DNA of 31,982 nt from a virus: positions 1 to 31,982 of IMG/VR virus record IMGVR_UViG_3300037285_000198. The stretch is one strand, 5' to 3'. Numbering within the stretch: the stretch's first letter is position 1; each line of letters opens with the position of its first letter. Below, piece by piece: positions 1 to 31,982 of this stretch. A program made the translations under genes and the position numbers. The notes below the pieces were generated by a model, which ran no database searches, was not told the origin of the DNA, and saw nothing but the letters and a program-made list of their open reading frames with translations.

Positions 1-673
1 AAAACCCAACTGCTACCGCTCGTTCACCCTGTGATGTTTCACCTGCGGCTGTACCAATGGCAATTGCACCAGCATTCTGACCAGTTAAACCGGCTTGTGT
101 GCCAATTGCAACGGCTTCAGTAAGTTGATCAGTCATACCTGCTTGGTAACCGATGGCTACACTGTTTGTTCCTTGGGTGTCTAAACCTGCTTCGTTGCCA
201 ATTGCCACGGCCGATTCGCCTTGTGTAATCACCGCTGCGCTAAAGCCTATTGCTACACTTTTTTGACCTTGTGTGCCAGCGCCAGCGTTATACCCTACTG
301 CTACTGAATTTGAACCTTGGGATATATTAGCAGCTAGGGCACCAATTGCAACCGAGCTATCACCCTGATTGGTTTGACCTGCACTTGCACCAAGTGCAAT
401 TGCGGCTGATCGTTGTCCATCGTATCCTGCTTGTTTACCAATGGCTATTGACATTGGTTCGTCCCAGTTTAATTCGCCTGCGTCTGTTCCTAGTGCAATT
501 TTGTCGCCAATTACACCGTCAATACCACCAGCAACAAATGCGTTGCCGCCGGGTACGATACCATCGTGTAGGAAAATTTTACTTGTGACAGGATCGACAA
601 CTAACACGCCTGCATCCAAAATTGTTGTACCGTTTGAGGTGGTCCACTTGCCTTTTAATACGCGTCTTGACAT
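1..673 (-). CDS. Tail fibre with YadA-head-like repeats (N-terminal part)
   Basis: Open reading frame that runs off the left edge of the window; about 224 codons are visible. It starts at the ATG at 673, preceded by GGGAG. After about 60 residues the protein becomes a string of short repeats of the form SVAIGxxAGxxxQG (for example SVAIGYQAG, AVAIGNEAG, SVAVGYNAG). This is the hallmark of the left-handed beta-roll head of trimeric autotransporter adhesins such as YadA. In a phage such a protein is most likely a trimeric fibre shaft that contacts the host surface. A late promoter box lies 28 nt upstream, which fits a structural gene. The C-terminal receptor-binding part is outside the window, so target and exact fibre type cannot be told. 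Confidence 0.8.
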   Translation of the reverse strand, partial: MSRRVLKGKWTTSNGTTILDAGVLVVDPVTSKIFLHDGIVPGGNAFVAGGIDGVIGDKIALGTDAGELNWDEPMSIAIGKQAGYDGQRSAAIALGASAGQTNQGDSSVAIGALAANISQGSNSVAVGYNAGAGTQGQKSVAIGFSAAVITQGESAVAIGNEAGLDTQGTNSVAIGYQAGMTDQLTEAVAIGTQAGLTGQNAGAIAIGTAAGETSQGERAVAVGF

Positions 674-700
674 GGTTTATGTCTCCCTTGTTTACCATGA

Positions 701-708
701 TATTTATC
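701..708 (-). promoter_or_regulatory. T4-type late promoter for the tail fibre
   Basis: GATAAATA on the minus strand, 28 nt upstream of the fibre start codon. It is embedded in an imperfect inverted repeat (ATGATATTT / AAATATCAT). The box matches the T4 late consensus TATAAATA in 7 of 8 positions. This is inference from sequence and position. Confidence 0.55.
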
Positions 709-752
709 AAATATCATGTTTCAAAGGTTATTTGGTTGCCATGGAAAGAAGT

Positions 753-827
753 TGGTACTCGTAGATGGAATCGAACCATCCGTCACTCAGTTATCAGCTG
801 AGGCCCTCACCGATTGGACTTACGAGC
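753..827 (-). tRNA. tRNA-Ile (anticodon GAU)
   Basis: Acceptor GCTCGTA pairs with TACGAGT; CCA is encoded. Anticodon stem CTCAG/CTGAG encloses loop CTGATAA. T-arm GATGG-TTCGATT-CCATC. The D stem is only about 3 bp. The stop codon (TGA) of the upstream homing endonuclease lies inside the anticodon loop, so the 5' half of this tRNA is also the last part of that reading frame. Confidence 0.9.
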
Positions 828-1447
828 ATTGTTAGATATTCAGTAGTTAGTTTATCTTCGGTTAATATCAGCACAGTAACATTGTTCTGTAATATGACAG
901 CATCAATTTTCGCTTGATCTAACACAGCAAGATAATTATTTTTTGGGTCTAAGTAAATGTCATAGTCAGTTAGATGGAAATCTGGAAAATATTTACGCTG
1001 TTTCCCATCAAGGCTATAATTTAAATATGACGGACGGGTCCATGATATTGCCATACTATCTAATATTTCTGCACATTTTAATTCGTAGCTTGATTGCAAA
1101 CATACAATCTTGCCGTTTGAGTCTGGAACATGGTATTTTTTTGATCGGCCTGCGTTCTCGTTATATCCACCAAACCCTTGCTGTTTGGCATATTCAGAAC
1201 GTTGTGTATGTGATAGTGCAGCTATCCCAGAAAGTTCACGTTTTCCTGACGCATAATTCTCTTTTGCACGTGATGCCTGCGCCTCTGTTACACTACATGT
1301 CTCGGCAGTGTTGCCTTTATTCCATGCACGTTTACCTGTCATACCATTTGTGTAATTTCTGTTTACATTTTTTGGACAAGTACGCTCATGTTGTGTATGT
1401 GAGTTTTTATTTTTACATACCTTATTACAGTGTTGACAATCTAACAT
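794..1447 (-). CDS. PD-(D/E)XK homing endonuclease with N-terminal zinc finger
   Basis: A 217-residue protein. The N-terminus has a zinc-finger-like pattern (CQHC near residue 4, then H and C about 15 residues on). The C-terminal half has the segment KYFPDFHL...DIYLDPK, a PD-(D/E)XK-like active site (PD, then D-x-K). It resembles the Vsr/EDxHD class of phage homing nucleases. It lies between an orphan tRNA 5' half (upstream) and tRNA-Ile, and its stop codon falls in the tRNA-Ile anticodon loop. The ATG is exactly 5 nt after a TAAATA box, with no room for a ribosome binding site. Homing activity is inferred from family and context. Confidence 0.75.
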   Translation of the reverse strand: MLDCQHCNKVCKNKNSHTQHERTCPKNVNRNYTNGMTGKRAWNKGNTAETCSVTEAQASRAKENYASGKRELSGIAALSHTQRSEYAKQQGFGGYNENAGRSKKYHVPDSNGKIVCLQSSYELKCAEILDSMAISWTRPSYLNYSLDGKQRKYFPDFHLTDYDIYLDPKNNYLAVLDQAKIDAVILQNNVTVLILTEDKLTTEYLTMLVSPIGEGLS

Positions 1448-1452
1448 ACAAG

Positions 1453-1460
1453 TATTTATG
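1453..1460 (-). promoter_or_regulatory. Late promoter giving a leaderless start
   Basis: CATAAATA followed by 5 nt and then the ATG of the endonuclease at 1447. In T4 the box spans about -13 to -6, so transcription would begin at the A of the ATG. The same spacing occurs at three other genes in this window. Confidence 0.6.
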
Positions 1461-1465
1461 CTTTT

Positions 1466-1502
1466 AGGTCAGCTCTCCGCTCTACCACTGAGCTACACGA
1501 CG
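1466..1502 (-). pseudogene. Orphan tRNA 5' half (anticodon GAC or broken GAU)
   Basis: Reads as a tRNA start: acceptor CGTCGTG, TA, D-arm GCTC-AGTGGTA-GAGC, then GAGAG and CTGAC. After the anticodon the sequence no longer pairs and runs into the endonuclease promoter. No matching 3' half was found on the other side of the endonuclease. It may be an Ile (CTGA|TAA) or a Val (GAC) tRNA that was cut by the insertion. Confidence 0.6.
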
Positions 1503-1509
1503 TTATTTG

Positions 1510-1698
1510 TTATACTTGCTCCAGTTCTTGGAGCATTGAATTGTGATCTTCTTTGGACAACACAGTTGCCAAGCATGAGGTCAAAATCTCTATCTTTGAT
1601 TCAGCTTTATTTACTTGTCGTTCAAGATCGCATATGTGTTCATCAAGTGTTTCACATCTACTTTCAAGAACGTCTATATCATGTGACCATTCTTCCAT
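1510..1698 (-). CDS. Small coiled-coil protein, function unknown
   Basis: A 62-residue, highly charged protein with heptad-like spacing of Leu/Ile across most of its length, so a single coiled coil is likely. The start is supported by AAGGAA about 7 nt upstream of the ATG. It sits inside the tRNA cluster, directly upstream of the orphan tRNA half. There is no signal peptide or membrane segment. I do not recognise a family. Confidence 0.6.
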   Translation of the reverse strand: MEEWSHDIDVLESRCETLDEHICDLERQVNKAESKIEILTSCLATVLSKEDHNSMLQELEQV

Positions 1699-1720
1699 TG
1701 TATATTCCTTGTTTAATTAT

Positions 1721-1836
1721 TGGCATCACAGGGTGGGACACAACGCCCGCGCTCGACTCGACAGTGGCCACTATCTTTTGAACTCCATTCACGGCTTTAC
1801 AGGCGCGTATCTTATCACCCGAAGCTATCCGGTGAT
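1721..1836 (-). other. Oversized tRNA-like structure (116 nt)
   Basis: Candidate acceptor ATCACCG pairs in 6 of 7 positions with CTGTGAT, followed by G and CCA. A possible anticodon loop CTGTAAA follows the D region, but its stem is weak and the T-arm is not canonical. The interior contains a palindrome AGTGGCCACT. It could be a degenerate Tyr-type tRNA or a chance arrangement. Confidence 0.3.
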
Positions 1837-1856
1837 TATTAGAAGACTGTAATTCT

Positions 1857-1932
1857 TGGAGCGGGTAGAGGGTAACGATCCCTCTTCTCTGACTTGGCAA
1901 GCCAGTGCAATAAACCTGTATACGATACCCGC
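1857..1932 (-). tRNA. tRNA-Gly (GCC)
   Basis: Acceptor GCGGGTA/TACCCGC with encoded CCA. Anticodon stem CTGGC/GTCAG encloses TTGCCAA. T-arm GAGGG-ATCGTTA-CCCTC. Confidence 0.9.
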
Positions 1933-2021
1933 GTTATTAATTCTAGACAGGGTGTTTGCACCTTTGACCAAGTCCAGCTTGGGGAATCCTCACAAGGGAT
2001 TATTATATCATATCTAAACTT

Positions 2022-2096
2022 TGGTACTCCCGAAAGGAATCGAACCTTTGTTTCCAGGCTTCGTAGGCCCGAACCCGATATACCATCGGCGGAAGT
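2022..2096 (-). tRNA. tRNA-Arg (ACG)
   Basis: Acceptor ACTTCCG/CGGGAGT, discriminator A and CCA. Anticodon stem CGGGC/GCCTG encloses CTACGAA. T-arm AAAGG-TTCGATT-CCTTT. The D-arm is CCGAT/ATCGG. Confidence 0.88.
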
Positions 2097-2104
2097 GTTA
2101 AATT

Positions 2105-2187
2105 TGGAAGTCACGGTGAGAGTTGAACTCACTATCTTGCGATGCCTGGGATTTGCAATCCCGCCCCTTACCGTCCGGGCCCGTGAC
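2105..2187 (-). tRNA. tRNA-Cys (GCA) with an extra arm
   Basis: Acceptor GTCACGG/CCGTGAC. Loop TTGCAAA closed by GGGA/TCCC gives anticodon GCA; discriminator T is as expected for Cys. The variable region is about 14 nt and can fold as ATC-GCAA-GAT, where Cys tRNAs normally have 4-5 nt. T-arm GTGAG-TTCAACT-CTCAC. The 3' end reads TTCCA, one base longer than standard. Confidence 0.8.
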
Positions 2188-2196
2188 CATGTGTTC

Positions 2197-2279
2197 TTGA
2201 GCGGATATGGAGAATCGAACTCCTTACTCACAGCTTGGAAAGCTGCTGAAGACACCAGTCTCCATGAAGTTATACCCGC
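2197..2279 (-). tRNA. tRNA-Gly (UCC), odd D-arm
   Basis: Acceptor GCGGGTA/TATCCGC. Anticodon stem GCAGC/GCTGT encloses TTTCCAA. The T-loop TTCGATT is closed by a 4-bp stem. No proper CCA (CAA instead). The D region is about 8 nt longer than normal and can form a 7-bp hairpin around TGGT. Confidence 0.7.
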
Positions 2280-2294
2280 AATTTTTTATTACAA

Positions 2295-2374
2295 CTGGAG
2301 TGCTGGGATTCGAACCCTGACTAATTAGGTCATTTACCTGCCCTGTGCTAGCAATTAATGCAACAGACACTCCA
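2295..2374 (-). other. tRNA-like structure, isotype unclear
   Basis: Acceptor TGGAGTG pairs fully with CACTCCA and the T-loop TTCGAAT is canonical. The anticodon arm cannot be resolved: AGGT-AAATG-ACCT gives a 5-nt loop without U33. The acceptor helix continues outward: the flanks TTTTTTATTACA and TGTAATAAAAAA are inverted repeats. Probably a degenerate tRNA. Confidence 0.5.
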
Positions 2375-2401
2375 TGTGTAATAAAAAATATTCGTTATTA
2401 A

Positions 2402-2719
2402 TTATAGTTGAACCGCAACAAGACCAATTCCGCCCCAGTTTGATCCACTGGGACCGTTGATGTTAAATTGTACATCGTCATCAGTTACAGTATTATTGTG
2501 TTCTGCAGATATGCCAAGTTCGTGCATAATAGTATCTTTATATAGGCGTTCAATCTCTTCACGAACTTTTGGATCAACATTAGAGCCTATTTTAATAAAG
2601 CTATAGGCCGTTCTCTGGTGCATGCCATCAGTATAGTTTACGCTGCGTACATATTCAATCATACCTGATGTTGTTGCTGTAAACGATCCTGTGTTTGGTG
2701 CTACTGTAACACATATTAA
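2402..2719 (-). pseudogene. Possible 3' remnant of a protein gene
   Basis: About 105 codons, ending in a plausible protein tail (NINGPSGSNWGGIGLVAVQL), with a charged helical segment before it (VDPKVREEIERLYKDTI). Reading upstream in frame runs into the tRNA-like structure at 2723-2825 without a start codon that has a ribosome binding site. The gene therefore looks cut at its 5' end. An internal start at MIEYVRS is possible but its Shine-Dalgarno is poor. No family recognised. Confidence 0.35.
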
Positions 2720-2722
2720 TAA

Positions 2723-2825
2723 TGGAAGCAAGGGGAATCTAACCAAGGTCCCTAAACCTTTTCTCCTATTGCTCTGCATAGGGATAAGCAGACCATTGCA
2801 ATGACTCACGCCAAACTGCACTTCC
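2723..2825 (-). other. tRNA-like structure with possible pseudoknot (103 nt)
   Basis: Acceptor GGAAGTG pairs with TGCTTCC (two wobbles). A hairpin AAGGT/ACCTT encloses TTAGGG, so a Leu-UAG reading is possible. Upstream of it, TCTGC/GCAGA and CCTAT/ATAGG interleave as an H-type pseudoknot would. No CCA. A functional tRNA is doubtful. Confidence 0.3.
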
Positions 2826-2833
2826 ATATTCTT

Positions 2834-2855
2834 TGGCAAGGGTGGAGGCCTGTTG
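2834..2855 (-). pseudogene. Orphan 3' end of a split tRNA-Trp
   Basis: On the minus strand: GCCTC, then CACCCTT, G and CCA. CACCCTT pairs with acceptor AGGGGTG of the orphan 5' half at 3708-3764 in all 7 positions (one G-U). The two halves are separated by the HNH endonuclease gene and an unsplit tRNA-Trp. Confidence 0.6.
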
Positions 2856-2865
2856 CCGTTTACTT

Positions 2866-2937
2866 TGGCACCGGCGGAGATAATCGAAATCTACCTTTTG
2901 GGTTTTGGAGACCCATCTGCGTCCTACGCTCACCGAT
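2866..2937 (-). tRNA. tRNA-Trp (CCA), replacement copy
   Basis: Acceptor ATCGGTG/CGCCGGT with G and CCA. Anticodon stem TGGGT/ACCCA encloses CTCCAAA. The D-arm is tiny (GCG-TAGGA-CGC). The T-loop TTCGATT is normal. Its 5' end overlaps the stop codon of the HNH endonuclease. Confidence 0.75.
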
Positions 2938-3688
2938 AATAATTTTTTACTGCTTTTGACTGAGATCGTCGATCGATGTTTAATGATCGTAATAAACATC
3001 TAACTGTTTCATTTAATTTCATGTTATATTTTATACGCATATCTTCAACGCTAAGATATGCTATATTATAATCATATGCTATTTGAGCCACTACTCTGTA
3101 ATATTCGTCTAAAAATTTATCAGTCCCAATTACAGTATCATCAAGACCAAAATTTTCTACTAACCGATTTATACGTTGACCGTTGCGGCAAATTTTAGTT
3201 GTAGTACACGCTTTACTATTGCATTTACGGCAATATTTTATTTTTATTTTAGGTTGGGTCTTTGGCTGACGCCCCTTTACCCAACCATCCGGCACATTAT
3301 CTTTTATAAATTTGCCATTATTTAATGATACTGGGTCATAATACCAATACTTGCCAAAACTAGGGTTATTTGCACCTATTCTAGACTTACAGATTAATTG
3401 ATGTTTACGCTTGAGCCATCCGTATCGTTTGTTACTTCGTAAAATATTTGTTGATGATGATACTGTCATCATCATAGCAGCATAGACTAATCTGTCATTT
3501 GTGGGATACATTTTAACCAATAATTGATGGGCAAGGTAATGTTCTTCGGGAGTTAATTTGACTATATTTGACTTGTTATTATTGCCGCCTAAGCACTTAG
3601 GATGAATATGGTGTCGCTCCACATATCCTGCTATATTGCGAGATTTGGCTCTATTCATTAACTTGTAATAATGGGTTGCATAGTTCAT
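2930..3688 (-). CDS. HNH homing endonuclease
   Basis: An HNH motif lies near the N-terminus: ERHHIHPKCLGG...NIVKLTPEEHYLAH, with the paired His and the later His of the metal site. A cysteine cluster (CRKCNSKAC) in the middle suggests a zinc-binding DNA contact region. I place the start at the ATG at 3688 because it is 5 nt after the TAAATA box, as in the two sister genes; the upstream ATG at 3703 overlaps the promoter. The gene splits a tRNA-Trp gene in its T-loop and is followed by a complete tRNA-Trp. Function is inferred from the motif and the insertion site. Confidence 0.8.
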   Translation of the reverse strand: MNYATHYYKLMNRAKSRNIAGYVERHHIHPKCLGGNNNKSNIVKLTPEEHYLAHQLLVKMYPTNDRLVYAAMMMTVSSSTNILRSNKRYGWLKRKHQLICKSRIGANNPSFGKYWYYDPVSLNNGKFIKDNVPDGWVKGRQPKTQPKIKIKYCRKCNSKACTTTKICRNGQRINRLVENFGLDDTVIGTDKFLDEYYRVVAQIAYDYNIAYLSVEDMRIKYNMKLNETVRCLLRSLNIDRRSQSKAVKNYYR

Positions 3689-3693
3689 ACAAT

Positions 3694-3701
3694 TATTTAT
3701 C
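3694..3701 (-). promoter_or_regulatory. Late promoter giving a leaderless start
   Basis: GATAAATA, then 5 nt, then the ATG at 3688. The spacing is identical to the endonuclease genes at 1447 and 5219. Confidence 0.55.
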
Positions 3702-3707
3702 ATATAT

Positions 3708-3764
3708 GAACCCCCGACACGCGGGTTTGGAATCCGCTGCTCTAAACCACTGAGCTACACCCCT
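3708..3764 (-). pseudogene. Orphan 5' part of a split tRNA-Trp
   Basis: Acceptor AGGGGTG, TA, D-arm GCTC-AGTGGTTTA-GAGC, anticodon arm GCGG(A)-TTCCAAA-(C)CCGC with anticodon CCA, then GGGGG-TTC. The T-loop is interrupted after TTC, where the endonuclease promoter begins. The partner 3' end is at 2834-2855. Confidence 0.7.
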
Positions 3765-3774
3765 ACAGTTATTT

Positions 3775-3848
3775 TGGTACCCAATGGCGGAATCGAACCA
3801 CCGTATGATGTATGTAACACACCAGTTTTACCATTAAACTAATCGGGC
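3775..3848 (-). tRNA. tRNA-Val (UAC)
   Basis: Acceptor GCCCGAT/ATTGGGT with A and CCA. Anticodon stem GGTGT/ACATC encloses GTTACAT. D-arm GTTT/AAAC. T-arm GGTGG-TTCGATT-CCGCC. Confidence 0.9.
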
Positions 3849-3857
3849 ATAATATTT

Positions 3858-3934
3858 TGGTGCTCCTGGTAGGAGTCGAACCTACAACCAACGGATTCGA
3901 AATCCGGTACTCTATCCAGTTGAGCTACAGAAGC
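3858..3934 (-). tRNA. tRNA-Arg (UCG)
   Basis: Acceptor GCTTCTG/CAGGAGC with A and CCA. Loop TTTCGAA on stem CCGGA/TCCGT. T-arm GTAGG-TTCGACT-CCTAC. Confidence 0.92.
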
Positions 3935-3944
3935 ATATAATTTT

Positions 3945-4058
3945 TGGTATCAATGGCAGGATTCGAACCTACTGCCTCCAACGTAAGCGCTGGCGAGTTA
4001 CCACAGCTACCTGACAGTTTGCAACCCGTCATTAAGCTTTACCCTTCTCCACATCAAT
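3945..4058 (-). other. Oversized tRNA-like structure (114 nt)
   Basis: The 3' end is fully tRNA-like: T-arm GTAGG-TTCGAAT-CCTGC, then CATTGAT, A, CCA. The nearest matching acceptor strand, ATTGATG (7 of 7 pairs with two wobbles), is 107 nt upstream. The interior holds a TGACGG/CTGTCA hairpin with GTTGCAAA in the loop and a CCAGCG/CGTTGG hairpin. It is a tRNA with an insertion, or two fused tRNA remnants. The 82-nt spacer upstream contains a perfect 9-bp hairpin closed by GCAA. Confidence 0.4.
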
Positions 4059-4140
4059 TAGTAGATGCATATTGCTATGCATCTGATGGACCTACCTTTT
4101 GCACCATTGGTGTGTGGGCCCATGACAAACTCTTTATTCT

Positions 4141-4215
4141 TGGTGCCGCCAGAGGGTCTCGAACCCCCGTCTCAGACTTACAAGGTCCGTGCTAAACCAA
4201 CTCAGCTATAGCGGC
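4141..4215 (-). tRNA. tRNA-Thr (UGU)
   Basis: Acceptor GCCGCTA/TGGCGGC with A and CCA. Anticodon stem CGGAC/GTCTG encloses CTTGTAA. T-arm GGGGG-TTCGAGA-CCCTC. Confidence 0.9.
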
Positions 4216-4224
4216 GTTATTCTT

Positions 4225-4299
4225 TGGATGCCCGGGCAGGGTTCGAACCTGCGAATGAGAGGATCAAAACCTCCTGCCTTACCACTTGGCGACCGAGCA
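4225..4299 (-). tRNA. tRNA-Gln (UUG)
   Basis: Acceptor TGCTCGG/CCGGGCA, T and CCA. Anticodon stem GGAGG/CCTCT encloses TTTTGAT. T-arm GCAGG-TTCGAAC-CCTGC. Confidence 0.9.
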
Positions 4300-4309
4300 A
4301 TATTGTTCT

Positions 4310-4395
4310 TGGATGGATAGGTAGGATTCGAACCTACAGTTGCGTTAGCAGTCAGGACCAAAGCCTGATGGGGTTACCAATTTTCCTACTATCCA
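4310..4395 (-). tRNA. tRNA, probably Gln (UUG), with extra arm
   Basis: Acceptor TGGATAG/CTATCCA, T and CCA. A perfect 5-bp anticodon stem TCAGG/CCTGA encloses CTTTGGT, so positions 34-36 read TTG. The variable region is 14 nt with a TGC-TAAC-GCA mini-hairpin. T-arm GTAGG-TTCGAAT-CCTAC. The identity is uncertain because of G37 and the extra arm. Confidence 0.65.
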
Positions 4396-4404
4396 ATAAT
4401 TCTG

Positions 4405-4429
4405 TTACGGCTTGTCGGAGACACCGTAA
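4405..4429 (-). other. Hairpin in tRNA spacer
   Basis: TTACGG/CCGTAA encloses a second helix TGTC/GACA, so about 10 bp with a two-base bulge. No T-run follows, so it is not a standard terminator. It may be a processing hairpin in the polycistronic tRNA precursor. Confidence 0.3.
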
Positions 4430-4493
4430 AACTCCATAATCAACTCATTACTGAGACGGTCATAGACTCACCATTTCGTGGACGATTAATTTT

Positions 4494-4528
4494 TGGTCTC
4501 CCAAGAAGGACTTGAACCTTCGAACGAG
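4494..4528 (-). pseudogene. Orphan 3' half of a split tRNA-Pro
   Basis: T-arm GAAGG-TTCAAGT-CCTTC, then TTGGGAG, A, CCA. TTGGGAG pairs in all 7 positions with CTCTCAG of the orphan 5' half at 5233-5299. Between them lie the HNH endonuclease gene and a complete tRNA-Pro. Confidence 0.75.
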
Positions 4529-4532
4529 ATAG

Positions 4533-5219
4533 TTATTGGTCGGAAACCGGGGAATCGAACCCCGCTCTCTGCACCCCAAATGCAGCCGATGACCCAGCCT
4601 CTTCGTCTCCGATGTTTTGTGTCCATTCTGCCACGTACTGCTCAATTTCGTCTTTTATCAAATGATGGAAACTAGAATGGCAATAGTGATGGTGTGTAGG
4701 GCATAATGGCAGTAAATTTTCAATTCTGTTATCAGTGTGATCCTCATTAAGATGATGTACCGCTACAATGTTTTGTTCATTGCATATGATGCATTTCTTA
4801 TCATGATACCGGAAACATAACTGTCTATAATCGCCTCTATCTGACAATACTGCGTCAGATGCATATTTCAACCCGCCAAACCGTCCATGTCGGAAATATG
4901 TGTTGGAACATGAATATGAACATGTAGTTCCCTCCTTCATAAAAGATGTACTGCACACTGGACATATTTTTGTCTTTTGCTGTATCACAACAGGATTATT
5001 AATGCATGATGCTTCATGTCGGCTAATATTCCCGACATTAAATACTTGATTACAATATTGGCATCCAACGTCTTTGAGTCGACTACGGAAAGTAGCAGCA
5101 TCAATATCACCGTTATAAAACCAATGTGATCGAAATGCCTTCAAACTCTTATAGGTTTTGTTATTCTTTGGACTAGTGAACGTACCGTCTTTATTTTTAT
5201 ATTTTGTTAAATCTGTCAT
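4533..5219 (-). CDS. HNH homing endonuclease reading through tRNA-Pro
   Basis: The N-terminal part has a zinc-finger pattern (CQYCNQVF...H...C) and a second CPVC...C cluster. The C-terminal part has an HNH motif: CIICNE...VHHLNEDHTDNRIENLLPLCPTHH. The start is taken at 5219, 5 nt after TAAATA. The frame stays open through the whole downstream tRNA-Pro and stops right after its CCA, so the last 25 or so residues are tRNA-encoded. The gene lies between two halves of a split tRNA-Pro. Confidence 0.8.
   Translation of the reverse strand: MTDLTKYKNKDGTFTSPKNNKTYKSLKAFRSHWFYNGDIDAATFRSRLKDVGCQYCNQVFNVGNISRHEASCINNPVVIQQKTKICPVCSTSFMKEGTTCSYSCSNTYFRHGRFGGLKYASDAVLSDRGDYRQLCFRYHDKKCIICNEQNIVAVHHLNEDHTDNRIENLLPLCPTHHHYCHSSFHHLIKDEIEQYVAEWTQNIGDEEAGSSAAFGVQRAGFDSPVSDQ
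4537..4611 (-). tRNA. tRNA-Pro (UGG), replacement copy
   Basis: Acceptor CGGAGAC/GTTTCCG with A and CCA. A perfect anticodon stem CTGCA/TGCAG encloses TTTGGGG. T-arm GCGGGG-TTCGATT-CCCC. The D-arm does not fold in a standard way. The gene lies entirely inside the 3' end of the HNH endonuclease frame. Confidence 0.8.
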
Positions 5220-5224
5220 ATAGT

Positions 5225-5232
5225 TATTTATG
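5225..5232 (-). promoter_or_regulatory. Late promoter giving a leaderless start
   Basis: CATAAATA, 5 nt, then ATG at 5219. The 9-mer AATAACTAT at this junction recurs at 4529-4537, at the other end of the inserted segment. Confidence 0.55.
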
Positions 5233-5299
5233 CTCAACGCCACCAGGTTTGGATATAAAAGTCCAAACCAGACGCTTTACCAGACTAAGCTACTGAGAG
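5233..5299 (-). pseudogene. Orphan 5' half of a split tRNA-Pro
   Basis: Acceptor CTCTCAG, TA, D-arm GCTT-AGTCTGGTA-AAGC, then TCTGG-TTTGGAC (anticodon TGG). Downstream the sequence leaves the tRNA pattern and forms a perfect 8-bp hairpin, GGTTTGGA/TCCAAACC. The break is therefore in or just after the anticodon loop. The acceptor matches the 3' half at 4494-4528. Confidence 0.75.
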
Positions 5300-5310
5300 A
5301 TATTATTAAT

Positions 5311-5382
5311 TGGTCAGGATGGGGAGGATTGAACTCCCTCAGCAAGCTTCCAAGGCCCACGCCGTCACCAGAACACACCCTG
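5311..5382 (-). tRNA. tRNA, probably Pro (UGG)
   Basis: Acceptor CAGGGTG/CATCCTG with A and CCA. Anticodon stem TGGGC/GCTTG (three wobble pairs) encloses CTTGGAA. T-arm GGGAG-TTCAATC-CTCCC. A37 is unusual for Pro, so the identity is provisional. Confidence 0.65.
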
Positions 5383-5390
5383 TTGTTATT

Positions 5391-5465
5391 TGGCGATCCT
5401 GTGGGTAATCGAAACCCAATCTTCTCGCAGACAACGAGTTGTAATAGCCGTTATACGACAGGACC
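5391..5465 (-). tRNA. tRNA-Asp (GUC)
   Basis: Acceptor GGTCCTG/CAGGATC with G and CCA. Stem CTCG/CGAG around loop TTGTCTG. T-arm TGGGT-TTCGATT-ACCCA. Confidence 0.88.
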
Positions 5466-5469
5466 AATG

Positions 5470-5597
5470 TGGTGGGCTCAACCCTGTGGGGCGATTTAAC
5501 TAGTCAGACACAGCTAGTACCAATTTCAGCCGGAAATTCTTTAAGATGCGTCCGGATCCGCATTTTTAATTCGGTGCTGGGTCATTTGCATTAGCCC
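5470..5597 (-). other. Oversized tRNA-like candidate (128 nt)
   Basis: GGGCTAA pairs in 6 of 7 positions with TGAGCCC, followed by A and CCA. The interior holds strong hairpins (ATGCG/CGCAT; ACTAG/CTAGT) but no recognisable T-arm or anticodon arm. Low confidence. The rest of the stretch to 5660 holds only a 7-bp hairpin GTGTTGA/TCAACAC. Confidence 0.25.
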
Positions 5598-5661
5598 CAA
5601 CCATTCCACATTTTTGTGTTGACGTTGATATCATTTTCAACACAATATACCGAAACTTGGT

Positions 5662-5686
5662 GGACCATGCGAGACTCGCATGGTCC
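5662..5686. repeat. Perfect 12-bp palindrome with 1-nt centre
   Basis: GGACCATGCGAG, then A, then CTCGCATGGTCC. The arms are perfect. It lies in a gene-free spacer of the tRNA cluster. It could be a protein or nuclease target, or a very tight RNA hairpin. Confidence 0.8.
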
Positions 5687-5698
5687 TAATACGGTCTT

Positions 5699-5762
5699 CA
5701 AAATGCGACTCCTTGTACCAAGCTGGTTATGCTTTGGTGGAGTTTATCCAAGTCGCATTTTG
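5699..5762. repeat. Nested inverted repeat next to tRNA-Ala
   Basis: The outer arms CAAAATGCGACT and AGTCGCATTTTG are perfect. On the minus strand the interior folds as TGGA-TAAAC-TCCA and CCAAAGC-ATAACCA-GCTTGG, the second with a 7-nt loop. The outer helix ends at the 3' end of tRNA-Ala. The overall shape resembles a tRNA lacking a T-arm, but this is not a confident call. Confidence 0.6.
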
Positions 5763-5829
5763 GAGAAACGGGGTAACGATCCCCGCCATCAACCTTGCAA
5801 AGGTCGAGTCTAGCCCATCTAGCATCCCC
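5761..5829 (-). tRNA. tRNA-Ala (UGC)
   Basis: Acceptor GGGGATG/TTTCTCC (one T-T mismatch), no encoded CCA. Anticodon stem CGACC/GGTTG encloses TTTGCAA. T-arm CGGGG-ATCGTTA-CCCCG. Confidence 0.85.
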
Positions 5830-5836
5830 GTATTAA

Positions 5837-5919
5837 TGGTGGGAGGGTGAGAAGTCGAATCTCTCGCTTTCACTCCGGGTTTACAGTCCATCTGTGGATA
5901 CCCTCCACTGAACCCTCCC
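5837..5919 (-). tRNA. tRNA-Tyr (GUA)
   Basis: Acceptor GGGAGGG/CCCTCCC with A and CCA. Loop CTGTAAA on a short GG/CC stem with an A-C mismatch. A long variable arm, as normal for bacterial Tyr, and T-loop TTCGACT. Confidence 0.85.
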
Positions 5920-5995
5920 ATTATCGTGGTTGGCGCTACACTGTGTTGGTGCGCATTAACTGAAGGACACCCTCCACTTCAGTACCGTGTTATAT

Positions 5996-6084
5996 TGGAG
6001 GAAGATGGAGTAATCGAAACCCTAAGAGGTTCTAGCCCTTACCATGGATTTCAAGTCCACTTTGACACCTTGCCGGCATCTTCC
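5996..6084 (-). tRNA. tRNA-Ser (UGA)
   Basis: Acceptor GGAAGAT/ATCTTCC; the 3' end TCCA includes a discriminator T rather than the usual G. Anticodon stem GTGGA/TCCAT encloses CTTGAAA. A long variable arm fits class II. Confidence 0.87.
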
Positions 6085-6094
6085 ATTATTCTAT

Positions 6095-6178
6095 TGGTGC
6101 GGGCGGTGGGACTCGAACCCACAATCCTTCCGGCGCAAAATTTTAAGTTTTGTGTGTATACCATTCCACCACGCCCGC
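6095..6178 (-). tRNA. tRNA-Leu (UAA)
   Basis: Acceptor GCGGGCG/CGCCCGC with A and CCA. Anticodon stem CAAAA/TTTTG encloses CTTAAAA. Long variable arm. T-arm GTGGG-TTCGAGT-CCCAC. Confidence 0.93.
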
Positions 6179-6186
6179 ATTATTGT

Positions 6187-7113
6187 TTATCTCTGAATGA
6201 AAGGTTTTCCTTGTATAGCGTTGTATGCAGGGATATATTTTATTAACATTTTTGTAAACGATACATGTGAATAAGGATAATCACTAAGCTTAACAAACTC
6301 ACGTATTGATGTGTTGTTTGCTGCCTTAAATGTTTCAAACCACTCGATTGCAGTAGCTTCGTTTAAACTATGTTTACATTCTGCACACAGTTTGATTGCT
6401 GATACTAGATTAGGCGGTTTTGGTACCGTTGTTTTTTTAATTGCTGGTGGACGTTTTGATTTGGCTATTTGCTTACTCCGATACCATCCCTGCGGTATTT
6501 CATGTTCATGTTTACATCTGGAGTACGTCTTACCATCAGTAATTACAAACGTACCAAATTGTGAATTTCCATCACCAGCTTGGTGAATTTTACTTTTTTC
6601 ACCAATTGCGTTTTTTGAATGAGCAGTGTGTTTCTTGCCTTTAAATGGGTTTTTACCTCCAGCAGCATAAAACTCAACTGCTGCCATCGCGAGTTTGTTA
6701 GCGCGACGCGCACACCATATTGGGTCAGTTAACCGCAAATGTTGTTGTGTCGCAAGCCCTTGCTTAAAATTGTCAACCACATTGGGTGTTTTGCCATTCA
6801 TACCATATAAATTTAGTCCTCTGCGGTTAATATATAACATATTATCTGGTCCGCCTTCAATCAAATTATACGTGTCTGATCTGGCTACAAACCTAGTGTT
6901 GACTAACTGACGTTCCTTGTTAATCATATCGTCTATATTGTCATATGTAAACAGTATTTCTTTTAGGAAATTTTCCAATCCATATTTATTTTGGGCACGA
7001 CGTAGATACGACCCTGACCCCATATATCGGTCATCTAGATGCATAGTTTGGTGCATGCCAATATATATTTTGTTGTTAATTAAATTCGTTAGTTGATAGA
7101 TAGTATAATACAT
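6187..7113 (-). CDS. GIY-YIG homing endonuclease (SegA-like)
   Basis: A 308-residue protein. The N-terminal GIY-YIG nuclease reads YTIYQLTN...KIYIGMHQ, with Arg (DDRYMGSG) and the later catalytic Glu region (MINKERQLV). The middle has NUMOD3-like Gly/Asn-rich DNA-contact repeats (GGKNPFKGKKHTAHSKNAIGEKS). The start is supported by AAAGGAAAG 3 nt before the ATG. A TAAATA box lies upstream at about 7132. It sits between tRNA-Asn and tRNA-Leu and, unlike the other three minus-strand endonucleases here, has no split tRNA next to it. Confidence 0.85.
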   Translation of the reverse strand: MYYTIYQLTNLINNKIYIGMHQTMHLDDRYMGSGSYLRRAQNKYGLENFLKEILFTYDNIDDMINKERQLVNTRFVARSDTYNLIEGGPDNMLYINRRGLNLYGMNGKTPNVVDNFKQGLATQQHLRLTDPIWCARRANKLAMAAVEFYAAGGKNPFKGKKHTAHSKNAIGEKSKIHQAGDGNSQFGTFVITDGKTYSRCKHEHEIPQGWYRSKQIAKSKRPPAIKKTTVPKPPNLVSAIKLCAECKHSLNEATAIEWFETFKAANNTSIREFVKLSDYPYSHVSFTKMLIKYIPAYNAIQGKPFIQR

Positions 7114-7174
7114 GGCTTTCCTTTACCATGTTATTTAGCATATCTCGAACTTTTATTAATAGTAGTTAACAGTG

Positions 7175-7247
7175 CTCTGCATACTCGGCTCGAACGAGTG
7201 ACATACGGATTAACAATCCGGTGTTCTACCAACTGAACTAATGCAGA
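7175..7247 (-). tRNA. tRNA-Asn (GUU)
   Basis: Acceptor TCTGCAT/ATGCAGA, discriminator G, no CCA. Loop TTGTTAA on stem CGGA/TCCG. D-arm GTTC/GAAC. T-arm ACTCG-TTCGAGC-CGAGT. Confidence 0.9.
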
Positions 7248-7260
7248 GCGCTATTAACTA

Positions 7261-7283
7261 ATTTGATAACTCTGTTATCAAAT
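7261..7283. repeat. Perfect 10-bp hairpin between ncRNA candidate and tRNA-Asn
   Basis: ATTTGATAAC, loop TCT, GTTATCAAAT. No T-run on either side. It may mark the 3' border of the structured RNA region to its right (minus strand) or serve RNA processing. Confidence 0.6.
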
Positions 7284-8010
7284 GCTAGCGAAAATGTAAT
7301 TATATTTCATTGTGAAGGTATTTAAGCACAGCACCCTGCCAGGGGCTTTACTCTTTAAACTTTATCCATAACTGGCATCATGGACTTATTAACATCAAGA
7401 AGGCTTGCGCCCAATCAACATACGCTTTATCTTGAACGGTCAAAGCCGCAAGACTTAAATCTTCACAAAGAAATATAATTACATTACAAACAATCTGCTT
7501 ACAGCTACACTAAAGTGACTAATCACAAGCTGTCTTAAGCCACACAACCTCTTTGGGTCAAGATTTTAGTGTATGTGTAAGCGGATTATCTGCGTTGCCC
7601 CATATTTTCGTGGTCCTATATGCTTAGGGTCTTTCAAGTAGCCCACGGGATAAATATCTCAGGATATTTCCAATCCTAGTGAGATTTTTTCAGCTTTCGC
7701 ATCCATCCTCAAACACGCCCATTCAATCTTTTTTTAAGTGGTGATAACGATCGCGTTTCGTAATCCACTTTGGTGTCGTATACAAGGCTTACTGGCTCAT
7801 CACCTGCTTGTTTATTTTGTTGCGCTAATAACTGTGTTATCATTGCTTCTCCTATATAATAGCGTTTGCAGCTTGCACTGTCAACAACTATTTTCGTTAG
7901 CGTCTTCTAAACCGTAGTTTGATCTGCTATTCGTCTATCGTAGTGTAAAGTATTGCAATCTAATGTCAACTACTTTTTTAAAAAATCTTATGATAAGGTT
8001 TTGTAAAAAC
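7284..8010 (-). ncRNA. Candidate large structured RNA (GOLLD/ROOL-like by context)
   Basis: About 730 nt with no credible reading frame on either strand, lying between tRNA-Asn and tRNA-Glu. It has a 25-bp helix between 7290-7314 and 7460-7484 with one mismatch, enclosing 145 nt. A second helix of about 24 bp joins 7493-7516 and 7562-7585 (20 of 24 paired). Further right are ATCTCA-GGAT/ATCC-TGAGAT at about 7656-7685 and AAGTGG...ACGA/TCGT...CCACTT at about 7735-7770. Large ornate RNAs such as GOLLD and ROOL occur in phages beside tRNA genes and have similar size. I could not match a specific consensus by eye. The strand is assumed from the neighbouring tRNAs. Confidence 0.55.
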
Positions 8011-8018
8011 TTAGTTTG

Positions 8019-8093
8019 TGGTAGCCCCAACGAGTATCGATCTCGTTACTCTACCTTGAAAGGGTAGCGATCTAGCCAGTAATCCATGGGGCC
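8019..8093 (-). tRNA. tRNA-Glu (UUC)
   Basis: Acceptor GGCCCCA/TGGGGCT with A and CCA. A perfect anticodon stem CTACC/GGTAG encloses CTTTCAA. T-arm ACGAG-ATCGATA-CTCGT. It is the first tRNA of the minus-strand cluster. Confidence 0.92.
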
Positions 8094-8140
8094 ACTTGTT
8101 CTTCGTGTTCTTCTGGTTGCTCGTGTTCTTCGTGTTCCAT
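8072..8140 (-). CDS. Tiny acidic His-rich peptide overlapping tRNA-Glu
   Basis: A 22-codon frame starting at 8140 with AAGGAAAAC upstream. The product is a repeat of EEHE-type units (MEHEEHEQPEEHEEQ) and ends inside tRNA-Glu. The repeat and the good ribosome binding site suggest translation. The overlap with a tRNA argues for caution. Function unknown. Confidence 0.4.
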   Translation of the reverse strand: MEHEEHEQPEEHEEQVAPWITG

Positions 8141-8161
8141 CTGTTTTCCTTTCTTCGTCAT

Positions 8162-8193
8162 AAAAAAACCCTCCTAAGCGTGTGCTTGGAGGG
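8162..8193 (-). terminator. Rho-independent terminator
   Basis: On the minus strand: CCCTCCAAGC, loop ACAC, GCTTAGGAGGG, then a run of seven T. It ends the short transcription unit at 8223-8363 and separates it from the tRNA cluster. Confidence 0.85.
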
Positions 8194-8222
8194 CGTTTAC
8201 AAAATTAAAATGTTTTTACATT

Positions 8223-8363
8223 CTAACCTCCGTAACCCTCCATGGTCGGTTCAAAGCGTCCACCACGTGATGTAATATCATAATTCAGCGTCGCCCAACC
8301 ATTAGTCACACTTGTGGCTAAGTTGTTTGTGGAATTAATATATTGTTGTAAGGTGTGTTGCAT
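8223..8363 (-). CDS. Small protein (46 aa), function unknown
   Basis: Too short for a usual ORF cut-off but well framed: a sigma-70-like promoter about 70 nt upstream, a start at 8363 and a strong terminator 30 nt after the stop (TAG). The product is soluble, with an amphipathic start (MQHTLQQYINSTNN) and a Gly-rich end (TMEGYGG). The Shine-Dalgarno (AGAG) is weak. A TAAATA late box is also present at about 8417. No family recognised. Confidence 0.6.
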   Translation of the reverse strand: MQHTLQQYINSTNNLATSVTNGWATLNYDITSRGGRFEPTMEGYGG

Positions 8364-8435
8364 TGGTTCTCTTTGGTTGGTTGGTATAACTTAACACTCT
8401 GTGTTTCTGTTACGTTTATTTATCTTCTTAAAACT

Positions 8436-8464
8436 ACTATATACTGTTTATAGTGTGGTGTCAA
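8436..8464 (-). promoter_or_regulatory. Sigma-70-like early promoter
   Basis: TTGACA, 17-bp spacer, TATAGT on the minus strand, about 75 nt upstream of the 46-aa gene. Confidence 0.65.
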
Positions 8465-8505
8465 CTGCTTATTTCATTTTTGTTTGCCAGCAATGTGTCT
8501 TACTT

Positions 8506-8649
8506 TTAATTCCAAGCAGCTAACAGCAATAATGCTACACCAAGTAGCATCATAGTCATAAACATGTATGCTAATCCTCCGAGTACAAATGCCAAGCCCA
8601 CTGCGCCTGTGCATAACATAATCCAGGCAAATGCGATTCCATAGTCCAT
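8506..8649 (-). CDS. Small two-helix membrane protein
   Basis: 47 residues, starting at 8649 with AAGGAAC seven nt upstream; the longer upstream start lacks a ribosome binding site. The sequence is almost wholly hydrophobic (MDYGIAFAWIMLCTGAVGLA, then a second stretch rich in Leu, Ala and Met), so two transmembrane helices with a short Gly turn. It lies just downstream of the 107-aa gene. Function unknown; small membrane proteins of this kind in phages often modify the host envelope. Confidence 0.65.
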   Translation of the reverse strand: MDYGIAFAWIMLCTGAVGLAFVLGGLAYMFMTMMLLGVALLLLAAWN

Positions 8650-8660
8650 GTAATAGTTCC

Positions 8661-8984
8661 TTACCAGCTTACAGATACAATATAGTTGCCTACTTCTAAA
8701 TATCCGCGGTTGCATAAATCTGCCATCATCATATCCAGTTGGTATGATTCTATAAACTTGGTTCTAATAATTTCAGCAATGGTGCCTATATCATATGCAT
8801 CAAAAACTTCAGTGGCCACTGATACTGAAAGATCAGTATCATTATTACAGCCAAGATCAAAATTACAGTTGTGAACTTTTTCCAATAAGTCCTGTAAACC
8901 ATGTTGATCATTGTCTTTATCCTCCACAGAGGTCAACCAATTCACATAATTTGTGTGCTGTGTTCTAATCGCCAGGGTGGACAT
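8661..8984 (-). CDS. Conserved-looking hypothetical protein (107 aa)
   Basis: Soluble acidic protein without clear motifs. It overlaps the end of the preceding membrane-protein gene by 20 nt, so the two are probably translated from one message. The start at 8984 has only a weak purine stretch upstream, which suggests translational coupling. Asp/Asn-rich middle (CNNDTDLSVSV). No family recognised. Confidence 0.6.
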   Translation of the reverse strand: MSTLAIRTQHTNYVNWLTSVEDKDNDQHGLQDLLEKVHNCNFDLGCNNDTDLSVSVATEVFDAYDIGTIAEIIRTKFIESYQLDMMMADLCNRGYLEVGNYIVSVSW

Positions 8985-9282
8985 TTTGCTTGGTTCTTTC
9001 CTGAATTTCAGTTAAGCTTAATTTTGAATGGGCAGCATGAATTTGACTTTTTTGATAAGCTTGTAACCAATTGGTTACGGGAGATACGGGTTTGAGTGCC
9101 CAGTCGCCGATGACAGTAAAAATATAAACAATACCGGCTGACACGAACCCAGTTACTATAAGCGGTGTCATTAAAATCAAAGTAAAAACACCTGCTGCTT
9201 TTGCCATGTACATCCGTCGAATATAACTTCTAATTTCAGGACATTTCCAGTACACTCGAACATCGCTACGAATCTTGCCCAT
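8965..9282 (-). CDS. Membrane protein (105 aa), function unknown
   Basis: The start at 9282 is preceded by AAAGGAC. The N-terminus is basic and is followed by a long hydrophobic segment from about residue 27 to 62 (AAGVFTLILMTPLIVTGFVS and beyond), enough for one or two transmembrane helices. The C-terminal third is hydrophilic and helical. The ATG overlaps the stop of a 21-codon upstream frame (TAATG), which suggests coupled translation. Confidence 0.65.
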   Translation of the reverse strand: MGKIRSDVRVYWKCPEIRSYIRRMYMAKAAGVFTLILMTPLIVTGFVSAGIVYIFTVIGDWALKPVSPVTNWLQAYQKSQIHAAHSKLSLTEIQERTKQNVHPGD

Positions 9283-9347
9283 TATTTGTCCTTTAGAGCA
9301 CTACTGGGATGGTGACACGTAATTCGGTATACATAAAATACTTGCAT
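9282..9347 (-). CDS. 21-aa peptide; possible GIY-YIG N-terminal remnant
   Basis: The frame starts at 9347 with GGAGAAC upstream and ends in TAATG with the next gene. The product begins MQVFYVYRITCHH and ends SSALKDK. This resembles the first strand of GIY-YIG nucleases (YVYRITN...KYYIG), cut just where the YIG strand should follow. It may be a decayed homing gene or a short leader peptide. Its ribosome binding site lies in the loop of a 12-bp hairpin. Confidence 0.4.
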   Translation of the reverse strand: MQVFYVYRITCHHPSSALKDK

Positions 9348-9376
9348 TTTCAGTTCTCCTACTCATGCAAGTATTT
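9336..9376. repeat. 12-bp inverted repeat around a ribosome binding site
   Basis: AAATACTTGCAT and ATGCAAGTATTT are separated by 17 nt that contain GGAGAAC. The upstream arm overlaps a GATAAATA late box (9371-9378). Longer transcripts can form the hairpin; a late transcript starting inside it would not. Confidence 0.6.
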
Positions 9377-9381
9377 ATCAT

Positions 9382-9885
9382 TCATGTAGACATCAACACG
9401 CTAGTTTCCATTTTGCCATTGGCGACACGGTCTGCGCCAAATGATGCGGCGAATGAATCAGGTTTTAACTTGACCTGATTATCTGGTAGACCAGTTACAC
9501 CAAGTACATATCCAGCTGCTTCTTGTGCTGCACAATTTGATCCTTGTTTTGGATCTTGAGAAATGTCTAAGTGGATTTCAATATCAAACTCGTCAATAAA
9601 CGGAATCATCTGGGTGTATAGTTCACACACCTTTTGAACTTCCTTCATCATACGCATCTTTGGACGGCTAATTTTAGCATCATAATCCGGTTCTGTACTC
9701 ATGTGGCTGAACAGTTTACAACCATTCTTACCATTGATGTGTACGATAAAGACTGTGGCATAAGTTGCATACCAACGTCCATTCTTCCGTGATCTAACAC
9801 TGTCGCATCCAAAGTAAATCTTTGTGCTAGTGTCAAGTGTGGAGAGTAAATCCACGATTTCTTCTACTCGTTTCTGGCTGAACAT
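9382..9885 (-). CDS. YkuK/DUF458-family RNase H-like protein
   Basis: 167 residues. The family features are visible: an early Asp in IYFGCDSVRSR with a following YATYATVFIVH strand, then EIHLDIS, SNCAAQEAAGYVLG, and a C-terminal KPDSFAASFGADR. These acidic positions match the DUF458 (YkuK) fold, which is related to RNase H. The biochemical role of this family is not settled. The start is supported by AGGA 7 nt upstream. A strong sigma-70-like promoter lies immediately upstream, so expression is probably early. Confidence 0.75.
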   Translation of the reverse strand: MFSQKRVEEIVDLLSTLDTSTKIYFGCDSVRSRKNGRWYATYATVFIVHINGKNGCKLFSHMSTEPDYDAKISRPKMRMMKEVQKVCELYTQMIPFIDEFDIEIHLDISQDPKQGSNCAAQEAAGYVLGVTGLPDNQVKLKPDSFAASFGADRVANGKMETSVLMST

Positions 9886-9910
9886 TTTAAAATCCTATAT
9901 TATAGTGGTT

Positions 9911-9939
9911 ATATTATAGTACATAGTGTACATTGTCAA
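9911..9939 (-). promoter_or_regulatory. Sigma-70-like early promoter for the DUF458 gene
   Basis: TTGACA at 9934-9939; TATAAT at a 15-bp spacing, or the overlapping TAATAT at 17 bp. It points away from the plus-strand endonuclease. Confidence 0.65.
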
Positions 9940-9952
9940 TACATTATTTACA

Positions 9953-9993
9953 TAAATAACCATGTAGTCCACGACGCGCCAACGTCCGACTAC
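9953..9993 (+). promoter_or_regulatory. Late promoter plus 5'-terminal hairpin (copy 1 of 3)
   Basis: TAAATA (9953-9958), exactly 5 nt, then a 30-nt hairpin GTAGTC...GACTAC with inner helix GACG/CGTC. The other two copies have GATG/CATC, a compensatory pair change. The hairpin would start at +1 of a late transcript. AAGGAT follows as ribosome binding site. Confidence 0.75.
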
Positions 9994-10019
9994 TCTATTA
10001 TCTAGAAGGATACAACAGC

Positions 10020-10718
10020 ATGAATATTTATCAACCTTACACCTACCTCATCGGCTGGTCAGCAATTGACCGTTGGTATTATGGCGTTAGATATGGTAAG
10101 GGGTGCCATCCAACTGATTTGTGGACAAAATACTTCACATCTTCCAAATATGTTGCGCTTCTTCGTGAAACACATGGTGAACCCGATATCATAACAATAG
10201 ATGAAACATTTTCCAATGCATTGGATGCAGTCACATATGAAAAGAAAATATTAACAGTTATGGATGTGATTAACTCACCCATATGGATCAATCGCAACAT
10301 CGGCGGGGTTTGGGCTAGGATTAGCGGGTTTACACATTCAGAAAAGTCTAAGCAGTTAATGGCCATTTCATCAACTGGTATACGTCATACAACAGAAACC
10401 CGTAAAAAAATGTCAATCGCACATACAGGGAAACCACACCCATTAACTGCTAAGTCACGAGGATTGGGTGTGGTTACCAAGATGCAAAATATATATAGCA
10501 ATCCCAAAGGATTTTTTATTACACCTTGGGGAAAATTTGTTATGGCAAGAGATGCTGCACAAGCAGCACCTGAAGCAGTCCATGAAGATTCAATAACTGG
10601 TTGGTGCCGCCGTGACAATTATAATATTATACCTCCCAGGACTAAAAAAATTATGCTTCAGGCATATATCGGAAAAACATACAACCAAGCTGGATTTAGT
10701 TATGAAAAAGTAAGATAA
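10020..10718 (+). CDS. GIY-YIG homing endonuclease, plus-strand copy A
   Basis: 232 residues. The N-terminal nuclease core reads YLIGWSAIDRWYYGVRYG, then FTSSKYVALLRETHGEPD and a later YEKKIL that supplies the family Glu. The middle carries two NUMOD3-like units (HSEKSKQLMAIS; TETRKKMSIAHTG). The C-terminus resembles a NUMOD DNA-recognition helix (SITGWCRRDNYNI). The first 70 or so residues are nearly identical to copy B at 26885, while the C-terminal halves differ, as expected when recognition domains are exchanged. It is inserted against the direction of all neighbours. AAGGAT precedes the ATG. Confidence 0.85.
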   Translation: MNIYQPYTYLIGWSAIDRWYYGVRYGKGCHPTDLWTKYFTSSKYVALLRETHGEPDIITIDETFSNALDAVTYEKKILTVMDVINSPIWINRNIGGVWARISGFTHSEKSKQLMAISSTGIRHTTETRKKMSIAHTGKPHPLTAKSRGLGVVTKMQNIYSNPKGFFITPWGKFVMARDAAQAAPEAVHEDSITGWCRRDNYNIIPPRTKKIMLQAYIGKTYNQAGFSYEKVR

Positions 10719-10725
10719 CACCTTT

Positions 10726-10914
10726 TTATTTAGTAAGTTGTTTATAGTACGCATTGGCACAATAAACATCACAAAAATATTTCTCAGCCAGATGTGGTGC
10801 CGTGGGGTTGCCGACATAATACAGTGGCCATTCGCCCAACAAAATACCAGTATGTGAATAGCACACACTGGTATTGTTAATAGTAGTGTTGTTACATTGA
10901 GCGCATTGTGTCAT
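10726..10914 (-). CDS. Small zinc-ribbon-like protein
   Basis: 62 residues with CAQC near the N-terminus and CDVYC near the C-terminus, so four Cys that could bind one zinc ion. The start at 10914 has GGGGA about 6 nt upstream. It is the last gene of a tightly packed minus-strand run (10918-11881) and converges with the plus-strand endonuclease. A MYM/TRASH-type fold is possible; the function is unknown. Confidence 0.6.
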   Translation of the reverse strand: MTQCAQCNNTTINNTSVCYSHTGILLGEWPLYYVGNPTAPHLAEKYFCDVYCANAYYKQLTK

Positions 10915-10917
10915 AAT

Positions 10918-11205
10918 TTATCCCCATCTTAGTTTAAACATTACAGCATTGTCTGCTGACTTGAAGCCAAACACACGACCCCATTGTCTGTGTTGGCCCA
11001 TACCAAATTCATTGTCGCACCAGCTACTGCCTTCATACATATAGGAGGGTGATCTGACTGGACAGGCTGCAACAGGATAATAATATCCATATTTTATCCA
11101 AAATTGTACCCGAGCTGGTGTAATATATTCAGCGTGGGTGGGACTAAGTTGTGCGAACAGTTCATAAGTGCGGGCATCTTTTTCTGCTTTGGTATTATAC
11201 GTCAT
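10918..11205 (-). CDS. Hypothetical protein with MFKLRWG tail
   Basis: 95 residues from the ATG at 11205, which has GAGGTGGGG directly upstream. It ends FGFKSADNAVMFKLRWG. The same tail pattern (F-x-F-x4-D-A-x-MFKLRWG) closes the next gene upstream and occurs near the end of the gene at 26554. The ATG overlaps the stop of the upstream gene (ATGA), so translation is coupled. No family recognised. Confidence 0.65.
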   Translation of the reverse strand: MTYNTKAEKDARTYELFAQLSPTHAEYITPARVQFWIKYGYYYPVAACPVRSPSYMYEGSSWCDNEFGMGQHRQWGRVFGFKSADNAVMFKLRWG

Positions 11206-11525
11206 CCCCACCTCAATTTAAACATAGTGGCATCCTCAGGGTTATCAAACCAAAATCGACCAGGAGTATAGGTGCAATGGTCTTCACTATAATATTTGAG
11301 GCACCAACGACACATATCCACCAAACTCCCGTCACCCGGAGGCACACAGTAAAATAGCACTCGTGTATAATCTTTATCATACAGTTCAGATTTAAGTTTA
11401 GCGTCATGGAATATTTTAATTGTCAAACGTCGCGGGGTATCATTATGATCAAGATACCATATATACCCCTCACTGTCACGAGTTGCATGCGTTATCATTG
11501 CTGTAGGGTTACATAAAACGGCCAT
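11202..11525 (-). CDS. Hypothetical protein with MFKLRWG tail
   Basis: 107 residues ending FWFDNPEDATMFKLRWG, so it is a partial paralogue of the downstream gene. The middle has a Cys/His cluster (CRWCLKYYSEDHC) that might hold a metal. It overlaps the upstream gene by 31 nt. The start at 11525 has no clear ribosome binding site; a start at MITHATRD, 27 nt downstream, is an alternative. Confidence 0.65.
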   Translation of the reverse strand: MAVLCNPTAMITHATRDSEGYIWYLDHNDTPRRLTIKIFHDAKLKSELYDKDYTRVLFYCVPPGDGSLVDMCRWCLKYYSEDHCTYTPGRFWFDNPEDATMFKLRWG

Positions 11526-11881
11526 TTATTAATAGCAATACCTTGGTTGAACAAATAATATTCAATCTCTTGTTCACGTTGGCCCTGTGGCATATCGCTA
11601 AGGGCTACTATTTCAAATGTTTCCATATCCCAGCGCATGGCAGTGGCCATATCGATATCATAATCAGCCATCATACCTGCAAGGCGGTTGTTCAACACCA
11701 TCAGGGCCTCAGCTTCGCAAACACGGTCGTCTGCTTCGCGAGCAGTCAGCATGTCGCACAAGTAATTCCACTGGACGGCTTTTTCTGCTTCTGTCTGCGC
11801 CTGGAAGGCATTGAAAAATGCAGCGTCAGGGCGGCTACCAGTTGCGTCTTTGAATAAGTCTGAGATCAATTCATATGACAT
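11495..11881 (-). CDS. Hypothetical acidic protein (128 aa)
   Basis: Soluble, mostly helical and acidic. The start at 11881 has AGGAT 5 nt upstream. It is the first gene of the run 11881-10726, served by a TTGACA-N17-TATAGT promoter 37 nt upstream. No catalytic motif is visible; the C-terminus (INKWPFYVTLQQ) overlaps the next gene. Confidence 0.65.
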   Translation of the reverse strand: MSYELISDLFKDATGSRPDAAFFNAFQAQTEAEKAVQWNYLCDMLTAREADDRVCEAEALMVLNNRLAGMMADYDIDMATAMRWDMETFEIVALSDMPQGQREQEIEYYLFNQGIAINKWPFYVTLQQ

Positions 11882-11917
11882 GTTTTATCCTAACCAGTGT
11901 TTATTGCTTACTTGTTG

Positions 11918-11946
11918 ACTATAGTATAATCAGACTTAGTTGTCAA
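11918..11946 (-). promoter_or_regulatory. Sigma-70-like early promoter
   Basis: TTGACA, 17-bp spacer, TATAGT. It overlaps the last codons of the hydrolase gene and drives the gene run starting at 11881. Confidence 0.75.
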
Positions 11947-12634
11947 CACCTGGTGAATGTTTTTCTGATGCTCTCAAGAAGTTTTTGCCCAAAGAATGAA
12001 TCAACGTTGAGCACAATAATATTTCATAGTGTGTGGCGTCAATATATTTGTCGTAGATATCTTTGCGTGTTTCCATGCTTTCAACCGTGAGCACACAATC
12101 ATTTTGACCACCCATGCCAGGAATATTCCCCTGTGTGCTAATAAAATTTGTCCAGCGGCCAGGCAATTTAAACGCCGTAGCCTGTTTGATGATTGGAGAT
12201 TTTGATGCAACTTCTTTGTACAATGGGTAACTTGGTGCGAGATGTTTGATCCAATCAGCTGCCTTGCTACCACCCCATGGTGCTGACAATGCTGCGCCGC
12301 CGATACATTCCACATGCTGTGACAGGTGTGCAGCATAGATGCAACCCATACTGTGTCCAACCAGATACACGGGACCTGCAGGGTTAACAGCGGCGATCAT
12401 CTCATCCAAATTACTATGGAATCCAGCGGTAGGAGACCAGTCAATATTAATATATCTAAATCCAGGCAACGCATGCCGAATAAATGCAAATGATTTGTTG
12501 GATTGGTTTGCACCATGTATCAATACAATGCTGGGCAAGTCTGGCTGCTTGGGTTTGATTGTAGGTTTTGCGATTTCAACCATAATAGGCTCTGACTCGA
12601 ACCAATTCCAGGGATTCAATAATGATTTTATCAT
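11936..12634 (-). CDS. Alpha/beta hydrolase
   Basis: 232 residues. The nucleophile elbow GHSMG lies near residue 93, after the strand VYLV; the oxyanion-side motif is IVLIHGANQSNKSF near residue 37. DATHYEIL near residue 200 supplies the likely catalytic His, and an Asp in QNDCVLTVE fits the acid. The length and layout match small serine esterase/lipase-type folds. The substrate is unknown. The ATG sits 5 nt after TAAATA, so the late message should be leaderless. Confidence 0.75.
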   Translation of the reverse strand: MIKSLLNPWNWFESEPIMVEIAKPTIKPKQPDLPSIVLIHGANQSNKSFAFIRHALPGFRYINIDWSPTAGFHSNLDEMIAAVNPAGPVYLVGHSMGCIYAAHLSQHVECIGGAALSAPWGGSKAADWIKHLAPSYPLYKEVASKSPIIKQATAFKLPGRWTNFISTQGNIPGMGGQNDCVLTVESMETRKDIYDKYIDATHYEILLCSTLIHSLGKNFLRASEKHSPGVDN

Positions 12635-12639
12635 ATTAG

Positions 12640-12647
12640 TATTTAGC
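12640..12647 (-). promoter_or_regulatory. Late promoter giving a leaderless start
   Basis: GCTAAATA, then CTAAT, then the ATG of the hydrolase. Same 5-nt spacing as three endonuclease genes. Confidence 0.55.
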
Positions 12648-12673
12648 GTGGGGGTGTCTCCACCCCCAGCCGT

Positions 12674-12967
12674 TCACTTGTCAGTCTTGGGTTTGTTGCC
12701 CGAAACAAAATCGTTAAATTGTTCAGCAATTTTCATTACTTCATCTGCACCAGGGTAGGTGAATTTGGCTACAATTTCATCTGCCTCCCAATTGGTTTCT
12801 GCAGAGTATTTGCCCATTTTCATATTGATGGGTTCAAACGCCTGAGTTTGAGCAAGTTCCAACATACGCATACGCAGTTCATATCCTGTGGGTGTTGGTG
12901 TTACTTTTGGAAGCGCGGCGATTGATGCTGCGACAAAGTCTTCCATTTGTTTTTTATAATCATTCAT
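12674..12967 (-). CDS. Hypothetical helical protein (97 aa)
   Basis: The start is placed at 12967 (MNDYKKQME), with AAGAGAA 5 nt upstream. Soluble, predicted mostly helical, with a Pro/Thr-rich hinge (VTPTPTGYE). The C-terminus is Lys-rich. A CATAAATA late box lies about 56 nt upstream (13023-13030). No recognised family. Confidence 0.6.
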   Translation of the reverse strand: MNDYKKQMEDFVAASIAALPKVTPTPTGYELRMRMLELAQTQAFEPINMKMGKYSAETNWEADEIVAKFTYPGADEVMKIAEQFNDFVSGNKPKTDK

Positions 12968-13042
12968 AGTATTTCTCTTTCTGTGTGTGTAGTGCAAGCT
13001 AACCGTTGGCTTACGCGAGGTTATTTATGGCTCCTGCCCCGT

Positions 13043-13423
13043 CTAATCCTGTAATAAATCCTCTGGAGTCATCACAGGTATTCCTAATTTTTCGGCGTGT
13101 GTCTTCATATTAGCAGTACCAGTGCCACCTGGAAAGGCCATTATTAAATCTGTTGTGGGGAACAAATCTAACATCAGTTTGTTGCGAATTGGACCAGCTG
13201 CCTTTGTATATTTTTTCCATGTTGCTGGCACTCTTACTTGTTCAATGCCTGCCTGTTTACAAACATCATAGGCTAATGTGTCGGCACCTGCTGCATCACC
13301 GTGAATCACAATCATTCGTTCGAACTGCGCATCCAATTTGGTTAAACAGTCGAACACTGTCCCAACATCGGTGTAATCTCTCCCGCCAGTTACCAGAACG
13401 AATGTCAATTGTGTTTTCATCAT
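13043..13423 (-). CDS. SLOG / DUF2493-family nucleotide-binding protein
   Basis: 127 residues. A Rossmann-like start VLVTGGRDYTD, then IVIHGDAAGADTLA, then LIMAFPGGTGTANM. These are the defining motifs of the YspA/DUF2493 SLOG group, which bind nucleotide-derived ligands. The start is set at the first of two adjacent ATGs, with GGAGG 11 nt upstream inside the end of the preceding gene. The ligand and role in a phage are unknown; SLOG proteins elsewhere act in nucleotide sensing or base processing. Confidence 0.8.
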   Translation of the reverse strand: MMKTQLTFVLVTGGRDYTDVGTVFDCLTKLDAQFERMIVIHGDAAGADTLAYDVCKQAGIEQVRVPATWKKYTKAAGPIRNKLMLDLFPTTDLIMAFPGGTGTANMKTHAEKLGIPVMTPEDLLQD

Positions 13424-13424
13424 A

Positions 13425-13607
13425 TTAAAACATACCTCCATTTCGTCTTTCTTTTTTACACCAGTCACGGTATGATAGCAATTTATCTTTATTTAATTTT
13501 CTAGAACAATACAACTGATAATCTTTATCTGTTTCAGCAGTAGGAAGTCGTTTGGTCCTTCCCTTATAAAAATTTGACTTGCCTGACCATGGGTTACTAT
13601 ATCGCAT
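13425..13607 (-). CDS. Small basic protein (60 aa)
   Basis: Strongly charged and basic, with several aromatic residues, compatible with nucleic-acid binding. It ends 2 nt before the SLOG gene start and carries that gene's GGAGG in its last codons. The start at 13607 follows a CATAAATG sequence resembling a late box, without a clear ribosome binding site. No known family. Confidence 0.5.
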   Translation of the reverse strand: MRYSNPWSGKSNFYKGRTKRLPTAETDKDYQLYCSRKLNKDKLLSYRDWCKKERRNGGMF

Positions 13608-13640
13608 TTATGATCACTGATTGTTTGGTCAATGGTGTTT

Positions 13641-13877
13641 TCATTTTTTATCCAATAGTTTAACATACATCGCATCACGTCGGACAGATTGTTGTGCTTC
13701 TTCGTTGGATGATGCATATGGTATACCATTTGTAAGGTTTACAGCATAATATCCATTTGACAGTGGAATAATATCATTCGGCTTGCTATCTATTACCGCT
13801 AGTGCATCGTCAGTTGACATACTGTCAGTGATTTCTTTATTTGCAGCGATAGCCACAGCGGTGTAATCCAGTGTCAT
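13641..13877 (-). CDS. Hypothetical protein (78 aa)
   Basis: The start at 13877 has AAGGTAA upstream. Soluble, mixed alpha/beta, no Cys. The sequence SNGYYAVNLTNGIPYASSNEEAQQSV suggests a compact domain, but I do not recognise it. It lies just after the coiled-coil gene at 13896. Confidence 0.6.
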   Translation of the reverse strand: MTLDYTAVAIAANKEITDSMSTDDALAVIDSKPNDIIPLSNGYYAVNLTNGIPYASSNEEAQQSVRRDAMYVKLLDKK

Positions 13878-13895
13878 TTAGTAAGTTACCTTAAT

Positions 13896-14399
13896 TTACG
13901 AATTAAGCCAATCGTCAAATCTTTCATCTATTTTTTCGTCAGATATGTCAATTAATTTGCTGGCTTCTTCGTCATTATATTTATAAATTTCTTTTAGTGT
14001 CTGCTTACGTTCCGTGGATTGAATGAACGCCTCAGACAATGCATCATGTGCTCGTTTGTAATCCAATGATACTTTATCCGTATGCTTAATAAAATCTTTG
14101 TTTTTTACTTTTTCTTCTAGAGAAGATACCTGTTCCTCGTAATGTTCGATTATTATTGCAGGCATACGTAATTCAATTCTCTTCGCGATATTACCTCGCA
14201 GTTCTTTAATTGAGGCCAATAGCTCTTTCAATGTTTCTTTCGGAGGTGCTGAATATTCTCCTAGAAATTTATCCTTGGAGATTTGTAATTCACGTTCTCC
14301 ACGATCTGATAAATCTTCATATAATTGTATATCAGTGCTATATATATCAAAATCAATTGATCCGTGGCCAGATACTTCATAATGCTCGAATGGTCGCAT
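13896..14399 (-). CDS. Coiled-coil protein (167 aa), function unknown
   Basis: After about 35 residues the protein is almost continuously charged and helical (KETLKELLASIKELRG, then EEQVSSLEEKVKN), with heptad-like spacing, so one long coiled coil. No membrane segment or signal. The start at 14399 is 3 nt after the stop of the upstream gene, suggesting coupled translation. No family recognised. Confidence 0.65.
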   Translation of the reverse strand: MRPFEHYEVSGHGSIDFDIYSTDIQLYEDLSDRGERELQISKDKFLGEYSAPPKETLKELLASIKELRGNIAKRIELRMPAIIIEHYEEQVSSLEEKVKNKDFIKHTDKVSLDYKRAHDALSEAFIQSTERKQTLKEIYKYNDEEASKLIDISDEKIDERFDDWLNS

Positions 14400-14401
14400 A
14401 A

Positions 14402-14662
14402 TTAGTCCTTTTCAAACTCTGGCCAATCTTCAACCAGTGCAATAATGTGTTCACGGGGGATCACAATGTGCGTCATATCGTATCCCATGTCACCAGCTAC
14501 AAGAGCACATACTGTGCCATCCGCAGCAATGGTAAATCGTTGCCCATACGGCAAATCACTATCTGCATCACTGCCATATGATTTTTTGAGTACGTCGAGG
14601 CCAATGGTTTCTGACACAGCTAGTGATCCCCAGAGTGGGTCTTCATTATTATTATGTGTCAT
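14402..14662 (-). CDS. Hypothetical acidic protein (86 aa)
   Basis: Soluble acidic protein. The pattern RFTIAADGTVCALVAGDMGYDMTH looks like a small beta-sheet domain. It overlaps the upstream gene by 4 nt (ATGA) and is followed within 3 nt by the coiled-coil gene, so 14901-13896 forms one translational run. No family recognised. Confidence 0.6.
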   Translation of the reverse strand: MTHNNNEDPLWGSLAVSETIGLDVLKKSYGSDADSDLPYGQRFTIAADGTVCALVAGDMGYDMTHIVIPREHIIALVEDWPEFEKD

Positions 14663-14901
14663 GTTTTATCCGAAGTGGCAGCATAGTCTGCATGCGGGGG
14701 CAGGCGGGTGGATTCGCATTCAACAGTAAACTTATTGGTGGGGAACGGTGTGTCTACAAATACATCTGGTTGTTGAATATATGCTGTATTAGTATCAGCA
14801 ATCATTATAGCAGCCAGTTCTTGGCATTCTGCTAACCCTCCAGGAGGGCCCAACGTTATTACCACCTTGCCTGCAAAATATAGTGTGGCCCAAAAAGTCA
14901 T
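14659..14901 (-). CDS. Hypothetical protein (80 aa)
   Basis: First gene of the run 14901-13896. The N-terminus is mildly hydrophobic (MTFWATLYFAGKVVITLGPP), perhaps a strand-rich domain rather than a membrane anchor. The start follows a purine-poor region (AAGGATACACA), with AAGGA about 6 nt upstream. The tmRNA 3' end lies about 55 nt further upstream. No family recognised. Confidence 0.55.
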   Translation of the reverse strand: MTFWATLYFAGKVVITLGPPGGLAECQELAAIMIADTNTAYIQQPDVFVDTPFPTNKFTVECESTRLPPHADYAATSDKT

Positions 14902-14954
14902 TGTGTATCCTTACGTGGTATTTTTTATTAGAATGTGTTGTATTTGCATAAAAA

Positions 14955-15240
14955 TTGTAGGTAGGCCCGTTGGATGATACGGTGGAGCCTATACCGCAGT
15001 AGATTAAGCCGCTAGGGCCATTTCTACGTTGTTTGCATTTGCTGCATTTAGAAATTTGATCGCGTTAACCGAGCTTAAATCCGGGTATCCTAATAATTGT
15101 TTTTCCTGCACGTCGATCCTATTTCATCCCCGTAACGTTCATCATTTAGTTGTTTACAAGCACTACCTTGAGGATGTCAATCACCCGTCTAAACTTTTGG
15201 TGGAGATGCTGGGTACCGCCCCCAGGTCCGTTTCATTTAT
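14955..15240 (-). ncRNA. ssrA: Circularly permuted (two-piece) tmRNA
   Basis: The gene reads acceptor piece first: T-arm CTGGG-GGCGGTA-CCCAG, then CATCTCC, A and CCA ending at 15198. A 66-nt intervening segment follows (15132-15197). The coding piece then begins at 15131 with GGGGATG, which pairs in 7 of 7 positions with CATCTCC. It continues AAATAGGATCGACGTG, the conserved D-loop region of tmRNA. The tag frame at 15007-15045 reads AANANNVEMALAA and stops at TAA; the ALAA end is typical for ClpXP/ClpAP recognition. The coding piece closes with a hairpin TAGGC...GCCTA before a T-rich stretch. tmRNA rescues stalled ribosomes. The outer ends are approximate. Confidence 0.88.
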
Positions 15241-15288
15241 TTCAATTATCAATAATGTAATAGCCGATTACTCTCCATTACATATGTC

Positions 15289-15296
15289 TATTTATA
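15289..15296 (-). promoter_or_regulatory. Consensus late promoter (TATAAATA) upstream of tmRNA
   Basis: Exact TATAAATA on the minus strand, about 50 nt before the tmRNA acceptor piece. It suggests late expression of the tmRNA. Confidence 0.65.
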
Positions 15297-15322
15297 CACT
15301 ATCGTCACAGTGTTGTCAAGTG

Positions 15323-15496
15323 TTATTCTGGCTTGTAGATTGTCCACAATCCATAAGCAATAGCTGCCCATGCAGCATATACACCTACTGATTGTAATAC
15401 TAGAAAGCATACTCCAGCAGCAATCAAAACCGTTCCATCCCAAGTTGAGCGTTCTGCCCAGCGTGCCTTAAGCCATTCTTGTATAATTAAAATCAT
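15323..15496 (-). CDS. Small membrane protein (57 aa)
   Basis: The start at 15496 has AGGGAG 7 nt upstream. An amphipathic N-terminus (MILIIQEWLKARWAERS) is followed by two hydrophobic segments (TVLIAAGVCFLVLQSVGVYA and AWAAIAYGLWTIY), so two transmembrane helices with a basic cytoplasmic front. Small envelope protein of unknown role. An exact TATAAATA box lies 22 nt upstream. Confidence 0.65.
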   Translation of the reverse strand: MILIIQEWLKARWAERSTWDGTVLIAAGVCFLVLQSVGVYAAWAAIAYGLWTIYKPE

Positions 15497-15517
15497 AATA
15501 TTTCTCCCTGTAACCAA

Positions 15518-15525
15518 TATTTATA
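15518..15525 (-). promoter_or_regulatory. Consensus late promoter (TATAAATA)
   Basis: Exact TATAAATA on the minus strand, 22 nt before the small membrane protein start and overlapping the end of the preceding gene. Confidence 0.65.
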
Positions 15526-15769
15526 TGTTTTGTGTTTTGAGGCGCATTTCCAACACGAAGTTTTCCACTGTGAGCTTGACAACACTGGCCATCAATATCA
15601 TTTCACGCTCAGTGGCTGATTGTGTTTCAGTTGCGCGTTCCAATACAGTTGTACCTAATACAGTGTAAACTGCGGCACGATTCAGTGGCAAGCCACTCCA
15701 ATCAATTGGGTCACCATCTTCTATCTCTTTAGCTAATTCTATTACTTGGGTTGGGTCTAACATCACCAT
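15521..15769 (-). CDS. Hypothetical helical protein (82 aa)
   Basis: Acidic and helical, with the repeated pattern ERATETQSATEREMI in the middle. It overlaps the upstream gene by 41 nt. ATGs at 15769 and 15763 are both possible starts; neither has a strong ribosome binding site, but a GATAAATA box lies just upstream. No family recognised. Confidence 0.55.
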   Translation of the reverse strand: MVMLDPTQVIELAKEIEDGDPIDWSGLPLNRAAVYTVLGTTVLERATETQSATEREMILMASVVKLTVENFVLEMRLKTQNI

Positions 15770-16184
15770 TATTTATCATGGTGGAAGAAGCTGGGGCAGT
15801 GTATTCCATAAATATTTTACGAAACCTATCTGAATGGTTGATAACCGAATGGGGATCGAAATCGCGGGCCTTGACAATTCTCATTTCACCTGTTGGATTG
15901 ATAGTAGCAATGAAATCTGCCATTTGCGCTAATTTATTATCGTATGTACCAGCATAGTTGTTGTCCCTGACTTTGTGAAAACACAGCACCATGTTAGTGC
16001 ATGTATGTAATATTTGTCCTCGGGGCAAGCCATGTGCAATGGAATAATAGTTGTGAAACACATCATGGCGCAATGCATGCATATGTGACCAGATGTGGCT
16101 GGATGGGAAATAAATTCCATAATCAAGATCACGTTGGGTGGGCGTCAATAACTTATAGTCGTCGTCATCAAACGGTAAATTCAT
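15729..16184 (-). CDS. Hypothetical protein (151 aa)
   Basis: The start is placed at MNLPFDDDD (16184); the longer frame would need a TTG. Soluble, rich in His and aromatic residues (SSHIWSHMHALRHDVFHNYYS). The spacing of His might indicate a metal site, but no known signature is seen. It overlaps both neighbours and lies in the run 16311-15323. No family recognised. Confidence 0.6.
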   Translation of the reverse strand: MNLPFDDDDYKLLTPTQRDLDYGIYFPSSHIWSHMHALRHDVFHNYYSIAHGLPRGQILHTCTNMVLCFHKVRDNNYAGTYDNKLAQMADFIATINPTGEMRIVKARDFDPHSVINHSDRFRKIFMEYTAPASSTMINNGDVRPNPSNRIS

Positions 16185-16311
16185 TGATCTCAATCCGTGC
16201 TGTTGTTTTTGTCAGCATGGCACAAAAGTACAAACAATGTGCCTGCATAAATTCCAAGCCATCATAAATGTCAATTGTGTTGTCGTTGTGTGTAATTTTA
16301 ACTTCAAACAT
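16168..16311 (-). CDS. Small protein (47 aa), function unknown
   Basis: The start at 16311 has AGGAG 6 nt upstream (ACACAGGAGTAACCG), a better site than most neighbours have. The product begins MFEVKITHNDNTIDIYDGLE, like a small beta-rich domain. It overlaps the next gene by 17 nt. First gene of the run 16311-15323. Confidence 0.6.
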   Translation of the reverse strand: MFEVKITHNDNTIDIYDGLEFMQAHCLYFCAMLTKTTARIEINEFTV

Positions 16312-16347
16312 CGGTTACTCCTGTGTTGACTATGTGTAGCATATATA

Positions 16348-16899
16348 TTACATACTGTCAAGCATACCCAACAGGCGGTCAGTTTTATTTTCTGCTGCAA
16401 TGTTGATGGCAAATTTCCAACCGTCAGCCCGTTCTAAATCATTAAAGAAATAATCAATGTCGAATTCAGTAACTGTCCACATACCACCTTGTACTTCGCC
16501 ATCTAATTGGCCTGGTGCCCATTGACAATATCCTGTCATCAGCACAAAATCGTTTGGTCCAACACAGCGTTGGATGTCGTTAACGATATTTGCCCCACCT
16601 GTGTAACTTAATTTGTCGTTTAATCTAATGGAAGTATCACCTAGATAATCATTTGTATGAATAACATAGCCCAGTTGTGGGTCCACTGGTCCACCTAAAT
16701 GGATACAATCTGGATGAGGCCAATTGATATCTTCAGCAAATCTGCCGGCCATACCATGTTCCATTTTAACATTCAGCATAACTCCAATACTACCTGACTC
16801 GTCATCTGTGTGTACATATATCACAGTTTGTTCAAATGCGTAACCTGTAATCATGGGTGTGGCTAACAGGATTTTTCCTTGGGTGTAGATTGTAGACAT
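16348..16899 (-). CDS. YqgE/AlgH-family (DUF179) protein
   Basis: 183 residues from the ATG at 16899 (AGAGGT upstream). The family pattern is clear: GKILLATPMITGYAFEQTVIYVHTDDESGSIGVMLN at the start, then IHLGGPVDPQ, and later MTGYCQWAPGQLDGEV. In bacteria this domain is about 185 residues, so the phage copy is full length. The molecular role of YqgE/AlgH is not established; it is linked to regulation in Pseudomonas. Its presence in a phage suggests acquisition from a proteobacterial host. Confidence 0.85.
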   Translation of the reverse strand: MSTIYTQGKILLATPMITGYAFEQTVIYVHTDDESGSIGVMLNVKMEHGMAGRFAEDINWPHPDCIHLGGPVDPQLGYVIHTNDYLGDTSIRLNDKLSYTGGANIVNDIQRCVGPNDFVLMTGYCQWAPGQLDGEVQGGMWTVTEFDIDYFFNDLERADGWKFAINIAAENKTDRLLGMLDSM

Positions 16900-16934
16900 A
16901 ATAATACCTCTTGTTTCAATATTACTTATGCTCA

Positions 16935-16962
16935 CAAAAAAGAGCAACCTTTCAGTTACTCT
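16935..16962 (-). terminator. Rho-independent terminator of the micro-operon
   Basis: AGAGTAAC, loop TGAAAG, GTTGCTCT, then six T on the minus strand. It lies 24 nt after the last gene of the 17573-16986 micro-operon. Confidence 0.8.
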
Positions 16963-16985
16963 GGATATTTTGATTGTAGTTGATG

Positions 16986-17135
16986 TTATTGCGTCTTAAT
17001 TTCTTCTGCCATTTTGTAACAGTTTGCCGCTGCTTGAAAATGCCCTTGGGAACGAAGAACGTTTCCTGCTCGGGTGTATCCAGTGATTTCAAATCCACGC
17101 ATTATACGATTGCCTATTCTTTTTAATACTGCCAT
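16986..17135 (-). CDS. Small basic protein, last gene of micro-operon
   Basis: 49 residues, amphipathic and basic (MAVLKRIGNRIMRGFEITGY...). The ATG overlaps the stop of the upstream gene (TAATG), so it is read by coupled translation. A terminator follows. The sequence GHFQAAANCYKMAEEIK suggests two short helices. No family recognised with confidence. Confidence 0.6.
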   Translation of the reverse strand: MAVLKRIGNRIMRGFEITGYTRAGNVLRSQGHFQAAANCYKMAEEIKTQ

Positions 17136-17296
17136 TAAAAATATCCTCGACGACTGAGTTCACGTTCGCGGCGTTCTAAGTCACAACGATCAACTGATTG
17201 TGCAAGATAGTCTTGTATTTCACGTTGTTGGCGGGTGAGCTTCATGGTGTCATCGTTGGATTTTGCACCAAGGAATGTTGCAATTAATTTAAACAT
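17135..17296 (-). CDS. DUF3563-like small protein
   Basis: 53 residues. The C-terminal part reads DYLAQSVDRCDLERRERELSRRGYF, which matches the YLAxSxDxxDLERRxRELxRR pattern of the DUF3563 family found in proteobacteria. The N-terminus is hydrophobic (MFKLIATFLGAK). TAATG overlaps couple it to both neighbours. Function unknown. Confidence 0.65.
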   Translation of the reverse strand: MFKLIATFLGAKSNDDTMKLTRQQREIQDYLAQSVDRCDLERRERELSRRGYF

Positions 17297-17439
17297 TATT
17301 GGCGTTCCTCTCTAAGTAAACGGCTTAGTGCTGCTTGGCGGTCTCCAGCGCGGAATTCCATATCAACGTAACGTTGCAATCCAGCACGGCGAGTCTTTTG
17401 CGATGGGCGGGTAAAGATACCCAGTAAAAATGCAAACAT
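17296..17439 (-). CDS. Small protein, paralogue of the next upstream gene
   Basis: 47 residues. Its C-terminal half RYVDMEFRAGDRQAALSRLLREER aligns with RYVELEYREENRAEVLVRLLKEAR of the gene at 17439, so the two arose by tandem duplication. The N-terminus is hydrophobic (MFAFLLGIF). TAATG overlap with the following gene. Function unknown. Confidence 0.65.
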   Translation of the reverse strand: MFAFLLGIFTRPSQKTRRAGLQRYVDMEFRAGDRQAALSRLLREERQ

Positions 17440-17573
17440 TATGAGCGAGCCTCCTTGAGTAAACGTACTAGAACTTCTGCGCGGTTTTCTTCGCGGTACT
17501 CTAGCTCAACGTAGCGTGTGACGCCGTCAATTATTTTTTGCTTGTTGAAGCGAAGGTATAAAAATTTGAACAT
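17439..17573 (-). CDS. Small protein, first gene of micro-operon
   Basis: 44 residues from the ATG at 17573, supported by AGGAGA 7 nt upstream; the longer frame has no such site. A hydrophobic start (MFKFLYLRF) is followed by a charged helix. Paralogue of the downstream gene. A GTAAATA box lies about 60 nt upstream, so late expression is possible. Confidence 0.65.
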   Translation of the reverse strand: MFKFLYLRFNKQKIIDGVTRYVELEYREENRAEVLVRLLKEARS

Positions 17574-17723
17574 GATGTAGTCTCCTGTGTGTATCATGAA
17601 CAGATAACAACATAATTGCTGCACCTGCATATATATTTACACCATATTACTACGAAATTAAGGGGTTTACTACTGCTGTTAGCGCAAACTCGTCATGCAA
17701 GATTTGCATGGCTGTGTCAAGAC

Positions 17724-17763
17724 AAAAATGCCCTTGTATGAAACAAATCATACAAGGGCATTT
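17724..17763 (-). terminator. Strong rho-independent terminator after clpS
   Basis: A perfect stem of about 15 bp (ATGCCCTTGTATGA with its complement), a 5-nt loop and a T-run on the minus strand. It closes the infC-rpsU-clpS unit. Confidence 0.9.
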
Positions 17764-17785
17764 GGTAACAAATATGTTAGTGGGA

Positions 17786-18085
17786 CTATTCTTCTTCCAA
17801 CGTTAACTTCAGTTGTTGTTTTGATAGTTTGATATGTGTCTGTGCTTCTGCCATTTTTTGCTCTGCAATTTCATATGAAAATATCCCGGCAACGCCTTTG
17901 CCCAGTGAATGTACAGTGAGCATCAGTGCAGCGGCCTGTTGGTAATCCATTTTAAAAGTGTGTAGTAATAATTCTACAACGAAATCCATTGGGGTCACAT
18001 CATCGTTATGTAGTACAATGGCCCAATTCGTTGGGCGCTTTAAAGCAGTAGTGGTCATAACTACTGTATCATTATCAGTTGACAT
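17786..18085 (-). CDS. clpS: ClpS, N-end-rule adaptor of ClpAP
   Basis: 99 residues. The family core is intact: WAIVLHNDDVTPMDFVVELL (Asp28/Asp29) and MLTVHSLGKGVAGIFSYEIAE (His59), the residues that form the pocket for N-terminal hydrophobic residues. ClpS delivers such proteins to ClpA and slows ClpAP degradation of ssrA-tagged proteins. The start at 18085 has GAGGGAAC upstream. It is the last gene of a unit with S21 and IF3. A phage ClpS could redirect host proteolysis, and the window also encodes the ssrA tag. That link is inference. Confidence 0.92.
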   Translation of the reverse strand: MSTDNDTVVMTTTALKRPTNWAIVLHNDDVTPMDFVVELLLHTFKMDYQQAAALMLTVHSLGKGVAGIFSYEIAEQKMAEAQTHIKLSKQQLKLTLEEE

Positions 18086-18099
18086 AGTTCCCTCGTTGT

Positions 18100-18348
18100 T
18101 TAAATTTCGTTGCGTTTGTTGAGTTCTTTTTGATGCCGTTTTCTGGCGGCAGCTTTGGCTTTTTTGCGTTTGATGCTGGGCTTTTCAAATGCCTCCTTGT
18201 CGCGCATTTGTTGAAACACACCCTCGGCTTGCATCATTTTCTTTAACCGGCGCAGCGCCTGTCCAGTGTTGTTGTCACGGACTTCAACCCGCGAGCCCTG
18301 CGGCCCCTCACGTCTTTGTTTTTGTGGTCGTTGTTCTCTAGGTGCCAT
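18100..18348 (-). CDS. rpsU: Ribosomal protein S21
   Basis: 82 residues. The S21 core is [20 protein letters not shown], followed by [20 protein letters not shown], the conserved basic tail. A 17-residue Gln/Arg-rich extension precedes it. S21 binds near the 3' end of 16S rRNA and helps the 30S subunit engage the message. Phage copies are known and are thought to enter host ribosomes and favour phage mRNA. The start overlaps the end of infC by 11 nt, so translation is coupled. Confidence 0.92.
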
Positions 18349-18853
18349 CTTTTGTTCCTTTTAGCATTGCTGTAATACGGTTACCAGTGTATGACGGTTT
18401 ACCATCATACTCTATATCCTCTACGGATACCAACACCCGTTCCAAGACATCATATCCCAAATTGGTGTGCTGTCGTTCCCGGCCTTTGAATTGCACAATC
18501 AGCTTGACCTTATTGCCTTTGCTGATAAATTTTGCAATGTTGCGACATTTAGTTTGAAAGTCATGTTCATCAATATTTGGTTTAAACTGTACTTCTTTGA
18601 TTTCGATGCGGGCTTCACGTTGAGCCTTGGCATCTTCTTTGGCCTTGCGTTTTCGATCATAATTGAACTTTGCAAAGTCTAAAATCTTGCACACAGGCGG
18701 ATCTGCCTGCTCGTTAATCTGCACTAAGTCAAGACCATCGTTGGTGGCAAGTGCAATTGCTTTGTACAGTGGCAACACTTCGCTACCTAAGTCTGTGACA
18801 ACCCGCACCAGTTGGCTGCGGATCTCGTGATTGACTAGAGTTCGTATCTTCAT
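18338..18853 (-). CDS. infC: Translation initiation factor IF3
   Basis: 171 residues, close to the bacterial length of 180. Both domains are present: the N-terminal [20 protein letters not shown]...[24 protein letters not shown], and the C-terminal [42 protein letters not shown]3 binds 30S, prevents premature 50S joining and checks initiator tRNA and start codon. The gene opens a three-gene unit behind a consensus sigma-70 promoter. Spacing from AAGGA to the start is long (about 13 nt), perhaps lowering its translation. IF3 has been reported in some very large phages. Confidence 0.95.
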
Positions 18854-18885
18854 ATTAATTGGTTCATCCTTTTTACCATTGCATA

Positions 18886-18914
18886 ATTATAGCTGTTAAT
18901 TGTAGTAATGTCAA
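18886..18914 (-). promoter_or_regulatory. Consensus sigma-70 promoter for infC-rpsU-clpS
   Basis: TTGACA, exactly 17 bp, TATAAT. It is the best early-type promoter in the window, 33 nt before infC. It overlaps the end of the preceding gene. Confidence 0.85.
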
Positions 18915-19348
18915 GTGTTCTTTTCAAACTCTTGAGTCAACATAGTCTCAATTTCTTCCAGTGTATTGAACACTTGGTATTGATAACTGTTGAGCAAAGA
19001 CAACAACACAGGCTGTGTCTTTTCTTGTGACACCCAAAACACCAAGGCGCGGTCTTCATGCTCCATTTGTGTGGCGATCAAAAGTTCTTCTGTGGTAATG
19101 CTGTCTACATTGACAAACACACTGCTGGCCATACCAGCAACTGCGCGAAACCATGCCACGTACTCAGGATCAAATCCGTCATCTGCCACGTAAAACGTGA
19201 TCTCTACGTCTGGGAATAACTTGTCATATAAATCCAAATACGGTTTGGCGTCTTCTCTAGTAATGCCCAGCATTAATACACTGGGGCCGATCATTTGTAA
19301 GGTTAAGTCAGGTGGTGTAACTGTATACACCGAATTTTTCGTTACCAT
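18911..19348 (-). CDS. Hypothetical protein (145 aa)
   Basis: Soluble, acidic, alternating alpha/beta (PSVLMLGITREDAKPYLDL; VEITFYVADDGFD; ALVFWVSQEKTQPVLLSLL). The layout resembles a small Rossmann-like domain, but no ligand motif is evident. The start is immediately after the membrane coiled-coil gene. No family recognised. Confidence 0.6.
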   Translation of the reverse strand: MVTKNSVYTVTPPDLTLQMIGPSVLMLGITREDAKPYLDLYDKLFPDVEITFYVADDGFDPEYVAWFRAVAGMASSVFVNVDSITTEELLIATQMEHEDRALVFWVSQEKTQPVLLSLLNSYQYQVFNTLEEIETMLTQEFEKNT

Positions 19349-20647
19349 TTAGGATCCTGTTATGTTTATGCCAGATGATGCTGGCTTATGGGATTGGGGT
19401 ACTGACTTGGTGTCAGTTTTTTCAGGCACATCTACTATGTCTGGTGTAGGGTCAGTATGTGGCAATTCTGGCAGGGTGTCAAGTGGTGTTGGTCGTTGAC
19501 CTATTATACTTAGTCCGGCAATCACTAGCACTAGTGCCAGCGGGTCAAATACTACTACTAATATGATAATTACCCATCGTACAGCTTGTTCCAAAACATC
19601 TGGATTAGACTCACCATACACCAATTCTGCAATATATTTTACAGGACCGACTTCAACTTCTAATATGCGTAGTTCACCTTGTAGTTCAAATTTACTTATT
19701 AACAACTCACTTACTTGATTAGTTGCATCATCAATTATCAATTGTTGTTCATCAATACTATCAGAATTATCAGCTGTGGTAACTGTTATTAATTGTGTGC
19801 GGAACGCATTTATTGCCTGTTGTGCTCTGTTGATTTCTGCATTTGCAGATTGTTGTAAGCGGGTGATTTCTGTTCGTGCAATTGCCACTTGTGGGTCGTC
19901 AGCTTGTTGGGCAATTGCTGCGACAATCTCCGCTTGACGGCTGTCCAAGCCTGTTGTGTATGTGGCAATGGCCTGCGCTGTACCAGGTCCAAATACGCCG
20001 TCTGGTTGAGCACCTACTATCCTTTGAACAAGCATGGTGTCATCACCCTGTCGTGCTACAGACAGCTCTCGTCGCTGGGTACTGATGCGCGTGAGCTCTG
20101 TTTGCAAGTCGGTGTTGCCAAGTTGGCTAACCAGTTGATTTTGCGTGGAAATATCTGTTTCCAGTCGTGTAGTGATGTCAGATATTAATCGTTCTTGTGT
20201 GGTAATACGAGCTTGAATATCTGTATCAGCAGTTCTGACATTTTCAGCAACCTGTGTAATGGTGGTATTAGCGCGTTGAATTGTCAAGTTGCGTCGTTCA
20301 ATTTCTTGATCAACTCGTTCAATCTGGGCTACTATGCCACCGCTGTTAGCGTTCTGTTCAATGTGTGCTTTGGATAAGAATCCGAATATGCCCATGCTAG
20401 TGATTAACATTAATATTATGGTGGCTGAGGTCAAATACCATTTGATCAATGCTGGTGCTTCATGCCAAAAACTATGTAACCATATTGCTGTGGTGACTTT
20501 TGCGAGTTCCAATACAGCGCCCATAATAATTACTGGAATAACAGCCGCGGCAAATATCGCAGTTAAGCCGATAATGCTATAATACGCTGCGACGACGCTG
20601 ACAGTCAGTGCGACTGTCATAGTCCAGATTCCAAATAACTGCCTCAT
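19349..20647 (-). CDS. Membrane-anchored coiled-coil protein with peptidoglycan-binding-like segment
   Basis: 432 residues. Three hydrophobic N-terminal segments within the first 90 residues, then about 220 residues of helical, Gln/Thr-rich coiled coil. Another transmembrane segment lies near residue 365 (WVIIILVVVFDPLALVLVIA), followed by a Pro/Thr-rich tail. A short stretch, VGAQPDGVFGPGTAQAIATY, matches the core of PG_binding_1 domains, although most of that domain is missing. The start overlaps the SNase-like gene by 4 nt. A host-envelope role is likely; it is not a recognisable holin or spanin. Confidence 0.65.
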   Translation of the reverse strand: MRQLFGIWTMTVALTVSVVAAYYSIIGLTAIFAAAVIPVIIMGAVLELAKVTTAIWLHSFWHEAPALIKWYLTSATIILMLITSMGIFGFLSKAHIEQNANSGGIVAQIERVDQEIERRNLTIQRANTTITQVAENVRTADTDIQARITTQERLISDITTRLETDISTQNQLVSQLGNTDLQTELTRISTQRRELSVARQGDDTMLVQRIVGAQPDGVFGPGTAQAIATYTTGLDSRQAEIVAAIAQQADDPQVAIARTEITRLQQSANAEINRAQQAINAFRTQLITVTTADNSDSIDEQQLIIDDATNQVSELLISKFELQGELRILEVEVGPVKYIAELVYGESNPDVLEQAVRWVIIILVVVFDPLALVLVIAGLSIIGQRPTPLDTLPELPHTDPTPDIVDVPEKTDTKSVPQSHKPASSGINITGS

Positions 20648-20946
20648 GTAGTTGTTAAGTTGTGCCCTTGTGCTATCAATACTTCATTGATATTTATACA
20701 ACCATCACTGTCCTCAACAAATATATGTCCAAGACAACGACCAACCTTGCTTCGCTTGTTGAATGTGGTTTCACATATAAAATTCTTGGGTAGTATTTTA
20801 ATTAGATCTGTCATTGCTTCTGGTGATGCGTTCACACCAAATAGTCGAATATTTAATCGCATAGTCACACCAAAGCATAAATCAAACTCTGCCTCGACAG
20901 TGTTGCCATTTATTACACGTATTAATTGGCAGGGGAATTTTCTCAT
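20644..20946 (-). CDS. Staphylococcal-nuclease-like protein, probably catalytically altered
   Basis: 100 residues. The N-terminal half follows the SNase fold: CQLIRVINGNTVEAEFDLCF, then MRLNIRLFGVNASPEAM. In active SNases these read DGDT and GIDAPE. Here the first Asp is Asn and the second Asp is Asn, so both metal ligands are changed; Arg and Glu equivalents remain. It may bind nucleic acid or be inactive. AAGGA lies 11 nt upstream; a GATAAATA box sits inside a 20-bp palindrome further up. Confidence 0.65.
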   Translation of the reverse strand: MRKFPCQLIRVINGNTVEAEFDLCFGVTMRLNIRLFGVNASPEAMTDLIKILPKNFICETTFNKRSKVGRCLGHIFVEDSDGCININEVLIAQGHNLTTT

Positions 20947-20991
20947 TAATTATACAGTCCTTGTTTATGATATTTATCATAAACCTGTATA

Positions 20992-21615
20992 TTAGAAGCC
21001 AATGTAAAAGATATGTGTCTCTACTGTGGCAACTTCAACAAAGATGTCCTGCCAAAATGCACTAGCATAGTTTGCAATGTAATGTGTCGCACCTTGAGTA
21101 TGATCCGGTGCTGTGCCAGTGAGTACTGTGGGAGCAACAGTTCGTGCAGCAAGTGCCGCTGCCATCTCGCCCGGCAAGTTGTTGATGGGAAACGCATCGC
21201 TGTTGCCATCACAAAAATAACTAAACTGGCAGCGTCCACGGGTAATTTGGGATCCGTCCAGTGGGCCTTGGTGCACCACACCACAAACTGTATCTGGGAA
21301 TTTTTCACTCTCGACACGGGTCATAATTACGTAACCAATAGCTGCCATAGCAACGTTTGATTGGTCTCGGCCTTCCCAGTACATGGCCTCTGCCATGCAC
21401 GCCAGTGCTGCTGGCTTGATTGTATGCACAATCTCAGGTACAATCTCAGGTACAATCTCAGGTACAATCTCAGGTACAATCTCAGGTGTTTGCGCCAACG
21501 TAGTGTATGGCAATTGTACATACTCAACACGGTCAACTGTGGTGGCTGGTACTGCCATTGCAGCGGTAGCAACAATGGCACCAATTTGGGCTAATACAAA
21601 TGTAATTTTAAGCAT
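20992..21615 (-). CDS. Secreted SleB-type cell wall hydrolase
   Basis: 207 residues from the ATG at 21615 (TTGGAGA upstream). A signal-peptide-like start (MLKITFVLAQIGAIVATAAM) is followed by a linker of five PEIV units and then the Hydrolase_2/SleB domain: ACMAEAMYWEGRDQ, AAIGYVIMTRVES, FPDTVCGVVHQG, CQFSYFCDG, and DHTQGATHYI. The Glu in MYWEGR is the expected catalytic acid. The family cleaves peptidoglycan, so this is a lysis or entry enzyme, probably exported to the periplasm. Confidence 0.85.
   Translation of the reverse strand: MLKITFVLAQIGAIVATAAMAVPATTVDRVEYVQLPYTTLAQTPEIVPEIVPEIVPEIVPEIVHTIKPAALACMAEAMYWEGRDQSNVAMAAIGYVIMTRVESEKFPDTVCGVVHQGPLDGSQITRGRCQFSYFCDGNSDAFPINNLPGEMAAALAARTVAPTVLTGTAPDHTQGATHYIANYASAFWQDIFVEVATVETHIFYIGF
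21431..21487. repeat. Tandem 12-bp repeat coding PEIV
   Basis: ATCTCAGGTACA repeated four times plus a partial fifth, identical at the DNA level. In the hydrolase it encodes the linker PEIV x5. The exact identity points to recent expansion, so copy number may vary. Confidence 0.9.
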
Positions 21616-21646
21616 GTTATCTCCAATAGTTTTTTGCGTACTATTT

Positions 21647-21675
21647 AATCTAACAAATATCACCACGGCTGTCAA
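21647..21675 (-). promoter_or_regulatory. Sigma-70-like promoter for the SleB-type hydrolase
   Basis: TTGACA, 17 bp, TAGATT. A TAAATA late box overlaps its downstream edge (21643-21648), so the gene may have both early and late control. Confidence 0.6.
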
Positions 21676-21696
21676 GCAATACACATTGCTTTTTGG

Positions 21697-22026
21697 CTAT
21701 GTTGTAAATTTACTACGCATATAGCTTTGAATGTATCCTGTAATATTGGCCTTACCTATGGGATTTTGTGAATGCACATAGAACTCAAAGTCAGCTGAAA
21801 TACAAAACGTAGGATCGCCATCCATATCAAGCTCAATGATAAACTTGATAATTTCATGCCCTGAGTATGTATGGTCGCCCAAATCATGATCAAAACTGAT
21901 AAAATCAGGCATGCCATGATCACAAATAATAATTTGTACATCATCCCAATCACGCGCAATTTTCCAATCACGGCCGTCCCTGTCTGGTGGGAATCGTTCG
22001 TCGTCGATGAAAAGACTGTATGTCAT
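21697..22026 (-). CDS. Cyclic-phosphate-processing receiver-like protein
   Basis: 109 residues. Starts SLFIDDERFPPDRDGRDWKIA and continues FISFDHDLGDHTYSGHEIIKFI. The paired acidic LFIDDER and SFDHDLG motifs match the cREC receiver-like family, proposed to process cyclic nucleotide or RNA cyclic-phosphate ends. In a phage it could act in RNA repair or signalling; this is inference. The ATG overlaps the stop of the upstream gene (TAATG). Confidence 0.65.
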   Translation of the reverse strand: MTYSLFIDDERFPPDRDGRDWKIARDWDDVQIIICDHGMPDFISFDHDLGDHTYSGHEIIKFIIELDMDGDPTFCISADFEFYVHSQNPIGKANITGYIQSYMRSKFTT

Positions 22027-22268
22027 TATGTTGCCAACTTTGCCATTATGTATGTTTCAGGATCAGTGAATGTGGCAATGTAACTGCCATCAGCACCATC
22101 AGCACCCATCCCCAGATGCCATGTATAGTCAAGGATATTAAACTCGTAACTGCGACTATCCCGTATCTTGCTACTACGGTATATGCCAATGCTAGCCCAC
22201 AGTGTTTGAAGATTCTGGGCCTCTATATTATTGGCAGCACAGTATGTTAGTTCACCTGTCAACTTCAA
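22026..22268 (-). CDS. Hypothetical protein (80 aa), TTG start
   Basis: The best start is a TTG at 22268 with AAGGAAAT upstream, overlapping the end of the preceding gene by 17 nt. Soluble. The C-terminal part (YIATFTDPETYIMAKLAT) recalls the MFKL tails of other genes here, but only loosely. Part of the translational run 22760-21697. No family recognised. Confidence 0.5.
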   Translation of the reverse strand: MKLTGELTYCAANNIEAQNLQTLWASIGIYRSSKIRDSRSYEFNILDYTWHLGMGADGADGSYIATFTDPETYIMAKLAT

Positions 22269-22458
22269 ATATTTCCTTGAGTTTTGTAAATTTTTCTAGA
22301 TTATATCCCAGCATCACCTGCACTGACTCCAGCGCCTGTGTGGCTGTCACAAAACCATACATATCGTTGTTTTGTTCTGCAATTACCAAAAACTGCATTA
22401 AATCCACGATACAATCAGAGTGTGATTTTTCAGCCATTACGTCAGCAGTGGTTTGCAT
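22252..22458 (-). CDS. Hypothetical helical protein (68 aa)
   Basis: The start is set at 22458 because GGAGG lies 7 nt upstream and the ATG overlaps the upstream stop (TGATG). A longer frame to 22524 would overlap the upstream gene by 67 nt. Mostly helical and acidic, no motif. Second gene of the run 22760-21697. Confidence 0.6.
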   Translation of the reverse strand: MQTTADVMAEKSHSDCIVDLMQFLVIAEQNNDMYGFVTATQALESVQVMLGYNLEKFTKLKEIFEVDR

Positions 22459-22760
22459 CAACTTACCTCCGGGAATAGTGTGGTCACATGCGCAACAGCG
22501 CGGCGGATTTGTCGGGTTGTCCAAAATTCCTGAACATAATGATCAGCAATTTCCAAAGAGTCGCCACGTAAGGCAACTGACTCTTTGGCAATATTGAACA
22601 TTTGCCGTTTGTTGAGATTTTCAAAGGCATTCATTGCTTCTTCATCTCTGTGGAACATGGGGTTGGCCATGGCAAACTTTGTAATTTCCTGTACGCCCAT
22701 GGGTACAATAATTTTTGCTTGGATACGATTTATGCCATCAGTACACGTCTTTGCTCGCAT
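22458..22760 (-). CDS. Hypothetical protein (100 aa)
   Basis: The start at 22760 has AAGGAAG 6 nt upstream. Charged and helical, rich in Met, Asn and Ala, no Cys except near the start. First gene of a four-gene run with overlapping stops and starts, behind a TTGACA promoter 36 nt upstream. No family recognised. Confidence 0.6.
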   Translation of the reverse strand: MRAKTCTDGINRIQAKIIVPMGVQEITKFAMANPMFHRDEEAMNAFENLNKRQMFNIAKESVALRGDSLEIADHYVQEFWTTRQIRRAVAHVTTLFPEVS

Positions 22761-22795
22761 TATTACTTCCTTGATTATATTTAACTTGTGCGTAC

Positions 22796-22824
22796 ATACT
22801 ATAGTAAAACGTTTTGGCTGTCAA
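22796..22824 (-). promoter_or_regulatory. Sigma-70-like promoter
   Basis: TTGACA with TAGTAT at 17 bp or TATAGT at 15 bp. It lies between the large virion gene and the run starting at 22760. Confidence 0.6.
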
Positions 22825-22834
22825 GTAAGAAGTC

Positions 22835-24538
22835 TTACGGCGACTCTACAAAGTCAAACTTTACTTTCCAAGCTACTGTGTGGCCAATATCGCCTTGAAC
22901 ACGAACGCGCAACTCATTGGTTACAACATCAAACAATATCTGATAGTCGTCTGCGCCAGCAGTACCATTAAATCTAGTAAGGTTGCCGCCACTGCTGGGA
23001 ATACTCACTACTCCGCCATTGTTATTCACCAATACTTCAAGCTTTAAAGCTGTCACGTCTGATGCGTCAGTTCTGTTTGCCACCGCTGTTACAGTAACAA
23101 ACCATGCCTTATTAATTGCAGGAGTTACACGGTTATTATTGAATAATATTTCTGATGATGTTACTGATTCAGTTATAGTTGTACCCACTAGTTGATTTGC
23201 AGTTGCTGATATTTGAATTTCTGTTGCAGTTTCAACAAGACTGACATTTTCTCCAGCTGTAATGCTACGGAATTGTAATTGGTCGCCAACTTTTTGTTTA
23301 AACACATCTTGCCCGCCACCCAATGAAATGCCTGTAATTGGTGCTGTGGTTGTACTTGTACTAGATGTTGAAGGTACGGTGGTCGGAGTCACATTAGCAG
23401 GATCAGTAGAGATGCCGCCAGCATCAAATCCTGGCTGGTCAATGGGATACGGAACAACACCATCACTGGTAATCTGCAAAGGTTGTTGTGTTGTGTTTTT
23501 TGTGTAACCAATAATGTCACCACAATAACTAAACACTGGGGTCTGTGTGGCAATTTCAGGTTGTGGGTTTGATGTACGACGTAATATACCAATGAGTTCA
23601 GGGTCAAGAAATGTTTCAAATATATTATTATATGTGGTGCCGTCACTATCTTGCACTTGATAACTTCCTAATGACTGGTAGGCTGACCAAAGTGCTGATC
23701 CATTGCTCACCGCGCCGCCGATCCCTTGTTCACTAGAATTATACAATACACCAATTCCAGTGTTTGTGGTTCTTGGCCCGCTGTTTGGATCATCAGGGTC
23801 GGTCAAATCACTACCGCCTTGAGAATAATTGGTTGGAATATTAGTTTCGTTTTTAATTATAGTATCAATTGATGAAGTAACCGAATTAATATCAGATACA
23901 ATACTACTTATTAACGCATCATCAAGATTGCCAGTGATGAGATCATCATATACATTGTTGAGATCTCCCATAATTCCGCCAGTAAATCCGCCGCCATTGC
24001 CCATACCAAATACCAAGCATCCCCCAATACTATCAGGTAACATAGTGCCTATTGAATCAATAATTCCCTTGCCTGAGCCTAGGAAACTGTCCATTGCGTT
24101 TTCCAATACGTTGGGAATTTGAATGGGATCGATTGGGGCACTACAGAAATTAATCATATTAGCAAGACTGGTTATTTCACCCAGTATGCCGTTGATTCGA
24201 CCCAATACTGCATCAAGATTTAGGTGTGCCAAAAACTTATCAAATGCGGCGTCCAACGATGCAAGTGCTTGGTACAACACATCTTGAATTTGCCCAATAA
24301 AATCACCCAACAATCCCTTGAGATTGACACTGATACAAATTTGCAAATTGGGGAGCTTTAGACCGCGGCCTGCCATCAATGAGCAAACTACTTCTTTGAG
24401 GTTGACATCCATTTCACCGCTGACTACAAAGCGGCCGATATCAGCTACACTGCCTTGTAATTCTGTTTTCAATGTGTTGGTGGAACTCAAATAATCTGCG
24501 GCGCTTGTTAGGCCGTTGGGGAAATCTGTAAATGGCAT
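22835..24538 (-). CDS. Large virion-associated protein, probably tail/baseplate
   Basis: 567 residues. The N-terminal 250 are helical and hydrophobic without true membrane segments. Then a Gly/Ser/Asn-rich middle, a Ser/Thr-rich linker (PSTSSTSTTTAP) and a C-terminal beta-rich domain (FKQKVGDQLQFRSITAGENVSLVETATEIQIS) of the type seen in phage fibres. It lies 3 nt after the PAAR-lysozyme spike gene and probably shares its late transcript. A baseplate or central-spike partner is the likeliest role, but I cannot name a T4 homologue. Confidence 0.6.
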   Translation of the reverse strand: MPFTDFPNGLTSAADYLSSTNTLKTELQGSVADIGRFVVSGEMDVNLKEVVCSLMAGRGLKLPNLQICISVNLKGLLGDFIGQIQDVLYQALASLDAAFDKFLAHLNLDAVLGRINGILGEITSLANMINFCSAPIDPIQIPNVLENAMDSFLGSGKGIIDSIGTMLPDSIGGCLVFGMGNGGGFTGGIMGDLNNVYDDLITGNLDDALISSIVSDINSVTSSIDTIIKNETNIPTNYSQGGSDLTDPDDPNSGPRTTNTGIGVLYNSSEQGIGGAVSNGSALWSAYQSLGSYQVQDSDGTTYNNIFETFLDPELIGILRRTSNPQPEIATQTPVFSYCGDIIGYTKNTTQQPLQITSDGVVPYPIDQPGFDAGGISTDPANVTPTTVPSTSSTSTTTAPITGISLGGGQDVFKQKVGDQLQFRSITAGENVSLVETATEIQISATANQLVGTTITESVTSSEILFNNNRVTPAINKAWFVTVTAVANRTDASDVTALKLEVLVNNNGGVVSIPSSGGNLTRFNGTAGADDYQILFDVVTNELRVRVQGDIGHTVAWKVKFDFVESP

Positions 24539-24540
24539 GT

Positions 24541-25500
24541 TTAACTCTTATTATAATAATCATTGATGCTCTGCACCGTAATGTTTCCGCCACCAGCTGG
24601 ACGCCAGCCTGGGTTTTGTGCGTGGGCCGCGGAACCTGTTGGATATATGACTGCACCTGGACTGCGGTCAGCAAACGCTGGGGCAGCTTGCATCACACCA
24701 AGGTGGTTGTTAGCGTTGTAATCCCAAAAATCTAAATATTCATCATAAACACCAAGTTGCTCAGTGGGATTCATCCGTGCAATCTGGTCCCGACTATATC
24801 CCAAGTCGCCTGCGGTAGCCGGCATAAATTGAAATAAACCTTGTGCTCCAGAAGCGTTTTGTGCTGCTGGATCAAAATTGCTCTCTCCGTTTATGATATC
24901 ATATAGTTCTTGGCGCCGTAAGCCAGGATATTTGGCTTCCATTTCCGTAAGTTTGGCCTGCCACTCAGGGTCATTTTCAAGTTCTTCAATACTTGTCTGG
25001 TCACTTGCACTATATTCTGATGGGTCGAATGAGTCTTCACCATCAGGATCTGTGGTGGGCCTAGGTAACGCTTCGCCATCACCAGACTGCGTTTGTGCGT
25101 TTGGATCTGGTACGCCACCACCTCCGCCGCCACCAGGCCCATATAAGTCAGATCGGCTTGGGTCTGCGGATGCATCGTCTGGGCCGCCGCCACCACTGCC
25201 ACCGCCGCATGCAAACACATTGGCGCTTGCGCCCACTGCTTTGGGGTCACAATGTGGTGGACCTGCAGGAGCGCATGCTGAGTCTGGGCTGGCGCTACTG
25301 CCTTTGAGTACAACTTTCTTGCCATTCACCCACACAGTACCATCGTTAATTGAGGCGCTGAGTGCGCCACCACCATGACTGTTGGCGTCGCCTTGTACAC
25401 TGGCCAAGAGACTATTAACGTATACTGAGCCTTGACCTGAAACTATGGTTGTGGCGCCACAAATTCGGGAATCTGTGTGACGATGGACTTGTGTACTCAT
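24541..25500 (-). CDS. PAAR spike tip fused to a lytic-transglycosylase-like domain
   Basis: 319 residues. Residues 1-100 form a PAAR-type tip: HRHTDSRICGATTIVSGQGSVYVNSLL, HGGGALSASINDGTVWVNGK, with His and Cys for the tip metal. A 90-residue Gly/Pro/Asp-rich linker follows. The C-terminal 130 residues are goose-lysozyme/SLT-like: LYDIINGESNFDPAAQNASGAQGLFQFMPATAGDLGY, with the Glu of GESNFD as catalytic acid. A pointed tip that carries its own muramidase would let the tail pierce the outer membrane and cell wall. AAGGAAC and an AATAAATA late box precede the gene. Confidence 0.85.
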   Translation of the reverse strand: MSTQVHRHTDSRICGATTIVSGQGSVYVNSLLASVQGDANSHGGGALSASINDGTVWVNGKKVVLKGSSASPDSACAPAGPPHCDPKAVGASANVFACGGGSGGGGPDDASADPSRSDLYGPGGGGGGGVPDPNAQTQSGDGEALPRPTTDPDGEDSFDPSEYSASDQTSIEELENDPEWQAKLTEMEAKYPGLRRQELYDIINGESNFDPAAQNASGAQGLFQFMPATAGDLGYSRDQIARMNPTEQLGVYDEYLDFWDYNANNHLGVMQAAPAFADRSPGAVIYPTGSAAHAQNPGWRPAGGGNITVQSINDYYNKS

Positions 25501-25517
25501 GTATGTTCCTTACTGAG

Positions 25518-25525
25518 TATTTATT
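25518..25525 (-). promoter_or_regulatory. Late promoter for the spike gene
   Basis: AATAAATA on the minus strand, 17 nt before the PAAR-lysozyme start and overlapping the end of the upstream gene. Confidence 0.55.
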
Positions 25526-25859
25526 ATATAATCAGTCCAGGTTTATCAGATACAGACAGAGCCACACCGCTCACAGTTTGCACATATACATTCTTAAAAC
25601 CGTCGCCAGTGAGCATATCTGTAATTACAGTTGCACGATTGAACGGCATTTGCCCGTTGCCTGTTTGCAGATAGTCTGAGGACATTAAAAATGGCGCAAG
25701 GGCAATCCCAGCACCGTCATCTGTGGGCACTGGTACAACTGGTTTTCGTAGAATAATTTCATCTGCATCCTTGGATACAAAGTATCCAATTACTTCTTCG
25801 CCTGATACCAATTTAACAGTTAGTACGTCACCTTGTTTATATGATGTTGTTTGTAGCAT
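25524..25859 (-). CDS. Small beta-rich, LSm-like phage protein
   Basis: 111 residues. The first half, YKQGDVLTVKLVSGEEVIGYFVSKDADEIILRKPVVP, looks like the Sm/LSm strand pattern (a domain that begins with GxxV.V.L.SG.EV.G). The second half is also strand-rich. The start directly follows the glutaredoxin gene. Whether it binds RNA like true LSm proteins is open; the resemblance is by eye only. Confidence 0.5.
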   Translation of the reverse strand: MLQTTSYKQGDVLTVKLVSGEEVIGYFVSKDADEIILRKPVVPVPTDDGAGIALAPFLMSSDYLQTGNGQMPFNRATVITDMLTGDGFKNVYVQTVSGVALSVSDKPGLII

Positions 25860-26116
25860 TAAAAACTTTCTCTTCCATTATACATATTATGATCTTCATA
25901 ATATACTTTTAGTTCGTCAAACCCGCCTACATATTTTCCATGCATAAAGATTTGTGGTACAGTGGTTGCGTTGGGTACAGCTTCTAGCAATTCTGCCTTA
26001 GTCCAGCCAGCTTGAATATTACGTTCTTCGTAAGTGATACCTGTGGTGCCCAATAATTCTTTGGCCATGTCGCAATACGGGCATCCGTTTTTACTCCATA
26101 TAATTGTTTTTGTCAT
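25859..26116 (-). CDS. Glutaredoxin
   Basis: 85 residues, the classic size. The active site CPYC is at residues 12-15; TVPQIF carries the cis-Pro and YVGGFDELK the glutathione-binding Gly pair. Glutaredoxins reduce disulfides, including those of ribonucleotide reductase. The class II reductase lies 1.5 kb upstream on the same strand and has a C-terminal Cys pair, so this is a plausible reductant for it. The start has AGGAG upstream. Confidence 0.92.
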   Translation of the reverse strand: MTKTIIWSKNGCPYCDMAKELLGTTGITYEERNIQAGWTKAELLEAVPNATTVPQIFMHGKYVGGFDELKVYYEDHNMYNGRESF

Positions 26117-26125
26117 TAGTTTCTC

Positions 26126-26557
26126 CTATAACTCGTAAACGAAGACTTCATAGTCTTCTAATAGGCCCACAACAAGAACTTCTACGTCTTCCCATTCAAG
26201 GCCTCCCAATCCACAACCAATTTTTGGTATAGCGATTGATGTTAGTTGATTCAGTTGCATGTAATCATCTATTTCACATAGACAGTCAGCAACTGCATTT
26301 AGGTCAGCATATTGCTTTCCATCGTATCCCTTGTGATTTTGTGTGTGGGCATTTACCCATACTTGATTCTGGTATTCAACAAACTGACACGTGCCTAAAA
26401 CATGTGATGTCAAACTCAGATATTGGTTGCGAACATATGGATGATCACGTTTGATTGCACCAGCAACGCCACTGCCAAAATGTCCTTGACAGTTTACACC
26501 ATGTGCAATTACATCTTGATCAGCTTGGGTGACATCACCTTTGATATAAGTTATCAT
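26126..26557 (-). CDS. Macro-domain protein (ADP-ribose binding)
   Basis: 143 residues, a stand-alone macro domain: ITYIKGDVTQADQDVIAHGVNCQGHFGSGVAGAIKRDHP at the N-terminus and IAIPKIGCGLGGLEWEDV near the C-terminus. The pattern is closest to the ALC1/Poa1-like class, which removes ADP-ribose from proteins or hydrolyses ADP-ribose-1''-phosphate. In a phage this could undo ADP-ribosylation-based defence or recycle NAD by-products; that role is inferred. The start overlaps the upstream gene by 4 nt. Confidence 0.85.
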   Translation of the reverse strand: MITYIKGDVTQADQDVIAHGVNCQGHFGSGVAGAIKRDHPYVRNQYLSLTSHVLGTCQFVEYQNQVWVNAHTQNHKGYDGKQYADLNAVADCLCEIDDYMQLNQLTSIAIPKIGCGLGGLEWEDVEVLVVGLLEDYEVFVYEL

Positions 26558-26799
26558 TCAATTTCCTTGTGTGGTATGTCTCTTGGATCATAGTTATACT
26601 CACCGCCAAACCCAACCTTAAACATCAGTGCATGTTCTGCTGTTTTAAAATAAAACACAGTATTAAAATTTGTTGTAATAATAGGCTTGGAATATCCCAG
26701 CTGGTGGTCACTCCAATGAATTTGTTCGTCAAACAGTTCAGACGATACCATTATAGAATAAAGGTACCATCCGTCTTCAAAACACCAGGCAGGCTGCAT
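26554..26799 (-). CDS. Hypothetical protein with AxMFK motif
   Basis: 81 residues from 26799 with AAGGAAAT upstream. Near the C-terminus it reads FYFKTAEHALMFKVGFGG, matching the tails of the two proteins at 10918 and 11202 (F-x-F..D-A..MFKLRWG). This points to a small dispersed protein family in this genome. Overlaps the macro-domain gene by 4 nt. Function unknown. Confidence 0.6.
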   Translation of the reverse strand: MQPAWCFEDGWYLYSIMVSSELFDEQIHWSDHQLGYSKPIITTNFNTVFYFKTAEHALMFKVGFGGEYNYDPRDIPHKEIE

Positions 26800-26817
26800 T
26801 ATTTAATTTCCTTTGGA

Positions 26818-26858
26818 TAAATATAAGCGTAGTCCACGATGCTTCAACATCTGACTAC
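26818..26858 (+). promoter_or_regulatory. Late promoter plus 5'-terminal hairpin (copy 2 of 3)
   Basis: TAAATA, exactly 5 nt, then GTAGTC...GACTAC with inner helix GATG/CATC. The hairpin sequence is identical to copy 3, and the leader after it is identical to copy 1. Confidence 0.75.
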
Positions 26859-26884
26859 TCTATTATCTAGAAGGATACAACAGC

Positions 26885-27673
26885 ATGATTACTTATCAAC
26901 CTTACACCTACCTCGTCGGCTGGAGCTCAATCAATAAATGGTACTATGGCGTTAGATTTGCCAAAAATTGTCAGCCCGCTGATCTGTGGACCACATACTT
27001 CACATCTTCCAAATATGTTGCGCTTCTTCGTGAAACACATGGTGAACCTGATATCATCCAAATTCGTAAAACTTTTACTGATGCCAAATCTGCAAGGGCA
27101 TGGGAACATACTGTTCTAAGAAGGACGCGGGCGGTCAACAACTCCTCTTGGATTAACAGACATGACGGGCATCATTCTTTCTTTAATGAAATACCACACA
27201 ATAAAATAACAACAACTTTCCAACTAACGTGCGAGTTTTGTAATTCTTCAGTAATATTTACAAATACAATAGCCAATCAGACAAGAAAAACATGCGGCTC
27301 AAAACGGTGTGCAGCTTTGTGGACGTCAAAATATACTACTAGAACTTATACAAACTTTACAGAAACGTTGACACTTGATGAAAGGAAGAAATTTGGCAAC
27401 AAGGGTGTCGCTAATCCATTCTTTGGCAAACAGCATCCTGTAGAGTTGCGGCAGCAAATTACTCGTAAAATATCTGGTAACTATACTATAACATCTCCCA
27501 ATGGCGATGTCAATAATATCAATAACTTATATCGCTATTGCAAAGAAAATAATCTCAATCGTGATATTTTGATGAAACATATGGGCATGGGTGTTATTCC
27601 TGAGCCAATATATAAGACATCCAGTGTAACCCGCCATAATACGACGGGTTACACTATTAGTTTATTGAGTTAA
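26885..27673 (+). CDS. GIY-YIG homing endonuclease, plus-strand copy B
   Basis: 262 residues. The first 70 are nearly the same as copy A (YLVGWSSINKWYYGVRFAK, FTSSKYVALLRETHGEPD), then ARAWEHTVL with the family Glu. The rest differs: a Cys4 zinc finger (CEFC...CGSKRC), a NUMOD3-like unit (NPFFGKQHPVELRQQ) and a NUMOD-type helix-turn-helix (NGDVNNINNLYRYCKENNL). AAGGAT precedes the ATG. It is inserted convergent to the reductase gene, whose stop is only 2 nt away. Confidence 0.85.
   Translation: MITYQPYTYLVGWSSINKWYYGVRFAKNCQPADLWTTYFTSSKYVALLRETHGEPDIIQIRKTFTDAKSARAWEHTVLRRTRAVNNSSWINRHDGHHSFFNEIPHNKITTTFQLTCEFCNSSVIFTNTIANQTRKTCGSKRCAALWTSKYTTRTYTNFTETLTLDERKKFGNKGVANPFFGKQHPVELRQQITRKISGNYTITSPNGDVNNINNLYRYCKENNLNRDILMKHMGMGVIPEPIYKTSSVTRHNTTGYTISLLS
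27623..27655. repeat. 11-bp inverted repeat at the 3' end of endonuclease B
   Basis: AGTGTAACCCG, 11-nt loop, CGGGTTACACT, perfect. It lies within the last codons. No T-run follows on either strand, so it may protect transcript ends between the convergent genes rather than act as an ordinary terminator. Confidence 0.6.
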
Positions 27674-27674
27674 G

Positions 27675-29885
27675 TTATATCTCACATTGATTTCCCGCGC
27701 ATGCTTGGGCACCCATTTGGTCAATATCAGTAAACTTCTTCTTGCTCAAAGTATTCTTGAAATCAACTGGCTTCATGTGTGTTTGGATCTTGGTCCATTT
27801 ATGCAACAAAGCAACATCTTTGAGGCAATACTCTGCCTTCTTTTGATCACCATCAAAATAGTTTGCTGCAAAGTTTTGGAATCGTCTCACCCAATCTGCG
27901 CCCTGATCTTTTTGCTCTCCACCAAACTGTGTGTCTTGGTTTTGTGCTGCAAAGGTTGCTGACCAAAGATTACCGTAGCCTTTTCCAGCTTCAACAATCA
28001 AACCACTGGCAAAGATAGCTGCGCGGCCATATGTGTCCACAATTTGTTGCTCAGTTAGGACTTCTGTGAACGGTGCTTGGTTGTAATCTTTATCACCACT
28101 GGTTGCCAAGAATGAAATTCCTGCAAAGCTGTCGCGATTTTCAAACAAATACTCTTCCACTTCTTCCCATTGATCCGGCGCAACTTGTACCGTATTTGAT
28201 ACATTGTGACGTACAGTTGGGTCAACACACAACGATTCGTCTGTGCCATGTTCGATCCAAGAGTTTTGTACCAACTTGACTTTTTCCAATAACTTTACAC
28301 CATATAGCTCGCTCTTAAACAATGAGTCTGCTGGTGCAATAACTGGGAAAGCAATCTGGTAATCTGTACCGTTTGTGCTCCAAACTGAGTCTTCAACCAT
28401 GTAAGGATTAGTGGCTGCAAATAGTTGTGCAACTTCTGTTTCCTTGTTCATTTGCACGTGGCGCAAATAACGTGGGCTGTGGTCACCGTGGATACCACTG
28501 CTGGTTCCCAATAGCACACTTGCGTTGCCTGAAGGCTTGACACAGGTTGTACGTGCTGCTGGATTGATCCCCAATAGTGCTGCAACCTGGCGGTTGACTT
28601 TCTTGACCAACAATGCACCCTTTTCAAGAATAGCTTCATCAAACAAGATGTCTGGTGCGTTCATCCAACCTGTGATACTTACACCAATTAGTGCTTCACG
28701 GTCGAAAATCTTCTTGCTGGTTTCATCCAAGAATTTAAAGTCTGTATACCCAGCTTGTAGTGTGCCCATTGTGGCACCCACACGGCAGGCGCGGAGGAAC
28801 TCTTCTTCAGTTGTACACTTTGATCCGTTGATTTCGCTGAGGTTACAACCTTGCCAACCTGATGTTTTTGTATCACCTTCAATCAAAACTGGGTACTTGC
28901 CAATTTCAACACATGGGTTGTATGTGTGTTCTGTTGATTCGGAAAACACAAAGCCTGGCTCACCAAATTCACGAATTGACTTCATGATTTTTGTAAACTG
29001 CTTGCGGCTGGCTTCTTTGCGCACAATAACAACACTGTTGTTGCTGCGTCCACGTTGTGGGTTGTCTTCATACCAGTTACCAGTTTTCGCCTGTAGCATT
29101 TCATCATCTGTGGGTGAAAACAAGCAAATCGTAGCTGAACGGCGAACACCGCCTGCTAATACAGCATCAGCAGCATGCATGCAAACGTCGTATACTTCAA
29201 TTGGCTTGAGAACGGTACGTCCTGCTAATACTGCACCTTGAAGTAGATGCTCGATCTTATCAAGTGCTTTGCGCAGGGGTTCTGGACCTGGTGCTTTAAA
29301 ACCACCAGAGATCATAGAGCCTTTGGGGCGTACTTTACTGATGTCGAAATAGATACGACGACCAGCATACTCTGGATACTTGCCATTTACAAAAAAGCTT
29401 GACATAAGAACATCAAGTGCTGTTGCCCAGCCTTCAATGCTGTCTTCTACTTCATGCATCTTTGCTTGGCCTTTGCGTGGCGCAATCTTGGATAGTTTGG
29501 CAACATGATGTTCTTGTACTGAAAATCCAGCGCCCGCGCCACATAATAGAATGTAGAACATTTCGCCAAAGAAGGCAGGGCGGTCTGCATATGATGATGT
29601 ACAGTTGTACATACGCATTTGATGCTTGAGAATTTGGTCACCACCAAATTGCAAGGCTCGTTGTGCGCCCAACACATATTTTAGCTTGTAGAGTGCTTCT
29701 GCTTCGTCAATCAATACCGCAAGTTCGTCGGTCATCTTGTCTTTGTAGAATTCACGGTGCATGTTCATAACACGCGCTACGCTTTCTTCCCAGGTTTCGT
29801 ATCGGGATAGATTTTCATCCCAGCGGCTATAACCTTCGTAAAATTTTGCTTCGCCCATTAAGGCTCGGGTATCGATGTCTTTCAT
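27675..29885 (-). CDS. nrdJ: Adenosylcobalamin-dependent ribonucleoside-triphosphate reductase (class II)
   Basis: 736 residues, the length of the monomeric Lactobacillus-type enzyme. Key residues are visible: Cys95 (MYNCTSS), Cys325 and Glu327 in NPCVEI (radical-site loop), Cys347 in WQGCNLSEI, and the C-terminal shuttle pair Cys729/Cys734 (CAGNQC). It makes dNTPs from NTPs using vitamin B12 coenzyme and needs no oxygen or second subunit. The start has AGGAGC 7 nt upstream. The glutaredoxin nearby may recycle the C-terminal cysteines. The enzyme depends on cobalamin from the host or its surroundings. Confidence 0.95.
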   Translation of the reverse strand: MKDIDTRALMGEAKFYEGYSRWDENLSRYETWEESVARVMNMHREFYKDKMTDELAVLIDEAEALYKLKYVLGAQRALQFGGDQILKHQMRMYNCTSSYADRPAFFGEMFYILLCGAGAGFSVQEHHVAKLSKIAPRKGQAKMHEVEDSIEGWATALDVLMSSFFVNGKYPEYAGRRIYFDISKVRPKGSMISGGFKAPGPEPLRKALDKIEHLLQGAVLAGRTVLKPIEVYDVCMHAADAVLAGGVRRSATICLFSPTDDEMLQAKTGNWYEDNPQRGRSNNSVVIVRKEASRKQFTKIMKSIREFGEPGFVFSESTEHTYNPCVEIGKYPVLIEGDTKTSGWQGCNLSEINGSKCTTEEEFLRACRVGATMGTLQAGYTDFKFLDETSKKIFDREALIGVSITGWMNAPDILFDEAILEKGALLVKKVNRQVAALLGINPAARTTCVKPSGNASVLLGTSSGIHGDHSPRYLRHVQMNKETEVAQLFAATNPYMVEDSVWSTNGTDYQIAFPVIAPADSLFKSELYGVKLLEKVKLVQNSWIEHGTDESLCVDPTVRHNVSNTVQVAPDQWEEVEEYLFENRDSFAGISFLATSGDKDYNQAPFTEVLTEQQIVDTYGRAAIFASGLIVEAGKGYGNLWSATFAAQNQDTQFGGEQKDQGADWVRRFQNFAANYFDGDQKKAEYCLKDVALLHKWTKIQTHMKPVDFKNTLSKKKFTDIDQMGAQACAGNQCEI

Positions 29886-29897
29886 GTAGTGCTCCTG

Positions 29898-30380
29898 TTA
29901 GGTATTGGATAGAATTGCTTGGATATCCCAAGTCTCGCGTATTTCCAAACAGTCAACATCATGAACATTTACTACTTGACCATGTAACGAATTTAATATA
30001 AACTCGTTGTTGAAGGTCGCAATCATATACTCGTCATTGTGGGTGTGGTCCCGTACTCTATTCAGTACAACGTTTTTGTCACTAATATAATGAATATTGT
30101 ATGCCATCGCGAGACCCCTGCTGTATTTGCAGCATTCACCCTGTTGAATGATCTCCCAGATAGTAGGCCAAGACTTAGTATTGAATGGATCCATGGCAAC
30201 ACTTACATGTGGGGATTGTTCCCACCAAGTGCTAACGGATTCCAATATGGGCAACGGATTGCCAGCACATTTGCTGTAGGCAGAATATGCTTCAATTCTA
30301 AATTCTCTCCAACTGGCGAGTCGTTCATCGGGTGAACGCAACCACAAATTTCGTAACTGACTGATGTTCAGTTCTTCCAT
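29898..30380 (-). CDS. Hypothetical protein (160 aa), class seen in T4-like phages
   Basis: The start is placed at MEELNISQ (30380); a further upstream start would be non-ATG. The section SWPTIWEIIQQGECCKYSRGLAMAYNIHYI followed by YMIATFNNEFILNSLHGQVV resembles a phage protein type I have seen annotated as hypothetical (WPTPWE...C...A). A catalytic role cannot be assigned. It ends 12 nt before the reductase gene and may be co-transcribed with it. Upstream are a GTAAATA box (about 30484) and a TTGAAA-N16-TATACG promoter-like pair. Confidence 0.55.
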   Translation of the reverse strand: MEELNISQLRNLWLRSPDERLASWREFRIEAYSAYSKCAGNPLPILESVSTWWEQSPHVSVAMDPFNTKSWPTIWEIIQQGECCKYSRGLAMAYNIHYISDKNVVLNRVRDHTHNDEYMIATFNNEFILNSLHGQVVNVHDVDCLEIRETWDIQAILSNT

Positions 30381-30586
30381 AGTGTTGACTATTATTTTGT
30401 TGTTGTTACACAACGTATAGTGAGCCTTGCATGTTTTTCAAGTAAATTGTATACATCTAGCGTCTATCCCGTCGAACAAGTATTTACCCATTTGCGTGTG
30501 ATACGTTGGCAAATAGGCAATATTATAATGGTTTCATTTATAGTGTAGTGTAGCACGTAACTGCTTGATAGTAAAGCATTTTTTGC

Positions 30587-30627
30587 TAAATAGGTGTGTA
30601 GTCCACGATGCTTCAACATCTGACTAC
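30587..30627 (+). promoter_or_regulatory. Late promoter plus 5'-terminal hairpin (copy 3 of 3)
   Basis: TAAATA, exactly 5 nt, then the GTAGTC...GACTAC hairpin. After the hairpin the leader differs from the other copies but keeps AAGGA before the ATG. Confidence 0.75.
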
Positions 30628-30653
30628 TCTAGAAAACAAAAGGAATTACTAGC

Positions 30654-31214
30654 ATGAATATTTATTACGTTTACGCATATTTGCGAACAGATGGTACCCC
30701 ATATTATATCGGCAAAGGTCAAAAAATGCGGTATTTAAAACCACATCCTTGTGGGGTTCCGCCAGTTGCACGGATCACTTTTATTAAAGAACACATGAGT
30801 AATGCCGATGCGTGTTCGTTGGAGATAGAATTAATAGCAAAATACGGACGCAAAGATTTGGATACAGGCATATTACGCAACCGTACTGCTGGCGGTGAAG
30901 GGCTAGTTGCCCCTGGACCTGAAACTCGTAAAAAGCTTAGTGACGCCAAAATTGGTAAAAAACCAAACAATTATGGCAAAACATATGTATGCAAGACTGG
31001 TGCTGAAAATAGAAGTAAAGCAAAATCAGGCGAAAATCATCCGTATTACGGTAAAGAACGATCGCCATCAGAAAGACAAAATATAAGTGATGGTATACGC
31101 AAAGGGTGGCATACTAGCAACCGCCCAGTATTAACCTGTCCACATTGTGGGAAAGAGGGTAAAGTAGGTATGACCAGATGGCACTTTGACAATTGCAAGT
31201 TTCAGACACCATAA
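30654..31214 (+). CDS. GIY-YIG homing endonuclease, plus-strand copy C
   Basis: 186 residues. Core YVYAYLRTDGTPYYIGKG, then SLEIELIAKYGR with the catalytic Glu. The middle has NUMOD3-like units (PETRKKLSDAKIGKKP; GENHPYYGKERSPSERQ) and the C-terminus a zinc finger (CPHCGKEG...HFDNC). The nuclease core is different from copies A and B although the promoter-hairpin is shared. The stop overlaps the exonuclease gene end by 13 nt on the opposite strand. Confidence 0.88.
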   Translation: MNIYYVYAYLRTDGTPYYIGKGQKMRYLKPHPCGVPPVARITFIKEHMSNADACSLEIELIAKYGRKDLDTGILRNRTAGGEGLVAPGPETRKKLSDAKIGKKPNNYGKTYVCKTGAENRSKAKSGENHPYYGKERSPSERQNISDGIRKGWHTSNRPVLTCPHCGKEGKVGMTRWHFDNCKFQTP

Positions 31215-31873
31215 TATTCTGCAACGCGAGCGTTCGCTTGACTGACCCAGTATTCATATTCGTCACCAACAGCTTCAAATAATTGAAATTCACATGCCCG
31301 TGTACACATAAAGATTGCTATGGTGCTGATGTTTGTTCCAAATAGTTCATTATGGGCCTGCCCATACATCGCTGCCTGACAAAAATAATCAGAAATCCAT
31401 TCACGTTTCTTTAATTTATTTGATTGCTTAAAATCCATAATGGCTTCTTCACCTTTCCACACTCCGGGAAGGTCGATGGTTCCTGCGTAAAGACCAGGAT
31501 AGTATAGATTTACTTCTGTTCCCCATACTTCGTCTAAATGGGGAGCAATGTTTTCAATTACAGTGTCAGCCATTTTTCCTGCTGTCCGGTGAACCAGATT
31601 ATCTGCACGTTCGTATTTGTCATGGATGCACCAATCTTCCAAATATTTGTGCATCAGGGTACCAACGCCTGCTGCCTCAGTAGTAATTTGTTGAGCTACG
31701 ACAGGGCCAACCCTGTTGCGCCAATTTTGCAGCGCTTGCCTATCCCGGGCAGGTTTGGTTTTGTCAAGGATTGTTGTAACACTTGGGAGGAAGCCAGTCT
31801 CTGTATCGTAAAGACGCTTGCCTTCCACTCTAGTGCGTTTGATTTCAGTGTATGGGTATTTGTTTGTTATCAT
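31202..31873 (-). CDS. PD-(D/E)XK exonuclease (RecB/MGME1-like)
   Basis: 223 residues. Motifs in order: FLPSVTTILDKTKP; GTLMHKYLE (family His); LYAGTIDLPGVWKGEEAIMDFKQSNK, giving Asp, Asp and Lys of the active site; and DYFCQAAMYGQAH, the QxxxY motif of RecB-like exonucleases. It probably trims DNA ends in recombination or degrades host DNA. A ribosome binding site is not clear: AAGG is only 1-2 nt before the ATG. A partial gene lies upstream. Confidence 0.8.
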   Translation of the reverse strand: MITNKYPYTEIKRTRVEGKRLYDTETGFLPSVTTILDKTKPARDRQALQNWRNRVGPVVAQQITTEAAGVGTLMHKYLEDWCIHDKYERADNLVHRTAGKMADTVIENIAPHLDEVWGTEVNLYYPGLYAGTIDLPGVWKGEEAIMDFKQSNKLKKREWISDYFCQAAMYGQAHNELFGTNISTIAIFMCTRACEFQLFEAVGDEYEYWVSQANARVAEYYGV

Positions 31874-31913
31874 ACCTTATAATACACTGAAATCATTGGA
31901 AAGTCTAGTGGTT

Positions 31914-31982
31914 TTATTGGTCGTTACACAATCTTTCAAGGCTGATTGCAAGTTTGTCAATGCCCGCTGCACGACTTGGTTT
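31914..31982 (-). CDS. C-terminal end of a gene entering from the right edge
   Basis: 22 codons and a TAA stop, open to the window edge. The peptide (GIDKLAISLERLCNDQ at its end) is a plausible amphipathic helix. Too little is visible for a family call. The frame is inferred from its openness and the good spacing to the downstream exonuclease gene. Confidence 0.45.
   Translation of the reverse strand, partial: KPSRAAGIDKLAISLERLCNDQ

Follow-up and report, generated by a model that had tools for sequence, protein, structure and literature searches.

The window, a 31,982-base IMG/VR virus record, carries a two-piece, circularly permuted tmRNA gene on the minus strand at about positions 15284 to 14955 (Table 1). 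tmRNA rescues stalled ribosomes and tags their incomplete products for degradation. An earlier note on this DNA had proposed a phage-encoded permuted tmRNA in which an acceptor piece precedes, across 66 nt, a coding piece, and this layout was confirmed, with the 3' acceptor strand through CCA at 15208 to 15198 and the coding piece starting at 15131. The Rfam search that the note had suggested matched RF04321 (tmRNA_permuted) at 102.4 bits (cutoff, 47; E value, 3.9e-19; positions 15255 to 15004, covering the whole model from 1 to 213) and RF01849 (alpha_tmRNA) at 101.7 bits (cutoff, 50; E value, 6.4e-27; positions 15276 to 15004). Both scores are twice the curated cutoffs and far beyond chance, and the second match bears out the proposed alphaproteobacterial layout. 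The acceptor strands had been described as pairing perfectly; all seven pairs are indeed formed, but the strands are not wholly Watson-Crick, since one of the pairs is a G-U (G3-U70). G3-U70 is the alanine identity pair of tmRNA. The coding piece opens with GGGGATGAAATAGGATCGACG at position 15131, and GGATCGACG is present after GGGGATG. The coding piece likely ends close to a hairpin located 3' of the tag; both the 5' and the 3' ends of the RNA are approximate. ARAGORN did not call this tmRNA gene, nor does the gene stand out in a plain minimum-energy fold (z = -0.34), the latter being expectable because the RNA is permuted and partly pseudoknotted.

Table 1. Features of the tmRNA locus and of its upstream context in the window
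Feature	Positions	Strand	Remarks
-35 element TTGACA	15314-15319	-	Perfect sigma-70 consensus; kept in relatives
TATAAATA, serving as both -10 element and T4-type late box	15289-15296	-	17 nt after the -35 element
Acceptor piece of tmRNA	15198-15284	-	~87 nt; 5' end (15284) predicted from the -10 element; RF01849 match begins at 15276
T-arm CTGGGGGCGGTACCCAG	15209-15225	-	Rfam match and layout
3' acceptor strand CATCTCC (15208-15202), discriminator A (15201), encoded CCA (15200-15198)	15198-15208	-	
Intervening segment, 66 nt	15132-15197	-	52 nt align to relative L616; removal predicted
Coding piece of tmRNA	14955-15131	-	3' end approximate
5' acceptor strand GGGGATG	15125-15131	-	7 of 7 pairs with CATCTCC, including G3-U70
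Tag frame AANANNVEMALAA and stop, DNA GCAGCAAATGCAAACAACGTAGAAATGGCCCTAGCGGCTTAA	15004-15045	-	Resume codon GCA, 15045-15043
Hairpin 3' of tag, directly before T run	14960-14995	-	Seen in the sequence; folding energy unremarkable (z = -0.47)
ClpS	17786-18085	-	Pfam; context, 2.6 kb upstream of tmRNA
bS21	18100-18348	-	Pfam; context upstream of tmRNA
IF-3	18338-18853	-	Pfam; context upstream of tmRNA

The protein genes upstream of the tmRNA form a cluster (16348 to 18853) encoding an AlgH-like protein (DUF179), ClpS, bS21, and IF-3, and their order is the same in relatives. SmpB (PF01668), the phage-encoded protein by which a complete phage trans-translation system would be recognized, was found neither in the window record nor in 65 other virus records, mostly tmRNA bearing, most records being fragments; the RNA must therefore use host SmpB if it is working. 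Elsewhere in the window, fourteen tRNA genes are located on one strand at 753 to 8093, and some ORFs among them (e.g., 2930 to 3703 and 6187 to 7113) resemble HNH and GIY-YIG homing endonucleases by eye. The region from 27675 to 29885 encodes a B12-type ribonucleotide reductase, of which the insertion and alpha domains match, with the barrel domain scoring just under the Pfam cutoff.

The earlier proposal that the phage RNA has its own tag was upheld by the open frame AANANNVEMALAA, which begins with an Ala codon and ends with AA followed by a stop. Three in-frame GCA codons are candidate tag starts. We favor the first, because it is located at offset 86 of the coding piece after CTAAAT, like in the relatives, most of whose tags begin at offsets 80 to 88 and are preceded by CTAAAT. 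Every one of the 64 phage tags counted has a terminal AA, extended to LAA in 53 of them, which fits ClpXP-type degradation. In its AN.N part, the window tag has Ala where Asp is usual; bacterial AN.N tags have Asp at that position in 91 of 96 cases. The ANAN form was seen in 8 of 77 phage tags (window positions 15045 to 15004 and L026, L035, L063, L092, L109, L111, and L118) versus 0 of 96 bacterial ones (P = 0.0012, a value made optimistic by kinship among the loci). The Ala-for-Asp change might affect how a protease adaptor, e.g., SspB, binds the tag. In the relative L616, the tmRNA tag is ANTNAAPEMAIAA.

Two-piece tmRNAs of aquatic phages were reported in 2022, when 53 two-piece phage tmRNAs, 50 of them from marine or aquatic phages, were described (PMC9004378); a merged model covering permuted tmRNA followed in 2025 (PMC11915505). 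Using an acceptor-piece pattern with 22 fixed bases, we matched at least 100 contigs in IMG/VR, and the complete permuted layout, including the coding piece, was present in 102 of the 121 sequences examined, the window being one of them. Since such phage tmRNAs have already been published and are common in IMG/VR, the window gene is not new as a kind. Two variable acceptor pairs were formed in all 94 distinct phage loci among the matches listed, and one of these pairs occurred as four pair types among the 94 loci. That the variable pairs are always formed indicates that both tmRNA halves evolve together as one RNA.

The window tmRNA gave no blastn match against 50,697 phage records; the tmRNA of a relative, used as a query, matched that of Methylophilales phage Melnitz. 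IF3 as bait retrieved no relatives from IMG/VR. Close relatives of the window are L612 (145 kb) and L613 (92 kb), with ribonucleotide reductases that are 82% and 84% identical, respectively, to that of the window. In all three, the genes are ordered alike, from exonuclease and ribonucleotide reductase through tail genes, cell wall hydrolase, bS21, ClpS, and AlgH-like protein to a small membrane protein, IF3 being matched in L613 only, and both relatives have a permuted tmRNA at the matching place. The best score of the window coding piece was 81 with phage tmRNAs versus 43 with bacterial ones, and the piece thus appears to have been passed down among phages and not acquired recently from a host. 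For the acceptor piece, the best scores were about equal (59 with phage and 61 with bacterial tmRNAs), and a recent bacterial origin of this piece was therefore unsupported. Its T-arm reads GGGGGCGGTACCC in the window (15229 to 15198) versus GGGGTTCAATTCCCC in both of the closest relatives, L616 and L618. This difference, seen although 52 nt of the intervening segment align well between the window and L616, points to a possible exchange of the acceptor part. Such an exchange, if real, would explain why the distance from the promoter to the T-arm is 73 nt in the window versus 48 to 49 nt in most phages. This large bacterial virus probably infects alphaproteobacteria, as judged by the RNA alone; an alpha-type tmRNA is also present in a phage of another class (PMC9004378).

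The intervening segments of the phage loci reach 224 nt and are at least 100 nt long in 31 of 102 cases, versus a median of 27 nt and a maximum of 82 nt in bacteria, where 0 of 105 segments reach 100 nt. In the segment, the stretch TCAAGGTAGTGCTTGTAAA.AACT is nearly identical in the window and L616 and is a possible processing signal, although the segment itself should be discarded. Small open frames were noticed in the intervening segments of L004, L056, and L117 (63 amino acids), L015 and L057 (45 amino acids), L104 and L118 (41 amino acids), and L007 and L120 (45 amino acids). When pairs of these loci were compared codon by codon, most differences fell on the third position of the codon (P = 0.002 to 0.045), and the frames look like small protein genes nested in the tmRNA precursor. 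Many other apparent ORFs of the intervening segments were rejected as genes, since they run through the segment and stop only at the conserved GAAATAG.

The late promoter proposed in the earlier note is real as far as the box TATAAATA is concerned, but it is not a bare late box, as TTGACA is located 17 nt upstream. TTGACA-N17-TATAAA matches the sigma-70 consensus (TTGACA, 16 to 18 nt, TATAAT) at 11 of 12 positions, and the composite TTGACA-N17-TATAAATA, exact in the window, was reached in 0 of 100 shuffles. A strict sigma-70 promoter scanner, which requires T as the last base of the -10 element, passed over it for that reason. Of the two marks of a T4-type late promoter, the window thus has the TATAAATA box but not the absence of a -35 element. 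Judged by sequence, sigma-70 and late elements are both present at one start site, as in the RB49 type of overlap. The position of TATAAATA 17 nt behind a perfect TTGACA means that the element fits a host sigma-70 promoter as well as a T4-type late box, and this dual fit makes expression from early infection onward likelier than expression limited to the late phase.

Among the matches listed, TATAAATA was found close upstream in 68 of 106 distinct phage tmRNA loci and in 0 of about 112 bacterial loci retrieved with the same acceptor pattern. An exact TTGACA lies 15 to 19 nt from 47 of these 68 phage copies and one with five of six bases from 6 others, i.e., 53 copies have a good -35 element. 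The boxes are kept while their surroundings diverge: most positions of the spacer between the -35 element and TATAAATA are poorly conserved, and all four tmRNA loci reached via relatives of window proteins have TTGACA-N17-TATAAATA with unlike spacers. Sigma-70-like sites elsewhere in the same contigs mostly have TATAAT, and TATAAATA was seen in 1 of 82, compared with 59 of 72 at the tmRNA genes of those contigs (matches not de-duplicated). Other TATAAATA sites of these phages, which lack a -35 element, precede genes in 52% of cases versus 17 to 30% for control 8-mers, which is how T4-type late promoters look, and only 3 of 114 late boxes of the same phages have a -35 element with at least five of six bases. 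In an independent IMG/VR scan for the composite alone, a tmRNA was found behind 25 of 109 distinct sites, whereas control scans with TATAATAT instead or with a spacing of 22 each had a tmRNA behind 0 of 117. All P values are optimistic, since the loci are related by ancestry. A T4-type late sigma factor related to that of Melnitz was identified in six of the seven searched records of at least 80 kb and also in G067, a relative of the window, whereas the window fragment yielded none. Its occurrence suggests that these phages are related to T4.

These data bear on when the tmRNA is made. A late-only reading, in which the tmRNA acts only late and TATAAATA is simply a late promoter of the T4 gp55 type, draws on the exactness of the box and on the gene-preceding TATAAATA sites without a -35 element, yet it is improbable: a pure late promoter was rejected on account of the perfect -35 element at the ideal 17-nt spacing in the window and the good -35 elements of most phage copies, so unlike the late boxes of the same phages. 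Expression restricted to the late phase, as the earlier note had assumed, was accordingly abandoned, as the promoter fits host sigma-70 equally and activity from early infection onward is likelier. The converse possibility, that the promoter is an early sigma-70 promoter only, with TATAAATA as a variant -10 element favored at stable-RNA genes and the late sigma factor uninvolved, deserves more weight but is still doubtful. The -35 element and spacing are perfect, the -10 element matches at five of six positions, and the Melnitz tmRNA, whose upstream sequence also reads TTGACA-N17-TATAAATA, was put behind an early promoter by its authors. However, the other sigma-70-like sites of these contigs use TATAAT almost without TATAAATA, and at the tmRNA genes the full 8-base late box is kept.

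Two further alternatives concern the role of the RNA. The main role of the phage tmRNA could be to have host proteins broken down as a source of amino acids, the proteases being directed by phage ClpS. The ClpS encoded 2.6 kb upstream is like solved ClpS, with the pocket NDD and His visible, its position is kept in relatives, and recycling of amino acids has been proposed (PMC9004378). Nevertheless, we regard this as unlikely, as ClpS was seen in just 6 of 51 records, the majority being tmRNA records, and tmRNA works on stalled ribosomes and not on chosen proteins. In addition, relatives of 117 to 228 kb have ClpS without a permuted tmRNA, which argues against tight coupling, and ClpS and tmRNA were for this reason not adopted as a functional pair. 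It is very improbable that the gene is a decaying or captured remnant of host ssrA with no function in the phage. Although prophages are known to carry off pieces of host ssrA (discussed in PMC9004378), every functional element of the window gene is intact, the gene is kept in diverged phages with compensatory acceptor pairs and its own conserved promoter, and its coding piece resembles phage tmRNAs more than bacterial ones.

We therefore consider it probable that the locus encodes a phage-borne two-piece tmRNA of the alphaproteobacterial type that is processed, charged by the host, used for tagging, and expressed from a dual early and late promoter. A single transcript would start from about 15284. 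Host tRNA-processing enzymes would remove the 66-nt segment, with RNase P generating the 5' terminus of the coding piece and with endo- and exonucleases acting at the acceptor end. The resulting acceptor RNA and coding RNA would stay joined through the 7-bp acceptor stem and additional helices. This tmRNA would be charged by host alanyl-tRNA synthetase via G3-U70, and host SmpB and EF-Tu would deliver it to stalled ribosomes, where translation would resume at GCA. The protein would thereby gain AANANNVEMALAA, with the LAA end acting as a ClpXP-type degradation signal. The tmRNA is probably made throughout infection: from TTGACA-N17-TATAAATA, the host polymerase would transcribe it early on, and the phage late sigma factor would direct its transcription at late times. 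The likely benefit would be that ribosomes are kept free throughout infection during mRNA degradation. The composite promoter thus leads to a testable claim, namely, that ribosomes need rescuing from the first minutes of infection up to lysis, and it cautions that TATAAATA alone should not be read as "late."

Among the closest known systems is the tmRNA of phage Melnitz (MZ577097), which has the same permuted order, alpha type, T4-like phage background, and TTGACA-N17-TATAAATA. However, its promoter was read as early only by the authors, its tag and phage lineage are unlike those of the window, and a glutamine riboswitch was reported in the 3' part of the tmRNA (PMC9004378). The alphaproteobacterial two-piece tmRNA (RF01849; Caulobacter type) also has the acceptor piece first, the T-arm GGGGGCGGTACCC, GAAATAGGATCGACG, and an AN.N tag with an AA end, but the bacterial type has no TATAAATA upstream, short intervening segments, and Asp where the window has Ala. 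The translation sets of huge phages, in which tmRNA, IF3, and bS21 likewise occur in one phage (PMC7162821; Sinorhizobium phage AP-J-162, PMC11242549), include SmpB as a group, whereas none was found in the window record. In T4-like phages RB49 and S-PM2, a sigma-70 promoter and a TATAAATA late box are also found at one gene, but those are protein genes, which are middle genes in T4, whereas the window has a stable RNA and a single fused element (PMC2984593). On balance, we lean slightly toward regarding the two-piece tmRNAs of T4-related phages as a class of their own, with a fused early-plus-late promoter, tags drifting away from those of bacteria, and, in some lineages, a small protein gene in the cut-out segment.

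The composite is also a simple DNA signature for finding other phage genes that are possibly on throughout infection. In addition to tmRNAs, it precedes genes for a gp32-like single-strand DNA binding protein and for Hsp20-like proteins, as well as a few tRNAs and genes of unknown function, and some of these perhaps belong to a group that such phages express from the beginning to the end of infection. Genes judged by eye to be Hsp20-like follow it in L247, L253, L256, L262, L265, L271, L275, and L291, and gp32-like genes, named by eye or, in L278, by PHROG, follow it in L278, L318, L327, L339, and L346. An unknown protein starting with MAHFAELK is encoded behind it in L243, L245, L280, L298, L317, and L351.
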